A stretch of DNA of 64,000 bases, from NCBI GenBank assembly GCA_902727855.1, contig CACVAS010000117.1, positions 62,001 to 126,000 on the forward strand, read 5' to 3'. The translations under genes were made by a program, and so were the position numbers. Below, piece by piece: positions 1-64,000 of this stretch (its first letter is position 1; every line of letters starts with the position of its first letter). The notes below the pieces were generated by a model. The model worked only from the letters and a program-made list of their open reading frames with translations. It was not told the origin of the DNA and did not search any database. This stretch comes from an uncultured Sulfurovum sp. (GTDB lineage: Bacteria; Campylobacterota; Campylobacteria; Campylobacterales; Sulfurovaceae).

Positions 1-441
1 ACCATCATAGACATTATGTGAAAGACCTATAGCCGTACCCATAGCAATATTGTCTCGGCTAAAAAGACTCAACTCCATACCCGGCTGAGATTGTGTCACA
101 CCATCACACATGGCTGGTACGCCACCTGCGACTTGTGCAGTAGCACCCATGTCCATCAAAGTACGTTTGATTAATGCAGGATAGAGTTTATAGGGTTCAT
201 GTGCGGAAAGCATATCATTATACGCGGTCACAATAGCAATATTAGGACGCTGCATTTGCGCAAGTGATGCTTTTTCATTCTTTTCCATGGGTGCCATAGC
301 ATGCGCAAGATTACTACATCCTAGTGTATGACGATTTACACCATGTCCTTTGGCTTGTGCGATACGATTAAGATATACCGCTCTACTCTTTACAGAGCGT
401 TGTATAATTTCTTCAGTCACTTGTTGGATAGTTTCATTCAT
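1..441 (-). CDS. edd: 6-phosphogluconate dehydratase, N-terminal part (cut by window edge)
   Basis: Edd converts 6-phosphogluconate to 2-keto-3-deoxy-6-phosphogluconate, the first committed Entner-Doudoroff step, in the cytosol. The first 147 codons are present and stay open to the left edge. Family-typical stretches are visible: a YNDMLSAHEPY segment near residue 75 and a CDGVTQSQPGMELS segment near residue 110, whose Cys is an expected Fe-S ligand. The ATG overlaps the pgl stop by 4 bp (ATGA), so it is translationally coupled in a zwf-pgl-edd operon. Related dihydroxy-acid dehydratases (IlvD) share the fold, but the context and motifs favour Edd. Confidence 0.93.
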   Translation of the reverse strand, partial: MNETIQQVTEEIIQRSVKSRAVYLNRIAQAKGHGVNRHTLGCSNLAHAMAPMEKNEKASLAQMQRPNIAIVTAYNDMLSAHEPYKLYPALIKRTLMDMGATAQVAGGVPAMCDGVTQSQPGMELSLFSRDNIAMGTAIGLSHNVYDG

Positions 442-1133
442 GTGTAATAGACCTCTAAATCTCGAATATCTTGGTTTAAAACAGCGCGTATTGGCATTGT
501 ATAGATATTTTTACCCCTATTTGCAGTTTTATATACAGCAGTTTTTTCTTTACCCTCGAAATGAAGATAAATATGCTGGGCACTCAAAATGGCAGAAAGT
601 GTCAAGCTCATACGCTTATAAGATGCAGTTTTTGGTTCAATGGCAATACAAAGTTCTTTATTATTCAGGTCAAATGCCTTCTTTAACTCTGTATTGTTGG
701 GGAAAAGAGAAGCCGTATGTCCATCATTTCCCATTCCCAGAACTACAACATCAAATGGAAAAAGTGTCTCTTTTATTTTTTGTGTACAACATTTTTCTGC
801 TGAATAAATATCAAGATATTCATTATACATACCTATAAATCTTGCCCTACTTGCTTTACCTTGTAGTAAATGATTTTTTACAAGATTTTCATTACTCTCT
901 TCATGTGAAGGAGAGATCCATCTTTCATCACAAAGTCCTATGTTCACTTTTTCCCACTCAAGAGATATCTCTCTTAATTCTCTAAAAAGTGCTAGGGGTG
1001 TACTTCCTCCTGAAACAATCAAATTGGCTTTACCCTTTGTACGAATAGCTGTTTCCAGTTTCATTGCAATACTTTTGCTTAAAAGACTTACAAGCTCATA
1101 TTGTGTTTGAAATGTATGTATTATTTTACTCAT
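438..1133 (-). CDS. pgl: 6-phosphogluconolactonase (DevB/SOL family)
   Basis: Hydrolyses 6-phosphoglucono-lactone made by Zwf to 6-phosphogluconate. The protein has the family N-terminal region with VSGGSTP near residue 40, a LCDERW segment near residue 70 and GMGNDGHTASLFP near residue 135, all typical of the DevB family. An upstream in-frame ATG exists at 1238 but would run deep into zwf. I chose the ATG at 1133, which overlaps the zwf stop by 8 bp and gives the usual length (231 aa). It lies between zwf and edd in one operon. Confidence 0.93.
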   Translation of the reverse strand: MSKIIHTFQTQYELVSLLSKSIAMKLETAIRTKGKANLIVSGGSTPLALFRELREISLEWEKVNIGLCDERWISPSHEESNENLVKNHLLQGKASRARFIGMYNEYLDIYSAEKCCTQKIKETLFPFDVVVLGMGNDGHTASLFPNNTELKKAFDLNNKELCIAIEPKTASYKRMSLTLSAILSAQHIYLHFEGKEKTAVYKTANRGKNIYTMPIRAVLNQDIRDLEVYYT

Positions 1134-2589
1134 CTTGCCAACTCCTACCATCTCTTGCAATGAGTTGTACCGCCGCACTTGGACCATCAGTCCCCGCACT
1201 ATAGCTTTTGAGAGGAATGATATCCTCTTCCCACCCATCTAGAATGACATCTGCCCATTTCCATGCAGCATCCACTTCATCTAAACGCATAAAAAGCGTT
1301 GGATTGGCTCGAATAATATCTAAGAGAAGACGTTCATAAGCATCTGGTTTATGCGCCACTTTTAGTGGGGTATTGAGCTCAAGTTCAACGGGTTTTAACA
1401 GCATCTGTTCACTGAGACCTGGAACTTTGTTCATAAGTTCAAGATAAATACTCTCGTTTGGTTGTAAAGTAATGACAAGTTTATTTTCAGAAATAAATTT
1501 ACCTTGATTGACAAAAATTGAGTGAGGTATACTTTTAAAATGGATGATGATTTCTGAATTTTGTCGGCTCATGCGTTTGCCACTCCTAAGATAAAAAGGT
1601 ACACCATTCCAACGCCAATTGTCTATATCGACCCGAAGTGCAACAAAGGTTTCTGTGGTACTGGTGTTGACATTATCCCCATCAAGATAACCTGGTACCG
1701 GTATGCCATCAATTGAACCCTTGCTATATTGTGCACGAACTGTTTTTTCTTTAATATCTGAATGCGTCATTGTTCGAAGTGAACGAAGTACTTTTACTTT
1801 TTCATCACGTACACTGTCAGCATCTAGTGAACAAGGGGGCTCCATTGCCACAAGACATAGCAGCTGCATAAGGTGGTTTTGCACCATGTCACGCATAGCA
1901 CCATATTCATTATAGTAACCCCATCTTCCCTCAACACCCACACTCTCTGCCACAGTGATTTGTATGTGGTCAATGTGATTGGCATCCCATAATGGCATGA
2001 AAAAACGGTTTGAAAAACGAAGTGCCATGATGTTTTGTACCGTATCTTTTCCCAAATAATGATCAATACGATAAATCTGGGATTCGTCAAAATAGTTTAA
2101 GACTTCATCATTAATGACATGTGAAGATTGAAGGTTTCTACCTATAGGTTTTTCAAGTACAACACGGCTTTGAGGACTGACAAGTCCTAAATGACTCATC
2201 GTTTTACAAATAGTTCCAAAAAAATCAGGTGCTGTGGAGAGGTAGTTAATCCTCTCTCTTTGAGGATATTCATTTAAAAGATCTTGAAGTCCTTTATAGC
2301 TCTCATCTGCATTAAACTCTATAATGACTACATGAAGCTGTTTTTTAAAATAGCTGAACTTCTCTTCTTCAAAACCATCATCCGAGAGGAACTCTTTTAA
2401 TTTTAACTTCACAAGATCACAATGCTCTTCATGACTCATGGAGTCTCTGGTTGCAGTGATAATACGGCTTTTTTCATCCAGATATCCGGCATTGCTTAAA
2501 TGATAGAGCGCAGGCATCAGTTTTCTAAATGCCAAGTCCCCATGGCCTCCAAAAATGGTAATATCACATAAACTTTTCAATTCACTCAT
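1126..2589 (-). CDS. zwf: glucose-6-phosphate 1-dehydrogenase
   Basis: Oxidises glucose-6-phosphate to 6-phosphoglucono-lactone with NAD(P)+. The 487-aa length is normal. Visible motifs are the dinucleotide-binding GGHGDLA at residues 14-20 (usually GASGDLA, so slightly variant), EKPIG at 146-150 and the active-site RIDHYLGK at 174-181. It is the first gene of the zwf-pgl-edd operon, preceded by an AAGAGAT ribosome site and a TATAAT box about 35 bp upstream. With edd it feeds the Entner-Doudoroff route. No gnd is seen in this window. Confidence 0.97.
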   Translation of the reverse strand: MSELKSLCDITIFGGHGDLAFRKLMPALYHLSNAGYLDEKSRIITATRDSMSHEEHCDLVKLKLKEFLSDDGFEEEKFSYFKKQLHVVIIEFNADESYKGLQDLLNEYPQRERINYLSTAPDFFGTICKTMSHLGLVSPQSRVVLEKPIGRNLQSSHVINDEVLNYFDESQIYRIDHYLGKDTVQNIMALRFSNRFFMPLWDANHIDHIQITVAESVGVEGRWGYYNEYGAMRDMVQNHLMQLLCLVAMEPPCSLDADSVRDEKVKVLRSLRTMTHSDIKEKTVRAQYSKGSIDGIPVPGYLDGDNVNTSTTETFVALRVDIDNWRWNGVPFYLRSGKRMSRQNSEIIIHFKSIPHSIFVNQGKFISENKLVITLQPNESIYLELMNKVPGLSEQMLLKPVELELNTPLKVAHKPDAYERLLLDIIRANPTLFMRLDEVDAAWKWADVILDGWEEDIIPLKSYSAGTDGPSAAVQLIARDGRSWQDE

Positions 2590-2601
2590 TTGATCTCTTT
2601 T

Positions 2602-2629
2602 CCATCAAATGATGGTTTTATAGATTATA
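2602..2629 (-). promoter_or_regulatory. zwf promoter -10 box with palindrome in the leader
   Basis: Read leftward, a TATAAT hexamer (2624-2629) lies 35 bp before the zwf ATG, followed by the perfect 14-bp palindrome CCATCAAATGATGG (2602-2615), which would lie in the 5' leader and could be an operator. The -10 context GACTATAATCTA recurs upstream of glk. No clear -35 box is visible, as is common in this phylum. Function is inferred. Confidence 0.55.
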
Positions 2630-2738
2630 GTCTAAAGTCTCTAACTATTTTTATTTATTTTAGCTACATATGAACAATATTTAAATATATGTATGGTTAT
2701 ATTTTATACAATTAGTATTTTGAAAAGTGAGATATAAG

Positions 2739-3722
2739 TTAGAATTTGTCTCGTGCATAGTTTGCAGCACCAAGTAAGGCAGTCTCTGGATTTAAAGAGA
2801 GCTTCACCTCCATTTGACTTAACATCTTATTGAAACGGCCTTTACTTAAAAACCCTTTCATAAAGTGACCATCGGCAAGCACAGAGAGAATCTTTGGTGC
2901 AATACCTCCACCGATATAGACACCACCTAAAGACATTGTCTTTAGTGCAAGGTTTCCTGCTTCAGCACCATAAATTTGGCAAAAGAGTCTAAGTGTCTCT
3001 ATACATAGTGGATCCTGCTCCTTTAATGCACACTCACTGACCATAGCATTGGGGTCTTTATCATCTGTTATATGCAACATAGAAGCTGGTTCAGGGGCAT
3101 AACCACTTTGTGCTAAAAATTGATAGATAGTGTAGATACCTGATCCCGATAAAACCCTTTCATAACTGACATGTTCAGGGTAACGATGTCGTAGCCATTG
3201 TAGCAAGGCATCTTGCTGTGGTGACAAGGGCGCAAAATCGCTATGCCCACCTTCTGTTCCAATGGGCTGATATGTGTGACCATTAAAATAGAGCATTGCC
3301 TCTCCTAGCCCTGTACCCGCAGCAATGACCGCATGGTTTCCTTTTGTCTTTTTAGCTGTAGGATTAAGGTGTATAAACGCGTTGTCGTGAAGATATAACA
3401 TACCATAGGCAGTGGCTTCAAGGTCATTGAGCAAACGCACATTTTGTAGACCTAAATACGCTTGTAAATCTAATGTACTCACCCTCCAAGGCAAGTTGGT
3501 TGTTGTACAACTTTCTTCAATGACTGGACCAGCAATACCAAAACAAGCTGCATCTATGTGAGAGAGCGTAACTTTTTGATTAAAGGCAGTAAGTATCTCT
3601 TCTAAACTGTTGTAGTCACGGCTAGAGAATTGCTCTTTTCTATGAAGTTCTAGGGCATGCTCTTTCCATGTGTAAAGTCCTATATTTGTTTTTGTACCAC
3701 CTATATCACCAGCCAATATCAT
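2739..3722 (-). CDS. glk: glucokinase
   Basis: Phosphorylates glucose with ATP in the cytosol, supplying Zwf. The N-terminus carries the phosphate loop AGDIGGTKTN, followed by a GIAGPV segment near residue 70 and LNDLEATAYG near residue 100, features of the proteobacterial Glk family (ROK-independent type). An in-frame ATG at 3773 exists, but the ATG at 3722 has AAGGAG seven bases upstream and puts the ATP loop at the very N-terminus as usual (327 aa). It lies upstream of zwf on the same strand with its own -10 box. Confidence 0.93.
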   Translation of the reverse strand: MILAGDIGGTKTNIGLYTWKEHALELHRKEQFSSRDYNSLEEILTAFNQKVTLSHIDAACFGIAGPVIEESCTTTNLPWRVSTLDLQAYLGLQNVRLLNDLEATAYGMLYLHDNAFIHLNPTAKKTKGNHAVIAAGTGLGEAMLYFNGHTYQPIGTEGGHSDFAPLSPQQDALLQWLRHRYPEHVSYERVLSGSGIYTIYQFLAQSGYAPEPASMLHITDDKDPNAMVSECALKEQDPLCIETLRLFCQIYGAEAGNLALKTMSLGGVYIGGGIAPKILSVLADGHFMKGFLSKGRFNKMLSQMEVKLSLNPETALLGAANYARDKF

Positions 3723-3761
3723 AGCTAACTCCTTATGCTCTATTTCTATGAGTCCTTGTAG

Positions 3762-3767
3762 ATTATA
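3762..3767 (-). promoter_or_regulatory. probable glk -10 box
   Basis: TATAAT on the minus strand, 39 bp before the chosen glk start, within GGACTATAATCTA. The same 12-base core GACTATAATCTA precedes zwf, which suggests shared promoter architecture for the glucose genes. Confidence 0.5.
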
Positions 3768-3884
3768 GTCCAATTACAGATTTTAAATACTCTAGCATTG
3801 TTCCAATTTTAATCAAAATATAGTAAAAATTGTATGATAGAGATGCTATACTGTCACAAATTTTATATAGATAAAAGGTGATTT

Positions 3885-5528
3885 ATGGCTCTTCATCCAA
3901 ATGCCGGGAAATTGGCACCCAAATCCACATTGGTTAACATTCCTCAACTCATGAGTGAATACTACACACAACGCCCTGACATGAACAATCAGGCACATCG
4001 TATTAGTTTTGGTACTTCGGGGCATCGTGGCTCTTCACTCTTGGGTAGCTTTAACCAAGCGCACATTTATGCAGTAACCCAAGCAGTTTGTGACTACCGT
4101 AACAAATCTGGCATCGATGGTATCTTATTCATGGGTATGGATACCCATGCACTCTCTTATGCTGCGCAACTCTCAGCGATAGAAGTATTGGTAGCAAATG
4201 GTGTAACACTCTACATTGCAAAAGAGTTTGGGTACACACCTACCCCTGTTATTTCTCATGCTATTTTGACACACAATGCAAAAGGTGACAATAGCCAAAA
4301 GAAATGTGATGGTATTGTCATCACCCCTTCACATAATCCACCTTCAGATGGAGGGTTTAAATACAACCCTCCACATGGTGGTCCTGCAGATACAGATGTT
4401 ACAGACTGGATAGAGTCACGTGCCAATGAAATTTTGGAAAATGATCTTCATGATGTCAAAAAAATGCCTATTTCAGAAGCTTTGGCATCAACAAATATTA
4501 CCCACTATGATTACATGACTCCTTATGTTGATGATCTTGAAAATGTTATCGATATGGATGCCATCGCAAAGTCAGGCATTCTTATTGGTGCAGATGCTAT
4601 GGGTGGTTCAGGTATGGCGTACTACGCTGCTATAAAAGCACGTTATGGTCTCAATATGGAGATTTTTCATGACACTTTGGATTCTGCATTCTCTTTTATG
4701 CACTGTGACAAGGACGGTAAAATTCGTATGGACTGTTCCTCACCTTATGCCATGGCAGGACTTGTAGCACTCAAAGACACTTATGACATTGCTTTTGGAA
4801 ATGACACCGATTTTGATAGACATGGCATTGTCACAAAAAGTGTAGGACTCATGAACCCTAACCATTACTTAAGCGTGGCTATCAATTATTTGGCACAAAA
4901 CCGTCCCGAGTGGAAAATTAGTCTAGGTATAGGAAAAACATTGGTCAGTAGCTCGATGATAGACCGTGTGGCAGATGCTTTAGACAAAAAGGTCATTGAA
5001 GTACCCGTTGGGTTTAAATGGTTTGTTGATGGACTTATAGGTGGTAACATCATGTTTGGTGGTGAAGAGAGTGCAGGAGCAAGTTTTTTACGTAAAGACG
5101 GCAGTGTATGGAGTACAGATAAAGATGGCATTATAATGACACTGCTCGCAGCTGAGATATTGGCAGTGACGGGGGAAGACCCTGGTGTGCATTATCAAAA
5201 GTTAACAAACAGTTTTGGTGCCCCTATCTATGCACGTATTGATGCACCAGCTGATGCAGAACAAAGAGCTATCCTTAAAAAACTATCTTCAGAAGATATA
5301 AAAGAAAAGGTACTCGCTGGTGAACCTATTGAAGCTATACTTACCAATGCACCAGGTAATGGTGCTGCCATTGGTGGTCTTAAAGTCGTCACAAAAAATG
5401 GATGGTTCGCACTACGTCCATCAGGCACTGAACCTATCTATAAAATATATGCGGAAAGTTTTATTGGCAAAGAGCATTTGGAACAGATACAAAAAGAGGC
5501 ACAGCTCATCGTTAACAAACTGTTTTAA
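3885..5528 (+). CDS. pgm: phosphoglucomutase (alpha-D-glucose-specific)
   Basis: Interconverts glucose-1-phosphate and glucose-6-phosphate. The 547-aa length fits the Pgm family of E. coli. Seen are the phosphoserine loop TPSHNPPSDGG with Ser149, the metal loop GNDTDFDRHG near residue 305, the sugar-binding GGEESAG near residue 390 and the phosphate-binding RPSGTEPIYKIY near the C-terminus. An AAAAGGTG ribosome site precedes the ATG. It is divergent from glk-zwf-pgl-edd and links glycogen or nucleotide sugars to glucose-6-phosphate. Confidence 0.96.
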   Translation: MALHPNAGKLAPKSTLVNIPQLMSEYYTQRPDMNNQAHRISFGTSGHRGSSLLGSFNQAHIYAVTQAVCDYRNKSGIDGILFMGMDTHALSYAAQLSAIEVLVANGVTLYIAKEFGYTPTPVISHAILTHNAKGDNSQKKCDGIVITPSHNPPSDGGFKYNPPHGGPADTDVTDWIESRANEILENDLHDVKKMPISEALASTNITHYDYMTPYVDDLENVIDMDAIAKSGILIGADAMGGSGMAYYAAIKARYGLNMEIFHDTLDSAFSFMHCDKDGKIRMDCSSPYAMAGLVALKDTYDIAFGNDTDFDRHGIVTKSVGLMNPNHYLSVAINYLAQNRPEWKISLGIGKTLVSSSMIDRVADALDKKVIEVPVGFKWFVDGLIGGNIMFGGEESAGASFLRKDGSVWSTDKDGIIMTLLAAEILAVTGEDPGVHYQKLTNSFGAPIYARIDAPADAEQRAILKKLSSEDIKEKVLAGEPIEAILTNAPGNGAAIGGLKVVTKNGWFALRPSGTEPIYKIYAESFIGKEHLEQIQKEAQLIVNKLF

Positions 5529-5551
5529 TACAGTATAGATGAAAGAGTAGG

Positions 5552-5592
5552 TATTTGTTAGAAAAGACACCTGATGGGCATACTAACAAATA
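5552..5592. terminator. inverted repeat between convergent genes
   Basis: TATTTGTTAG (5552-5561) and CTAACAAATA (5583-5592) form a perfect 10-bp stem with a 21-nt loop between pgm and the convergent ATP-grasp gene. It is AT-rich and has no clean T-run, so a bidirectional terminator role is only a possibility. Confidence 0.35.
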
Positions 5593-5596
5593 TGTA

Positions 5597-5626
5597 AGTT
5601 TGCAAATATCTAGTTTGCAAGTATCT
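5597..5626. repeat. two tandem 15-bp repeats
   Basis: AGTTTGCAAATATCT (5597-5611) is followed directly by AGTTTGCAAGTATCT (5612-5626), 14 of 15 identical. The second unit covers the last bases of the ATP-grasp gene stop. Function unknown. Confidence 0.7.
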
Positions 5627-6521
5627 ATTTTGTTTTTCTATCAATGAGATCCACAATGAGGTCAATCTTTTTATTATTAAAGTTTAGACCCATTTGTTCT
5701 TGCTCAGGTGTAGCAAAAGCAGCTATTCCATTGACTTCAAGGACAACATATTGTTCTTTTTCCATATCGTAAATCATATCGATACCGGCTATATCTGTAC
5801 CACATATTTTGGCAGCTTTCTTGGCAATATTGATGAGTTCATCTGTAGGTTCTCTAAGAAAAATTGAACCACCACTTGTAATATTGGTACGCCAGTCTTT
5901 ACTTGGTGCTTTTCTTCCATAACAACTTACAAACTCTCCATCTACAATATCGATACGAAAATCAGTATTATCATACTTAACAAACTTCTCAACATAGATA
6001 AACCTCAAGTCCAATTGGTTGAGAAATGGATAGAGTGCATCCAGTGTTGTTTTATCTTCAATCTTAGTTAACCCTACCCCACCCCAACCATCAGTGGGTT
6101 TGTAGACCATTTTCCCCCATCTATCAATAATCTCATATAGTGCTTTACTATTGTCACGGTGGTAAAGTTCAAACTCTGGGGTTGCTATATTATGATGAGC
6201 CAACAGATAAGAGGTTTGAAACTTGTCTTCTGTCAAAGTAAATGCTTCATAACTGTTAATGGTCGGTATGATACGGTTAAGTGCCTGATAGAGAAAGACT
6301 TGATACTGTGTCTGCTCTCCTGCATTATAGGAGAAGAAAAGATCAAGCTCATCAATCTTTCTTCCTTGATGGAGTATATGACCCTCATTGACTATAGCTT
6401 CTCTAAGGTTTAGACCAGAAATGACATCAATATCTCTGTTATTTAATTTTTGAATGATCTTTTCCTGAATTTTAGCACCACCACCATTTTGATAGTGCCA
6501 TAAACCAATTTTTCTTAACAT
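5625..6521 (-). CDS. ATP-grasp (RimK-like) ligase of unknown substrate
   Basis: A 298-aa protein with an ATP-grasp fold signature: KMVYKPTDGWGGVGL near residue 140, a DFRIDIVDGEFV segment near residue 190 and a metal-binding VLEVNG near residue 270. This resembles the RimK / glutamate ligase group, which joins an amino acid to a carboxylate with ATP. The substrate cannot be read from the sequence. The start at 6521 (MLRK) has AAGG about 10 bases upstream, whereas the longer in-frame ATG at 6560 has no clear ribosome site. It stands alone between pgm and hsdR. Confidence 0.8.
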   Translation of the reverse strand: MLRKIGLWHYQNGGGAKIQEKIIQKLNNRDIDVISGLNLREAIVNEGHILHQGRKIDELDLFFSYNAGEQTQYQVFLYQALNRIIPTINSYEAFTLTEDKFQTSYLLAHHNIATPEFELYHRDNSKALYEIIDRWGKMVYKPTDGWGGVGLTKIEDKTTLDALYPFLNQLDLRFIYVEKFVKYDNTDFRIDIVDGEFVSCYGRKAPSKDWRTNITSGGSIFLREPTDELINIAKKAAKICGTDIAGIDMIYDMEKEQYVVLEVNGIAAFATPEQEQMGLNFNNKKIDLIVDLIDRKTK

Positions 6522-6624
6522 CACTATACCTTGTACATATATTGTATATAGTACAATCATTTTGTTATGTATGTGTTCAGTTTTTTGATTAATATTTAAT
6601 CAAATGATAATGTGTTCATCTACC

Positions 6625-9600
6625 TTAGCTATCCTCTTTCTTTCTATAGCTTTGCTTTGGTTCTGCTACCATCAGCTCGGGCTCATACATATTGTTGACA
6701 GGTTTTATATGGGTTTGCTTCAATCCTTTAGCGATTAACTCATAGACAATATCGGCAAATCCTTCTCTGATTCTCTCTTTGCCAAGCACTTGTGTCGCTA
6801 AGTCTTGATGTACTTCCAAGCTATCTATCACCGCACTATTAATGGCCTCTGCAAATCCACCCATCATCGCTTGCTCTTTTGTGTTGTTACTTACTTGCTC
6901 TATAACTCTTTCATCTTCAAGCACTTTATCTTTGATGGTGTTGGCATAGTTAATCATGTCTTCATCAGTAAGCTCTCCCTCAAACAAAGCGTTCATATGT
7001 GTCAGTATGGCAGAGAGTAACTCTTTTTGTGGGTCTTTTGCAAGTGCTGAACCCGCTGCGTCTATGGCTCCAAGCTCTACTTCATCTCCTGCAAGAGAGA
7101 TATCTTGTTTTTTTTGCTTGTGTAACTTGTAGTGAGACAACTTCACATCGTCTATGTTGATGGGGTCTTTAGGATTATAGGTCTTCAAGTTTGGTATGAG
7201 TGCTTTAACAAATGCCGAGAGTTTGAGTAACTCTTCATCTGTATAGTCCACTATTTGAGACAAAAACTCATACATCCTCAAAAATGTAATCATATCTTTT
7301 TTGAATAGGTCAAGTGCATTTTTATCTTCATTGGCATTTTTTAGGTCTAGTGCATAGTTATGTGTAGCCTTCTCATCTTTGTTTCTATTTGCTTCTTTGA
7401 GACTGTTCTTTAGCGTTCCTATTTCATCTAGAGCTAGCTTATATCTATTTTTGTATCTATCCACAGCTGGCTTGATGGCAGAACTCATAGCCGCTTGTGT
7501 ACCCTTTGGGTCAAAGAAAGCTTTCGCATAGTTCTCAACATCAACATTGGTAAAGATGTCACTCTGCTCTAACTTATGTTGCATATCATAGACTATATTT
7601 GGATCTGTAACATCTTCTATGGCTGTGGTATTGTAATACGGCTCAAACGCTTCTTTAATCTCTTCTGCTTCATTGTAAAAGTCAAGTACAAATGTTTGGT
7701 CTTTCCCTGCGTAGGTTCTATTGAGCCTTGAGAGTGTCTGCACACAATCCACACCGCCAAGTTTTTTGTCTACATACATCGCACAAAGTTTAGGTTGGTC
7801 AAACCCTGTTTGAAACTTATTGGCAACCAACATCACCTGATATTCATTAGTATCAAATGCCTTTCGCATCTCTCTCCCTTTAAGGTTAGGGTTCATGTTT
7901 GCTTCGGTGTACTCTTTTTTTGTCCCCTCTATGTCATCTTCAATCTTACCAGAGAATGCAACCATCGCTTGCATCTGTTCTGCTATGCCATGTTCTGCTA
8001 TGTACTTGTCAAATGCTAGTTTATAACGTACCGCTGCATTTCTACTAGAAGTGACTACCATCGCTTTGGCTTGACCATCTAGTAAGTGAGCTACATGCGT
8101 TCTGAAGTGCTCACAGATAATCTCTATCTTCTGTGCAATGTTATGTGGGTGAATGTTCAGCCACTTAGCTATTTTTACTTTGGCTTGCTTACTCTCCACC
8201 TTTTCATCATGACGCATATTTGCATGTTCTAGTTTGTAGTACAGCTTGTAAGTCGTATAACCTTGCAGTACATCTAAGATAAACCCTTCTTCTATCGCTT
8301 GTTTCATACTGTAATGATGAAAAGCTTCAGGCTTGTTCGTCTCCGATGGTGCTTCGTCTGGGTTTGGTAGTACACCAAACATCTCTAAAGTTTTGGTCTT
8401 TGGTGTAGCAGTAAAAGCATAATAGCTGAGGTTTGTACTTGCACTTCTTGATTCTAGTGAAGCGGTAATCACATCTTCCGCACTTAACTCCACACCCTCT
8501 TCTAGCTGCTCTGCAGTGAGTACTTCTCTAAGTTGCTTCGCCGTTGTTCCCGTTTGAGAAGAGTGAGCTTCATCGGCGATGATGGCATAGCTATTGTCTT
8601 TAAGTGTAGGTCTCTTCCCAATCGCTTCAAGCACAAAGGGAAAAGTTTGAATGGTAGTAATGATAATCTTCGCTCCACGCTCAAGTGCATCTGCAAGTTG
8701 TACCGATTTTGACTCAGTAGAACCCTCACGAGAAATCCCGACTACTACACCCTCTTTGTGCTCAAAATTCGCTATGGTCTCTTGAAGTTGGTTATCTAAC
8801 ACGGTTCTATCGGTAATGACGATGACCGAGTTAAACACCGACGCTTCTTTCTCACTATGTAAAGATGCAAGCTGATGAGACAACCACGCGATAGAGTTAG
8901 ACTTCCCTGAACCAGCAGAGTGTTGTATGAGGTAGTGATTGCCTGCACCATTAGCTTTAGTGTTGGCTAAAAGTTTTCTTACCACATCAAGTTGGTGGTA
9001 CCTTGGGAAGATAAGCGTCTCAGACTTACGCTTCTTACCTTGATAATCCTCTTTTTCTTTTACCTCTAAGTGTATATATCTTGCAATGATGTTGAGAATA
9101 GAATCACGTTGAAGCACCTCTTCCCACAAGTAGCTTGTGGCATACCCATTTGGGTTTGGTGGGTTACCTGCACTGCCATCATCTCGACCTTTGTTAAAGG
9201 GTAGAAAGAAAGTTGAAGAGCCTGCAAGCTTCGTTGTCATGTAGACTTCATCGGTACTCACGGCAAAGTGAACTAAGGCTCTGCGTTTAAACTCAAGCAG
9301 TGCTTCTCCTTTAGCCGGTCTGTCGTATTTGTACTGGTTCACTGCATCTTGCACATTTTGTGTAAAGTCTGTCTTTAGCTCCATGGTAACGATGGGTATA
9401 CCATTGAGAAACAGCACTAGGTCTATGCGTTCATTACCACTCTTTGTAGTTACTTCTTGTACGACTCTTAGTATGTTTGCATCATACTTTGCTTGTGTAT
9501 CAGGGTTATGGAGTTCTGGCTTAAATTGACATAGTTTGAACTTAGAACCTATGTACTTTAGCGTATTCCGCAAGTAGAAGAGTGAACCATGTTTGTCCAT

Positions 9601-9825
9601 CTCTGTGGCCACATGTTTACACAGTACAGCATCTGTCTTAGTACCTTCACGTTTTTGCATCTTCTCATAGGCTTGAGGTTGAGTAGTCTTAATGTAGTTG
9701 ATGATATCATCAGGATAAAGTGCGAGTTCTCTATCGTATCCGCTGACATCACCTTCTACCCATTGGTGAGATGTTAGATGTTGTACTATCTCTACTTGGA
9801 ACTGTCTCTCTTTGTGTTTGCTCAT
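6625..9825 (-). CDS. hsdR: type I restriction enzyme, restriction/translocase subunit
   Basis: Motor and nuclease subunit of a type I restriction-modification enzyme. The 1066-aa protein has the nuclease core D135...E149-L-K151, a Walker A motif AGSGKS near residue 305, a DEAH box near residue 418 and helicase motif FQTGFDQP near residue 680. The start has an AAGGGGAT site upstream. It is the last gene of the leftward hsd block, 30 bp after the DUF4011 gene. A second, truncated copy of its 5' end lies after fic (14411-14491), showing that the locus was rearranged. Confidence 0.97.
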   Translation of the reverse strand: MSKHKERQFQVEIVQHLTSHQWVEGDVSGYDRELALYPDDIINYIKTTQPQAYEKMQKREGTKTDAVLCKHVATEMDKHGSLFYLRNTLKYIGSKFKLCQFKPELHNPDTQAKYDANILRVVQEVTTKSGNERIDLVLFLNGIPIVTMELKTDFTQNVQDAVNQYKYDRPAKGEALLEFKRRALVHFAVSTDEVYMTTKLAGSSTFFLPFNKGRDDGSAGNPPNPNGYATSYLWEEVLQRDSILNIIARYIHLEVKEKEDYQGKKRKSETLIFPRYHQLDVVRKLLANTKANGAGNHYLIQHSAGSGKSNSIAWLSHQLASLHSEKEASVFNSVIVITDRTVLDNQLQETIANFEHKEGVVVGISREGSTESKSVQLADALERGAKIIITTIQTFPFVLEAIGKRPTLKDNSYAIIADEAHSSQTGTTAKQLREVLTAEQLEEGVELSAEDVITASLESRSASTNLSYYAFTATPKTKTLEMFGVLPNPDEAPSETNKPEAFHHYSMKQAIEEGFILDVLQGYTTYKLYYKLEHANMRHDEKVESKQAKVKIAKWLNIHPHNIAQKIEIICEHFRTHVAHLLDGQAKAMVVTSSRNAAVRYKLAFDKYIAEHGIAEQMQAMVAFSGKIEDDIEGTKKEYTEANMNPNLKGREMRKAFDTNEYQVMLVANKFQTGFDQPKLCAMYVDKKLGGVDCVQTLSRLNRTYAGKDQTFVLDFYNEAEEIKEAFEPYYNTTAIEDVTDPNIVYDMQHKLEQSDIFTNVDVENYAKAFFDPKGTQAAMSSAIKPAVDRYKNRYKLALDEIGTLKNSLKEANRNKDEKATHNYALDLKNANEDKNALDLFKKDMITFLRMYEFLSQIVDYTDEELLKLSAFVKALIPNLKTYNPKDPINIDDVKLSHYKLHKQKKQDISLAGDEVELGAIDAAGSALAKDPQKELLSAILTHMNALFEGELTDEDMINYANTIKDKVLEDERVIEQVSNNTKEQAMMGGFAEAINSAVIDSLEVHQDLATQVLGKERIREGFADIVYELIAKGLKQTHIKPVNNMYEPELMVAEPKQSYRKKEDS

Positions 9826-9855
9826 TTATCGTTATCCCCTTATGTCTATGTCATT

Positions 9856-12800
9856 TTATAAATAGTTTTCAATAGATTCAAATATTTCATCCATAAACAT
9901 TACTTGCTCTGGATCAATTTTTTCTCTAAGATATTGCGGAATACTGATTCTAAATTGTTCCATAGTCGTTGGCTTTGTTTTACAAAATAAATCAATCATA
10001 TGATTACTTAGAATACTTTTACTATCTATCTTAAACTTAGGCTCAACCTTTTCTTTTCTAATGCGATAGAGTTCCTTTTCAAGATCTTTTTTAGTAACTT
10101 CGATTGTCTCCTCTGTAACTTCTGGTTCTTCTACAGGTCTATGCACTGGTAGTATTTCTTCTTGGACAATCTCTTCGTCAGGCTTATCTTGGATCATTAT
10201 TGCTCGGCTTTTAGCTACATCAAGTGCATTTTTCAGCCGTATTTCTTCTTCATTTCTATGTCTAAACCAGTCTGTTGACCATATCCTATAAATATTCCAT
10301 CCTATCGACTCAAGTATCTCTTGTCTAATTCTATCCCTATCTCTTGCAGACCTACTTGAATGGTACGAAGCTCCATCACATTCTATTCCTAAAATGAAGT
10401 TATATGAGTTTTCTACTTTAACACCAATATCTATAAAAAAACCTGCTACACCAACTTGAGGCTGAGCCTTATATCCTAGAGATTGGATATACCTTATAAC
10501 TGATTCTTCAAATGGGGAACCTGGTTCTTTGGCAGTCGTGATTCCACCATGAGACTCTACTATTCCTGTCTCAGTATAATTTAGATAATTACGTAGAGCC
10601 ATACGCCCTCTATTTCCTTCTTGAATAGCTATGTCACTGCTTTTCATAGATGTATAAAGTACAATCTTTTTTCTCGCTCTTGTGATTAAAACATTCATAC
10701 GTCTCCAACCACTATTCCCATTAATAGGACCAAACCTTTGGTAAACTTTTCTGGAATCTGGATCTGGTCCATATGTTGTTCCAATGAAAAGAACATCTGC
10801 TTCATCCCCTTGAACATTTTCAAGGTTTTTTACAAAAATATTCCCAGCTTTGTAAGCATTATCATACAATGAACTTAAAGTTCCATCATCAACAGTTTTT
10901 TGTTCTATAATCCTTTCTATGAGCTCAGTTTGCTTTTTATTCATAGCTACAAGACCAATGCTCTCATTGGTACTCTTTAATAAAGACTCAAACAAACCTT
11001 CAACCATAGCTATGGCTTCAGTTGGATTAGTTTGATTTTTATATTTCGCATTTGGTAAGAATCTACGAGTAATACCAACATTTCCTTCATGCCCATCTGG
11101 AGAAGGGAAAATCATCAACTCATCATCATAAAAATGATGGTTTGAAAAGGCGATAAGGCTTTCGTGCTTAGATCGATAATGCCATTTCAATCTTTTAACA
11201 TTTGGATAAACACGAAGCATCAAATCTAAAATAGATTCTGATGATGTAGCTATCGTTTCCTCTCCATCATTTTGCTCATTGATACTGCTAAAGAATGATG
11301 AAGGTGGCAACTGATTAGGGTCTCCAACTACAACTACTTGTTTTGCTCTAGCTATGGAACCAAGTGCATCTTCTGGAAAAATCTGTGAAGCTTCATCAAA
11401 TATTACTAAGTCAAAGGGCTTTTGCTTTGGATCAATAAACTGTGCAACAGATAGAGGAGACATCATAAAACATGGTTTAAGAGCTCTAATAGCATCACTT
11501 GCTCTCTTTAAAGCCTGTCTTATCGGTTGATGCGCTTTTTGTTTATTTACTTCATTTCTTAAAAGCCTCATATCTGTCATCTCACGTACAGTTCCTCCTC
11601 TTCCAGCAGGAACTATATTCTTAGATAGAAGTAGTGAGTGTTGTTTAGCGTAGAGTCCATTGAGCTTTTTGTCTGCATCTCTAAAGTTTTTAAGGTGTGT
11701 TTCAAATAAATGTCTGTTAAATTTTGCCAAAGTTTCATTAGTGCGAAGCACTTGGTGTGACCATTCTCGATAATAGCCATACTCAAAGAGCTGTTTCATA
11801 CCATCTAATATATGATTCTTCTTTGCATAGTCCACAAGATCCATAAAATGAGCAGCAGATACTCTCTGTAATAGTCTAGAAACATCTATCCACATAGGTA
11901 AGATGGAACTAAGCTCTATCTTGTTCTCTAATTCATTAACTATTGATTGATACGTAATGACTTCTTTGTTATAAAACTCTTCCTTGTTTATTCTACCATA
12001 GCGAGAAAGCTCTTTCTCAAGTGCTTCAGTATCTGCTATTAAAGCTTTAATGTGGATAGAAATATTCTTTATACTGCTTAAGTACTCTTTGTAGTTATCA
12101 TTAAATAGAGGTGCGATAAGCTCGTCACTCATCCCCTCAGAATAAGCTTTAATTTTCCATTCTTGGCTATCCTTGAGTGAAAGGACTAACCTTATAATAT
12201 CTAATGTCTTGGGTATTGAGCTCAGGTTACTAGTGTCTAACTGCTTATACTCTGTACTTACCAAAGCCTCTTTTTCACCCAGCAGGTAAAACTCTTCATA
12301 AAGTTTTTGGTATTTCTCGATTTGCTTTCTAACTTCTTCTATCTCATGAGACATAGTTTCTGGATTAGACTTCTTTTTAATAGTGAAAGCCATTAAAAAC
12401 TTTCGTCTAGCCTTCTTGTACTCTGAATTAAAGAATTTTCCAAAGAACCCTATGTCAACAAATCCCCTTAGGTTCCTGCTTAAATCTTTGAGCTCTGATA
12501 TGTCTTCAATGCCATCAAGATCAACATCTTCAATAGCGTCATATGCGCGTAGGAGTTCTTCTCCTCTCTTGAAGAGATCTTCTAGTTTACTTTTTTCAAC
12601 AGAATGAACTGCATACAGTTTTTTTGTGTCTGGCAAGTTGTCTAGAATATTTGATTTGTGTAGATTAACTATTCTACTTATATTTTCAGGAGTAAATACT
12701 ATTTCTAATGTATCTATCTCCTCAGATAAGTATTTATCGATTGAAAGTGATATATCTTTAAGCTGTTGAAATATAGATATTATAGAATCAGCGTCTATAG

Positions 12801-14358
12801 AAATAGCATTTGTTATCTCAAAGCCTTTCCATTGAGAATGAAGTATTTCAGGGTCTTCCTCAATAAGCTTCATAAGAGCACTTAAATCATCTGATATTGA
12901 CTTGTATTCATTTTTAGATAACTTCAAGTACGCTTCTGTAGTAGGTAGGCTATCAAATATACTTTTATGAAGGTTAAGCATATTTCCGAAGATATTGTAT
13001 GGAGTCTCTGATATATTTTCAATATCTGTATGTAGTACCTTTAGATAATCGTTTACATTCTCTTTTATCTTCTCTATTTCATCGATTTTTTCTTGCAAAC
13101 CAGTATTTGTTTCTTGTGTCTCTAGATTAATTCGATCTCCCAGAGAAGTATAAAATGCCAATTTATTTGTCTTATGTGAATGTAATTCCAAGGTAAAATG
13201 ACCTAAACCTACATTATCAAGACGTTTCTTAACTACTTCAAGGGCTACTAACTTCTCTGCAACAAAAAGTATGCTTTTACCCTCTGCCAATGCGGCACCT
13301 ATAAGGTTGGCAATTGTTTGACTTTTTCCTGTACCTGGAGGACCCTCAATGATAAGGTTTTGACCTTTAAGTACTTGAGAAATTGCATCTCGTTGAGAGC
13401 CATCTGCATCCATAATAAGAGCTAAAGATTCTGTTGAAGAAGCATCTCCTGTAGCTACAGCCATAGTATCTGCTACAGCACCATCTCCTGCTACTTGACG
13501 CAATACTTCATTATCTAAGATATTATTTTCTTCTCCCCAATTTTCATGGTCAAGATCTTGATACATAAGTAATTTTGAGAAGTGAAAGAAATCTACTGAG
13601 AATCTTCTTCTTACACCAAGAAGGTGTGGATATTTTTCGCAAAGTTCACTTATTTTAGAAAAATATTTCTCAGGAAGTTCGTCTTCTTCTAGTGTAGGTA
13701 AAGCAATACCAAATTCTTTCATTTTATATTCTAAAGAGATATTTGAAAACATATCTTCACCAGAATATTCAAGAGTGTATGTATAAGATCCTGTTGTAGA
13801 ATCAATTTTACCTCGCTCAATCTGAATTGGCATAAGGATTAAAGGAGAGAGAACGATACGATCATTATCTTTTGATGGTTTCCATTCTAAGAAGCCAATA
13901 GCAAGATAAAGCATATTTGTACCCGTTTCTTGGATAGCAGTATTTGAATTACTTCGTATCCGACGGCAAATTTTATCTAATGTATCTGCATAATGTAGTG
14001 TCTGTACATAATTATCAGTATGTTTTTCTAGGAGCTCTTCAGTAGAATCAACAACTATTGGAGCATCTTCTGATATATTTAAGTTTAAACGCTTTGCTTG
14101 AGTTCTAACGTTGATTAGACCTGTGTTCTCATCAACTTCTTCCTCTTCATCTGTAGTATCATCGATATCTGGATACGGTACGGGAAGAAACCGCATTTTA
14201 CTTCCAGAGCTTAGTTTATCATAGAGTACATTTGGCATTTCATCAATAATAGATAGTCGTCCTCGCTTCTTGATGTTGTAGTTAAGAAGCGTATTTCTTA
14301 GTGTTAAGTCTAATAACTTTTCTCTAGCACCATCTAATAAGCGTTTAGTTTCTGTCAT
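9856..14358 (-). CDS. DUF4011 - SF1 helicase - Vsr-like nuclease, antiphage-type protein
   Basis: A 1500-aa multidomain protein. The N-terminus (LLDLTLRNTLLNY near residue 20) matches DUF4011. A superfamily 1 helicase follows with Walker A GPPGTGKS at 339-346, Walker B FDEAS near 987-991, VVGDPNQLPPS near 1007 and a C-terminal helicase half near 1200. A Vsr/DUF559-like nuclease follows (IECDGASYH near 1328, then WNIYRIWSTDWF). This architecture is what I recall as the Hhe defence protein of Gao et al. 2020; that name rests on memory. The start has AAAGGAAAAG upstream. It sits between a broken hsdR 5' end and the intact hsdR, so it was added to an existing restriction operon. Long spacer regions between the helicase halves look helical. 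Confidence 0.88.
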   Translation of the reverse strand: MTETKRLLDGAREKLLDLTLRNTLLNYNIKKRGRLSIIDEMPNVLYDKLSSGSKMRFLPVPYPDIDDTTDEEEEVDENTGLINVRTQAKRLNLNISEDAPIVVDSTEELLEKHTDNYVQTLHYADTLDKICRRIRSNSNTAIQETGTNMLYLAIGFLEWKPSKDNDRIVLSPLILMPIQIERGKIDSTTGSYTYTLEYSGEDMFSNISLEYKMKEFGIALPTLEEDELPEKYFSKISELCEKYPHLLGVRRRFSVDFFHFSKLLMYQDLDHENWGEENNILDNEVLRQVAGDGAVADTMAVATGDASSTESLALIMDADGSQRDAISQVLKGQNLIIEGPPGTGKSQTIANLIGAALAEGKSILFVAEKLVALEVVKKRLDNVGLGHFTLELHSHKTNKLAFYTSLGDRINLETQETNTGLQEKIDEIEKIKENVNDYLKVLHTDIENISETPYNIFGNMLNLHKSIFDSLPTTEAYLKLSKNEYKSISDDLSALMKLIEEDPEILHSQWKGFEITNAISIDADSIISIFQQLKDISLSIDKYLSEEIDTLEIVFTPENISRIVNLHKSNILDNLPDTKKLYAVHSVEKSKLEDLFKRGEELLRAYDAIEDVDLDGIEDISELKDLSRNLRGFVDIGFFGKFFNSEYKKARRKFLMAFTIKKKSNPETMSHEIEEVRKQIEKYQKLYEEFYLLGEKEALVSTEYKQLDTSNLSSIPKTLDIIRLVLSLKDSQEWKIKAYSEGMSDELIAPLFNDNYKEYLSSIKNISIHIKALIADTEALEKELSRYGRINKEEFYNKEVITYQSIVNELENKIELSSILPMWIDVSRLLQRVSAAHFMDLVDYAKKNHILDGMKQLFEYGYYREWSHQVLRTNETLAKFNRHLFETHLKNFRDADKKLNGLYAKQHSLLLSKNIVPAGRGGTVREMTDMRLLRNEVNKQKAHQPIRQALKRASDAIRALKPCFMMSPLSVAQFIDPKQKPFDLVIFDEASQIFPEDALGSIARAKQVVVVGDPNQLPPSSFFSSINEQNDGEETIATSSESILDLMLRVYPNVKRLKWHYRSKHESLIAFSNHHFYDDELMIFPSPDGHEGNVGITRRFLPNAKYKNQTNPTEAIAMVEGLFESLLKSTNESIGLVAMNKKQTELIERIIEQKTVDDGTLSSLYDNAYKAGNIFVKNLENVQGDEADVLFIGTTYGPDPDSRKVYQRFGPINGNSGWRRMNVLITRARKKIVLYTSMKSSDIAIQEGNRGRMALRNYLNYTETGIVESHGGITTAKEPGSPFEESVIRYIQSLGYKAQPQVGVAGFFIDIGVKVENSYNFILGIECDGASYHSSRSARDRDRIRQEILESIGWNIYRIWSTDWFRHRNEEEIRLKNALDVAKSRAIMIQDKPDEEIVQEEILPVHRPVEEPEVTEETIEVTKKDLEKELYRIRKEKVEPKFKIDSKSILSNHMIDLFCKTKPTTMEQFRISIPQYLREKIDPEQVMFMDEIFESIENYL

Positions 14359-14410
14359 AGCTTTTCCTTTATTTCTAGAGGCTTATTCATACTCCAAGAA
14401 TAAAACCTTT

Positions 14411-14491
14411 TCAAGATTCTTCCATCCATTTATGAGATGTTAGATGTTGAACTATCTCTATTTGGAACTGTCTCTCTTTGTGTTTGCTCAT
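14411..14491 (-). pseudogene. truncated 5' remnant of hsdR (26 codons)
   Basis: Starting at an ATG that overlaps the fic stop (ATGA, 14488-14491), this 26-codon frame reads MSKHKERQFQ then IEIVQHLTSHKWMEES and stops. The first 73 nt match the start of the intact hsdR (9825 leftward) at 67 positions. The six differences include V/I, Q/K and V/M changes, so the copies are not freshly duplicated. It marks the original fic-hsdR junction into which the DUF4011 gene was placed. Confidence 0.9.
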
Positions 14492-15480
14492 GCCTTCTCT
14501 CCTATGATTTTCCAATGTCCGCTTTTCAAACTTCCTTCACGCTCAAGAACACCATTCTCTTTTAGCTTAGCAATATCTCTTTTGATAGTCTTATCACTCA
14601 CACCACAAGCATGTGCTAACTGCTCAATAGTCACACCATTATCATCTTGAATAATTTCCAAAATCTTATCTTGTCTATTTATTGGGACATTTTTAGGGAC
14701 ATTTATTGGGACATCTTGATTGTTCTGGAGTTCTCGCTCACAAGTTTCTAGTATCGCTTCAAGCATAAATTCCACAAACGGTGTGCTTTCTCCTGCATCT
14801 CCAGCACTCTGAAGTGCATCATAATACTCTTGCTGACTCTCTTTGATAACGCTCTCAATTGGCATAGCTGAAAAGAGTGGTTTCCATTTGTAAAGTATAA
14901 GACTCTGCCACAATCTTCCTATACGACCATTTCCATCTACAAAAGGATGGATAAATTCAAACTCATAGTGAAATATAGAACTTTGAATAAGCGGATGTAC
15001 ATCACTTGTCTCTAACCATGAAAACAGATCTTCCATCAAACTTGCAACATGTGCATGAGGTGGTGCTACATGTACAACCCCATCTGCTCCACCAACACCT
15101 ACATTGCTAGACCTAAATGTTCCAGCATCTGTAAGTATCTCATCCATTAACATCTTATGAGAGAGGAGTAAGTCATCTAGTTTTTTATACTCAAATGAAT
15201 TCAACATATCATACACCTTGATAGCTCCATTTACTTCTGCTATCTCTCGTATACTTCCCATTACTCTTTTACCCTCAAGTATAGCTGTTACTTTCTCAAT
15301 ACCTAGGGTATTCCCCTCTATCTCAAGTGTTCCTGTAATGGTTTTGATTTTATTTGCTTTACGTAGAGTTGGGCTTATCGCAGTTGGTGCAAGCACTTCT
15401 AGCTTTCCAACTATTTCACTAATCTGACTTACTATATCTAGTATCTTTGATGTTATCGTAAAGGGTGGTGTGTAGTTCAT
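14488..15480 (-). CDS. Fic family protein (AMPylator type) with C-terminal winged helix
   Basis: Fic enzymes usually transfer AMP from ATP to a target hydroxyl group. The full catalytic motif HPFVDGNGRIGR is at residues 178-189. An N-terminal inhibitory helix motif T51-x3-E55-G56 fits (S/T)xxxE(G/N), so this is a self-inhibited class II Fic. After a short VPINVPKNVPIN linker the C-terminal ~60 residues form an HTH (IEQLAHACGVSDKTIKRDI). It overlaps the DUF6933 gene by 4 bp (ATGA), with GAGGAG as ribosome site. Position inside a type I restriction operon is common for Fic genes. Target unknown. Confidence 0.93.
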   Translation of the reverse strand: MNYTPPFTITSKILDIVSQISEIVGKLEVLAPTAISPTLRKANKIKTITGTLEIEGNTLGIEKVTAILEGKRVMGSIREIAEVNGAIKVYDMLNSFEYKKLDDLLLSHKMLMDEILTDAGTFRSSNVGVGGADGVVHVAPPHAHVASLMEDLFSWLETSDVHPLIQSSIFHYEFEFIHPFVDGNGRIGRLWQSLILYKWKPLFSAMPIESVIKESQQEYYDALQSAGDAGESTPFVEFMLEAILETCERELQNNQDVPINVPKNVPINRQDKILEIIQDDNGVTIEQLAHACGVSDKTIKRDIAKLKENGVLEREGSLKSGHWKIIGEKA

Positions 15481-15962
15481 TTTATCTCCTCTAGTAATCT
15501 TTTAAGAATATCTACTGGAAAATGAAACTTTCCTCTGCTATATGGAGTATGGTTAATCCTTGCACTCAAAGAGAGTTCATCTTCAGTCATGTTGTAGTAT
15601 TTTAGCATGTGTACCATATCGTTCATATTGCCCATCACTGAACGGTCAGATGTTTTCATGTAAGTTATGCTCTCCAGTGTATCTAGCATCTTCACTATAT
15701 GTGGCAAGACAAAGTCATCTCTTCGTAGAAGTTCTGCTAGGTGTGACTTTAGTATCTCTCTTAGGTTATTCATCTCTTTCTTGGTGACACCATAGAGAAA
15801 TACCGAGTACAAACTCTCGTTATGTGTTACAAGTAAACATTTCTTACGACCTATCATAAAGATATTGCCATGCCATGATGTAAATGAGTCAGACTCCGTG
15901 GGTAACTCTGTTGTCTTTACGCCTACCATGTCTTGTAGTTTTTTAGTTGCTTGTATTATCAT
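15477..15962 (-). CDS. DUF6933-like protein
   Basis: A 161-aa soluble protein beginning MIIQATKKLQD with a SWHGNIF segment near residue 30 and VFLYGVTKKE near residue 53. This resembles DUF6933, a family of unknown function often found near other accessory genes; the family name is from memory. A strong AAAGGAGA site precedes the ATG. It lies 30 bp after hsdS and overlaps fic by 4 bp, so it is probably co-translated with fic and could be its partner, though nothing proves that. Confidence 0.7.
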   Translation of the reverse strand: MIIQATKKLQDMVGVKTTELPTESDSFTSWHGNIFMIGRKKCLLVTHNESLYSVFLYGVTKKEMNNLREILKSHLAELLRRDDFVLPHIVKMLDTLESITYMKTSDRSVMGNMNDMVHMLKYYNMTEDELSLSARINHTPYSRGKFHFPVDILKRLLEEIK

Positions 15963-15992
15963 TGTGCTTTCTCCTTTACTTCATTCCTAACA

Positions 15993-17291
15993 TCACACCC
16001 CAGGGTGTTCTCTCTGACTTTCGTCATTCACCTTAATCTTCCCAGTAACAGCAGCACTAATAAGAGCGGTGCGTTTCTCTTTTAGTAGGTCTATGGCTTT
16101 GGTTGATTTAGTGATAAGGGTGTCTATCTTTGAGGTTTTATCGTCTAGATAGTCTGCTATATTCTTTTGTTCTCTATATGATGGTAATAAAATATTAAAA
16201 AATCTCAAATCTGCTTGGAATAAATGTGGTACACCCATCCCACCCCTCAATAAATTTATTGTTTCTTGTATATATGTAGATATGAAGTAATAATATAGGA
16301 ATATGCTGTAAAGTTTATTATTAGGTCTAATAACAGCAATTGAGCTATTTACAGTTGCAGGTTTTGGTAACACTCTCACTACATTAGTAGTTCCCGTAGT
16401 TGAACCATCTTTTGTTACCAACACATCCCCTAGTTCTAACTTGATTTCAGGTGACTCTTTATACCTCACTTCTGTTATGTAATTCACATTAACAAAATCA
16501 ATTTCATTATCCTTAATATTGGGTGTAGCTAAAAATATAAATCCATCTTCTACATACTCTTCAGCCTTTAAACCCTTCCATCCTAATCTGGCTTTCACTC
16601 TAGTTTCATAACCTAGTTTACTTCTAGTCCAATGCTCAGGAATCTCCCCTAACCACTCAACCCCACTATCTTTCATGGCTACTGTGTTGTCAAGTCCACG
16701 AGTTACAGCAGTGGAGATGACTGCTTGGCGTTTCTCACGAAGTAGCTCTATAAGTTTTGTTTGTTTCTCTATGAGGGTATCTATCTTGGCTGTGGCTTTG
16801 TCGAGGTAGTTGGCTATGGTTTGTTGTTCTTGGAGGGGTGGAACAGTTATCATAAAGTTTTGTATCAAAGGTAATCGTAATGAATCAACAGTTGATTTCG
16901 CTACACCAGCTAATGCTACCTTGTAAAAGTTATTCTTTATATATTCAAAGAGAAATTTACCTATTACTTGATTAAAAGCATAAAACATATAAACTCGTTG
17001 ATGAAAATCAAATTTGCCCTTTGCATAATGAAAAACTTTACCAACACCAACACCGTCTCCAGCAGTTAAGATAGCCTCTCCATTGAATGAATATGAATTG
17101 ATTCTCTCCACAGTTTGTGAACGAACATAAAAAGGGTACTTTCCATCATCAACTTTATTTTCAGTGTCTTTTCCACCTGTTGTAATATTACATAAGAACT
17201 TTAACCTACTGCTTCCCCAATGTTTAGGAATATCTCCCAACCACTCAACACCACTATCCCTATACTTGGGGTATTGTTTATATCTGTTCAT
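15993..17291 (-). CDS. hsdS: type I restriction enzyme, specificity subunit
   Basis: Recognises the bipartite DNA target for methylation and restriction. The 432-aa protein has the usual two-fold architecture: each half starts with a DSGVEWLGxIPxHW motif (near residues 12 and 208), holds a variable target-recognition domain, and ends in a conserved helical spacer (IANYLDKATAKIDTLI near 160 and IADYLDDKTSKIDTLI near 378). Both halves look intact. The ATG overlaps the DUF3800 stop by 4 bp (ATGA). Confidence 0.96.
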   Translation of the reverse strand: MNRYKQYPKYRDSGVEWLGDIPKHWGSSRLKFLCNITTGGKDTENKVDDGKYPFYVRSQTVERINSYSFNGEAILTAGDGVGVGKVFHYAKGKFDFHQRVYMFYAFNQVIGKFLFEYIKNNFYKVALAGVAKSTVDSLRLPLIQNFMITVPPLQEQQTIANYLDKATAKIDTLIEKQTKLIELLREKRQAVISTAVTRGLDNTVAMKDSGVEWLGEIPEHWTRSKLGYETRVKARLGWKGLKAEEYVEDGFIFLATPNIKDNEIDFVNVNYITEVRYKESPEIKLELGDVLVTKDGSTTGTTNVVRVLPKPATVNSSIAVIRPNNKLYSIFLYYYFISTYIQETINLLRGGMGVPHLFQADLRFFNILLPSYREQKNIADYLDDKTSKIDTLITKSTKAIDLLKEKRTALISAAVTGKIKVNDESQREHPGV

Positions 17292-18208
17292 AGATGGCTG
17301 TCAAAGATACTACACTCTTCTACGCTCTTTTTGATGTAGTATTTTCTTCTTACTTTAAGACTTGATAACTCTTTATCATTGTCAAAACTCTCATCTTTGA
17401 TATACTCTTTGGGTTTAAATTTCCATATCATTATCTTGAATTTGTGTCTATTGTTGTAGTTTTGACCTTTTACAAAACCTGTGTTGCTATACCAATTGAA
17501 TACTTTTGTGCCTCTATCTGTAGCCTCTATAGACTCTAGCCTCTTTTGTATATACTTTGCCAATTTTATTTTACAAATATGTTGTATTTTGGATTTTACA
17601 CCTTTGACTCTACAGCACTTGAAATTTCCATAGTATCCAGCTGCACCCATGACAATATCTATGATTTGATGTATATAACTATTTTTACTATTGATGAAGT
17701 CGACTTTTACATCAAATGTTTTATAGTGACTATCTACATATGCCCTGAGTGTCTTTTTTCTCTCTCTATCAGGATAATCATCTAGTTTGAACAACAGATT
17801 ATCTATACCTAAGTTCTTAAAGTAGTCGCTATCAAACCCAAATGAATGTTTGATAAACTGATAATAGATTTTGAATAGTCTATCTTTAGGATTTATTTCG
17901 CCACTATATGCATATTTTTTGTCCATAAAAAGTTGACGATACTTGAGTTCATCATGACTTTCCCAAAAATCAAAAAATATATCTATGAGCATTTTATAAT
18001 CTTCAAAAAATCGCCCATTTAATTTAGACCATTTAATCTCATCTCTATGAGGATGCTTAAAATTTTTATTGCACTCTTTTAATTTCTGTTCTAGTAGTGA
18101 GATGGTATCAGAAGGAGCAGATATAGATACGAAGAAGTGATGATAACGATTTGGAGGTGTTTCTGAGTGCGTCCAGCCCTCATCTGCCAATATTTGATAC
18201 TGTTTCAC
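17288..18208 (-). CDS. DUF3800 domain protein
   Basis: A 306-aa protein with an N-terminal ILADEG segment (the family usually has DESG) and conserved acidic positions downstream such as LFKLDDYPDRE near residue 140. DUF3800 proteins have a predicted RNase H-like fold and are frequent in restriction and other defence loci; their role is not settled. It starts with GTG, overlaps the preceding 66-codon ORF by 4 bp (GTGA), and overlaps hsdS by 4 bp, so translation is coupled across hsdM to hsdS. Confidence 0.8.
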   Translation of the reverse strand: MKQYQILADEGWTHSETPPNRYHHFFVSISAPSDTISLLEQKLKECNKNFKHPHRDEIKWSKLNGRFFEDYKMLIDIFFDFWESHDELKYRQLFMDKKYAYSGEINPKDRLFKIYYQFIKHSFGFDSDYFKNLGIDNLLFKLDDYPDRERKKTLRAYVDSHYKTFDVKVDFINSKNSYIHQIIDIVMGAAGYYGNFKCCRVKGVKSKIQHICKIKLAKYIQKRLESIEATDRGTKVFNWYSNTGFVKGQNYNNRHKFKIMIWKFKPKEYIKDESFDNDKELSSLKVRRKYYIKKSVEECSIFDSHL

Positions 18209-18405
18209 TGCCCAACTCCAACTTCATAATGCGCCGCTATCTTAGTGACAGAAGCTTGTCGTATGATGGGCATTGAAAAAATATCTATAAGAACTCCTCC
18301 GGGTGAGCATTGTAAAGAGGCTTGAAGAGTATTCTTACTCACATTATACATTTTGAATACCAAAAAATTTCTTAAGTGCACTAGATTTGATAGTTTATAT
18401 CTCAT
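18205..18405 (-). CDS. small ORF (66 aa) wedged between hsdM and DUF3800
   Basis: I do not recognise this protein. It has a GGAG ribosome site seven bases before its ATG, overlaps the hsdM stop by 11 bp and the DUF3800 start by 4 bp, which is the pattern of a genuine, translationally coupled gene. The product is basic at the N-terminus, has a [11 protein letters not shown] segment near residue 33 and no obvious membrane helix. It could also be only a coupling frame carrying ribosomes from hsdM to DUF3800. Confidence 0.5.
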
Positions 18406-20344
18406 GTAACATCTCCATTATCTCAGCATTCAATGTTTCTAACTCTGCATCTATCTCTTCAAGTGCTCTTGGTGGTGTGTATTCGTAGAAGTGTCTGTTG
18501 AAGGGTATCTCGTAGCCTACTATACCAACTTCGCCATCTTTTGCATCTGTCTTCTTCTCATCTATCCAAGCCAGTGGTACATGTGGTGTTACTTCTCTTT
18601 CAAAGTAAGTGTATATATCTTCACTAAGTGGAACATTTTCATAGTCTCTTAGGTCTGCGTTTGCTTCAAGCTTTCCTTTAGAGTCATGACATAACTCCGC
18701 TTCATCATCATGCACACTTATATGTTTCTGTATCAACTTGAACTGCGAGGCTGTGAGTTTAAGTGCCAATGCTTGCTTGAAAGTATCACGACTCATTATC
18801 TTCTCATCTGCTATGTTACTAAGTGCTTTTAAAATAGACTCTGAGAGTTTACTATCTAACTTCATAAATGCCTTATCGTTTTGCAGAGCTTCAAGTCTGT
18901 CAATGTCATGAGGATAGTAGCTTAGTTGTAGGGGTCGCTCAACGGTTATGCGTCTGTAACCAAAGTCTGTAGTGTTAAAGAGTTTAGAGATTTTAGAAGC
19001 CTCATGCTCTCCATAGATTCTTACAATGTAGTTTATCTCATCTTCATCGAGGTACTTACGCTTAGAGCCTAGTGACTTTCTCATAGATTTACCCATGTTT
19101 GAAGCATTGATGAGTTGTACTTCTCCTTTTCTGTGCTCAGGCTTGTTGTTAGAGAGTACCCAGATGTAAGTGGCAATTCCTGTGTTAAAGAACATATCGT
19201 TAGGTACTGCAACGATAGCTTCAAGGTAATCGTTTTCTAAGATGTAGCGTCTTATCTCACTCTCACCACTTCCCGCACCACCTGTAAAGAGAGGAGAACC
19301 ATTTAGGATGATACCTATGCGACTCCCACCCTCACTCTGTGGTCTCATCTTACTGACTAAATGAAGTAAAAATAGAAGTGAACCATCACTGACTCTTGGA
19401 AGCCCTGCACCAAACCTACCGTTGTAGCCTTGTTCTTTGTATTCCTTATTTACATCCTCTTGCACTTTCTTCCACTCTACACCAAAGGGAGGATTGGAAA
19501 GCATATAGTCAAACTTGTTCTCTTGGAGTTTGTCATCACTTAGTGTGTTACCATGTTTGATATTCTCTACTGGTTGACCTTTTATCATCATGTCTGCTTT
19601 ACAGATAGCATAAGACTCGCCGTTTAGCTCTTGACCAAAGGTTACCAGTGTAGCGTCATGGTTGAGTTCATACACATATTCGCTACCACTAGAGAGGAAC
19701 CCTCCTGTACCAGCTGTTGGGTCGTAGAGACTTCTTACGACGCCTTTTTTGGTAAGTACGTCATCATCCGTTGAGAAAAGAAGTGAGGTTGCAAGTCGAA
19801 CCATATCTCTTGGGGTAAAGTGCTCCCCCGCTGTTTCGTTAGAAGCTTCTGCAAACTTACGGATAAGCTCTTCAAACAGTAACCCCATCTCATGGTTAGA
19901 GAGTACGTCAGGGTGTAAGTCCATAGATGCAAACTTCTCAACGATGAGGTAAAGCAAGTTTGCTTCATTGAGCTTATCTATTTGAACTGCAAACTCATAC
20001 TTCTCAAATATCTCTCTAGTGTTGGCAGAAAAGTCGTTGATGTAGCTCTCTAGGTTTTCTCTGATGTTGTTAGGGTCACTCATCAGCTTTGTAAGTGTGA
20101 ACTTAGAGGTGTTGTAGAAACTATGCCCAGACTTACGCGTAAGAAACGGTTCTAGTGGAATGCCTAAATATTTTCTAGCGACATTTTCTGCAAGGACATC
20201 ATCTCTTGTAGGTTCAAGCACACACTCTAAACGTCTTAGAAGCGTAAAAGGAAGAATTATTTTGCCGTAGTCTGACTGCTTATAGTCACCTCGTAGCAAG
20301 TCTGCAGTAGACCAAATGAGTGCTGAGTTTGAGTGTTGTGCCAT
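18395..20344 (-). CDS. hsdM: type I restriction enzyme, N6-adenine methyltransferase subunit
   Basis: Methylates adenine within the HsdS target using S-adenosylmethionine. The 649-aa protein has SAM motif [11 protein letters not shown] near residue 212 and the catalytic NPPFG near residue 287, with an N-terminal HsdM_N-like helical domain and a long C-terminal region. It heads the enzyme genes. Upstream are a TATAAT box about 25 bp before the ATG and an AGGA site. The upstream HTH and 43-codon genes may also read into it. Confidence 0.97.
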
Positions 20345-20418
20345 AAATAATAAGTCCTAATAATGTTTTAAAGATTATAGCTTATTGTTGTAAAAATTGA
20401 TGCTTTTGAGTTTTTGGA

Positions 20419-20550
20419 TTAGTTAAAATGTACTGCACCACCACCTGTCAAATATACTTTTACAGGTGTTTGTTTATGTGTATCTGGGATAGCCTTGGCT
20501 ATCTCTTCCATCATCTCAATGATAGCTTCTTTAAAACTAGTAGCTATCAC
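20419..20550 (-). CDS. small GTG-start ORF (43 aa), possible fragment
   Basis: Starts with GTG overlapping the last base of the HTH gene stop (TAGTG) and encodes 43 residues ending in KVYLTGGGAVHFN. The TGGGA near the C-terminus recalls the phosphate-2 turn of actin/Hsp70-type ATPases, so this may be the tail of a larger lost gene; that is speculation. It lies 74 bp upstream of hsdM on the same strand. Confidence 0.4.
   Translation of the reverse strand: MIATSFKEAIIEMMEEIAKAIPDTHKQTPVKVYLTGGGAVHFN
20420..20435. repeat. 16-bp direct repeat, copy 1 (copy 2 at 21188-21203)
   Basis: TAGTTAAAATGTACTG occurs here and again at 21188-21203, 17 bp from the 3' end of tRNA-Met. The two copies bracket the HTH and 43-codon genes (about 0.75 kb). 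They could mark a small insertion or deletion product. No integrase is present. Confidence 0.55.
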
Positions 20551-21038
20551 TAAAATCTACCTGTCATTTTGAATTGATTGAACCTAGCCATATCTAACCC
20601 ATTTTTAAGCCCATAAAGACGTGCTAGACCATTGCCTGTTTGATTTTTATTACCATGGTATAGACCTACATTTACTTGAGTTGTAAAACTCAATTGAGTC
20701 ATTTTATTGGTTAAAAAGCTATACAGATAAGCAGCTCTCGCCCTAGCCTCTTTTGACAGACTAGTATCTTTTGAGAGTTCTAACCATACACGACTATCTC
20801 TGCCTGATACCAACACTTCATACAAATCCTTTTCAAATTCTCTCAAAGAACTATAATTTTGTTCATTCTCAAGGAGTTTTTTTAAATCCATATTATTATT
20901 CATATCTAAAAGTTTTTGTGCTGCTTCATAGTCTAGCGTTTCAAGGAGTTGATAAAGTTTCCCTCTATTCCCCTTTTTCCAATCTCTAAGTGTTCTTGTC
21001 GGAACATCTAAAAGTGTATGCATTTGTTGTTGATTCAT
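20550..21038 (-). CDS. helix-turn-helix protein, candidate regulator of the hsd block
   Basis: A 162-aa protein whose first 25 residues read as a helix-turn-helix (MHTLLDVPTRTLRDWKKG), followed by a mixed helical body with a LSKEARARAAYLYSFL helix near residue 95. The rest matches nothing I know. It is preceded by an excellent sigma70 promoter whose spacer holds a 5-bp-arm palindrome, which suggests autoregulation. It is first in the leftward series HTH, 43-aa ORF, hsdM and so on, so it may control restriction genes in the manner of a C protein. This role is inference. Confidence 0.7.
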   Translation of the reverse strand: MNQQQMHTLLDVPTRTLRDWKKGNRGKLYQLLETLDYEAAQKLLDMNNNMDLKKLLENEQNYSSLREFEKDLYEVLVSGRDSRVWLELSKDTSLSKEARARAAYLYSFLTNKMTQLSFTTQVNVGLYHGNKNQTGNGLARLYGLKNGLDMARFNQFKMTGRF

Positions 21039-21062
21039 AAATGTCCTTTATTATTTTAAACT

Positions 21063-21091
21063 ATTATAGGCGAATATCGCCTTTTTGTCAA
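21063..21091 (-). promoter_or_regulatory. consensus sigma70 promoter with embedded operator
   Basis: On the minus strand TTGACA (21086-21091) is followed after exactly 17 bp by TATAAT (21063-21068). Both hexamers are full consensus. The spacer contains GGCGATATTCGCC (21069-21081), with 5-bp arms GGCGA/TCGCC around a 3-nt centre. The HTH gene start is 25 bp past the -10 box. Such a promoter is unusual in Campylobacterota, where -35 boxes are generally poor, and the palindrome placement is ideal for repression. Confidence 0.82.
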
Positions 21092-21219
21092 TATCTAAAC
21101 GATGATGTAAATCAAGAACATTACACGGGTAAAATCAAAGCTGATATGTCAAAAATTGGCAGAGTTTTGGCAGAGTTGAAAATTAGATAGTTAAAATGTA
21201 CTGTAGTTATGGAGTTTTG

Positions 21220-21296
21220 TGGTGGGTCGGGGGAGACTCGAACTCCCGACCACTCGGTTATGAGCCGAGTGCTCTAACCAACTGAGCTACCGACCC
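21220..21296 (-). tRNA. tRNA-Met (CAT)
   Basis: A 77-nt cloverleaf on the minus strand including encoded CCA. Acceptor stem GGGTCGG/CCGACCC, D-arm GCTC/GAGC, anticodon stem CTCGG/CCGAG around loop CTCATAA, T-arm GGGAG/CTCCC. Anticodon CAT; similarity to the E. coli elongator Met tRNA favours Met over the lysidine Ile2 type. Its 3' end faces the restriction block. Confidence 0.95.
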
Positions 21297-21327
21297 TTGG
21301 TTAAGATGAAAGGTTAATGAAAAAAGG

Positions 21328-22467
21328 TTAATGAAAATCTTTTGTTTGCATTGTTACTTTCGAGTCAGAATTATAGCGACTATAATCTTTAAAAGCAATA
21401 AGATTTTGTAAAATCCCAAAAATAACTGCAAATATTATAAATGACGTTCCACCATGGCTAAACATAGGCAAAGGAAGTCCTACAACAGGGGCTAAACCGA
21501 TGATCATGTAAATGTTTACCCCCATATAGACAAAAATCAAAAATGCCAAGCCAGAAGAAAAAACATTAATGAGATAATCTTCCGCATACTTACTTGAGAT
21601 ATAGAGTAAATTGAAAATGAGTAATATGTAGAGACCAATGACTACCATCATACCTTTAAATCCAAATCGTTCACCTAAATAGGCAAAAATAAAGTCTGTT
21701 GATGAGACGGGAAGGAACTTAAGTTGTGTTTGTGTTGACTCATCTTTAGACTTTCCTTCCAGTCCACCTGAGCCAATAGCAATGAGTGCCTGCTTCACAT
21801 GATAACTAGGTTGACCAACAAAGTCAGAGATACGTTTTTTTTGATAGGGTTTGAGCTGTCCATAAAGTAAAGGTGCAGTCAAAGCTAAAAGAAGTACAAT
21901 ACTCACCCATATTTTCCAGTTCACACCTACAACAAATAAAATACCATATCCAGTAATGAGAAGTACCAATGCTGTACCCAAATCGGGCTCTTTTGCAATA
22001 AGAATGAAAGGAATAATAATGACAATAGAGAGTTTTATAAACTGTAAAAGCCCATAGCCTTTCTCTTCAGGGGGTCGTCGTGTGATGAGGTAACCCATCA
22101 TCATGATAACAGAGACTTTGATAAATTCAGAAGGTTGTATGGTGATGCCTAATCCTGGAAGCTCTATCCATCTTTGAGCACCTAAGATAGTCTTACCTAC
22201 AAACTCTACGGCAATAAGCAAGCCTAAGTTTGCCAAGTAAAAAATAGGAACAAACCACCATATAATATGTCTCCAAGGGATAAAAACAGAGACTATAAAG
22301 ACAACAAAGGCAATAAAGTAGTAAACCATTTGTTTATTAAAAAGATAAGGGTTTATTTCATTGACTAAATAAGAAGAAATGACAAAAAGTGGTATTGTCT
22401 GCAACATCAGTAAATACGAAAAGTTTTTAAATATTCCTTTTTTTGCATTTATCCGAGTATCCATCAT
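21328..22467 (-). CDS. rodA: rod-shape peptidoglycan glycosyltransferase RodA
   Basis: SEDS-family membrane enzyme that polymerises lipid II during cell elongation. About ten hydrophobic segments are visible. The family signatures are WIELPGLGITIQPSEFIK near residue 110 and a GGTSFI segment near the C-terminus; the long loop near residue 220-260 carries KKRISDF and GSGGLEGK typical of RodA rather than FtsW. Start chosen at the ATG at 22467, five bases after AGGA; the in-frame ATG at 22479 overlaps that site. It is divergent from pgeF. Confidence 0.94.
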   Translation of the reverse strand: MMDTRINAKKGIFKNFSYLLMLQTIPLFVISSYLVNEINPYLFNKQMVYYFIAFVVFIVSVFIPWRHIIWWFVPIFYLANLGLLIAVEFVGKTILGAQRWIELPGLGITIQPSEFIKVSVIMMMGYLITRRPPEEKGYGLLQFIKLSIVIIIPFILIAKEPDLGTALVLLITGYGILFVVGVNWKIWVSIVLLLALTAPLLYGQLKPYQKKRISDFVGQPSYHVKQALIAIGSGGLEGKSKDESTQTQLKFLPVSSTDFIFAYLGERFGFKGMMVVIGLYILLIFNLLYISSKYAEDYLINVFSSGLAFLIFVYMGVNIYMIIGLAPVVGLPLPMFSHGGTSFIIFAVIFGILQNLIAFKDYSRYNSDSKVTMQTKDFH

Positions 22468-22545
22468 CACTATCCTCATTTTTTTGCTATTATATCAAAA
22501 TATTTATGCGCACTTCACATACCATATAAAAGGATAGCGAATCAT

Positions 22546-23322
22546 ATGCTAGATATCTATCAGTTCAAACACTTTTTAAAACATGAAGATTTCATACATG
22601 GTATAACAAAAAAAAATGCTTCATTGCCTTATGATTTTAGTTTGGCTTTACATACCGGTGAAAAAAAACAAACTATTATTGAAAATAGGAAATATCTACA
22701 CCATCTATTTGATAATGATACATCTACACATTTTGTCTTAGCCAATCAAACACATAGTGATAATATACGTGTTATTAGCAAACGCGAAACACGAGGTTGG
22801 CATACATTGGACGATGCCATAGAAGATTGTGATGCTTTAGTAACAGATGTACCTAATATACTCTTAAATATACTGACTGCTGACTGTGTACCCATACTTC
22901 TTTATGATACAAAAAAACATGTTGTATCAGCCATACATGCAGGTTGGAAAGGTACGCAACAGAATATAGCGTATAAAACGGTGCAAAAGATGATAGAAGT
23001 GTATGATTGTCACCCAAGTGATATTCAAGCAGGTATTGGTCCATCTATTGGGCAATGTTGTTATGAAGTAGGATACGACGTTGCAAAACATTTTTCAAGC
23101 ATTCCTCAAGCATACACACAAAAAGGAGACAAATATATGTTAAACTTACCTAATATTAATTACTATCAACTCCTCAATGCACATCTATTAGCTGAAAATA
23201 TTGAATTAAGTCATATTTGTACAGCATGTGAGGTAAAAGATTTTTTTTCATATAGAAAAGAAAATGGATGCAGTGGAAGATTTATGAGTATGATTGGGAT
23301 TAAAGATAACAATAAAGGATAG
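22546..23322 (+). CDS. pgeF: peptidoglycan editing factor PgeF (YfiH, laccase-domain family)
   Basis: A 258-aa YfiH-family protein. The metal-site motifs are seen: NQTHSDN near residue 67, TADCVPILLYD near residue 106 and HAGWKGT near residue 127. The family is linked to removal of wrongly incorporated L-Ser in muropeptides and to purine nucleoside phosphorolysis. An AAGGATAG site precedes the ATG. It is followed directly by the YbgC-type thioesterase gene. Confidence 0.92.
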   Translation: MLDIYQFKHFLKHEDFIHGITKKNASLPYDFSLALHTGEKKQTIIENRKYLHHLFDNDTSTHFVLANQTHSDNIRVISKRETRGWHTLDDAIEDCDALVTDVPNILLNILTADCVPILLYDTKKHVVSAIHAGWKGTQQNIAYKTVQKMIEVYDCHPSDIQAGIGPSIGQCCYEVGYDVAKHFSSIPQAYTQKGDKYMLNLPNINYYQLLNAHLLAENIELSHICTACEVKDFFSYRKENGCSGRFMSMIGIKDNNKG

Positions 23323-23324
23323 TG

Positions 23325-23696
23325 ATGAAAATAAGAGTCTATTATGAAGATACAGATTTAGGTGGAATAGTTTATCATACAAATTACATTAAATATTGTG
23401 AACGAGCACGTTCAGAGGTCTTTTTTAAAAATAACATGTCCCCTACTTTGGGTGCTGATAGTGGTTTTGTGGTAAGAGATATTCATGGAAGTTTTGTGGC
23501 TACAGCTACACTGGGTGACATGCTAACAGTCACAACAAAATTACTTACACTTAAAAACTCATCATTAATATTATTACAAGAAGTATGGAGGGAAGAAGTG
23601 AAACTATTTAGTATGGAAGTGCTTTTGGTCTATATTGAAAATGGAAAGCCTTCTCGTATTCCTAAACAATTTAAAGATATATTTAAAGCATATTAA
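23325..23696 (+). CDS. ybgC: YbgC/FadM-type acyl-CoA thioesterase
   Basis: A 123-aa hotdog-fold protein with the family motif YYEDTDLGGIVYHTNY at the N-terminus, whose Asp is the catalytic residue. It hydrolyses short acyl-CoA or acyl-ACP esters; in Campylobacterota the exact substrate is unclear. Start taken at ATG 23325, five bases after AGGA; an in-frame GTG just before it is less likely. It immediately follows pgeF and converges on acnB. Confidence 0.85.
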   Translation: MKIRVYYEDTDLGGIVYHTNYIKYCERARSEVFFKNNMSPTLGADSGFVVRDIHGSFVATATLGDMLTVTTKLLTLKNSSLILLQEVWREEVKLFSMEVLLVYIENGKPSRIPKQFKDIFKAY

Positions 23697-23725
23697 ATCT
23701 GGAAAGTGATTTGAATAGATAGTAT

Positions 23726-23755
23726 ATATTATCTATCCCAACGGATAGATAATAT
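23726..23755. terminator. bidirectional hairpin between ybgC and acnB
   Basis: ATATTATCTATCC (23726-23738) and GGATAGATAATAT (23743-23755) form a perfect 13-bp stem with a 4-nt loop, exactly between two convergent genes. No long T-run follows on either side, but placement and stem favour a transcription terminator. Confidence 0.65.
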
Positions 23756-23770
23756 GAAAAAGAGTGCCTA

Positions 23771-26341
23771 TTACTCAATCATCGCTTCTAGTTCTTCTTT
23801 AGAAACTTTGTTGAAGTTTAGGTATTTGTAGATGTCATCAGTCATCTCTGGCTTAATTTTATCTGCTACGATTTCAGCATACTCAGCTGCAGTAGGTAGT
23901 TTACCTTTTAGTGCAACCACTGCTGCAAGTTCTGCTGAACCAAGGTATACTTGTGACCCTTTACCAAGTCTGTTGTCGAAGTTTCTAGTTGACGTAGAGA
24001 ATACCCATGCATTTTGCTTAACAGCTGCTTGGTTACCCATACATAAAGAACATCCTGGAGGTTCGATTCTCGCTCCTGCCATTCCCCATACTGAGTAGTA
24101 ACCCTCTTCTTGAAGTGTTTTCTCATCCATTTTAGTTGGAGGACAAACCCATAGTTTAGTCTCAACTGGACCTTCTCCTCTAAGAACTTCTGCATTTGCT
24201 CTAAAGAGACCAATGTTTGTCATACAAGAACCGATAAATACTTCATCCATCTCAGTTCTAAGTCCAGCTTCATGAACTTCACTTAATGTTTTAACATCAT
24301 CTGGATCATTTGGACATGCTACGATTGGCTCATTAATCTCAGACATGTTGATCTCGATTACTGCTGCATACTCTGCATCAGCATCTGCTTCCATAAGCAC
24401 TGGGTTTGCTATCCAGTCTCTCATTTTTTGAGCACGTCTTTCAAGTGTTGCTTTGTCTTCGTAGCCTTGAGCGATGAGCTCTTCGATAAGTGCTACGTTT
24501 GACTCTAGGTATTCGATGACTGGTTCTTTGTCAAGTTTTACAGTACATGCAGCAGCTGAACGCTCTGCAGATGCATCTGAAAGCTCAAACGCTTGCTCCG
24601 CTTTAAGTTGCTCAAGACCTTCAATCTCTAAAATACGTCCAGCAAAGATATTTTTCTTACCAGCTTTTTCAACGGTTAAAAGACCATCTTTAATCGCTTG
24701 GTGAGGAATAGCATTTACCATATCACGTAGTGTGATACCTGGTTGCATTTCACCTGAGAATCTTACAAGTACAGACTCTGGCATAGTAAGAGGCATCATA
24801 CCTGTTACCCCTGCAAACGCAACAAGACCAGAACCAGCTGGGAATGAAATACCTATTGGGAATCTTGTGTGTGAATCTGCACCAGTACCGACTGTATCTG
24901 GAAGACACATTCTGTTTAGCCATGAGTGGATAACACCATCACCTGGTCTAAGTGTAAACCCTTTTCTCTCAGTCATAAACTGTGGAAGTGTATGCTGAAG
25001 GTCAATATCTGCTGGTTTTGGGTACGCAGATGTATGACAGAATGATTGAAGTACAAAGTCTGCACCAAAGCTAAGTGCTGCAAGGTCTTTTACTTCATCT
25101 CTAGTCATTGCACCCGTTGTATCTTGTGATCCAACAGTTGTACATACTGGCTCAGAGTAAACACCTGGTTTAACCCCTTCAATACCAGCTGCTTTACCAA
25201 CCATTTTTTGTGCAAGGGTGAAACCTTTACCATTGTCAGCAGGAATATCTGGCGTCATGAAGATATCTCCAGCATCCATACCAAGTGCTTCTCTTGCTTT
25301 AACCGTAAGACCTTTACCAATGATAAGTGGTACACGTCCACCTGCTCTCATCTCATCTGGAAGTGTATTTGGCTCTAATTTAAATTCAGAAACCACTTTA
25401 CCATCACACTCAATCACACCATCAAAAGGTTTAAGTGTAATCACATCACCAGTATTTAGGTTTGCTGTTGGTGCTTGAATTGGGATACATCCACCATCTT
25501 CTGCAGTGTTAAAGAAAATTGGAGCAATAATATCACCAATAACCACACCACCTGTTCTTTTACCTGGAATGAAAGGAATATCTTCACCCATGTGCCACTG
25601 AAGTGAATTGATACCAGATTTTCTAGAAGATCCAGTTCCTACAACATCTCCAACGTATACTAAAGGGTGACCTTTTTCCTTGAGTTCTTTCATAGTATCT
25701 AATGGGTTATCCATTCTATTGACTAGGAAAGAGTTTGCATGAAGCGGTACATCGGCTCTTGTAAATGCCTCAGATGCTGGAGATAAATCATCTGTATTTG
25801 TCTCACCAGGGATTTTATATACCGTTAGTGTGATCTCTTTTTCCATTTCTGGTTTATTATAGAACCATTCAGCATTTGCCCAAGATTCAATAATCTCTTT
25901 TGCAAGTGGATTACCTTCGTCCATTAATGCTTTAACATCATTAAATGAATCATAAACAAGAAGTGTATTTTTAAGTTGTGAAGCTGCAGACTCAGCAACA
26001 GTCATATTTGATGAAGAGAGTGCATCTACTAGAGGAGCCACATTAAATCCACCTAACATTGTTCCTAAGATAATGGTTGCAAGCACTTTATCTATTTCAG
26101 TACAAGATGCGTTACCTTGAATAATGTCATTTAAAAATGCCGCTTTAATATAGGCTGCATCATCTACACCTGCAGGAATTTTACTTTTAAACAATTCCAT
26201 TGCATACTCTTTATCTGCAACTGGATTAGCTTTAAGTAATTCTACAAGTTCAGCAGTTTGTTCTGCAGTCAATACTAGTGGTGGTACCCCTAGTTTAGCA
26301 CGCTCAGCTGTGTGAGCTTTATATTCTTCTAATAAGGCCAT
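23771..26341 (-). CDS. acnB: aconitate hydratase B
   Basis: Interconverts citrate and isocitrate in the (probably reductive or split) TCA cycle. The 856-aa length and N-terminal HEAT-like helical domain followed by swivel domain are those of AcnB. Fe-S ligands are in the C-terminal third, including the CSLCMGNQ pair near residue 770 and FIGSCMTN near residue 705. AGGAGA lies nine bases before the ATG. Monocistronic, convergent with ybgC. Confidence 0.97.
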
Positions 26342-26429
26342 ATTTGGTCTCCTGTGTTAAATAGATTTTGTATTGTGATATTAGCTAAAAAGTGTTTTGA
26401 AAAAGTTTCATTGCATCAATAGGATAGAG

Positions 26430-26452
26430 AGTGATACGTTCCGTGTATCACT
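26430..26452. other. 8-bp stem hairpin between ftsK and acnB
   Basis: AGTGATAC (26430-26437) and GTATCACT (26445-26452) form a perfect stem with a 7-nt loop in the 160-bp gap between ftsK stop and acnB start. No T-run follows, so it may be an acnB operator, an mRNA structure or a weak ftsK terminator. Confidence 0.4.
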
Positions 26453-26503
26453 TTGTTACAGAAAAAGTCTTAAATGAGATTCATTATCTTATATAAAAAG
26501 ATT

Positions 26504-28792
26504 TTAGAGTATTTCTCTGTTACCTTTTGTATTTGGAGCAGACAGCACACCTTTAGCCTCAAGTTGCTCTATAATATTTGCTGAACGGTTATAGCCTATT
26601 TGAAGTTTACGTTGTAGATAAGAAATAGATGTTTTTTGGTCATTTAAGACAACCATTTTAGCATCTTCATACAGTGCATCGAGTTCAATGGGTGCATCTC
26701 CACCATTGGCAACTGCGGCTGCACCACCTGCTACTAAATAACTTTCATCATATTCTGGTACACGTTGGGCTTTGATGTATTCCACTATCTCATCTATCTC
26801 TCCCTCGGTATTCCATGGCGCATGTATACGTACAAGTCCTGTACTTCCAGGAGGTGTAAAGAGTCCGTCCCCTCGTCCCAATAAACTGTCTGCACCCATC
26901 GCATCTAAGATAACTTTAGAGTCAATGCGTGATCCTACACGGTAACTTAGTCTAGAGGGTAAGTTGGCTTTTATCATACCTGTGACTACGTCTACAGAGG
27001 GTCTTTGTGTTGCCACAACAAGGTGGATACCACAAGCTCTAGACTTCTGTGCCAAACGTGCGATGGAAAGTTCTACATCTTTTCCACCACTCATCATCAA
27101 GTCAGCCAATTCATCAATCACCACAACAATGTATGGAAATGCTTCTTCACCTGTTTTTTTCATTTTTTCATTATAGTTGTCAATGTTTTTCGTTCGAGCA
27201 TCTGCCATAAGTTTGTAACGTCTTTCCATCTCTCCTACCATGTTAGCAAGTGCTGCTATGGCTTTGGCAGGTTCAGTAATCACAGGAGTAATTAGATGTG
27301 GAATGTCCTCATATGCAGCAAATTCAAGCATCTTAGGGTCAATAAGCATAAGTTTTAAGTGCTCTGGATCGTTACGGTAAAGCAGAGAAAGTATCATGGC
27401 ATTGATTCCCACAGATTTACCAGAACCAGTGGTTCCAGCTATGAGTAAATGGGGTAATTTTTTAATGTCTGTAACAAATGGGTTACCTACAATGTCTTTA
27501 CCTAGAGCTACTGTCAGTGGAGAAGAAGACTCTTGAAAGACACTGGACTCAAGTATTTCACGTAGGTAAATTGTATCTATACTTTCATTTGGTATTTCTA
27601 TTCCTACAACATCACGTCCAGGGATAGGTGCTTGTATACGTATTGTCTCAGCAGCAAGCGCCATAGCAAGATCATCTTGTAAATTAAGGATTTTAGAAAC
27701 TTTTACATTGGGTGCAGGTTTAAATTCAAAGGTTGTCACCAGTGGACCAGAGTAAGTTCTTACGACATCTCCATCTACTTTAAATTGTTGTAGTTTAGAA
27801 AGTAGTTCTTCTATTTTTCTATCTATTTCAGCTTCATTTACTTTTTTTGATACCTTAGGTGCTTTTTGTAAAAAGTCTAGTTTTGGTAGTTTAAAGTTCT
27901 TAGGTTTTGCTACAGCACCTTTTTCTATTTCTCCCATAAGTTTAGAGTTTTCTTCTAGTTCTGAGACTATTTTCACACTGCTGTTTGTATTTTTCTTGGT
28001 AGCAGCAGAGGTTGTTGGGTCATCAGCATTAGCAACATGAGAACTACGTGCTTTAAGCTCTTCTAACATAGCTTTTTCTTGAGGGGTTATAGACTGTTTT
28101 TTAGTAATCTTTTTAGTAACTTTTTTTGTACCTCGGCCAATAGCATTTGTCTCCTTAGAAACAGTATTTTTTCTGTGTCTAGTTTGTAGTGTCTCTTTTT
28201 TTCTTACATTTGTGTTTGCTGCTTGCTCTAGGTTTGGAGAAGAAAAAGGGTTTATTATAAGGTAGTTAAAAAGTGATTTTATTTTTTGAGTGAAAGTAGC
28301 AACCCCCGAGAAAACTGGTGAGAAAAGACCATGAAAGTAGTCAGAAAATACAAAATCATCATCAATAATAAAAACCAATGATAAGGCTGAGACCATCAGC
28401 CAAAAAAGCCATAATCCTGCTTTGCCTATGAGTGGTTGTAAAAAAGCAACAATTTCTCTTCCTACAAAACCTACATTTTCAAGATTTAATGTGAGGGCTG
28501 AAAATATAATGATTGCTATAAAGAGTAAAATCCATCCTAAATAAAAATCTATGTCTTTTCTTGTCTCTGGTCTATAATAAAGCTTATAAAGAGGTATAAA
28601 TAAAATAAAAATATTGATATAGGCAACATAACCAAAAAGTTCTAAGTTAGTACCACCAATAATCTTACCAAAGTCACCTACTAGTGTAGTATCATGATAA
28701 TAGGTAGAAAAAATTGTATAGATTAATACAATAGCTATAATAATAATAGTAATTTTCAAAGATTCAACCTTAATATTAATTAATGAAGACAT
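26504..28792 (-). CDS. ftsK: DNA translocase FtsK/SpoIIIE
   Basis: Septum-anchored motor that pumps chromosome ends into daughter cells. The 762-aa protein has four N-terminal membrane segments (residues about 12-170), a charged linker with KKxTKK stretches, a RecA-like motor with Walker A GTTGSGKS near residue 455 and Walker B VVVIDELADL near residue 555, and a C-terminal winged-helix gamma domain (ISYLQRKLQIGYNRSANIIEQLE). The ATG at 28792 has no visible ribosome site; a TTG 33 bases inside is preceded by AAGG and is an alternative start. Confidence 0.96.
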   Translation of the reverse strand: MSSLINIKVESLKITIIIIAIVLIYTIFSTYYHDTTLVGDFGKIIGGTNLELFGYVAYINIFILFIPLYKLYYRPETRKDIDFYLGWILLFIAIIIFSALTLNLENVGFVGREIVAFLQPLIGKAGLWLFWLMVSALSLVFIIDDDFVFSDYFHGLFSPVFSGVATFTQKIKSLFNYLIINPFSSPNLEQAANTNVRKKETLQTRHRKNTVSKETNAIGRGTKKVTKKITKKQSITPQEKAMLEELKARSSHVANADDPTTSAATKKNTNSSVKIVSELEENSKLMGEIEKGAVAKPKNFKLPKLDFLQKAPKVSKKVNEAEIDRKIEELLSKLQQFKVDGDVVRTYSGPLVTTFEFKPAPNVKVSKILNLQDDLAMALAAETIRIQAPIPGRDVVGIEIPNESIDTIYLREILESSVFQESSSPLTVALGKDIVGNPFVTDIKKLPHLLIAGTTGSGKSVGINAMILSLLYRNDPEHLKLMLIDPKMLEFAAYEDIPHLITPVITEPAKAIAALANMVGEMERRYKLMADARTKNIDNYNEKMKKTGEEAFPYIVVVIDELADLMMSGGKDVELSIARLAQKSRACGIHLVVATQRPSVDVVTGMIKANLPSRLSYRVGSRIDSKVILDAMGADSLLGRGDGLFTPPGSTGLVRIHAPWNTEGEIDEIVEYIKAQRVPEYDESYLVAGGAAAVANGGDAPIELDALYEDAKMVVLNDQKTSISYLQRKLQIGYNRSANIIEQLEAKGVLSAPNTKGNREIL

Positions 28793-28922
28793 TATAACAA
28801 ATTTATATTAGTTAGTCCAAAATTGGCTCAAATTGTAATTAATCTACACGCAATAAAGTATATATCAACACTATTTAAGCTCGTAGTGAGTAGAATTCTT
28901 CCCACATCATAAAGATGTAAAT

Positions 28923-29007
28923 GCCGCAGTGATGGAACTGGTAGACTTGGTAGACTCAAAATCTTCTGCTTTAGGGCGTGTCGGTTCGAATCCGACCTGC
29001 GGTACCA
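28923..29007 (+). tRNA. tRNA-Leu (CAA)
   Basis: 85 nt including encoded CCA. Acceptor GCCGCAG/CTGCGGT (one G-U pair at the end), long variable arm, T-arm GTCGG/CCGAC. Anticodon loop CTCAAAA gives CAA. The anticodon stem GTAGA/TCTTC has a T-T mismatch at its second pair. Confidence 0.92.
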
Positions 29008-29061
29008 TTTATAGAATCATTTTTGAACAAAGTCCAAAAATGAAACTTCAGCAGTTGGCTC

Positions 29062-29077
29062 ATGAGACTAGTCTCAT
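29062..29077. other. perfect 16-bp palindrome between two tRNA genes
   Basis: ATGAGACTAGTCTCAT is fully self-complementary and lies between tRNA-Leu and tRNA-Gly. A second IR (CATTTTTG 29018-29025, CAAAAATG 29035-29042) just after tRNA-Leu could be its terminator. The palindrome may be a terminator, a protein site or a processing signal. Confidence 0.5.
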
Positions 29078-29120
29078 TTAAGACTTGCAAACTTATCGTT
29101 AAAATGAATTTATTAATTTT

Positions 29121-29196
29121 GCGGGCGTAGCTCAGTGGCTAGAGTTCCTGCCTTCCAAGCAGGCTGTCGAGGGTTCGAATCCCTTCGCCCGCTCCA
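29121..29196 (+). tRNA. tRNA-Gly (TCC)
   Basis: 76 nt including encoded CCA. Acceptor GCGGGCG/CGCCCGC, anticodon stem CCTGC/GCAGG around loop CTTCCAA, T-arm GAGGG/CCCTT with TTCGAAT loop. Anticodon TCC. Confidence 0.96.
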
Positions 29197-29223
29197 CCTT
29201 TTATTTCATAAATACTCAAAACA

Positions 29224-29700
29224 TTATTCTTCAGACATCATTGCTATAAAATTTTCTCTATCTTTTTCACTTATGCCTTTGGTTTCAGTTTGTTTGTCAC
29301 TTACCTCAAGCGTATCAAAATAAGTACCATCATTTATACACATAAATGTACCATCTTTGACTATGACAGCTATGTGAGTATGAGAACCTACAGCTATAAT
29401 AACTTCTGCGTAGACACCATCAAATAGATCATTATCTTGGTCAAGATGAATTTCTTCGATTTTACTCTGTTTATAGTCTTCAATACCTAGTATCTCTTCA
29501 AGTCTTTCAAATTCTTTTATATCCATGTCTAATATATCATTTACGCCTTGAAGCATTTTATCTGAGATAGTTGGCTGAGGCTTATGGTCTTGAAAAAAAA
29601 CAGTGCGGATGTACTGGTCTAGTGTCTCGACAAATATACCACATGTCCCCATCTCAAACTCATCCCAACTTATATTGATAGAAAGTTCTTTTTTTGTCAT
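29224..29700 (-). CDS. conserved-looking acidic protein of unknown function
   Basis: A 158-aa, strongly acidic, soluble protein. I do not recognise a domain. The N-terminal half is helical (ISDKMLQGVNDILD near residue 45); the C-terminal half looks like a beta sheet (AEVIIAVGSHTHIAVIVKDG near residues 97-116). It is monocistronic, downstream of tRNA-Gly in opposite orientation and divergent from ubiX. Confidence 0.7.
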   Translation of the reverse strand: MTKKELSINISWDEFEMGTCGIFVETLDQYIRTVFFQDHKPQPTISDKMLQGVNDILDMDIKEFERLEEILGIEDYKQSKIEEIHLDQDNDLFDGVYAEVIIAVGSHTHIAVIVKDGTFMCINDGTYFDTLEVSDKQTETKGISEKDRENFIAMMSEE

Positions 29701-29829
29701 GTCTATGTGCCTTTATATAAACGTATTTTATGCTTCATTTCTAACATAATCAAACTTATAAGGTCATTCTACAACGCTCTTATTTTCTTTTGATATAATC
29801 ATATTTAATATTTTCAATTAAGGTATGTC

Positions 29830-30351
29830 ATGAAACTAGTCATTGCAATCACAGGTGCATCGGGTGTACAGTTGGGTAAAAAATTTGTAGATTATTTACC
29901 TGAACATATTGAAGTGCATGTTGTAGTCTCTGACAATGCCTTGACAGTTGAAAGTTTTGAGAACAAAAAAGTGACACTTCATAACTCTCAAAACATTGCT
30001 GCTGGTATTTCATCTGGTTCTTTTAAAGTAGATGCCACAGCCATTATTCCTTGTAGTATGAATACACTTGCCAAGGTCGCGTGTGGCATCAGTGATAATC
30101 TTGCAAGTCGTGTCGCGGCAGTGGCTATAAAAGAGCAAAGAAAACTACTACTTGCCCCTAGAGAACTTCCTTTCTCTGCTATTGCTTTAGAAAATATGCA
30201 AAAATTGGCTAGACTTGGAGTCATTATAGCACCCCCTGTTATGGGGTACTACTCTGAGTCATCTAGCTTGGAAGATATGGAGAAGTTTGTCATTGGCAAG
30301 TGGTATGATGTCTTAGGCATTGAAAATAATTTATATGAGAGATGGAAGTAA
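29830..30351 (+). CDS. ubiX: flavin prenyltransferase UbiX
   Basis: Makes prenylated FMN, the cofactor of UbiD-type decarboxylases used in quinone (including menaquinone) synthesis. The 173-aa protein has the N-terminal flavoprotein motif ITGASGVQLG, an IIPCSMNTLAKVACGISDNL region near residue 75 and APRELPFSAIALENM near residue 117, all diagnostic. Its stop overlaps the coaD ATG by one base, beginning a tight operon with coaD, tmk, hisS, speA and cysE. Confidence 0.94.
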   Translation: MKLVIAITGASGVQLGKKFVDYLPEHIEVHVVVSDNALTVESFENKKVTLHNSQNIAAGISSGSFKVDATAIIPCSMNTLAKVACGISDNLASRVAAVAIKEQRKLLLAPRELPFSAIALENMQKLARLGVIIAPPVMGYYSESSSLEDMEKFVIGKWYDVLGIENNLYERWK

Positions 30352-30836
30352 TGAGTAAATATACAAGAGCACTATACCCCGGTACATTTGACCCTATCAC
30401 TGTAGGACATTTAGATATTATTAAACGTGCCTATAAGATGTTTGATGAAATTATTATTGCCGTGGCAGATTCGCAAGCCAAAAAACCTATGTTTTCTTTA
30501 GAACAACGTGTACATATGGCCAAAGCAGCTACAATGGACTTACCCAACATCAAAGTCATCGGTTTTCATAAGTTACTTGTAGACCTTTCAGATGAGCTAG
30601 ATGCAAACATCTTAGTGCGTGGGTTAAGAGCAGTCAGTGACTTTGAGTATGAACTCCAAATGGGCTACGCCAATGCTTCACTCAAAAAAGATTTGGAAAC
30701 GGTCTTTTTGATGCCTAGTCTTGAATATGGATATGTAAGTTCTTCTGTTGTACGTTCTATTTTACCGTTTAATGGAAAGGTAGATCATCTTCTACACCCT
30801 ACTGTACATAAAATGATTAAAGAGTATAGAAGCTAA
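30351..30836 (+). CDS. coaD: pantetheine-phosphate adenylyltransferase
   Basis: Penultimate step of coenzyme A synthesis: 4'-phosphopantetheine plus ATP gives dephospho-CoA. The 161-aa protein begins with LYPGTFDPITVGHLDII carrying the TxGH nucleotide-binding motif and has the C-terminal YVSSSVVR motif. An in-frame ATG at 30342 lies within ubiX; the ATG at 30351 (TAATG overlap) gives the family N-terminus. Confidence 0.96.
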   Translation: MSKYTRALYPGTFDPITVGHLDIIKRAYKMFDEIIIAVADSQAKKPMFSLEQRVHMAKAATMDLPNIKVIGFHKLLVDLSDELDANILVRGLRAVSDFEYELQMGYANASLKKDLETVFLMPSLEYGYVSSSVVRSILPFNGKVDHLLHPTVHKMIKEYRS

Positions 30837-31411
30837 TGTATATACTTTTTGAAGGGATAGACACTTGTGGTAAAAGTACCCAAATAGAACTTTTAAAGCA
30901 GAAGTACCCTACCCTTGTGACAACCCATGAACCTGGTGGTACTACATTTGGAAAACAAGCTAGAGAAATACTTCTGTCTGATACTCTTCATTCTAAGCGG
31001 GCAGAACTTTTACTATTTTTGGCTGATAGAGCAGAACATTATGAAGAAGTTGTAGAAGCAAATAAAGACAACACAGTGATATCGGACAGGGGTTTTCTTT
31101 CTGGCATAGGTTATGCGCTTGCCAATGGTGATTTTGATTTTGAAGAACTTGTGAGTTTCAACAAGTTTGCACTCAAAGGTCATTTTCCAGATAGAATAGT
31201 TTTATTTATTACAAATATGAAGACACTACAACAAAGAACTTCTGAAAAAAAATTAGACGGTATAGAACTACGTGGCTTAGAATACCTTATGTCAGTACAA
31301 AATAAAATGCAAGAAAGCTTGCAAAAACTCAACATAGATTACTTAGAAGTAGATGCCACTGATATCATAGAGAACATTCATCAAAAGATATTGAGCTATT
31401 TAGAGCTATAA
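30836..31411 (+). CDS. tmk: thymidylate kinase
   Basis: Phosphorylates dTMP to dTDP. The 191-aa protein has the P-loop EGIDTCGKST at residues 5-14, the TREPGGT-like THEPGGTTFG near residue 32 and the ISDRGFLSG motif near residue 82. The start overlaps the coaD stop by one base (TAATG). Confidence 0.95.
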   Translation: MYILFEGIDTCGKSTQIELLKQKYPTLVTTHEPGGTTFGKQAREILLSDTLHSKRAELLLFLADRAEHYEEVVEANKDNTVISDRGFLSGIGYALANGDFDFEELVSFNKFALKGHFPDRIVLFITNMKTLQQRTSEKKLDGIELRGLEYLMSVQNKMQESLQKLNIDYLEVDATDIIENIHQKILSYLEL

Positions 31412-31463
31412 TTGCATCAATATATTGGTGCGATGGCAATCGCTCCCTACAAAGGTAGAAACA

Positions 31464-32675
31464 ATGATAAACCCACTTAGAGGTATGAAAGACCTCACTT
31501 TTGAAGAATCTCAAAGATTTAATTTTATTGTAGAGACGGCTACAATTATTGCTAAGCGTTATGGATATGGATACATAGAAACCCCTATACTTGAAGAGAC
31601 GGCACTTTTTAAACGTTCTGTGGGAGATAGCTCCGACATCGTCAGTAAAGAGATGTATCAGTTTATGGATAAAGGTGACAACGATGTATGTATGCGTCCA
31701 GAGGGTACAGCTGGAGTGGTACGTGCTTTTGTCCATGCAAAACTAGACCGTCAGCCAGTGAAACAAAAGTTTTACTATTATGGTCCTATGTTTCGCTATG
31801 AAAGACCTCAAAAAGGTAGACTAAGAGAGTTTCATCAGTTTGGTTGTGAGAGTTTTGGCGAAGCATCTGTCTATGAAGATTTCACCATCATTACTATGAT
31901 AAGTCAAATTTTTGAAGCACTAGGCATTGGCTTTGACTTACAGATAAACTCTTTAGGGTGTACGACATGTATGCCACCCTATAAGCAAAAGCTTGTTAGT
32001 TTTCTTACAGAGATAAAAGAAGAACTTTGTGAAGACTGTAATAGACGTATAGGAACAAACCCTATCCGTGTGCTTGATTGTAAAAATAAAACATGTCAGT
32101 CTCTTCTTGTTGATGCACCTAAACTCATAACTAACCTTTGCGAAGCGTGTGATACTGACTTCACTAAACTCACTTCCCTACTGGACAATGCAGGTATTCA
32201 GTATGAAGTAGACACAAACCTTGTACGTGGTCTTGACTACTACAACAAAACGGCTTTTGAATTTGTCAGTAACAACATTGGTTCACAATCTGCTATTGCT
32301 GGTGGTGGACGTTATGACAAACTTGTGGAGTTCTTAGATGGTAAACCTACCCCAGCAGTTGGTTTTGCCATAGGTATAGAACGTATTATGGAGTTGGTAC
32401 AGATGCCTAAGACTTCGCGTGACGGTATCTACTTAGGAGCGATGACAGAAGATGCGGTAGAGTCACTATTTGCTATAGCCACAGCGAAACGACAAGAAAC
32501 CAAAGTCACGTTAGAGTACAACTCCAAAGGCTTTAAGAGTCACATGAAAGGTGCAGATAAAGTGGGTGCACGGTATGTAGTACTTATAGGTGAAGATGAA
32601 TTAGCCAATGGTACTGTGTGGGTGAAGGATGTAGAGAGTAAGGAAGAAAAAACTGTTTTAATTAGCGAGTTTTAA
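31464..32675 (+). CDS. hisS: histidyl-tRNA synthetase
   Basis: Class II synthetase charging tRNA-His. The 403-aa protein begins MINPLRGMKD as usual, has motif 2 FRYERPQKGRLREFHQFG near residue 110, the His-specific LVRGLDYYNKTAFEF near residue 255 and motif 3 AVGFAIGIERI near residue 305. A longer in-frame start at 31425 lacks a ribosome site; AAAGGTAG lies just before the ATG at 31464. Confidence 0.96.
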   Translation: MINPLRGMKDLTFEESQRFNFIVETATIIAKRYGYGYIETPILEETALFKRSVGDSSDIVSKEMYQFMDKGDNDVCMRPEGTAGVVRAFVHAKLDRQPVKQKFYYYGPMFRYERPQKGRLREFHQFGCESFGEASVYEDFTIITMISQIFEALGIGFDLQINSLGCTTCMPPYKQKLVSFLTEIKEELCEDCNRRIGTNPIRVLDCKNKTCQSLLVDAPKLITNLCEACDTDFTKLTSLLDNAGIQYEVDTNLVRGLDYYNKTAFEFVSNNIGSQSAIAGGGRYDKLVEFLDGKPTPAVGFAIGIERIMELVQMPKTSRDGIYLGAMTEDAVESLFAIATAKRQETKVTLEYNSKGFKSHMKGADKVGARYVVLIGEDELANGTVWVKDVESKEEKTVLISEF

Positions 32676-32678
32676 ATC

Positions 32679-34544
32679 ATGAAACATTTTGGTTTAAATA
32701 TTTGGGGTGATGATAATTTTATTATACAAAATGATACGATAAACATTAACTATGCTTCTAAACCTTCCTTACTTAAAATCACACAAGAGATACGAGAAAA
32801 AGGCTATAAAGGGCCTTTACTTCTTCGTTTTCCTCATTTAATAGAAAAACAAATTTCTACACTTTTTTTAACATTTGAGAAAGCCAAAAAAGAGTTTAAT
32901 TATAAAGGTGATTTTCAAGCTGTTTTCCCTCTTAAGGTCAATCAATTTCCAAACTTCATTGACTCTTTGATGGATGTTTCTAAGTCTTATCATTATGGAC
33001 TTGAAGCTGGATCAAAAGCAGAGCTTATCATTGCTATGTCTAAGACACCTTTGGGCGCACCCATCACTGTGAATGGATTTAAAGATAAAGAGATGATTTC
33101 ACTTTGTTTTATAGCAGCTAAGATGGGACACAACATCACAGTTACCATTGAAGGGTTGGGTGAGTTGGAGACTATCATACAAGTCAATAGTGAGTTTAAT
33201 GAAGGGCTTTCTAATCCTATTAGCCCCAAAATTGGTGTACGTATACGCTTACATAGTTCGGGTATAGGTGTTTGGGCAAAAAGTGGTGGCTACTCTTCTA
33301 AGTTTGGACTTACTTCTACCGAGTTACTTGAAGCTTACGAGATGCTAAATAGATATAATTTACTAGATAAACTATGGATGATACATTTTCATATTGGCTC
33401 ACAAATGTCCGATATCGCACCACTTAAAAAGGCTTTACGTGAAGCTGGAAACATCTATGCTGAGCTTAAAAATCGCGGTGCATATGCTTTAGAAGCTATC
33501 AATATAGGTGGTGGCTTGGCGGTAGAATATAGCCAACATGAAGGAAAGCAAGAACGTAACTATTCTTTACAAGAATTTGCCAATGATGTAGTGTACCTTA
33601 TGCAAGAAATTTCAAAAAGTAAAGATGTTGCTGAACCAGATATTTTTACAGAATCTGGTCGTTATATTGCTGCTTCTCACTCTGTAATGGTTGCACCTGT
33701 ATTGGAGCTTTTTTCTCAAGAGTACCATGAAAAGGGTTTACGTTTAAAGCGTGTGAATCCTCCTCTTATAGAAGAACTTAACGATTTGTATACTTCTTTG
33801 TCACGAAAACATGCACGTGAGTACTTACATGATGCACTCGATCACATGGAGAGTCTGCTGACACTGTTTGACTTAGGCTATATTGACCTTGAAGATCGTT
33901 CAAATACGGAGATACTGGTAAATTTGATTATTAAAAAATCTATTTATCTTCTTCGTGAAGAGGGTTCGAGTGAACTTAAAAAACTTCAAGACCGTATACA
34001 AGAGAAATATTTAGTGAACTTTTCTGCTTTTCAGTCTTTACCAGATTTTTGGGGCTTATCACAGCAGTTTCCAGTGATGCCACTACATAAACTGGAGACT
34101 ACCCCTACAAATCCTGCGAGTATTTGGGACATTACATGTGACAGTGATGGTGAAATAGGTTTTAACCGTGAATTCCCACTCTATTTACATGATATTGATG
34201 TAAGTAAAGAAGAGTACTTTTTGGCGTTTTTTCTTACGGGTGCATACCAAGAAGTATTGGGTATGAAACATAACCTCTTTACACATCCTACAGAAGCCAT
34301 TATTACGTTTAATAATGATGGATACAGTGTAGATAAGCTTATAGAAGCGCAAAACCTTATGGATGTTTTAGATGATTTAGATTATGATACAAATGTTATA
34401 GATAAGACATTAAAATATCGTATTGAAGAGTCTACACATATCTCTAAAGAGGAGAAAAGAGAGCTTTTAGGTAAACTGTACCTATTCTTAAGTGAAAATA
34501 GCTATCTTAAAACGATCCAAGCAAGTAATGAGGAACAATCATGA
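32679..34544 (+). CDS. speA: biosynthetic arginine decarboxylase
   Basis: PLP-dependent fold III enzyme converting arginine to agmatine for polyamine synthesis. The 621-aa length fits SpeA. The PLP lysine lies in FPLKVNQ near residue 88; an IHFHIGSQ segment is near residue 240 and the glycine-rich NIGGGLAVEY near residue 280. It starts 3 bp after hisS and overlaps cysE by 4 bp (ATGA). Confidence 0.95.
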   Translation: MKHFGLNIWGDDNFIIQNDTININYASKPSLLKITQEIREKGYKGPLLLRFPHLIEKQISTLFLTFEKAKKEFNYKGDFQAVFPLKVNQFPNFIDSLMDVSKSYHYGLEAGSKAELIIAMSKTPLGAPITVNGFKDKEMISLCFIAAKMGHNITVTIEGLGELETIIQVNSEFNEGLSNPISPKIGVRIRLHSSGIGVWAKSGGYSSKFGLTSTELLEAYEMLNRYNLLDKLWMIHFHIGSQMSDIAPLKKALREAGNIYAELKNRGAYALEAINIGGGLAVEYSQHEGKQERNYSLQEFANDVVYLMQEISKSKDVAEPDIFTESGRYIAASHSVMVAPVLELFSQEYHEKGLRLKRVNPPLIEELNDLYTSLSRKHAREYLHDALDHMESLLTLFDLGYIDLEDRSNTEILVNLIIKKSIYLLREEGSSELKKLQDRIQEKYLVNFSAFQSLPDFWGLSQQFPVMPLHKLETTPTNPASIWDITCDSDGEIGFNREFPLYLHDIDVSKEEYFLAFFLTGAYQEVLGMKHNLFTHPTEAIITFNNDGYSVDKLIEAQNLMDVLDDLDYDTNVIDKTLKYRIEESTHISKEEKRELLGKLYLFLSENSYLKTIQASNEEQS

Positions 34545-35242
34545 ATATATTTAGTCTAATTAGAGAAGATTTTAAAAATGTTAAGAATAATGACCCTGCG
34601 TTGCATTCTAATTTTGAGTTATTTTTTAACTACCCTGGATTATGGGCACTCCTTTTGCATCGTATGGCTCATGCGATCTATATAAAAGGACTGCGTTTTA
34701 TACCTAGGTTTATTTCAGCAGTTGGAACATTTTTGACGACTATAGACATACACCCTGGTGCAACCATAGGACGTAGAGTATTTATTGACCATGGTATGGG
34801 AGTTGTGATTGGTGAAACAACTATTGTAGGTGATGATGTGATTATTTACCAGCAAGTAACGCTTGGAGGGGTAAATACCTCTAAAGAAAAAAGACACCCT
34901 ACTATTGGGAACAATGTAGTTATAGGTTCAGGTGCAAAAATACTTGGAAACATACATATAGGTAACAATGCAAAAATAGGTGCAAACTCTGTGGTGGTTA
35001 AAAATGTACCTATGGGTTCTACTGCAGTAGGTATACCTGCACGTGTTATACAATGTGAAAAAGAGAGTACACGGCTAGGACATAATGTCATCCCCGATGT
35101 TAACAAAGAGATTTTCAAGTACTTACTAAAGCGTATTGAAGTACTTGAAGGTGCACTTCCTGAAACAAAACAAGAGGACGTTAAGAAAAAAGATCATGAA
35201 CTAGAAGAGATATATGACAACTTTATCCATAGTATGGATTAA
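34541..35242 (+). CDS. cysE: serine O-acetyltransferase
   Basis: Acetylates serine as first step of cysteine synthesis. The 233-aa protein has an N-terminal helical region and a left-handed beta-helix of hexapeptide repeats (residues about 70-170) with the signature DHGMGVVIGET and GAKILGNIHIG. A charged C-terminal tail of about 45 residues extends past the usual end. The ATG overlaps the speA stop. Confidence 0.93.
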   Translation: MNIFSLIREDFKNVKNNDPALHSNFELFFNYPGLWALLLHRMAHAIYIKGLRFIPRFISAVGTFLTTIDIHPGATIGRRVFIDHGMGVVIGETTIVGDDVIIYQQVTLGGVNTSKEKRHPTIGNNVVIGSGAKILGNIHIGNNAKIGANSVVVKNVPMGSTAVGIPARVIQCEKESTRLGHNVIPDVNKEIFKYLLKRIEVLEGALPETKQEDVKKKDHELEEIYDNFIHSMD

Positions 35243-35368
35243 TAAGTGCTTGTATTTTTTTTCTAAAATTTTCATCTTTAAGTCATTAATGATTTACGCT
35301 ACTTTGTTATACTGTTGAACTATCAATATAGTTTAAAAACATATCTTAATGTATAAAAAGGTACCTCT

Positions 35369-35947
35369 ATGTTTAAATATATCAGTAAAACACTCTTAAC
35401 AGGCTTTATAACACTTCTACCTCTGGTTTTAACACTCTATTTACTCTACTGGTTAGGAGTCTCTTCTGAGGAGTTTATGGGTAAAGTTTTTCGTTATATT
35501 CTTCCTGATGGTATGTACTTTCCCGGTTTAGGTATGGTTTCTGGGATTGTAATCGTTTTTATGGTGGGACTACTGATGAAAGCTTATCTTGTTCGTAAGC
35601 TTTTTAGTGTCATGGAGGAAATACTCTACCGCCTACCACTGATTAAATCCATTTACCGGGCTTTTCGTGATCTTTTTGATTTTTTTTCTCCAAATAAAGA
35701 AGGGATTGGTCAAGCTGTAGGTGTGACTATCAACGGTGTAGAGTTGGTAGGTTTTTTAACTCAGGAAAATCCTAAACGACTTCCACCATCATTTCGTGAT
35801 CCAGAGCGTGTACTTGTCTATTTACCTATGAGTTATATGGTAGGTGGTTACACCATACTGGTAAAAAAAGAAGACGTACGTAAGCTAGATATGAGTGGGG
35901 ATGAAGCGATGCGATTTGTACTCACTGCAGGTATTGCTGGAAAATGA
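35369..35947 (+). CDS. DUF502 family membrane protein
   Basis: A 192-aa protein with two N-terminal membrane segments (residues about 8-30 and 52-74) and a conserved soluble part with IKSIYRAFRDLFDFF near residue 90 and VLVYLPMSYMVGGYT near residue 150. This matches the DUF502 family of unknown function. An AAAAGGTACC site precedes the ATG. It lies between cysE and aspC on the same strand but with 125-137 bp gaps. Confidence 0.85.
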   Translation: MFKYISKTLLTGFITLLPLVLTLYLLYWLGVSSEEFMGKVFRYILPDGMYFPGLGMVSGIVIVFMVGLLMKAYLVRKLFSVMEEILYRLPLIKSIYRAFRDLFDFFSPNKEGIGQAVGVTINGVELVGFLTQENPKRLPPSFRDPERVLVYLPMSYMVGGYTILVKKEDVRKLDMSGDEAMRFVLTAGIAGK

Positions 35948-36084
35948 TAGTGAAACACTTTTGGTATACTAAACTGCCTATATTAGACACATGATGTGAA
36001 CCTAGTTAAGTCTTTTTTTTACTCAAATGTAAACTGTAAACGATTTTTAGATACAATTTATTAATTTATTTTTAAGGTTTTTAG

Positions 36085-37260
36085 ATGTTATCTGATCGTA
36101 TACAAACGTTATCACCGTCACTTACTATTGCTATCTCTTCTCTTGCTAGAGACTTAAAAGCACAAGGGAAAGATATTCTTTCTTTTTCTGCAGGAGAACC
36201 AGACTTTGGAACACCTCAAACGATTAAAGATGAAGCTATAAAAGCTATCAACGAGGGTTTTACACAATATACAGCAGTACCAGGTATTCCTGAAGTACTT
36301 GAAGCTGTTGCCGTGAAACTTAAAAGAGATAACGGCATTGAGTATGCTCCTTCAGATATCATAGTAAGTAATGGGGCAAAGCAATCACTTTTTAACCTAT
36401 TTCAAGCCACTTTAAATGAAGGTGATGAAGTCATTATACCTGCACCATACTGGGTAACATACCCAGAACTTGTGAAGTATGCAAGTGCAGTGCCAGTGAC
36501 TATTCATACAGATGAAATTAATGGTTTTAAAATGACTGTAGATCAACTTAAAGATGCCATAACACCTAAAACTAGAATGGTTATTTTAACCACCCCTTCT
36601 AACCCTACTGGCTCTGTATATTCTCAAGAAGAGTTGGAGTCTATTGCTAAGGTTTTAGAAGGTACAGATATTATTGTGGCTTCTGATGAAATGTATGAAA
36701 AACTTGTATATGGCATTGACTTTGTGGCTGCTGCAAGCATCTCTGAAGATATGTACCAAAGAACAGTAACGATTAATGGGCTGAGTAAATCAGTTGCTAT
36801 GACAGGTTGGCGTTTTGGGTACTTAGCAACACCTAAAAAAGAACTTATCGCTGCAATGAACAAGTTACAGTCTCAAAGTACATCAAACATAAACTCCATT
36901 ACGCAAAAAGCAGCTATTCCTGCTCTTTTAGGAGAAGTAAATGAAGATATTGAACAGATGAGAAGAGCATTTGAAGGACGTGCAGATGAAGCGGTAAAAC
37001 TCTTTAATGCGGTTGAAGGTCTTTCTGTGCTTAAACCTCAAGGGGCATTTTACCTCTTTGTAAATATTAAAGATGTATCCAATGACTCTATAGAGTTTTG
37101 TAAAGAGTTACTTCAAGCTACTGGCGTAGCTGTGGTACCAGGTATTGGCTTTGGTTCAGAGGGTTACTTTAGATTCTCATTTGCGACAGACATTACGACT
37201 ATCCGTGAAGGTATAAGGCGTATAGAAAAGTTTGTCAAACAAAAGCAGGATAATTCTTAA
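36085..37260 (+). CDS. aspC: aspartate aminotransferase (class I, fold type I)
   Basis: PLP-dependent transaminase of the aspartate/prephenate type. The 391-aa protein has the substrate-binding SAGEPDFGTP near residue 35, PSNPTG near residue 172, and the PLP lysine in NGLSKSVAMTGWR near residue 235. In Campylobacter the corresponding gene (aspB) also neighbours cysE and speA, by recollection. A hairpin follows the stop. Confidence 0.92.
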   Translation: MLSDRIQTLSPSLTIAISSLARDLKAQGKDILSFSAGEPDFGTPQTIKDEAIKAINEGFTQYTAVPGIPEVLEAVAVKLKRDNGIEYAPSDIIVSNGAKQSLFNLFQATLNEGDEVIIPAPYWVTYPELVKYASAVPVTIHTDEINGFKMTVDQLKDAITPKTRMVILTTPSNPTGSVYSQEELESIAKVLEGTDIIVASDEMYEKLVYGIDFVAAASISEDMYQRTVTINGLSKSVAMTGWRFGYLATPKKELIAAMNKLQSQSTSNINSITQKAAIPALLGEVNEDIEQMRRAFEGRADEAVKLFNAVEGLSVLKPQGAFYLFVNIKDVSNDSIEFCKELLQATGVAVVPGIGFGSEGYFRFSFATDITTIREGIRRIEKFVKQKQDNS

Positions 37261-37264
37261 AATA

Positions 37265-37284
37265 GTGGTAACGTTAGTTACCAC
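37265..37284 (+). terminator. hairpin after aspC
   Basis: GTGGTAAC (37265-37272) and GTTACCAC (37277-37284) form a perfect 8-bp stem with a 4-nt loop, starting 5 bp after the aspC stop and ending 31 bp before the next ATG. No T-run follows, so termination may be partial. Confidence 0.5.
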
Positions 37285-37315
37285 CAAAACTTCTACGCTT
37301 ACATGAGGAATATAC

Positions 37316-39451
37316 ATGAATATCCTATTTAAATCCTCTCTATTTTTTTCACTCTCAACACTTTTTTTACTTTCAACACTCTTTTTACGTGCAACGCCTA
37401 CGATAGAAAAAAATATAATCAAAGAACGACCAAAACTCAATATGTCTATGGTTATCTCTGGAGGGGTAAGTTTAGGTGCTTATGAGGCTGGCTATAACTG
37501 GGCTATGATTAAAATGCTATCAGAAATACGTGATGACTATAAAGGAGTTGTTGAACCTAACTTAAAGTCTGTAGCTGGTGCTTCAGCTGGTTCTATTAAT
37601 GCCCTGCTCTCAGCAATGTACTGGTGTCAAAAAGAGTCTGTTTCTTTACATAATAGTGTAGATGATAACCTTTTTTACGAAACTTGGGTACATCTAGGCA
37701 TTGAAGACCTTGTCATCAGAGGCAAAGACAAGAAGAATAAAAACAGTCTTTTTTCAAGAAGAGGTCTCAAAGAAAAAGGCAAGCGTATTATAGAGCATCT
37801 TGAAAAGCCTATCTTTAGAAAAGACTGTAGCGTACCCCTTGGTGTAGCAGTGACTAAAGTAAAACCCATTATAGAAAAAATATCGGGTATTAAAGTGAAA
37901 AACCAAAACTTTTCCGTACCACTTCTTTTTAGAGAAAAAAATGGAAAAGGTGTTATTGAAAACAATACATTACCTCCAAGTATTGCCTTTTACCTTTCAA
38001 TCCCTGGCATAGAGCAAGATAAACAAAAATTGATTAACCTACTTTTTGCCTCTGGTGCATTTCCTGGTGCTTTCCAGCAAGTAAAGTTAGACTATGAGTA
38101 TAAAGGTGAAAAACACTCATCCTATTTCATTGATGGTGGTCTTTATGATAATGTACCCCTTAATTTAGCTACAGCATTAGATCAAAATGCCACCCACTTT
38201 TTATTTATGGATCCCAGTAATATTAGAAAAGAGATAGTCGACGATAGTGATGATGAGAAAGAAGAGATGCCTGTAGGGTTCATCACAACAAATCTCATAC
38301 CAGTGTTTAGTAGTTTTGGTATTATGCAGTCTATGAAACTTTACGATGCTATCAATAGGCATTTTAAAAATAACCCTGAGAGAAAGTTGATACTCTCCTC
38401 ACGTTATCACCCTATTACAGGAAAGTTTCTTGGGCACTTTGGTGCATTTTTAGACAAGAACTTTAGAGAGTATGACTACTATGTAGGTGTGTATGATGCT
38501 ATTTATCATTTGGCAGAAGCACTTAAAAGACGTGATGCAACATTTTACAACACTTCACAAATTGTCTTAATGAATCAACTTCAAAAACGTTTAGGTATTA
38601 ACCAAAATCCAGATATTCACTCGGTCTATAAACTCTTGAGAGATACTGAATTTCATGGATTAAAGCCAAAGACAACAGACCGTTTTTCAGCGATTTACAA
38701 CGCTTTTAATATCAAAAAACCAAATGAAAAACGTTATGACAATGACGAGTTTAAAAAGTTTTTAACAAAACTAGATATGCATTATCTTGAAAAATCAAAA
38801 GATTCATTTGTAGTAAAAGCTAAAAAAGATATAGACAACTGGTACAAAGGACCTACGAGATTTATAGTAAATCGTATTACTACACTTGAGAATGACAGGG
38901 CAGAAATGTATACATCACATTCAGGGATGGCCACCATGGCAAATATTGGTGCATGGGCGGGATCTACGTACCTTAAAAATAAAAAAGGTTTACAAATAGC
39001 ACCGCTTGATGTCCCTAAAGATGAAGGTAAAGAGTCATTACATACGGCACTTCGCTTTTTACCTGGTGAAGTTGCGACAGATCTTGGTAACGGTGGTATG
39101 AGCCTTGGATATACAGCTTTGTATTATAATGATATGGACTTTTTGAGTGGGTTTGAAGGTAAAGCCTCTTATGTCATTGCAGACAAAACACAAAACTTTC
39201 TAAGAGTAGATATGAATGCCTTTAAGGAGTACGATGATACTTTCAAGTTTGGTGGAGGGGTTAGTCTATTTGGCGATACTGAAGGTAGCTTCTATAAAGA
39301 AAACTCAGCGTATGGAGTCAACACTTATGTTGATATTATCAATATCTTTAGACTTACGTATGTTTATAGAAAAGGGGATAGAGTAGACAATAACTATCTT
39401 TACTTTGGAATAGAAAACATTCCAAGTCTTATCTATTGGCTAAATAGATAA
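37316..39451 (+). CDS. patatin-like phospholipase, probably outer-membrane associated
   Basis: A 711-aa protein with a signal-like hydrophobic N-terminus (residues 8-25), the patatin oxyanion loop SGGVSLGAYEAG near residue 48, nucleophile elbow GASAG with Ser90, and the Asp partner in DGGLYDNVP near residue 275. It should hydrolyse acyl esters of phospholipids. The last ~120 residues alternate polar and apolar residues (LRVDMNAF, FKFGGGVSLFG, FRLTYVYRKGD) like outer-membrane strands. It resembles type Vd autotransporters in length, but I see no clear POTRA and the C-terminus ends NR rather than an aromatic residue. Confidence 0.85.
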   Translation: MNILFKSSLFFSLSTLFLLSTLFLRATPTIEKNIIKERPKLNMSMVISGGVSLGAYEAGYNWAMIKMLSEIRDDYKGVVEPNLKSVAGASAGSINALLSAMYWCQKESVSLHNSVDDNLFYETWVHLGIEDLVIRGKDKKNKNSLFSRRGLKEKGKRIIEHLEKPIFRKDCSVPLGVAVTKVKPIIEKISGIKVKNQNFSVPLLFREKNGKGVIENNTLPPSIAFYLSIPGIEQDKQKLINLLFASGAFPGAFQQVKLDYEYKGEKHSSYFIDGGLYDNVPLNLATALDQNATHFLFMDPSNIRKEIVDDSDDEKEEMPVGFITTNLIPVFSSFGIMQSMKLYDAINRHFKNNPERKLILSSRYHPITGKFLGHFGAFLDKNFREYDYYVGVYDAIYHLAEALKRRDATFYNTSQIVLMNQLQKRLGINQNPDIHSVYKLLRDTEFHGLKPKTTDRFSAIYNAFNIKKPNEKRYDNDEFKKFLTKLDMHYLEKSKDSFVVKAKKDIDNWYKGPTRFIVNRITTLENDRAEMYTSHSGMATMANIGAWAGSTYLKNKKGLQIAPLDVPKDEGKESLHTALRFLPGEVATDLGNGGMSLGYTALYYNDMDFLSGFEGKASYVIADKTQNFLRVDMNAFKEYDDTFKFGGGVSLFGDTEGSFYKENSAYGVNTYVDIINIFRLTYVYRKGDRVDNNYLYFGIENIPSLIYWLNR

Positions 39452-39458
39452 AGAAGTG

Positions 39459-40013
39459 TTATCGTTTCTTAGTCATCTTATCCATAATAAACCACACACT
39501 CCCTAAGATAGAAAAGAGTATCACTGGTGCTATCCATGGATTCTCTTTTATATAACTAAACATCGCGATGATACCCTCACTACTGTAGTAAGCACTAAGT
39601 CCTATAGTTAAAATAAACACTATGGATGCAAAAATATTGTAAAAACCAAACTTTTTAAAGTCATATTTTGAAAGTGCCATAGAAAGAGGTACAAGGGTTT
39701 TAATACCATAAAGGAACTTCTGTATAAAGATGGCCCATACCCCATACTTACGCATAATGAGTGTGGCTAAGGCTATTTTACGTTTGTGTTTTGCAAAGTA
39801 AGGTTGTATCTCTTTTTTTTGATACTTTCCAAGATAAAACAGAAACATATCACCCAAGTAGTTAGAAATGGTTGCAATTGTGAGTGCGATGGTAAGATCC
39901 ATATGTCCCATAAAAGAGAACACACCCGCAGCTGCTACAATAAACAGTGAACCACCAAAAGCAAAAAATGCTACGGCTAAGTATCCCCAACTCTCTAACG
40001 TAGAAAAATCCAT
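39459..40013 (-). CDS. DedA/SNARE-associated (VTT domain) membrane protein
   Basis: A 184-aa membrane protein with four to five hydrophobic segments and a conserved core FLYGIKTLVPLSMALSKYDFKKFGFYN near residue 110 (basic-aromatic pattern of DedA proteins, which flip undecaprenyl phosphate or phospholipids). Shorter than typical DedA (about 200-220 aa). Convergent with the phospholipase gene, 7 bp apart. Confidence 0.8.
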   Translation of the reverse strand: MDFSTLESWGYLAVAFFAFGGSLFIVAAAGVFSFMGHMDLTIALTIATISNYLGDMFLFYLGKYQKKEIQPYFAKHKRKIALATLIMRKYGVWAIFIQKFLYGIKTLVPLSMALSKYDFKKFGFYNIFASIVFILTIGLSAYYSSEGIIAMFSYIKENPWIAPVILFSILGSVWFIMDKMTKKR

Positions 40014-40140
40014 AAAATGTCCTCAAATTTAATTAGGGTATGGTATCTAAATATCTTGAATATATTTAGTTCGACAATATTATTTATGAACTTATGTTAT
40101 AATAATTGTAGTTACATTAAAAAAATAAAAAAGGATTGTT

Positions 40141-40281
40141 ATGGAATTTGTTTATATTGGTATTGGTATTGTAATCGGTGTAGGACTTGTACTCTTTTTG
40201 GATATAGATTTATTTGCAAAAAAAGTTAAAGAAGAAGAAGAAAAATTTGATGATAAAGCAGAAGCTAACGAGAAAAAATAG
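40141..40281 (+). CDS. 46-aa single-helix membrane protein
   Basis: Begins MEFVYIGIGIVIGVGLVLF, one clear membrane helix (residues 3-21), followed by a highly charged KVKEEEEKFDDK tail. An AAAAAGGA ribosome site lies 6 bases upstream. No family recognised. Because of the good start signal and protein-like composition I consider it real. Confidence 0.65.
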   Translation: MEFVYIGIGIVIGVGLVLFLDIDLFAKKVKEEEEKFDDKAEANEKK

Positions 40282-40403
40282 TATATTCATATTTTCATCT
40301 TTTTTTACTCATCTCACTAATTTATGTAGTAAAAGATTTATTGACATTTATCAAGTGATATATACACAGTTTAGCTTATTATACTTATTAAAAAGGATGA
40401 AAC

Positions 40404-40841
40404 ATGGCATTGGTGTATGTAGAACAGCTTGAACATTTGGATGTTGAACAAATGCAAGAGACACATGAAAAAGAGGTAAAAATTTTAAATGAGATTGATA
40501 AACTTGCTATACAGTACAGTATGGATAAATCTAAAGTAGGTTTACTTGAAGAGAAGTTAGATGCGTATCTAGCGCATGTAAAAGAGCACTTTGCCAATGA
40601 AGAGCGTCTTATGATACAGTATGATTTTCCCTCTTATACTATGCATAAAACGGCACACGATATGTTTCTATCTGAACTCGATCATGCTGTCAGCCAATGG
40701 AAAAATTTTGGTGATATAAAAAAGATTATTAATTTTGTCTATAAGTCACCAGAGTGGATTGTTGTACATATTAACACTGTTGATGCACCAACATCTGAAT
40801 ATCTTACTCAAAAAATGGCACTTGAAAAGCAAGATAAATAA
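40404..40841 (+). CDS. bacteriohemerythrin
   Basis: A 145-aa four-helix-bundle protein that binds O2 at a di-iron site. All usual ligands are visible: H21, H58, H62, E66 (HFANE), H81 and H85 (HKTAH), and H122 with D127 (HINTVD). Single-domain hemerythrins are abundant in Campylobacterota and may buffer or sense oxygen. An AAAAGGATG site precedes the start. Confidence 0.93.
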   Translation: MALVYVEQLEHLDVEQMQETHEKEVKILNEIDKLAIQYSMDKSKVGLLEEKLDAYLAHVKEHFANEERLMIQYDFPSYTMHKTAHDMFLSELDHAVSQWKNFGDIKKIINFVYKSPEWIVVHINTVDAPTSEYLTQKMALEKQDK

Positions 40842-40843
40842 CG

Positions 40844-41548
40844 CTACTCAAACAAAGAAGCCTGCCTTGGCGTTTGTAAACTTGCTTCTTCAATGCAAGA
40901 TTTACCGTTATTTTTAACACTATTTACCTCTTGACTCACTTCGTGCATTTGCATCTTATCACTTGGGTAAGGTGTATAAAGCGTGTTCAAAGTAGTGTAG
41001 TCACTCTTAGCATCTAGCCATGTATCCCAATCTTCTTTTGCCAATATCACTGGCATTCTATCGTGTATAGGTGCTATGAAGTCATTGGGGTTTGTGGTAA
41101 GTAATGCACAACTAAGTATGGTAGAACCCAGTGCATTGTCATACCACTCTTCATACACCCCGGCAAAAGCAAAGTAGTCACCTGTGTTAGCGTGTATGAA
41201 GTAAGGCACAGATATTTTAGACCGAACATCTTTTACCCACTCGTAGTACCCATTGACCATAATAATACACCGTCTACTTTTGTAGGCTTCTTTAAAAGTA
41301 ACCTTCTCAAAAACACTTTCACATCTTGCATTAATCTGCATTTGGCTTCTACCCTTAGCCCATGAAGGTATGAGACCAAAGTGTGCAGTGGTGTAACGCA
41401 TAGTATTTGTCAAGATGGGTACTTCTATGGTAGGTGCTATGTTATAGTTTGGTACCAAGGTTTGCACGTCATCTTTAAAGCTACCTAGTGTTTGAGCTAT
41501 GTCTGCTTTAAAAGTACTGTCATCAAATATACTAAGTCTTCCTGGCAT
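40844..41548 (-). CDS. SRAP domain protein (HMCES/YedK family) with Pro in place of catalytic Cys2
   Basis: SRAP proteins crosslink to abasic sites in single-stranded DNA through an N-terminal Cys. The 234-aa protein keeps the fold marks: NIAPT (N36), IPSWAKG near 60, INAR (N73), NGYYEW (E103) and HDRMP (H162), matching the known Asn, Glu and His of YedK. But it begins MPGR, not MCGR. The start is secure: AAAGGA nine bases upstream and no in-frame upstream start that would supply Cys2. Met would be removed, leaving an N-terminal proline. Convergent with the hemerythrin gene. Confidence 0.9.
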   Translation of the reverse strand: MPGRLSIFDDSTFKADIAQTLGSFKDDVQTLVPNYNIAPTIEVPILTNTMRYTTAHFGLIPSWAKGRSQMQINARCESVFEKVTFKEAYKSRRCIIMVNGYYEWVKDVRSKISVPYFIHANTGDYFAFAGVYEEWYDNALGSTILSCALLTTNPNDFIAPIHDRMPVILAKEDWDTWLDAKSDYTTLNTLYTPYPSDKMQMHEVSQEVNSVKNNGKSCIEEASLQTPRQASLFE

Positions 41549-41722
41549 GTGTGACCATCCTTTGTACTATCCATTGTTTAGTGTTGGTATGATATCCAAA
41601 TTGGTATACATTTAGAAATAGTTAGACATTTAGGTATACTACTCATATGAGAAATAAAGCAATAGTGGGACAAAGTGTTTCAATGATAATTAGTTAGAGT
41701 TTTCAGCTAGAATGGAGTCCTT

Positions 41723-42250
41723 TTGAAAAAATATGTGTGGTTGACAATTTTACTAATTCCTTCTGTTTGTTTTGCAAACGGAGGGTTACCCATAATATGG
41801 ATGTTGAATACTTATGCGTTTTTAGTGGGTATAGTATTTGTCTTTTTTATTGAACGAGCTTACCTTAAAAGGTTTGTTAAAGCCGAGCATCAATCTAGTC
41901 TTCATAAATTGATAATTAAATTTAATATCTATTCAACTTTGTTTGGTGTGATAGCTTTACCAATCTTTATGATGATTGTTCAGCTTGAGCCGTTATTTTA
42001 TGCGCTACAACGTGGCACTACTAAAGAAACTATGAATATCGTATGGTGGTTATCATTAAGTGTTGATTTGCTGTTAGCGTATATAGGTACTGTTTTTATT
42101 GAATATTTTGTACTAAAAAAATACAATTATTGGTCTAAGGATATGACATCTAAAGCTTTACTTAAACATTCATTGACATTTAATTTGTTTAGCTATTCCG
42201 CTTTATGTCTTCTTGTTTTAATTACCTTTATATATTTTAAGTACATGTAA
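41723..42250 (+). CDS. exported multi-pass membrane protein, unknown
   Basis: Starts with TTG (GGAG 5 bases upstream). The 175-aa product has a signal-peptide-like N-terminus ending at about residue 18 (SVCFA) and then four hydrophobic segments separated by basic loops (YLKRF, LHKLI, KKYNYW). No known family recognised. Stands alone. Confidence 0.65.
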   Translation: MKKYVWLTILLIPSVCFANGGLPIIWMLNTYAFLVGIVFVFFIERAYLKRFVKAEHQSSLHKLIIKFNIYSTLFGVIALPIFMMIVQLEPLFYALQRGTTKETMNIVWWLSLSVDLLLAYIGTVFIEYFVLKKYNYWSKDMTSKALLKHSLTFNLFSYSALCLLVLITFIYFKYM

Positions 42251-42388
42251 AAATTCAAACAAGTAGTTTCTTTTTCTCGTTTGTCATCGTTGGGAACTAG
42301 GAATCTCATACAATCACATATAATTAATTGACAATATGAATAAATTTGAATACAATAAGATATATAAATATTCAAAAGGACTGAACTT

Positions 42389-42625
42389 ATGAAAACAGTT
42401 ACAATGAGAGTAGATGACTCTGTCTACGATATGATTAAGCTTGCAGCTGAAGGTCAAAAAAGAAATCTTTCTAATTTTATTGAATTTGCAACAATGCAAT
42501 ATTTAACATCATCACAATTTGTAGAAAATGATGAAATGACTGAAATTTTAAAAGATGAAGATTTGGTTAAAAACCTAATGAACGGTTTAGATGACTTTAA
42601 AAATGGCGATTACACCATTGTCTAA
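42389..42625 (+). CDS. ribbon-helix-helix antitoxin (CopG-like)
   Basis: A 78-aa protein with an N-terminal ribbon-helix-helix (MKTVTMRVDDSVYDMIKLAAEG) and an acidic C-terminal toxin-binding tail. AAAAGGACTG precedes the ATG. The toxin gene starts 23 bp before its stop, typical of a type II toxin-antitoxin pair with autoregulation by the complex. Confidence 0.85.
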   Translation: MKTVTMRVDDSVYDMIKLAAEGQKRNLSNFIEFATMQYLTSSQFVENDEMTEILKDEDLVKNLMNGLDDFKNGDYTIV

Positions 42626-42887
42626 ATATCAAATTGCCGAAACTAAAACTTTTGAGAAAATTAAAAAGAAAATAGATAAAAAGCTATATTCTAAAATTGA
42701 AAATTTTGTTTATCCTCAACTTAGAGAAAACCCTTTTTATGGGGCTAATATTAAAAAGCTAAAAGATAACCTTGAGGGTTACTATAGATATAGAATTGGA
42801 AACTATAGACTTTTCTATCTTGTTGAAGGCGATAAGCTTATTGTAGCTGTTGTTGATTTTAGACATAGGCAGAAAGCGTATGATTAA
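42603..42887 (+). CDS. RelE/ParE-superfamily toxin
   Basis: A 94-aa mRNA-interferase-type protein with the RelE-fold pattern: helix, then a NPFYGANIKKLKDNLEGYYRYRIGNYRLFYLVE core and a final strand-VVDFRHRQKAYD. The conserved Arg and Tyr/His at the C-terminus suggest activity. The in-frame ATG at 42591 is possible but the ATG at 42603 gives a normal N-terminus. Partner of the upstream RHH antitoxin. Confidence 0.85.
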   Translation: MAITPLSKYQIAETKTFEKIKKKIDKKLYSKIENFVYPQLRENPFYGANIKKLKDNLEGYYRYRIGNYRLFYLVEGDKLIVAVVDFRHRQKAYD

Positions 42888-43025
42888 AATATAACTAATC
42901 AGTTGAGCCAATAGATTACTCCGTGGGAAATGCAGGCAATTAAACGGCTCATTTCAAACGTAAGCACTTGATAAACAAGGCTATTTTGCACTACAATTGT
43001 ATATACAAATAGAAAAGGATATGCT

Positions 43026-43256
43026 GTGAAACAAGCAATAAATATTAGACTTGAAAAAGATGTAGTGCAAACTCTTGATGAATATGCACAAGAATTAGAC
43101 AAAACAAGAACAAGTCTTGTTGAAAAAGCTATTGACTTATACTTTGACAAACTTGATGAGATGATTGCAGATAAAAGAATCGATAATTTAAAAGCTGGTA
43201 AAACCACTGTTGTACCATTAGAGGAAGTTTTCAAAAAAGCTGGTATTGATGTATAA
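43026..43256 (+). CDS. second ribbon-helix-helix antitoxin, toxin partner broken
   Basis: A 76-aa GTG-start protein (AAAAGGAT upstream) with the RHH core INIRLEKDVVQTLDEYAQE and a C-terminal tail ending PLEEVFKKAGIDV. Its stop overlaps a RelE-like start by 8 bp, but that toxin is cut to 33 residues, leaving this antitoxin effectively an orphan. Confidence 0.8.
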   Translation: MKQAINIRLEKDVVQTLDEYAQELDKTRTSLVEKAIDLYFDKLDEMIADKRIDNLKAGKTTVVPLEEVFKKAGIDV

Positions 43257-43350
43257 AGTTGCATTTGATACAGATGCCCAAAAAGAATTTTTAAAACTAG
43301 ATACTCAAGTGCAAAAGCTTGTCTCTTCAAAAATTTACACCATAAAATAA
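43249..43350 (+). pseudogene. truncated RelE-family toxin (33 codons)
   Basis: Starts at ATG inside the antitoxin end (ATGTATAA overlap) with YKVAFDTDAQKEFLKLD, the usual first strand and helix of RelE toxins, then terminates after QKLVSSKIYTIK. About two thirds of the expected protein, including the catalytic C-terminal strands, is missing, with no continuation in another frame before the next gene at 43360. Confidence 0.75.
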
Positions 43351-43359
43351 GGAAAAACC

Positions 43360-43656
43360 ATGCAACCCACAAACAAAGAGATGCAACTACAGAAAAATTG
43401 TCAACTCTATGCGTACCTTTTAGAGAGTCAAGGTAAAGAGGTACCTGAACATATAGAAGAGTGTGTAGAGTCATATGAGTATGTTATGCATTGTGCTGAA
43501 GCGTTATTTGAAGAGCTTAAAAGCTTAGATGAGCAAACGTTTGAGAAAATAGTCAATAACCCTGACATTTTAAAGTCTCGTGAACTCTCCTACTGGTGGG
43601 AGATGAAACAAGAAGCCAACAGACTCGGTGAATCGTTGACAAAAACTTGTCTATAG
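43360..43656 (+). CDS. small soluble protein, unknown
   Basis: A 98-aa acidic, mostly helical protein (two Cys in the N-terminal half, WWEMKQEANRLGE near the C-terminus). An AAGGAAAAACC site precedes the ATG, 9 bp after the broken toxin. No family recognised. Confidence 0.6.
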   Translation: MQPTNKEMQLQKNCQLYAYLLESQGKEVPEHIEECVESYEYVMHCAEALFEELKSLDEQTFEKIVNNPDILKSRELSYWWEMKQEANRLGESLTKTCL

Positions 43657-43673
43657 TAGCTTAAAAGAACACT

Positions 43674-44228
43674 TTAAATTTGAGATACCATACGTGACAA
43701 AAAGTCTAGTACTTCTTGTAGCGTATGGACGGTCTGATAGTCTGACTTTGGACAATGTTCAAGGTTTACTTTTATATGGTTCTTTTTACATTTTTCAATA
43801 AAGCTATTGACTTGACTAGCATTTTGAGAGTTACAAAGGTAAAAGATAGGCGTATCTTCTGTGGTGTTAAGAAGTGTACTTAAGTTGTTTTCTTCTATTT
43901 CTGTCATTTGAGGGTTATAGGCATAAAGAGCGTTAGCGTTATTTATCACTGCGTGTAGCATTGCGTTATACCCACCTATTTCACTGCCATAAAAGTAAAT
44001 ATGATCTTCACATTCATACTCATCTACCAGACGCTTTATAAGTGTTTGAAGCTCCTCTTTGCTGTGAGATGCTACATGGTTCTCTACAGTGAGGATATTC
44101 CACATTTTATACTCAATGTGTTGAAGTTCATGCTCTTTTTGATCATAGACTATGACGACTAAGGGAGTAAAGTTTGAAAGTACTTTTGCGGGTGTAAAGT
44201 CATAGGCAAACTTTGTATTATGTGTCAT
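43674..44228 (-). CDS. alpha/beta-hydrolase-like protein
   Basis: A 184-aa protein with a predicted alpha/beta fold: strand LVVIVYDQ near residue 23, a nucleophile-elbow-like YFYGSEIGGYNAML near residue 78 and a later strand PIFYLCNSQ with a following NLEHCPKSDYQTVHTL region. The G-S-E-I-G-G elbow suggests an esterase-like or carbohydrate-linked hydrolase, but substrate and activity are unknown. Convergent with the 98-aa gene. Confidence 0.6.
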   Translation of the reverse strand: MTHNTKFAYDFTPAKVLSNFTPLVVIVYDQKEHELQHIEYKMWNILTVENHVASHSKEELQTLIKRLVDEYECEDHIYFYGSEIGGYNAMLHAVINNANALYAYNPQMTEIEENNLSTLLNTTEDTPIFYLCNSQNASQVNSFIEKCKKNHIKVNLEHCPKSDYQTVHTLQEVLDFLSRMVSQI

Positions 44229-44357
44229 CTTTTACCTTTTCTTTTGATATATAAACTATAGTTTGATGTTGAAATTTTAGTATAAATACCTTACAAGTTA
44301 AATAAAAGAGAATTTACATCATTACTAAACAATTAAAAATAAGTTATAATCTCTTCT

Positions 44358-45275
44358 ATGATAAGCACACTACTCTCCATACTCTTTGTCTATGTTTTTA
44401 TAGTACTGGGCTACATGGCTAAACGTATTTTTAAAGAAGAGATGAGTACAAAAACACTCACACTCATGTCTGTCTACTTTTTACAGCCATTTGTCACTGT
44501 ATGGGGTTTTTCTACAGCTAAACTACATACAGAACATGTTTATGTACCTTTGCTTTACTTTGGCATTATATTGTTGGTTTTGGTACCTACTGTATTTTTA
44601 AGTCGTTACATATTTGTAGACAAAAAAGAAAGGGCCATTTTTAACATCGCAGGTTTTGTAGGCAATACTGGAAACATTGGTATCCCTCTAGGCATAGCGC
44701 TTTTTGGTGAGTCTTCTGTCATTTACACGACACTGATTAACATTGCCAATGTTTTTGTGGTCTATATACTAGGGGTATACATCTACTCTAGGGGTTCGTT
44801 TTCTATTAAAGAGTCACTTTTAAATATCGTTAAAATACCTATTATCCCAGCGTCTATCGTTGCTATATTTATTAATATAAATAACATTAACCTCTCTTCT
44901 GAAATACAAGAGTTCCTAAAGATGGGGGCGTATACGGGTATTGTCTTACAACTTTTTCTACTGGGTACCTTTTTACAAGGCATACGTATGAAAGAGCTAC
45001 ACCCAAAGCTCATGTCGGGTACGTTGAGTCAAAAGTTTATCATCGTACCTTTGGTGACCATAGGTGTATTGTCTATGACAAATTTACCTCTTATGGTACA
45101 AGGGGTTATATTTATGGAGATGATGGTACCTTTGGCTATTGCGAACATTAACCTTGCATCACTGTATGATTGTAGACCCAAAGATGTGACATCACTTATC
45201 TTGTTGAGTACACTGTTATTTATACCTATGCTATTTGTGCTAAGTTATGTCATTGCACATTTCTATAAAGTGTAA
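44358..45275 (+). CDS. AEC (auxin efflux carrier) family transporter
   Basis: A 305-aa inner-membrane protein with about ten hydrophobic segments and the family features FVGNTGNIGIPLG near residue 103 (crossover region) and a C-terminal ANINLASLYD. AEC members export or import small carboxylates or amino acids; the substrate here is unknown. It is followed 5 bp later by hrpB. Confidence 0.85.
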   Translation: MISTLLSILFVYVFIVLGYMAKRIFKEEMSTKTLTLMSVYFLQPFVTVWGFSTAKLHTEHVYVPLLYFGIILLVLVPTVFLSRYIFVDKKERAIFNIAGFVGNTGNIGIPLGIALFGESSVIYTTLINIANVFVVYILGVYIYSRGSFSIKESLLNIVKIPIIPASIVAIFININNINLSSEIQEFLKMGAYTGIVLQLFLLGTFLQGIRMKELHPKLMSGTLSQKFIIVPLVTIGVLSMTNLPLMVQGVIFMEMMVPLAIANINLASLYDCRPKDVTSLILLSTLLFIPMLFVLSYVIAHFYKV

Positions 45276-45280
45276 TTTAT

Positions 45281-47767
45281 ATGAAAACATTACCTATAGA
45301 CAAAGTCATACCAGAAGTAAAAGAGCATCTTCATCACAATACTAGAGTAGTACTTCAAGCACCTCCAGGTGCTGGTAAAACCACTGCGTTACCGTTGGCA
45401 CTGCTTGATGAACCTTGGCTTAAAGATAAAAAAATCATTATGCTTGAGCCACGTCGTTTGGCTGTACGCTCTTCTGCTGCTCGCATGGCTGAAATGTTAG
45501 GGGAAAAAGTAGGCGAATGTGTGGGCTATCAAGTAAAAATGGATTCTGTACAAAGTAAGAAAACAAAAATACTCATAGTTACAGAAGGAATCCTTACACG
45601 TAAACTACAACATGACCCTAGTTTAGAAGACGTGGCTCTTGTTATTTTTGATGAGTTTCATGAACGTTCACTGCATGCAGACCTCTCTTTGGCACTCTCT
45701 TTGGAGTCTCAAAGTATTTTACGTGAAGAGTTAAAAATACTCATTATGTCTGCTACACTCAATACAGATGCCATCTCTAAGCTCCTAAATGCACCCATAG
45801 TACAAAGTGAAGGACGCTCTTTTCCTGTAAACTCAGTCTATCTACCTACAACGACCCCTCAACCTAGTAAAAAAGAGTTACCATTTTATGTTGCTAACCT
45901 AGTAGAAAAACTACTCAAAGAAAAAGAGGGAAATATATTGGTTTTTCTCTCAGGGGTAAGTGACATAAAAAAGGTAGAGAGAGTACTTCAAAACAGTACA
46001 CTACAAGATGTATATATCTCTACACTCTATGGAAACTTGAGTAAAGAGCAACAAGATAGAGCCATTAAGTCCCCTCCTCTAGGCAAACGAAAAGTAGTAC
46101 TCTCTACCAATATAGCGCAAACATCACTTACCATTGAAGGTATTAAAATTGTGATAGACTCTGGGTTACAAAATGTCTCTATCTTTAACCCTTTTTCTGG
46201 CATGAATAAGTTAGAAAATACGTTTATCTCTCAAGATGCAGCCACACAAAGAGCAGGACGTGCAGGACGTACCTCTGAAGGGACTGCTTATCACCTTTGG
46301 CATAAGTCGAAAATACTTCTTAAACATGACACACCAGAGATTCTTTTAGCCGACCTTAGTCCACTTTTGTTAGAACTGGCAGTTTGGGGCAATAATGACA
46401 TTACTACCCTGTCATGGTTAGATATGCCACCTATGACGGCATTACATCATGCAAATGAGCTTCTACTCTCTTTAGGCGCTATAGATAAACATGGCACTAT
46501 TACTTCACATGGAAAAGCGATGTGTGGGTACCCTATGCATCCTAGGTTAGCACATATGATGCTAAAAGCTAAGGAGCTTAACCTTAGTTATGAGGCTTCA
46601 CTTTTAGCGGTATTGATCTCAGAAAAAGATATCTATACAAAAAGATATGCCTCGTCTGATTTGAAAGAACGCGCAGTTGTATTACATGATGTTCGTATAG
46701 GTAGACAGAGTAGAACACAAGATATTAATCTAAAACAGTGTCACTACCTACTCAAAAATGCATTACGCATTGAAAAAATACAAAAAAATAATTTACAGAG
46801 TGAAATGTTAGGTGTATTATTAGCTTACGCATACCCAGATCGTATAGCAAAATTACGTGCACAAAAAGGTAGTACCTATTTACTCTCCAATGGAAAGGGT
46901 GCCAGTTTACATCAGCAAGATGATTTAAACCATACAGGGTTTTTAGTTATTTCTGATGTAGATGCAAAAAATACAAATGCAACAATCTATAAAGCTATTG
47001 CTATTAGACATGCAGATATAGAGAGGTATCACTCAGACTTACTCACTACGCATGAAGATGTCGTATGGAATGAGGAACAAGCGCGTGTTGAAGCACGAAA
47101 AGTGACTAAACTAGGTGCCATTACTCTCAATGAAATGCAAATGAAAGAGGTATCAAATGAAGCCATTGTTGAGGTGTTACTTGAAGAAGTAGAAGCTTTA
47201 GGGTTAGAAATATTGCCATGGAGCAAAGAAGCCAACACCCTTAAAGAACGTGTCAACTTTGTCAATGCCCATGGTATGGCATTTCCAGATTTTTCCAATG
47301 TGCATTTACTAGAGACTATGGATGAGTGGTTAGCCCCTTATTTGGTAGGTGTAAGAACACTGCATGCATTAAAAGGTTTGGATTTAAAAAATATTCTTTT
47401 AGGACAATTGAGTTTTGAACAAAGTAAACTACTCAATACGCTAGCACCAGAAAAGCTTCAAGTTGCTTCAGGTTCAAACATAAAAATAGACTACTCTGAT
47501 GTTGAAAAACCCATTTTAAGTGTGCGTCTACAAGAGATGTTTGGTACGGTACATACCCCAACCATACTCAATGGAAAAGTGAAACTCATGATTCACCTTC
47601 TCTCACCAGCTTCACGTCCTATGCAAGTGACACAAGACTTAGAAAGTTTTTGGAAACATACTTACGTTGAGGTCAAAAAAGAGTTACGGGGTAAATACAA
47701 AAAACATTATTGGCCAGATGATCCTTTAGAAGCAAAGGCTACAGCACGAACAAAAAAGTTTATGTAA
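45281..47767 (+). CDS. hrpB: ATP-dependent RNA helicase-like protein HrpB
   Basis: A DEAH-family helicase of 828 aa. Walker A PPGAGKTT near residue 30, DEFHERS (variant DEAH box) near residue 122, SATLN near 155, and QRAGRAGRTSEGTAYHLW near residue 325 are visible, followed by HA2-like and HrpB C-terminal domains. Biological role of HrpB in bacteria is poorly defined. The MITE-like element lies right after its stop. Confidence 0.93.
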   Translation: MKTLPIDKVIPEVKEHLHHNTRVVLQAPPGAGKTTALPLALLDEPWLKDKKIIMLEPRRLAVRSSAARMAEMLGEKVGECVGYQVKMDSVQSKKTKILIVTEGILTRKLQHDPSLEDVALVIFDEFHERSLHADLSLALSLESQSILREELKILIMSATLNTDAISKLLNAPIVQSEGRSFPVNSVYLPTTTPQPSKKELPFYVANLVEKLLKEKEGNILVFLSGVSDIKKVERVLQNSTLQDVYISTLYGNLSKEQQDRAIKSPPLGKRKVVLSTNIAQTSLTIEGIKIVIDSGLQNVSIFNPFSGMNKLENTFISQDAATQRAGRAGRTSEGTAYHLWHKSKILLKHDTPEILLADLSPLLLELAVWGNNDITTLSWLDMPPMTALHHANELLLSLGAIDKHGTITSHGKAMCGYPMHPRLAHMMLKAKELNLSYEASLLAVLISEKDIYTKRYASSDLKERAVVLHDVRIGRQSRTQDINLKQCHYLLKNALRIEKIQKNNLQSEMLGVLLAYAYPDRIAKLRAQKGSTYLLSNGKGASLHQQDDLNHTGFLVISDVDAKNTNATIYKAIAIRHADIERYHSDLLTTHEDVVWNEEQARVEARKVTKLGAITLNEMQMKEVSNEAIVEVLLEEVEALGLEILPWSKEANTLKERVNFVNAHGMAFPDFSNVHLLETMDEWLAPYLVGVRTLHALKGLDLKNILLGQLSFEQSKLLNTLAPEKLQVASGSNIKIDYSDVEKPILSVRLQEMFGTVHTPTILNGKVKLMIHLLSPASRPMQVTQDLESFWKHTYVEVKKELRGKYKKHYWPDDPLEAKATARTKKFM

Positions 47768-47784
47768 TACGATATAATACACTC

Positions 47785-48054
47785 AAGGGCACCTCTAATA
47801 ATAGGTGATACTCATAACAGTTACAGCTTTTGTCTAGGCTAGGCACTCTTTTGAAGACCTAGCCTTAGCTAAGTCAATAAAGAGTAACAACGCATAGGCG
47901 AAAGCTGTAATTGCCCAAAGGGTGGGCTTTGCAAACGCAATCTTGCACAAAAAATTTACTGCATCTTAGCTATGGCTAGGACTTGTAAATCTTTTGCACA
48001 ATCTTACATTTGCAAAACCCATTGTGAGCATTACCTATTATTAGAGGTGACCTT
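47785..48054. mobile_element. 270-bp MITE-like element with 30-bp terminal inverted repeats
   Basis: Left end AAGGGCACCTCTAATAATAG (47785 onward) and right end (48025-48054 on the opposite strand) match over 30 bp at 27 positions. Inside are nested inverted pairs: TTACAGCTTT/AAAGCTGTAA, GGCTAGGC/GACCTAGCC and TGGGCTTTGCAAA/TTTGCAAAACCCA. There is no ORF of note. Flanks AATACACTC (left) and AATACATC (right) look like an imperfect target duplication. It separates hrpB from the DEAD-box gene and may act as terminator or alter its expression. A structured RNA gene is an alternative. Confidence 0.75.
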
Positions 48055-48074
48055 AATACATCAAAGGAAGTCCT

Positions 48075-49352
48075 ATCAAAGCATTTGAACAACTTAATTT
48101 ACATCCAGACATACTTAAAGCTGTAGCATTAGAAAACTATCCGAACACCACAGCCATTCAAAAAAAAGTAATACCTGCTGCCATGAAAGGCAGAGATATT
48201 TTAGGTGCTTCTAAATCTGGTACAGGAAAAACAGCTGCCTTTGTTTTGCCTTTGCTCAATAAACTACAAAAAGTGGTAAAAAAAGAAGACAAAGTAGTAC
48301 GTGCACTCATTATTGTACCAACTATTGAGTTAGCAGATCAAGTCTCGCGTACCATTGTTTCATTTTCTAAATATCTTCCTATACAAACAGTAAAAGTACA
48401 AGGTGGCTCTAAAAAAATAGACCAAGTACAAAAACTCAAGCAAGGTGTCGACATAGTCGTAGCAACACCTGGACGCTTACAAGACTTTATAGCAGATAAA
48501 AAGATAAACCTAGAGTATGTCAATACCATCATACTAGATGAAGCAGATACCATGCTTGAACTTGGTTTTTTAGGTGAGATAAAGTCTATACTTAAAAGTT
48601 GTACACAGCCCAAGCAGATGATGTGTTTTTCTGCTACTATCTCTCAAAACATCAAAAAACTTTCTAAAGAGTTTTTACGTGATCCTATGATTGTAGAAAT
48701 AAATAGTAGACGTGATGTGGTGAACTTTATTAAACATAGAGCTTACAAAGTAGATAAAAAACGTAAGGCAGAACTAGCAGCTAAACTTGTAAAAGACATG
48801 GGTGTGGAGCAAGTCTTAATATTTGTAAACAAAAAAGAGTCTGCTGATAAACTCTTTGAGTATTTCAAAGCACAAGAGATATGGACAACAGTGATTCATG
48901 GTGACATAAAAAGAGGTGGACGTGCAAAAGCGCTGACACTCTTTAAGTCTGGAAAGTCACAAGTACTTATAGCTACAGACATTGCTGCAAGGGGTATAGA
49001 CATACCAGAACTTCCACTGGTGATAAACTATGACCTTCCTGAAGAGACAGATAGTTTCACACACAGAGTTGGAAGAACAGGACGTGCCAACCATAAAGGT
49101 GCGGTGATTACCTTACTGACTATACACGACTATAATGCATTTACTACCATAGAAAAACACCTAAAACTCAATGTAAAACGTGAAATTATGGATGAGTTTG
49201 AGATAACAGACAAACAGCCACGACAAGCTAGACCACGTAAAAAGTCACTGAGTGAAAAAAAGGGAAAGATAGATTACGACAAACGACGTAAATACACCTA
49301 TGCTTCACAAAAGAAAAAAAGAGAAGAAGAAAAAAAGAATAAGAAGAGATAG
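48075..49352 (+). CDS. DEAD-box RNA helicase, apparently using an ATC start codon
   Basis: Translation from 48075 gives 425 aa with a full DEAD-box set: F4, the Q motif TAIQKKVIP (residues 26-34), Walker A ASKSGTGKT near 42-50, DEAD near residue 155, SAT near 186 and HRVGRTGRA near 330, then a basic tail. The first in-frame ATG (48183) would remove the Q motif. Between the in-frame stop at 48053-48055 and 48183 there is no ATG, GTG, TTG or CTG. The ATC at 48075 sits 6 bases after AAAGGA, exactly where a start should be, followed by AAAGCATTT. Confidence 0.85.
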   Translation: MKAFEQLNLHPDILKAVALENYPNTTAIQKKVIPAAMKGRDILGASKSGTGKTAAFVLPLLNKLQKVVKKEDKVVRALIIVPTIELADQVSRTIVSFSKYLPIQTVKVQGGSKKIDQVQKLKQGVDIVVATPGRLQDFIADKKINLEYVNTIILDEADTMLELGFLGEIKSILKSCTQPKQMMCFSATISQNIKKLSKEFLRDPMIVEINSRRDVVNFIKHRAYKVDKKRKAELAAKLVKDMGVEQVLIFVNKKESADKLFEYFKAQEIWTTVIHGDIKRGGRAKALTLFKSGKSQVLIATDIAARGIDIPELPLVINYDLPEETDSFTHRVGRTGRANHKGAVITLLTIHDYNAFTTIEKHLKLNVKREIMDEFEITDKQPRQARPRKKSLSEKKGKIDYDKRRKYTYASQKKKREEEKKNKKR

Positions 49353-49360
49353 CCTGTACC

Positions 49361-49780
49361 ATGACATACAAAAACTGGTTTCAAGCACATGGAGAAAAAC
49401 ATAAAGCCATCATGACAAAACTTAGCCATTTAAATGATGAAGAAGTCATTGCTTATTTTAGGTTTGAAAATATGGTAATTAACGAACCTGACTTTTGTCT
49501 TTTATATAAAGAGAATAAAAAGTGTCATGACATCGAGCAGTTAAATTGTTATTTATGTGCGTGTCCATACTTTAGATTTAATGATAAAGGTGTTGAAAAA
49601 GTAAAAAATAAAACACTCTATTCAACCTGTAGCATAGAGTCTAAAGATGGTAGTCAGTTTATAGATGAACAGAGTATACATCAAGACTGTACAGGGTGTG
49701 GTGTACCTCACCATGAATCTTATATACAAAAAAACTTTTCTAGAGATTGGTTTGAAATTATGAAAGATGTGCAGGCATAG
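49361..49780 (+). CDS. cysteine-rich protein, unknown
   Basis: A 139-aa soluble protein starting 8 bp after the DEAD-box gene. It holds about ten cysteines including CYLCAC near residue 62 and CTGCGVPHH near residue 110, suggesting a metal or Fe-S site. I do not recognise a named family. Probably co-transcribed with the helicase. Confidence 0.7.
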   Translation: MTYKNWFQAHGEKHKAIMTKLSHLNDEEVIAYFRFENMVINEPDFCLLYKENKKCHDIEQLNCYLCACPYFRFNDKGVEKVKNKTLYSTCSIESKDGSQFIDEQSIHQDCTGCGVPHHESYIQKNFSRDWFEIMKDVQA

Positions 49781-49816
49781 TCTGAATGACTATGCTTTAG
49801 AGGTCGTATAAAATAC

Positions 49817-50212
49817 CTATTTTACAAGAGCATCTACTGCTTTTTTAGCTGCAGTTTTTGCCATAGCGTTATCACCTATCGTTTTTTCTACTGCCATATC
49901 GACTGCTTTATCTGTCATAGAAGCACCACCAGTCACTGCAGAAGCTATGTCTGAGTTACCTGCACTATCCATCACTTTTTCGGTAAGACTATTTTTAATT
50001 TGATCTTCCGCACTTGACGCTGGTGCTACTTTGTTGACTACAGCTTTGACTGTACCTTCAGAGACAGAAGTGTTTGCTGATATTTGTTTAATAGCTTCAG
50101 ACTTTGCGGCTGTTTTTACTTGAGACATTGCAGTATCTTTTGCCATATCTGTTAATGCATCTGCAAAAAGTGTTGAACTTGCTAAAAGTGTAATAAGTAT
50201 TGTTTTTTTCAT
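49817..50212 (-). CDS. secreted small helical protein, unknown
   Basis: 131 aa with a clear Sec signal peptide (MKKTILITLLASSTLFA, cleavage near residue 17). The mature part is Ala/Lys/Asp/Val-rich and almost entirely predicted helix, without Cys. Probably periplasmic. No family recognised. Convergent with the Cys-rich protein gene. Confidence 0.7.
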   Translation of the reverse strand: MKKTILITLLASSTLFADALTDMAKDTAMSQVKTAAKSEAIKQISANTSVSEGTVKAVVNKVAPASSAEDQIKNSLTEKVMDSAGNSDIASAVTGGASMTDKAVDMAVEKTIGDNAMAKTAAKKAVDALVK

Positions 50213-50302
50213 ATGAATCCTTAATTTATAGTGTATTACAAGTTGGAGTATATCTATTAATAGTTAATCAATAATTAAGGGTTGCACTTAAGAAAAAGAG
50301 GT

Positions 50303-50776
50303 TTAGTGGTGAAAGTCAATCACCCCATAATCAGAACCATAGGTACTACTGCTTTGAATCATATAGTCATAGTTAAAAGCATTACCATTTACACGTACAA
50401 GAGTCCCTACTTTAGCCCACTTGTAGAGTTTTTGGGCAAAACCATTTTGTGTACGTATGCAACCATGAGAGGCAGCCCTACGTGAGGTATTACCAAGATG
50501 AATAGCAATACCGGTATTGGTAAGTCGTAACATGTATGGCATTTTAGCCCCACCGTTTGGTTTTGGCCAAAGGTTTGAACGGTGTTTTCTCTTTTTTTGT
50601 AAAATTCTATAGGTACCCTCTGGTGTCTCTCTTCCTTTTTTACCAGAGGAGATACGCCCTTCAAATAAAATATAGCCATCTTCAAGTGCATAGGCTTTTT
50701 GTTGTGTAAGATCTACAACTATCTCTTTTTGTGCATAAAGAGGGATGGTCAGTAAAAAAATGAATAGATATTTCAT
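50303..50776 (-). CDS. L,D-transpeptidase (YkuD family)
   Basis: Periplasmic enzyme of about 157 aa that crosslinks peptidoglycan or attaches proteins to it. A signal peptide (MKYLFIFLLTIPLYA) is followed by a YkuD domain with TPEGTYRI, IHLG and the catalytic SHGCIR motif near residue 110. An upstream in-frame ATG exists inside trmN6; the ATG at 50776 has AAAGGGG upstream and yields the signal peptide. It follows the methyltransferase by one base. Confidence 0.88.
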   Translation of the reverse strand: MKYLFIFLLTIPLYAQKEIVVDLTQQKAYALEDGYILFEGRISSGKKGRETPEGTYRILQKKRKHRSNLWPKPNGGAKMPYMLRLTNTGIAIHLGNTSRRAASHGCIRTQNGFAQKLYKWAKVGTLVRVNGNAFNYDYMIQSSSTYGSDYGVIDFHH

Positions 50777-50777
50777 G

Positions 50778-51473
50778 TTAAAAATCCCCTTTAATGCTGT
50801 TGGTATTTGCTTTCTCAAAAGCTTGTTGTGCTTGAGCTCTATATGTATTGTTATCATTAAAAACAACAAAAGGTGGAAGTACCTTGGTCATAGACTTAGA
50901 GTTATTTCTTGCTGCAATCATCACTAACTTTGATTCTCTATCTATTTTAGGGTACACAAATTGTATCTGTTCTGGATTTATAGCATACTGCTTGAGCACA
51001 AGTAAAAGTATATCTATCTGCTTTGCATCATAACAAAATATAAACCAACCTTTTGGTTTTAGCACAGATTTCACTTGTTTGATGAAGTTTTCAATAGGTA
51101 AATGCTGTGCATAACGGGCTATATTTAAATGTGTGTCACTACTTTGTTTGACCGCAGCATCATAAAAAGGAGGGTTTGAGACAATGTAGTCAAACCTATC
51201 TTCTGTTTTAAGTGTTGTAAAATCACCTAGATGACTTTTTACATTTAAATTGTTTAGTGCATAATTGTGCTTAGCATAGTTGAGCATGACTTCTTGTTTA
51301 TCTATGATGCTGGTATTGATATTAAAATCTCTACTTAAAAGTAAAGAGATGATACCTACACCACAGCCAACGTCCAACACATTGCCTTTAGGTTTAAATG
51401 TAGATATAAATGCATATAAAAAGATAGAGTCACTGTTATAGCAGTAGCCTGAGGTGGGTTGATATAAAAACAA
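50778..51473 (-). CDS. tRNA1(Val) adenine-N6 methyltransferase family protein
   Basis: A 231-aa Rossmann methyltransferase. It begins with TTG (GAAGG upstream) giving the family N-terminus FLYQPTSGYCYNSDS, has SAM motif LDVGCGVGI near residue 35 and the catalytic SNPPFYD near residue 100. This matches the TrmN6/YfiC group that methylates A37 of tRNA-Val. Divergent from bpt and followed by the L,D-transpeptidase gene. Confidence 0.85.
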   Translation of the reverse strand: MFLYQPTSGYCYNSDSIFLYAFISTFKPKGNVLDVGCGVGIISLLLSRDFNINTSIIDKQEVMLNYAKHNYALNNLNVKSHLGDFTTLKTEDRFDYIVSNPPFYDAAVKQSSDTHLNIARYAQHLPIENFIKQVKSVLKPKGWFIFCYDAKQIDILLLVLKQYAINPEQIQFVYPKIDRESKLVMIAARNNSKSMTKVLPPFVVFNDNNTYRAQAQQAFEKANTNSIKGDF

Positions 51474-51528
51474 AAAAAAACCTTCAAAATTTTAATAATT
51501 TTACTACAATCTTGGTATAATCGCGATT

Positions 51529-52305
51529 ATGAATGAAGAATTAAAAGTGAATCAACTTTATCCTGAGTCAACAGACTTTTCAATGCTTGACTATGACTGT
51601 GCGTATCTTCCAGATAAAAAAGTACGTATGAACTACAAGTATGTCTCTAAGGCTTCAAAAACATTTGCAACCGCTGTGGTTGCACGTGGCTGGAGACGTT
51701 TTGGCAAATACTTCTTTCACCCAATCTGTCAAGGCTGTAATGAGTGTAAAAGTATACGTATAGATGCCAAAGATTACAAATATAGCAAGTCACAAAGAAA
51801 AGCCATCAAGCGTAATTTAGAGACTGAAATTATAGTACAAAAACCTACTATGACGCAAGCGCATATTAGTCTTTATAACAAATACCACGCGCACAAGAGT
51901 CAAAGTGATGGTTGGCAACATCGAAATATTAGCCAAAGAGAATACCATGAAAATTTTGTAGATGGTGCACATGATTTTGGTAAAGAAGTACTCTATATTA
52001 TCGATGATGTTCTAGTGGGTGTGGATCTTATAGATGTCCTAGATGATGGTATTAGTTCTATTTATTTCTATTATGACCCTGACTATGCCCGTTTATCTTT
52101 AGGTACTTACTCGTTACTCTATCAAATACAGCTTGCCAATATTTTAGAACTACCATGGATTTATTTGGGGTATTGGGTAGATGGCTGTAAAGCATTTGCT
52201 TACAAGCCAAAGTTTCAACCTCAAGAGATACTCGATGGTTTTCCACATGTTTCAGAGCAACCACTTTGGGAGCTTTGGGATGAACCTAAATCCAAAAACG
52301 AGTAG
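51529..52305 (+). CDS. bpt: aspartate/glutamate leucyltransferase (Bpt)
   Basis: N-end-rule enzyme transferring Leu (or Arg-type) from tRNA to proteins with N-terminal Asp/Glu. The 258-aa protein has CQGCNECKSIRID near residue 66, YHAHKSQSDGW near residue 122 and a C-terminal YLGYWVDGCKAFAYKPKF segment, typical of the ATE/Bpt family. Monocistronic, convergent with the MnmC-like gene. Confidence 0.92.
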   Translation: MNEELKVNQLYPESTDFSMLDYDCAYLPDKKVRMNYKYVSKASKTFATAVVARGWRRFGKYFFHPICQGCNECKSIRIDAKDYKYSKSQRKAIKRNLETEIIVQKPTMTQAHISLYNKYHAHKSQSDGWQHRNISQREYHENFVDGAHDFGKEVLYIIDDVLVGVDLIDVLDDGISSIYFYYDPDYARLSLGTYSLLYQIQLANILELPWIYLGYWVDGCKAFAYKPKFQPQEILDGFPHVSEQPLWELWDEPKSKNE

Positions 52306-52312
52306 CACTATC

Positions 52313-53416
52313 TTATAGTTTTCGGCACCATTTTAAAAAGAGTCTATCTGGAGAGACTCTTTTGTCTATCTCTTTTTCTTCTACTATGTGTTCGGCTAGC
52401 CATTTTGCCATTAAGGGTGCAAAGACAAAACCACGACCTCCTAATCCATTAAGTACATAAAGATTATCTAAATAGTCCAACTCTGGCTTAGCACCTCGTA
52501 AAACTTTAGGATGGGTTTCTAACATAAAAGGTACGTCAATGACTTTACCTACCAAAGGAAAGTAGTCTTTCGACCCTGCTCTCATACCACAAAAACTCTC
52601 TTTTAAAACAAAATCTGATGTGTCTATGAGAGATGAGGCTTTTTCTTTGAGTTCTAGTGCCTTCTCATCATTGCAAGGTTCAGGCAATGTAACCTCTTTT
52701 TCATGTGTAGCCCCAAGCTTAATGACACCATTTATATTTGCACCCACAGACATGGACTGGTGCATACTCACTTGTAAGTCTAGACTTGAGTTAAAGTCTC
52801 CTCTAGTACCCCATGTACCTCGTATGCCCATGTATCTTAAGTCTGTCAAATTACTTTCATATCCAGTTGCGAGTACTAGATTAGTGGTACTATACTCTCC
52901 TACTTTCCAATAGTTATCTTCTTTACTAATCTTTTCAATGTTCTGTTTAAGAACAGAAATGTTTTGAAGTAAACTCTCACATACATGCTTTGCATCACAA
53001 TCACCTGCTTGGGAAAAGAAAAAACTATTGAAACTGGTATGAATGTTGTGTGATTGAAGTTTTTTAGTAGAGTAGTTTTCACACCCCTCGTCATTGTAGG
53101 GTGCATAGCTAGAAAAGTTTATGGCATCTAACTCATTTTTAGGTATGCGTATCACACCTGTTTGATGAAAATAGCTTGGACAGGTTGACAGATAAAAATT
53201 TTTAGCATAGACAAATGCCTCATTGGTCAATTTTTGAAGTGCGGAGCCTTTCCCAATTTTAGGAGAAACAAAAGCACCAGCAGCGCCAGACCCACCTGAA
53301 GCCACATGACCCTTGTCTATGACGAGTACATCAACACCTTTTTGTTTCAGTGCATATGCAATACTAGCCCCAGCAATCCCAGCACCTATAATGATAGTGT
53401 GATATGTTTTTTTCAT
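52313..53416 (-). CDS. FAD-dependent oxidoreductase, MnmC(o)-like
   Basis: A 367-aa DAO-fold enzyme with the FAD-binding IIIGAGIAGASIAYAL near residue 7 and SGGSGAAGAFVSPKIGKGS near residue 40, and a C-terminal GLGGRGFVFAPLMA. These match the oxidase half of MnmC, which removes the carboxymethyl group from cmnm5(s2)U34 in tRNA. The methyltransferase half is absent. Start taken at ATG 53416; another ATG 15 bases upstream is possible. Confidence 0.82.
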   Translation of the reverse strand: MKKTYHTIIIGAGIAGASIAYALKQKGVDVLVIDKGHVASGGSGAAGAFVSPKIGKGSALQKLTNEAFVYAKNFYLSTCPSYFHQTGVIRIPKNELDAINFSSYAPYNDEGCENYSTKKLQSHNIHTSFNSFFFSQAGDCDAKHVCESLLQNISVLKQNIEKISKEDNYWKVGEYSTTNLVLATGYESNLTDLRYMGIRGTWGTRGDFNSSLDLQVSMHQSMSVGANINGVIKLGATHEKEVTLPEPCNDEKALELKEKASSLIDTSDFVLKESFCGMRAGSKDYFPLVGKVIDVPFMLETHPKVLRGAKPELDYLDNLYVLNGLGGRGFVFAPLMAKWLAEHIVEEKEIDKRVSPDRLFLKWCRKL

Positions 53417-53509
53417 GTGATTATCATACAAGAAAAAAGCATACTTTATCCTTTTTTAGGTTTGGATTTATTTTGATATAATATACCAATAAATTTAAAA
53501 GGATCATTT

Positions 53510-53716
53510 ATGCATACTATTAGAATTGATGTTAGTGATACGCTTTATGATAAAGTAATGGTTTATTTGAAAAACCTACCTCAAAAAGATATAAAGCTTT
53601 ATGACACCCCAAAAAAAGAAGAAAATGATCTTGTAGACTTTTTTAAAAATTCTCCTCTTCACAATATCTCTTTTGAACGAGAAGAAGAAGTATATAAAAG
53701 TAAAGTGAACTTTTGA
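53510..53716 (+). CDS. VapB-type antitoxin
   Basis: A 68-aa protein with a short beta/RHH-like N-terminus (TIRIDVSDTLYDKVMVYL) and an acidic C-terminus. AAAAGGATC precedes the ATG. Its TGA overlaps the TTG start of a PIN-domain toxin by 4 bp (TTGA), so the two form a toxin-antitoxin operon. Confidence 0.8.
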   Translation: MHTIRIDVSDTLYDKVMVYLKNLPQKDIKLYDTPKKEENDLVDFFKNSPLHNISFEREEEVYKSKVNF

Positions 53717-54130
53717 GATACCTTTTAGACACAAATATAATTTCAGAACTTATCAATGCTGTACCTAATAAAAATGTTATATCCTTTATCTCTCATTTGG
53801 ATGAAAAGGATATATTTAAGTGCCATTACTATTGGTGAAATTAGTTTTGGTCTTGAAAAATTAAAAAGTACACAAAAGAAAAAAGAGCTACAAAATTGGC
53901 TAAATAATGACTTATTAAAAAGATTTAAAAACAAAATAATAGATGTTGATGCCGAGATAATGATACTATGGGGAAGTTTAAATAACACGTTAAAAACGAC
54001 TGGTAGACCTATGCCCATTATGGATTCACTCATTGGTGCTACCTGTCAAACTAAAAAGTTTGTGTTGATTACAAGAAATGAAAAAGATTTTATAAACGTA
54101 GATATTGAAGTCATCAATCCTTTCAAATAA
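53713..54130 (+). pseudogene. VapC (PIN-domain) toxin with a frameshift
   Basis: From TTG 53713 the frame reads RYLLDTNIISELINAV (Asp6) to DEKDIF at about 53817 and then hits a stop. The next frame continues at 53819 with SAITIGEISFGLEKL (Glu), IIDVDAEI, PIMDSLIGA (Asp) and TRNEKDF. All PIN acidic residues survive across the two frames. The break lies in ATATTTAAGT, consistent with loss of two bases from a T-run (or one inserted base). Inactivation, an assembly error or +1 recoding are all possible. Confidence 0.85.
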
Positions 54131-54464
54131 AATTCCTAATAGTAAAACAGCGAAAGAAATAACGTATTATCAAGGTCTTTGTGGGAACGTTGCAGGGTAT
54201 TATTTTAGAGAATGAAATATACCTCACAAACAAGGAAAACCATACTGTCCACAATGAAGAGAAGATAGCTATGTTATCTGTTGTCAAAAATGGTTACTTT
54301 TTTACTATGTGTATAAAAAAGTGAAAGGTTTTTTAATGGACAAACCTATTGGGACGCTGGGACAGGACACTCATAAGCATGGCTAATGTAATCCTCCTAA
54401 TTATAATTAGTTGTTATGCCTTTTTGGGAGACGATGGTGGGAGAGGACAAGACAAAACAATAAA
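54131..54464. other. 334-bp region with no convincing gene
   Basis: Contains only very short frames. A cluster of GGGAC/GGACA words (GGGACGCTGGGACAGGACAC near 54351-54370, GGAGAGGACAAGAC near 54439-54452) looks like degenerate repeat debris. No transposase or RNA gene is evident. Confidence 0.4.
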
Positions 54465-55001
54465 TCACAACTTTCTAAATGGTTTATTTTTAATTTTTAA
54501 CCAGTCTTCGGGAAATGCATTTGTTTGAATTTCTGCTTTAACTAATTTCTCTAAAAATGTACTCATATTCATATTAAATATATATTCTTCATCATCACGC
54601 ATGTTAGTTATCCCTACTTTCCAATTATTTGGATTTTGGTTACTATCATATGCCCAATAGAGAAAGTCTCCATTATCTGTCATTCCCCACAAAAGAAGAG
54701 AATTGTCCTTAGGAAAAACTTCTTTTAGGAAATCCTCAGGAAAATCTCTTTTAAATTCTATATATGAATCTTGAAAGTATTCCATGGTTTCCATTAGGTT
54801 TGCACTACCTTCTACATAAAAAGGGTTAAGTGCCCATAGGAAATCTCCAATTCGCCCAATACCATATATTGATATATATTCTTTGTAATCATCAGGTAAA
54901 ATTGTACCTATTGTTTTTTCAACAACTGCCCAATCATCTTTACTCCCTGTAGCGAGAGGATGTTCTGGAGGAGTCATTACTTTTATTAAATTTTCTATCA
55001 T
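54465..55001 (-). CDS. SMI1/KNR4 (SUKH) family protein
   Basis: A 178-aa protein with the SUKH pattern: LPDDYKEYISIYGIGRIGDFLW near residue 36, LLLWGMTDNGDFLYW near residue 102 and a C-terminal strand/helix block. SUKH proteins are commonly immunity proteins against contact-dependent or polymorphic toxins. No toxin gene is adjacent, so this may be an orphan immunity gene. Confidence 0.85.
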   Translation of the reverse strand: MIENLIKVMTPPEHPLATGSKDDWAVVEKTIGTILPDDYKEYISIYGIGRIGDFLWALNPFYVEGSANLMETMEYFQDSYIEFKRDFPEDFLKEVFPKDNSLLLWGMTDNGDFLYWAYDSNQNPNNWKVGITNMRDDEEYIFNMNMSTFLEKLVKAEIQTNAFPEDWLKIKNKPFRKL

Positions 55002-55285
55002 TATTTTTCCCCATTTACATTTGGTATAGATACATCAAGTCTACTCGCTTCCATCGTCCTCGATGGGAATGTATATATCACTATGATATACTATTCAAAC
55101 TTATGTTAGAACATAACCTTTTGAAATCATGTTTTGAGAATAACCTTGAGTTGTCATAAGACAATAGTTATGGTTATGTCGAAGTGGTATCACCTTTACT
55201 TCTAAAGGTATAGGGGGAGTTATCACTCCATACACTCTACACATACTAAAGTTATACTCTTTACATTAATAAGTAGGAGTTAAAA

Positions 55286-55960
55286 GTGAAAACATTTTTT
55301 AATTTTGGTGAAAAAGTAGAAGGGTATGATATACCTATTTTAAATGAACGTGAAGCAAGAGCAGCAGCAGGTATACTGCTTGTGTTTGCACTGACTTCAT
55401 TTTTTAACTCTTATTTGTTACATGATTTTAGGTTCACAAAAATTTTTGTAACCGTGTTTATGATTGATTTTTTTATACGTATATTTATAAACCCGAGGTT
55501 TGCACCTAGTCTTATATTAGGACGTATGGCTGTGCGTCATCAAAAACCTGAGTATGTAGGTGCACCTCAAAAACGCTTTGCATGGGGCATAGGCTTTGTG
55601 CTAGCAGTGGTCATGTTTTTTATTATAGTCGTGTTTGAATTTATGACGCCTATTAAAATTGCAATTTGTTTGCTTTGTATTTTCTTTTTATTTAGTGAGT
55701 CGGCTTTTGGTATTTGTGTGGGATGTAAAGTGTATCACTTGGTCTATAAAAAAAATGCAAAATATTGCCCCGGTGAAGTGTGTGAAATGCATATGCAAGC
55801 ACCCATACAAAAAACTTCTTTACCAGAGTTCATTATTGCTATAACATTTTTAGCAGTTACGGGTGTCGTCACCTATACTGCATTTGAAAATAAACCAGAT
55901 AACACAGTAACACATGAAATGAAGTGTGGTGCACAGATGAAATGCCAATCAGCTAAATGA
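55286..55960 (+). CDS. DUF4395 membrane protein
   Basis: GTG start with TAGGAG upstream. The 224-aa protein has four membrane segments, an INPRFAPSLILGR segment near residue 72 and a CVGC motif near residue 145 in DUF4395 style, then three further Cys in the C-terminal tail (KCGAQMKC). DUF4395 genes often neighbour sulfur or rhodanese genes; function unknown. The 284 bp upstream hold no gene. Confidence 0.8.
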   Translation: MKTFFNFGEKVEGYDIPILNEREARAAAGILLVFALTSFFNSYLLHDFRFTKIFVTVFMIDFFIRIFINPRFAPSLILGRMAVRHQKPEYVGAPQKRFAWGIGFVLAVVMFFIIVVFEFMTPIKIAICLLCIFFLFSESAFGICVGCKVYHLVYKKNAKYCPGEVCEMHMQAPIQKTSLPEFIIAITFLAVTGVVTYTAFENKPDNTVTHEMKCGAQMKCQSAK

Positions 55961-56076
55961 GTTATGCAAAAATACTCTTTCTTTAGAGCGTCCAATGATT
56001 AGAGTTGCCCTTAAAGACTGCTCATCACATATTTATGGTAAAATTCCACGCATATAATATAGTGTAAGGAAACAAC

Positions 56077-57657
56077 TTGTTTAATATTCAAAACTATTCA
56101 AAACAGAACATCAAAAATGATGTTCTATCAGGAGCTTTGGTCGCCGTTGCACTTGTACCAGAGGCGATTGCTTTTTCATTTATTGCTGGGGTTTCTCCTG
56201 TTGTGGGGCTTTATGGTGCGTTTATCATTGGGCTTATTACTGCCATTCTTGGTGGTAAACCTGGTATGATATCTGGTGCTACGGGTTCTGTTGCTGTGGT
56301 GTTCATAGGGCTTGGGCTCTCTGTCAAAAACATGTACCCAGAGCTTGGGGCTGAGGCATTGAGTATGATGGTATTGCACTACATACTACTCACATCCATC
56401 ATTGCAGGGCTTATACAAATCTTTATAGGCGTGATGAAAATGGGTAAATTTATACGTCTAGTACCCCAACCTGCTCTCTTTGGATTTGTCAATGGTCTAG
56501 CCATTGTCATAGCCATGTCACAACTAACATTTCTCGCTCCACAAAATGTAGACACTTATAGCTCGTGGATAGACATTATGAAAGCGAGTTTCAGTGAAAA
56601 TTACATTATGTATATTATTATTCTTATTACTATGGCTACGATGCAGTATTTACCTAAACTTTCAAAAGCAGTACCTGCAGGGCTAGTGGCTATTGTGCTT
56701 ATTACGCTTGTGGTTTATTTTGGTGATATTACAACAAAAACAGTTGGTGACTTGGCAGACTTGTCTTCAGTGTCTATGCCTAGTTTTGTGATGCCTTTGA
56801 GTGAACTATTTACTTGGTCAGCCATGGCAATTATCTTGCCTGTGGCACTTATTGTGGCACTTGTAGGACTTATAGAGTCACTGCTTACACTCTCGGTTTT
56901 AGATGAAATGGGTGGAGAACGTGGTTCTGGAAATAAAGAATGTGTTGCACTTGGTGTGGGTAACACTACATCAGGTCTCTTTGGTGGTATGGCAGGGTGT
57001 GCGATGATTGGACAATCTGTCATCAACTTTACTTCTGGTGGACTTGGACGTTTGTCTTCATTTACAGCAGCGGTTTTACTCATCATCTTAGTGGTAAGTT
57101 TTTCTGGTGTGATTGCAGCCATTCCTGTAGCAGTTCTAGTAGGTATTATGTTTATGGTAAGTATTGGTACTTTTGAGTTTTCTTCTGTGAAACGTTTAAA
57201 ACATATGCCAAAATCTGATGCCTTTGTGCTTATTGTTGTGACGATTATTACCGTACTTGAAGACTTAGCAGTTGCAGTGATAGCTGGTATTATCATCTCA
57301 GCACTTGTCTTTGCTTGGGAACATGCCAAAATATTATCACGTAGTAAAGAAGAAGATGGTAAGAAAATCTACGAACTAGACGGTCCTCTTTTCTTTGGTT
57401 CAGTTACCTCATTTAACGAACAGTTTGATCTAGAAAATGATCCAAGCGAAGTGGTGATTGACTTTAAAAATGCTAGAGTCATGGACTCATCTGGCGCTGA
57501 AGCAATTGATGGCATTACCGATAAATATAAACAAGCAGGTAAAAAGCTTACGCTTAGACACCTTTCAAAAGACTGTAAAAAAGCCCTACACTCTGCTGGA
57601 CCTTTCTGTACCTATGAGGAAGATGACCCAACCTATAAGGTAGCGACTAACGTTTAA
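56077..57657 (+). CDS. SulP-family inorganic anion transporter with STAS domain
   Basis: TTG start with TAAGGA upstream. The 526-aa inner-membrane protein has about twelve hydrophobic segments, starting with the family SGALVAVALVPEAIAFSFIAG at residue 20, and a C-terminal STAS domain (residues about 425-526) with DFKNARVMDSSGAEAID. SulP proteins carry sulfate, bicarbonate or dicarboxylates; bicarbonate uptake would suit an autotroph, but the substrate cannot be read. Confidence 0.92.
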   Translation: MFNIQNYSKQNIKNDVLSGALVAVALVPEAIAFSFIAGVSPVVGLYGAFIIGLITAILGGKPGMISGATGSVAVVFIGLGLSVKNMYPELGAEALSMMVLHYILLTSIIAGLIQIFIGVMKMGKFIRLVPQPALFGFVNGLAIVIAMSQLTFLAPQNVDTYSSWIDIMKASFSENYIMYIIILITMATMQYLPKLSKAVPAGLVAIVLITLVVYFGDITTKTVGDLADLSSVSMPSFVMPLSELFTWSAMAIILPVALIVALVGLIESLLTLSVLDEMGGERGSGNKECVALGVGNTTSGLFGGMAGCAMIGQSVINFTSGGLGRLSSFTAAVLLIILVVSFSGVIAAIPVAVLVGIMFMVSIGTFEFSSVKRLKHMPKSDAFVLIVVTIITVLEDLAVAVIAGIIISALVFAWEHAKILSRSKEEDGKKIYELDGPLFFGSVTSFNEQFDLENDPSEVVIDFKNARVMDSSGAEAIDGITDKYKQAGKKLTLRHLSKDCKKALHSAGPFCTYEEDDPTYKVATNV

Positions 57658-57667
57658 TGTTGGTTTT

Positions 57668-57707
57668 TAGAAGTACCTTTTATGTAAATAAAAACTAGCT
57701 ACTTCTA
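57668..57707. terminator. inverted repeat between convergent genes
   Basis: TAGAAGTA (57668-57675) and TACTTCTA (57700-57707) could form an 8-bp stem with a 24-nt loop just after the SulP gene, overlapping the end of the converging 49-aa gene. Possible bidirectional terminator. Confidence 0.35.
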
Positions 57708-57854
57708 CGCTATGAACATAGCAACTATCAGTAGAAAAAAAGGCAACATTGCAAAAATATAAATCTTTTTTTGTGTTTTTGTAGTTTTGTATATACCCCA
57801 GAAAAACACTATGACGGTTACAAAAAATACAATGAGTAAAGTGATATTATTCAT
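57705..57854 (-). CDS. 49-aa membrane protein with two helices
   Basis: Starts MNNITLLIVFFVTVIVFFW with AGAGGA seven bases upstream, overlapping the 72-aa gene by 8 bp. Two hydrophobic segments (residues 4-20 and 33-48) flank a basic KTTKTQKK loop, giving a hairpin topology. No family recognised; start signal and coupling support a real gene. Confidence 0.65.
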   Translation of the reverse strand: MNNITLLIVFFVTVIVFFWGIYKTTKTQKKIYIFAMLPFFLLIVAMFIA

Positions 57855-58065
57855 TGGATTCCTCTATTTTCTCACGCCCTAGTTTATCTACCATTTTTAT
57901 ACTATCTAGGGCATTGTTGAGTATTTGTTTTGTAGAAGTCAGAGGTTTCATGTGGAGGTTTGTTTGTTTTTTATCGAGACTTTCATCCATAAGTATAGAC
58001 ATGACTTCATTTTCTAGTTCCTTGGTGATTTCACCCAGTTTAGCTTCTATAAATTCTATATTCAT
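57847..58065 (-). CDS. 72-aa charged helical protein, unknown
   Basis: A highly charged, helical protein (MNIEFIEAKLGEITKELE start) with no Cys or membrane segment. It lies 31 bp after mogA and overlaps the 49-aa membrane gene by 8 bp, making an apparent mogA, 72-aa, 49-aa transcription unit. Function unknown. Confidence 0.6.
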   Translation of the reverse strand: MNIEFIEAKLGEITKELENEVMSILMDESLDKKQTNLHMKPLTSTKQILNNALDSIKMVDKLGREKIEESNE

Positions 58066-58096
58066 ATTCTTTATTACTTCCCTATTTTCTATTTGC

Positions 58097-58630
58097 CTAT
58101 TTTGTTTTGGGTCTAAAGACTTTTATCACGTTTTCATCAGCTTGCATATAGGCACCACCTATCAGGTCAATACAATATGGTACAGCAGGGAAAACGGCAT
58201 CTAAACACTCACGTATTGACTTAGGTTTTCCAGGTAGGTTTATAATAAGTGAACCATTACAAATACCTGCTGTTTGTCTTGAAAGAATGGCTGTAGGTAC
58301 ATACTGTAAACTCACTGCACGCATCTGCTCACCAAAGCCAGGAAGAAGCTTTTGACAGACATTTTCAGTCGCTTCAGTGGTAACATCTCTTTTAGCAGGT
58401 CCTGTACCTCCGGTAGTGACAACAAGGTCACAGTTCTCATCACGTGAGAGTTGTACTAAGGTGGTTTCTATAAGACTTTGTTCATCAGGTATACATCTAT
58501 ATTCATATTCACATTCATTGAGCAAATACGCTTTCATCGTATCCATAATAGCAACACCAGAAATATCTTCATAGATACCTTGGCTTGCTCTATCACTTGT
58601 CGTTACTACACCTATTTTAATTTTATCCAT
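58097..58630 (-). CDS. mogA: molybdopterin adenylyltransferase
   Basis: Activates molybdopterin with AMP before molybdate insertion. The 177-aa protein has IGVVTTSDRASQG at the N-terminus, the MPT-binding VTTGGTGPAKRDVTTEAT near residue 70 and NLPGKPKSIRECL near residue 128, which fit MogA. It follows the SDR gene by 6 bp on the same strand. Confidence 0.93.
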   Translation of the reverse strand: MDKIKIGVVTTSDRASQGIYEDISGVAIMDTMKAYLLNECEYEYRCIPDEQSLIETTLVQLSRDENCDLVVTTGGTGPAKRDVTTEATENVCQKLLPGFGEQMRAVSLQYVPTAILSRQTAGICNGSLIINLPGKPKSIRECLDAVFPAVPYCIDLIGGAYMQADENVIKVFRPKTK

Positions 58631-58636
58631 TTACTG

Positions 58637-59452
58637 TCATCCTATTTTAAAAAGTATTTTATCTAATAAAGTTGTACTTAAAACTCTCTTTAGATAGCCT
58701 AAAATATAGGTTGCTTTTGTAATGTAGTATCGTGGTTTTGGTTTTTTCGCAGCAATGATACTATAGACGACTTGGGCTACTGCATCGGCTTCTAGATTAA
58801 AAGGTACGTTAGATTTTTTAGCATGAAGACTTTTAATGTAGTTTTCTTTATAGTCAGAGTTTTCAATATCTATATTATTTTGAAGTTTCTCTAGAGCATT
58901 TTTTCTAAAATCACTGCTAATAGGACCGGTATTTAAAAGTACAGGATAGATACTTGTTCCTTGTAGCTCTATTCTAAGTGTATCAGTGAGCCCCTCTATG
59001 GCATATTTACTTGCATTGTAAGCACCACGTCCAGCTAAAGAGATGAGACCTAAAACAGAAGAGTGTTGTATGATTTTACCATACCCTTGTGCTTTCATAA
59101 TAGGTAGAATTTGCCTTGTACACTCATGTAAACCAAAGACATTTGTTTCAAACTGCTCTTGAAGCACATTTGTAGGGATGTCTTCTATCATACCTGGTTG
59201 TCCATAACCTGCATTGTTAAACCATACATCTATTTTTTTCTCTTTTTGCATGACTGTTTGTATGACTCTCTCAATGTGTGTTGCATCTCTCACATCTAAT
59301 AGCATGGCATTATCAAAACCCAACGCTTTTAACATCTCAACATCTTCAAGATTTCTAGATGTTGGATAGACAGAAATGAATCGTTCTTTAAGGTATTTGG
59401 CTGTTTCTAATCCTATACCCGAAGAACATCCTGTGATTATAATATTTGTCAT
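58637..59452 (-). CDS. short-chain dehydrogenase/reductase
   Basis: A 271-aa SDR with the cofactor motif ITGCSSGIG at residues 5-13, NNAG near residue 80, catalytic Ser in HSSVLG near 131 and YNASK near residue 145. Substrate unknown. It lies 2 bp after bioV. Confidence 0.88.
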   Translation of the reverse strand: MTNIIITGCSSGIGLETAKYLKERFISVYPTSRNLEDVEMLKALGFDNAMLLDVRDATHIERVIQTVMQKEKKIDVWFNNAGYGQPGMIEDIPTNVLQEQFETNVFGLHECTRQILPIMKAQGYGKIIQHSSVLGLISLAGRGAYNASKYAIEGLTDTLRIELQGTSIYPVLLNTGPISSDFRKNALEKLQNNIDIENSDYKENYIKSLHAKKSNVPFNLEADAVAQVVYSIIAAKKPKPRYYITKATYILGYLKRVLSTTLLDKILFKIG

Positions 59453-59454
59453 TT

Positions 59455-59970
59455 TTAGGCCTCTCTTAATATATGTCCTACATTTTTAATACTATATGTT
59501 GTTGTACATTGAGTAAAAAATGTTTCAGCATTTTCAGCGTTAATTATTTTATCTTTCATACCTAAAAAGACTTCTATGGTGGTACCTCGTGATTTTAAGT
59601 CATCAATTTTATCGGTATCCCACACATACGTTAGTAAGGCTTCAAGATCTTCTTTTGTACCTGTTTGTTTATACTCAGATAAATCAAATGATGATGGATA
59701 AGCGACATTTTGAAGAAAGGTATCGATATACGCTTTATGGTCTGATTCAAAATAACGTAGTTGTGTACGAACAAAGCTTTGTTTCTCCATTTGAAAAAAA
59801 GCTGGAGAGAGTAGAATCAATCTATCTACAAAGTTTGGTGTTGAGTAGGCATACTCAAATGCTTTTTGTGCGCCGTAAGAAAACCCAACGACCGTTCTTG
59901 ATCCATTGCTAAGATACTCAGTAAAGAGTCGATTTTCATTTGCAAGCGAAAAACCATTAAAATATTTCAC
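59455..59970 (-). CDS. bioV: pimeloyl-ACP methyl ester esterase BioV type
   Basis: Alpha/beta hydrolase that releases pimeloyl-ACP in biotin synthesis; BioV is known from Helicobacter. The product is 171 aa, with KYFNGFSLANE at the start, nucleophile elbow GFSYGAQK near residue 45 and the C-terminal His in NVGHILRE. An in-frame ATG at 60051 lies deep in the upstream gene; the GTG at 59970 overlaps the FtsH-like gene end by 14 bp and gives the normal short length. Its ribosome site is weak. Confidence 0.8.
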   Translation of the reverse strand: MKYFNGFSLANENRLFTEYLSNGSRTVVGFSYGAQKAFEYAYSTPNFVDRLILLSPAFFQMEKQSFVRTQLRYFESDHKAYIDTFLQNVAYPSSFDLSEYKQTGTKEDLEALLTYVWDTDKIDDLKSRGTTIEVFLGMKDKIINAENAETFFTQCTTTYSIKNVGHILREA

Positions 59971-61621
59971 GTAGTATCTCTTTACATTGACTATTTGTAA
60001 TATTTTCGTAAGTGAGTAGATAATTTCCAACTTCTGTGAGTGCAGGTTCAAGTGTACTTAAAAGTGTTGTAAGCTCTTCTACAGACTCTCGCATAAGTGC
60101 ATCTTCTTGCACAGAGGTAGCAATAAAGGTATCACTCATAGCATAATCATAGATGACTTTACGAACCAACTCTTTTGCCTGAACTATATCGACAGCAGCA
60201 TTGCTGTATTGTTCTTTATAACGTTGTTTCGTTGCTATACTTCCTGCAAGATGAAATTTAATTTTATGGATGAGTTTTGTACGTGAAAGTATTTCACCTT
60301 CTTGCATAATGAGCCTTGTATTGAGAATACCAATTTTATCATACTCAATGTCAAGCCAAGTGGCTACTACTGCCTTAGCACTTTGGTAAACTGCTTGTAT
60401 TTCTCTCTCTTCATCTGTAAACGAGAGTACTTTACGTTTGCCTAAAAAAACTTTCTCTTTTACCTCTTCAAAGTCAGAAGTTTCAACCGTTTTACGCCCT
60501 TGTCTCATAGCATAAATGGCAGCTTCATTGGTTAGTGTATCAAGTGCAGCGGCATTAAAACCAACAGTCATACGTGAAACTTCTTCTATGTTAACAGAGT
60601 GAGGCTTATTTTTCAAATAGAGCGATAAAACATTTTGTCTATCTTGCAAGTCTGGTAGTGAGATGTGTATACGTCTGTCAAAACGCCCTGCTCTTAATAG
60701 TGCTTCATCTAAAGCATCTACCTTGTTTGTTGCACCTATGACAATGACACCTGAATTTTCTTCAAAACCGTCCATTTCAGTGAGTAGTTGATTGAGGGTA
60801 GCTTCTCTTTCATCATTTCTAAACTCACCACGGCTCTTACCTACGGCATCTATCTCATCTATAAAAATGATACTAGGTGCCATTTGTTTTGCTTTTTTAA
60901 AAAGTTCTGAAACTCTTTTTGCTCCCATACCTACATAAATATGTACAAATGATGCACCTGATTGATAGAAAAAAGGTACATTAGCCTCACCAGCTACTGC
61001 CTTAGAGATGAGTGTTTTACCTACACCCGGAGGCCCTACAAGCAATACACCTTTAGGTAAACGTATATCTAAATCACGATACTTTTGTGGAAAACCAAGA
61101 AAATCAATAATCTCTTCTAGTTCTTCTTTGACATCATTGATACCTGCAACATCTTTAAACGTCACTGTAGAAGTCAAGGCTTGCACAGGCTCACTGATTT
61201 TTGACTCTTCTTGACGACTGATACGCATCTGATTGATTTGTTGTTTTCTGGTTTTTGCCATAAAGTACCAAAGTCCACCCACAAGAATCAATAAAAAAGA
61301 AATATCATAGATATAACTGTTATTTTCTTTTACTTCAACGGGGAACTTTTCAAAAAATAAATTTTTATTAATGGCATCTTTATATATTTTATATTTGCCA
61401 TCTTTCGTATGTAAACGTATATATTCACCATCAACAATAATCTTCTCAATTTTGTTTGCGCTGTAGAGTGTATTGGCCTGTTTATGGGTAATATGAAGAT
61501 GCGTATCTCTCATAAATGTAAAACTCAAGAGTAAGACCAATAAGACTATGAGTCCCACAATAATTTTAATATTTTTATGATTTACAAAGGTTGGATTCAT
61601 TTTTTTATCAAAAATTTGCAT
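59957..61621 (-). CDS. FtsH-like membrane AAA+ protein lacking the protease motif
   Basis: About 554 aa: membrane helix near residues 20-37, short periplasmic domain, second helix near 106-122, AAA+ module with Walker A GPPGVGKT (196-203), Walker B FIDEID (253-258) and RAGRFDRR arginine finger. Where FtsH has HEAGH, this protein reads QSAKA (413-417), so the zinc site is gone while the domain remains. It is probably an unfoldase, adaptor or assembly factor paralogous to true FtsH. I chose ATG 61621 (GGA upstream); ATG 61630 is also possible. Overlaps mtaB. Confidence 0.9.
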   Translation of the reverse strand: MQIFDKKMNPTFVNHKNIKIIVGLIVLLVLLLSFTFMRDTHLHITHKQANTLYSANKIEKIIVDGEYIRLHTKDGKYKIYKDAINKNLFFEKFPVEVKENNSYIYDISFLLILVGGLWYFMAKTRKQQINQMRISRQEESKISEPVQALTSTVTFKDVAGINDVKEELEEIIDFLGFPQKYRDLDIRLPKGVLLVGPPGVGKTLISKAVAGEANVPFFYQSGASFVHIYVGMGAKRVSELFKKAKQMAPSIIFIDEIDAVGKSRGEFRNDEREATLNQLLTEMDGFEENSGVIVIGATNKVDALDEALLRAGRFDRRIHISLPDLQDRQNVLSLYLKNKPHSVNIEEVSRMTVGFNAAALDTLTNEAAIYAMRQGRKTVETSDFEEVKEKVFLGKRKVLSFTDEEREIQAVYQSAKAVVATWLDIEYDKIGILNTRLIMQEGEILSRTKLIHKIKFHLAGSIATKQRYKEQYSNAAVDIVQAKELVRKVIYDYAMSDTFIATSVQEDALMRESVEELTTLLSTLEPALTEVGNYLLTYENITNSQCKEILREIF

Positions 61622-62858
61622 AATTTCCATCTTGTGTTACTTGGATATCATTTAACAAGATCCAGTTGGCTTGTAAGTCTTCTTCACTTGTAACAGATAT
61701 ACGGTTGAAGTATTGATCAAAGCCCTGATATACACCATTTTTCTCACTTTCAAAGAGTACTTCAAGGTTGTCTGTATGTGCACGTCTAAAAGCAAAGTTT
61801 TTAGCATTTATAATAGCTGTCAGTTCTTTGTGACGCTCTTTAGCTATGTTACCTCGTATCTCTGGCTTCATAGTGGCAGATGCTGTGTTATCACGCTTTG
61901 AATAGGAAAAAGCATGCACATGAGTCAGTGGCAATGTTTTGACTCTATCCATGGCTATTTTCCATTCGTCTTCATCTTCACCAGGGTGTCCAACAATGTA
62001 GTCTGTACCCAAGGCATATCCATGTTCTGAAATTTTATGAAAGAGATCGAAGTCTGTTTTAAAGGTATTACGTCTGTTCATGAGTGTTAACATCTTATCA
62101 GAAGTATGTTGGAGGGCTATATGTAACTGTTTTGCCATCCACGGCTCTTTTAGTAGTTCAAGAAATTCATCATCTATTTGAATAGGTTCCAAGCTTCCTA
62201 TACGTATACGTCTAACCCCTCTAATTTGACTCATCTTTTTTAACAGTTTTGCCATAGAAGTATTATGATCAAGCCCGTAAGAACCAACATTGGTTCCGGT
62301 GAGTATAAATTCACCAAAACCATTGGATGCCAACTTACTAATTTGTTCTAAGATAGTCTCTTCTTTATGGGAACGTGCACCACCACGTACTTGTGGAATA
62401 ATACAATAAGAACAAGCGAAGTCACATCCTTCTTGTATTTTGATAAATGCCCTACTCTTTCCTACAAAATCTTCTACAATGGTTGAGTCAATATGTTCAA
62501 GGTCACCTATTTGATAAAATGGCTTATCATTTTTTGCTAGTATTGCATTGATATTTTCTTTTTCAGAGTGTCCTATAACTCCAAAGACCTTTTTATCTTC
62601 AAAGAGGCTTTCTCCTTTAGAGTGAGAACCACATCCAGCTAGTATGACCTTTGCTTCAGGGTTTTTTCGTTTCATAGAAGATATATAGTTACGTACAGAA
62701 GAGTCTGCACCGTTGGTAACGGTACATGAGTTTACAACAATATAATCTGACTCTAACTCATTGTCAGTGAGGCTGTATTCTTTTAGTTTTGACATCATCA
62801 CTTGCGTGTCAAACTGATTGGTACGACAGCCAAATGTTTTAAAATAAACTTTTTGCAT
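61608..62858 (-). CDS. mtaB: tRNA t6A37 methylthiotransferase MtaB
   Basis: Radical SAM enzyme that adds a methylthio group to t6A37 of ANN-decoding tRNAs. The 416-aa protein has the N-terminal UPF0004 domain (FGCRTNQFD near 8, VNSCTV near 43, AGCGSHSKGE near 75 give three Fe-S Cys), the radical SAM CDFACSYCIIP motif near residue 144 and a C-terminal TRAM-like end. It lies 2 bp after the MscS gene and overlaps the FtsH-like gene. Confidence 0.92.
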   Translation of the reverse strand: MQKVYFKTFGCRTNQFDTQVMMSKLKEYSLTDNELESDYIVVNSCTVTNGADSSVRNYISSMKRKNPEAKVILAGCGSHSKGESLFEDKKVFGVIGHSEKENINAILAKNDKPFYQIGDLEHIDSTIVEDFVGKSRAFIKIQEGCDFACSYCIIPQVRGGARSHKEETILEQISKLASNGFGEFILTGTNVGSYGLDHNTSMAKLLKKMSQIRGVRRIRIGSLEPIQIDDEFLELLKEPWMAKQLHIALQHTSDKMLTLMNRRNTFKTDFDLFHKISEHGYALGTDYIVGHPGEDEDEWKIAMDRVKTLPLTHVHAFSYSKRDNTASATMKPEIRGNIAKERHKELTAIINAKNFAFRRAHTDNLEVLFESEKNGVYQGFDQYFNRISVTSEEDLQANWILLNDIQVTQDGNYANF

Positions 62859-62860
62859 CT

Positions 62861-64000
62861 CTATAACTCCTTACTTTCAGGTAGACCATTTGCATCAAAG
62901 GTTGGACTTGGTACATCTTTATCAACATAAATAGATTGTGTTGGAAATGCAAGATGTATATTTTCTTCTTCTTGTATACGTGAAATAATTTCAATTGAAA
63001 TAGTACTTCTTAGGGTCATGGTTGCATAAGAGTTTGTTAGGTACCAAGCTGAAATTTTTAAACCATAAGGTTCTATATGCGTAAAAATACGTGGTTCAAC
63101 ATTGGTATTTCTCATACCATATTTACTTCGTAGTTTATTGAGCTGTTTTCTTGTTATCTCTGTGTAACCTTTGGAGTATTTTTTCGTAATCTCTTTTGCA
63201 ATAAGCGATGCTTTATGGGCATCTGAATCAAAGGTGACAACAAAGTCTATACCATCCCATACAGTCTTAAGTCCTGCATGTGAATAATTTGCAATCATAT
63301 CTGTAAAAATATAGTTGTTAGGAATAAATATCATACGACCAGCTCTACGGTTTGTCATAAAAGAAGTAAGGTTAATGTCTTCATGCATAGTCATACGTAG
63401 CATAGAAATATCAACAATATCCCCTACATACTCTACACCTTCACGTACAAACCTTACTCTATCACCTACATGAATTGAGCCACCTATGACAATGGTAAAC
63501 CATCCCATAAGTGACATAAACCAATCTTTCATTGCGATGGCAATACCCGCTGATGCAAAACCTAAAATGGTAACAAGATAAGATACATTTTCAATATATG
63601 CTAACAATAGTGTGAGTAGCGTAAGAAGAATGAAAGTAATATTGAGTGCTTTATTGATTGTATAAAATTTTTCATTGTCTGACATATATTTACGTACTAA
63701 ATATTGGATGAAAAATAGTAGTAAAATCAATATAACAATGACAGCACCAATAGTAAATGTTTTACTAATTTCTTGTTTAATGTTACTGCTTAGATTTAAT
63801 TTAATCTCATCTATTTTTTTAGTATGTACATTATTGGTTGTTTGAAAAATTTCAATGACAGGTGTAAATGTTTTTATCTGATCTAGTGTTTCATCATATA
63901 TTTTTTGGTACTCCACATTGTATGGGTCAAGTTCAAGTAGCTCTTTCATAATGAGTTCTTTCTCTTTAAACTTTGTCATAATGAATTCTAAAGACTCATA
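62861..64000 (-). CDS. MscS-family mechanosensitive channel (cut by window edge)
   Basis: The frame stays open to the right edge, so the 5' end is outside; an internal ATG at 63979 is not necessarily the start. The visible part has an N-terminal helical stretch, membrane helices near residues 75-100, 110-130 and 133-155 (counted from 63979), the pore-lining GFASAGIAIAMKDW, and the MscS beta domain VGDRVRFV...GDIVDISMLRMT. Gene order mscS-mtaB-ftsH-like resembles one I recall from Helicobacter. Confidence 0.9.
   Translation of the reverse strand, partial: YESLEFIMTKFKEKELIMKELLELDPYNVEYQKIYDETLDQIKTFTPVIEIFQTTNNVHTKKIDEIKLNLSSNIKQEISKTFTIGAVIVILILLLFFIQYLVRKYMSDNEKFYTINKALNITFILLTLLTLLLAYIENVSYLVTILGFASAGIAIAMKDWFMSLMGWFTIVIGGSIHVGDRVRFVREGVEYVGDIVDISMLRMTMHEDINLTSFMTNRRAGRMIFIPNNYIFTDMIANYSHAGLKTVWDGIDFVVTFDSDAHKASLIAKEITKKYSKGYTEITRKQLNKLRSKYGMRNTNVEPRIFTHIEPYGLKISAWYLTNSYATMTLRSTISIEIISRIQEEENIHLAFPTQSIYVDKDVPSPTFDANGLPESKEL

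Follow-up and report, generated by a model that had tools for sequence, protein, structure and literature searches.

The window, by which we mean the whole 64,000-nt stretch of an uncultured Sulfurovum contig analysed here, carries on its minus strand a type I restriction-modification operon in the order hsdM, a DUF3800 gene, hsdS, a DUF6933 gene, fic, a 73-nt scar of the 5' end of hsdR, a DUF4011 gene of 1500 codons and an intact hsdR. It is assigned to type I by the presence of hsdM, hsdS and hsdR with their family domains in one operon (Pfam HsdM_N + N6_Mtase, Methylase_S twice, and HSDR_N + SWI2_SNF2, respectively). The methyltransferase HsdM (649 aa; 18395..20344) also matches the PADLOC MTase_I profile with 928 bits, and the specificity subunit HsdS (432 aa; 15993..17291) contains two stretches of PF01420 (Methylase_S). 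Between their genes lies a cargo gene for a DUF3800 protein (306 aa; 17288..18208; PF12686, E 9.5e-6), and hsdS is followed by two further cargo genes, one for a DUF6933 protein (161 aa; 15477..15962; PF22016, 140 bits) and fic (330 aa; 14488..15480), whose product combines a Fic domain (PF02661; SoFic profile) with a DeoR-like HTH at the C-terminus (PF08220). This protein contains the Fic motif HPFVDGNGRIGR. Next come the scar (14419..14491), corresponding to codons 1-24 of an hsdR allele, a junction tail (14359..14418), the gained DUF4011 cargo gene (9856..14358) and a spacer of 30 nt (9826..9855) between the cargo stop and the ATG of the intact hsdR (6625..9825). The latter encodes 1066 aa with HSDR_N, SWI2_SNF2 and T1R_D3-like domains; it scores 191.6 bits against the TIGR00348 hsdR model, below the cut-off of 284.6, and is thus a divergent HsdR, matching EcoR124-type HsdR chains in the PDB (E 4e-9 to 3e-8) over residues 118-434. 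The 186 nt separating hsdM from the DUF3800 gene (18209-18394) hold a 66-aa open frame without clear similarity to other parts of the operon. A gene of the ftsW/rodA family lies near the hsdM start both in the window (20344-22479) and in a member of another family (L135:4152-5762), the two being 51% identical, possibly a shared neighbourhood.

The DUF4011 helicase-nuclease and its setting

The DUF4011 protein (1500 aa) unites the DUF4011 domain (PF13195), an SF1-type helicase (AAA_11 and AAA_12; PF13086/13087) and an MTES_1575 nuclease (PF18741). It matches the PADLOC candidate profile PDC-S37 over nearly its full length (1156 bits; residues 3-1422 on profile positions 5-1376 of 1550), and the Hhe profile of that collection with a weaker score. 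It scores 1265 bits against the Hhe equivalog model (NF042953; cut-off 2000; the window protein has 1500 aa as against 1797 in the model) and 1039 bits against that of the antiphage protein ProA (NF058533; cut-off 1500). We therefore describe it as PDC-S37/Hhe-like, below the Hhe cut-off, on the strength of these profile comparisons. Its matches to the Hhe and PDC-S37 profiles span their full length or nearly so, and the same Pfam set recurs in the relatives listed, some of which are named Hhe by their source. Hhe itself reportedly goes back to Gao et al. in 2020. The domains and the Hhe-like relatives suggest a DNA-targeting antiphage role, in which the helicase-nuclease may attack invading DNA alongside the restriction enzyme.

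Among 175 genomes of the family, four match this protein at E 1e-60 including the window's own, the other three with 37-42% identity over parts of the protein; among 398 genomes of the order, 13 match at E 1e-100, again including its own, and two others reach 53-54% over the whole length. In one of these two (L109, genome G525), a DUF4011 gene 53% like the window's stands 72 nt behind the hsdR of another type I family, after N6_Mtase and Methylase_S genes; that operon also holds an AAA_21 gene (L109:45-14240). Around the other (L108), no gene resembling the window's hsd genes was found in the 20 kb examined. Viral contigs yielded no relative of the DUF4011 protein and two relatives of hsdR, and 432 plasmid records have DUF4011-type matches, all below 60% identity.

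With 129 nt separating it from fic and 30 nt from hsdR, the DUF4011 gene may be co-transcribed with the hsd genes, a spacing that would permit it. The operon strand shows no terminator-like site in 9600-15000; the four such sites found there (1.7 expected) all lie on the opposite strand. A promoter scan of the same interval returned 21 sites as against 20.6 expected and is uninformative, and an AAAGGA motif occurs shortly upstream of the DUF4011 ATG.

Genes nested in type I restriction operons have known precedents. In Campylobacter jejuni hsd loci, rlo genes lie between hsdR and hsdS, and mlo genes between hsdS and hsdM (Miller et al. 2005 as cited in PMC5183652; rloA/rloB in PMC2928727). The window likewise has other genes in both positions; the likeness is one of gene position, and the passages on rlo and mlo in these sources mention neither hsdR 5' scars nor DUF4011 genes. 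TgvAB of Vibrio cholerae is embedded in the type I operon of VPI-2, so that there, too, a second defence system is nested within such an operon, and it protects independently of HsdR restriction activity (PMC11411939). It is a GmrSD-type modification-dependent restriction pair, for which the relevant part of that source mentions no scar, whereas the window's cargo is a DUF4011 helicase-nuclease. Since TgvAB acted without HsdR restriction, the default view by analogy would be that the DUF4011 protein acts independently of HsdR, rather than in the cooperation with it that the earlier note had raised as a question. The accessory defence-type gene of the window also recalls prrC in the ecoprrI type IC locus of Escherichia coli, which encodes a tRNA anticodon nuclease activated when EcoPrrI is inhibited (PMC12707154). 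Coupling to the restriction enzyme is, as described there, a feature of prrC, whereas the window's DUF4011 gene is known from its sequence. The setting is hence a known kind of variable slot, and the interesting part is the scars, which are unusually clear. Nested defence genes are known, and their entry into an operon without its destruction is seldom visible.

Scarred and empty fic-hsdR junctions

The scar ORF (14411-14491; 26 codons and a stop) lies directly 3' of fic, whose stop codon overlaps the scar's ATG as ATGA. Its first 73 nt (14419-14491) agree with the start of the intact hsdR (9753-9825) at 67 positions, and the six differences entail three amino-acid changes (scar to hsdR: I vs V at residue 11, K vs Q at 21 and M vs V at 23). 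Of the 30 bases preceding each ATG, only 7 are shared, so the similarity begins at the hsdR ATG; at its other end it stops in codon 25, and the unlike sequence thereafter marks a non-homologous junction. The local alignment of scar and hsdR start scores 116, and reversed-sequence controls of the 25 loci scanned (see below) reach at most 34. All this bears out the earlier note, which had described the 26-codon piece at these coordinates, its ATGA overlap and its six base and three amino-acid differences, and also the presence of one 1500-codon defence-type gene between scar and intact hsdR: the DUF4011 gene is the sole ORF of at least 80 aa there.

The possibility, raised at the outset as fatal to the idea, that the match is a widespread repeat unrelated to hsdR can be set aside. 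A search of the window's own genome with the scar region returned two places only, the scar and the hsdR start, which rules out a dispersed repeat. The first 72 nt of hsdR, searched in 397 genomes of the class, matched in six genomes besides its own, once in each: at hsdR starts in G290, G489 and G315, at a lone fragment in G220, and as short matches in G394 and G426, where the surrounding stretches examined contain no gene resembling the window's operon genes. The scar is thus a true hsdR 5' end.

The tail between scar and cargo contains a 20-codon open frame (14358-14417) whose stop overlaps the start of the DUF4011 gene. Its sequence (14359-14418), compared with the 3' ends of the surveyed ORFs, gave a best score of 30, within the range of shuffles (maxima: median 29, 95% 34, maximum 36), and its peptide found nothing better than E 0.42 apart from the window's own sequence. 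The end of an Abi_2 cargo gene was considered as its source and dropped, the score lying within the shuffles.

The earlier note had proposed to look in relatives for fic-hsdR loci without the insert, and such an empty junction does exist. In L122 (same stretch as L025), a fic 75% identical to the window's overlaps by 14 nt an hsdR whose product begins MSKHKEERF. The junction itself is uninterrupted; a single-base frameshift at the DEAH region breaks this hsdR (L122:9667-9800) and may be a sequencing error or mark a switched-off nuclease, so that the gene as read may be inactive.

A second scar of the same form occurs in L031 (same contig as L120). Here, the stop of a fic 78% like the window's is overlapped by an hsdR start, ATGAGCAAACATAAAGAAGAGAGATTTGAGAC, of which 28 nt are exact to the locus's own hsdR (score 56), and L031 resembles L122 without a break from fic into the scar (85% over 1029 nt). 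The scar continues in frame into a 42-codon tail resembling the C-terminus of the SLFN_AlbA_2 / HATPase_c_4 protein that stands ahead of hsdR in L142 (10/18 residues identical and 17/18 similar; E 4e-6 for a single comparison). There follow a 278-aa cargo gene without a Pfam match and an intact hsdR starting MGSGKHKEERF, whose upstream region is 96% identical to that of L030 (500 nt) and 94% to that of L140 (208 nt), neither of which yielded a fic of this kind. L030 shares cargo and hsdR with L031 at 91.5% over 4828 nt. Between hsdS and the cargo gene, L030 also has a 37-nt piece like the fic linker (L030:6395-6431; 92% to the L031 fic), perhaps the trace of a lost fic. As the intact hsdR has a 5' end belonging to other loci and the scar is of the fic type, the sequences of L031 can be read as the product of two operons, the scar coming from a fic-overlapped hsdR and the intact gene from a cargo-preceded one. 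The breakpoints of the two scars differ, lying at codon 25 in the window and at about codon 11 in L031. That hsdR 5' scars occur twice at this junction, broken at different points and accompanied by different cargo, one of them followed by a donor-like tail, gives a joint-by-joint record of how such operons grow.

Origin of the window operon

We consider it probable that the window operon is a recombinant of two related type I operons, formed by an illegitimate join upstream and a homologous exchange in or beyond hsdR, with the present hsdR being the incoming allele. One parent would have had fic overlapping hsdR (hsdM-DUF3800-hsdS-DUF6933-fic-hsdR), and in the other a DUF4011 helicase-nuclease gene would have immediately preceded that parent's hsdR. 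DNA entering from this second parent would pair by homology with the resident hsdR or sequence beyond it, and at its other end a junction lacking long homology would form within codon 25 of the resident gene. Such an event would retain fic, leave codons 1-24 of the old hsdR as a scar, add the cargo gene and replace hsdR by the incoming allele. The scar with its boundaries, the empty junction of a relative and the second scar are observed, whereas we infer the order of events and the homologous side of the exchange. A comparable process, homology-facilitated illegitimate recombination, has been proposed for the type VI immunity-gene arrays of V. cholerae (PMC5361080). In that account, one homologous anchor and one illegitimate end add a module and leave old pieces behind, as would be the case here, the leftovers being orphan immunity genes in the arrays and an hsdR start in the window. 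At the level of titles and abstracts we found no paper on hsdR scars in such operons, by which we do not claim that none exists. If hsdR is swapped together with the cargo, the restriction subunit may be acquired jointly with its new neighbour.

The earlier note had left two options for the scar, a replacement hsdR allele carried by the insert or a duplicated and diverged target. The former is favoured for three reasons: both copies carry derived bases, the similarity starts exactly at the ATG, and in L031 a fic-type scar stands beside an intact hsdR of foreign 5' end. Against the five closest relatives (L027, L028, L029, L132 and L159), hsdR is derived at bases 31 and 61, both altering amino acids, and the scar at 42, 67 and 69, base 60 being ambiguous; at base 31 all 11 relatives listed have A, as does the scar. 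Change in both copies is thus probable, as expected of two alleles. The substitutions by themselves are not enough to establish that hsdR was replaced, and, as a point against a two-operon origin, some of the 'derived' bases recur in seven of the 11 listed relatives, more distant ones (e.g. C at 61 and A at 67 in L135, T at 42 in L163 and L165, and G at 69 in L165). Several further points count against it: the 28 nt of L031 are identical in both copies, which implies closely related parents or a copied piece; the cargo does not stand out by base composition (GC3 is 24% in the DUF4011 gene, 27% in fic and 28% in hsdS, as against 39% in hsdR and hsdM); scars occur in only 2 of 25 loci; and the window's 60-nt tail matches no surveyed gene end above shuffles. 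None of the loci surveyed proved to be a donor with DUF4011 immediately before an hsdR of this family, the DUF4011 relatives P0001 (93%) and P0002 (65%) lying outside that survey, and a mosaic test along hsdR against four relatives showed no switch point and no break marking a crossover.

Duplication of the target, whereby the DUF4011 gene inserted at the hsdR start, about 73 bp were copied and the copies then drifted, seems to us unlikely. It would account for the duplicated piece being only the start of the gene, and for scar and hsdR being closer to each other (67/73) than either is to the listed relatives (at most 61/73 in one comparison and 12 or more differences in another). Yet the copy would need to start precisely at the ATG, the insert holds a single ORF of at least 80 aa and no recombinase gene, the derived bases fall in hsdR and not in the scar alone, and the two hsdR starts of L031 differ in their 5' ends, which is hard to fit. 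Site-specific insertion is very unlikely. Integrative elements do supply new gene ends at tRNA and other genes, and hsdR codons 1-25 serving as an attachment site for an element that brings a new 5' end would explain both the restored hsdR and the same gene being hit in two loci; against this stand the differing breakpoints, the insert's lack of a recombinase and the donor-like gene tail at the L031 junction. We judge it highly improbable that the scar is what a deletion left of a complete second hsdR between fic and the cargo, cut back to 24 codons. Such a loss would likewise produce a 5' piece, and decayed hsdR genes do exist (L054, L159; see below), but among the largest 20 of 41 repeat families in 5500-21500 of the window, none except the 73-nt pair links hsdR with the gap between fic and the DUF4011 gene. 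Moreover, two full hsdR genes, which the earlier note had named as a finding that would refute its own reading, occur in none of the loci listed with all their hsdR matches, a check that covers all but L162-L165. Next to no weight can be given to a scar kept for function, as a translated 26-residue HsdR N-terminal peptide or as a coupling start passing ribosomes from fic toward the cargo: the frame is open, begins in the fic stop and retains its start codon, but the DUF4011 gene has its own AAAGGA motif, the L031 scar frame continues into an unrelated tail, and no binding role can be argued for residues 1-25, which lie outside the stretch aligned with EcoR124-type HsdR.

A recombination of two operons thus fits better than the earlier note's picture of a single gene simply inserted at a target, which is not supported; the note's idea of modular growth is sound, the operon having grown without losing hsdR.

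The hsdS-hsdR slot among relatives

We gauged how common such scars are by aligning the hsdR starts of 25 loci, the window included, with up to 6.5 kb of upstream sequence (six stretches were shorter, down to 548 nt). The set leaves out L159, a fragment only, and L121, which lacks hsdR, and counts L143 under L030 and L120 under L031. Scars were found in two loci, the window (116) and L031 (56), the other 23 scoring at most 37 with reversed controls reaching 34. A separate scan of 42 loci, with distant families in and the window out (own start against up to 6 kb upstream), returned one scar, that of L120, with the next best at 34. In five loci, hsd genes are accompanied by a fic with 69% or more likeness to that of the window: the junction is empty in L122 and scarred in the window and L031, and L029 and L121 show neither scar nor overlap, L121 having been judged by eye as its contig ends before hsdR. 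A sixth fic, at 69%, lies in an 11-kb contig in which no hsd gene was found (L123).

The slot itself is not unusual. Genes in this position are known from the published rlo and mlo loci, and one or more ORFs of at least 60 aa (mechanically called) separate hsdS from hsdR in every one of the 23 loci that contain hsdR and all or part of hsdS (L163 holds only the hsdS end). As in the rlo-type arrangement, these are non-hsd genes that vary among relatives. Their domains, in the subset of genes scanned, include DUF3800, YhcG/DUF1016, Abi_2, SLFN_AlbA_2, HTH with peptidase M78, KAP NTPase and Fic, and several genes are without a match. At the flanks, of the 22 loci with the HsdS end displayed, 19 have a TGK[I/V]DV-type sequence within its last 12 residues (the window, L031 and L137 being the exceptions), and sequence upstream of hsdR is common to loci with different cargo. 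These conserved ends and shared upstream sequences would fit an exchange of cargo between them. More generally, though we hold this only tentatively, the hsdS-hsdR stretch of these Campylobacterota operons might be an integrase-free slot for defence cassettes. Here, the hsdS 3' and hsdR 5' ends would serve as homology anchors and cargo would be swapped by recombination, with illegitimate events on one side leaving behind remnants of hsdR, of fic or of earlier cargo, a record of the sequence in which genes were gained.

Loci with different cargo share a conserved stretch of up to about 230 nt ahead of hsdR (L031:9716-9948, L121:5244-5478, and also L140, L137 and L138), which may hold a separate hsdR promoter or an RNA. 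In genome G220, a lone 67-codon ORF whose first 63 codons match the hsdR start follows a 353-aa HATPase_c_4 gene (L159:7018-8385), and no other gene resembling the window's hsd genes was found in the 19 kb examined; it is probably the remnant of a lost operon with AlbA_2-type cargo before hsdR. The hsdR match in L054:386-1305 (also L022) covers residues 5-244 and then 447-516 with nothing between, as in a decayed hsdR with an internal deletion. Finally, repeats of the TTTTAGACAA type occur upstream of hsdR in L163, and similar words are present in the junction tail of L031.
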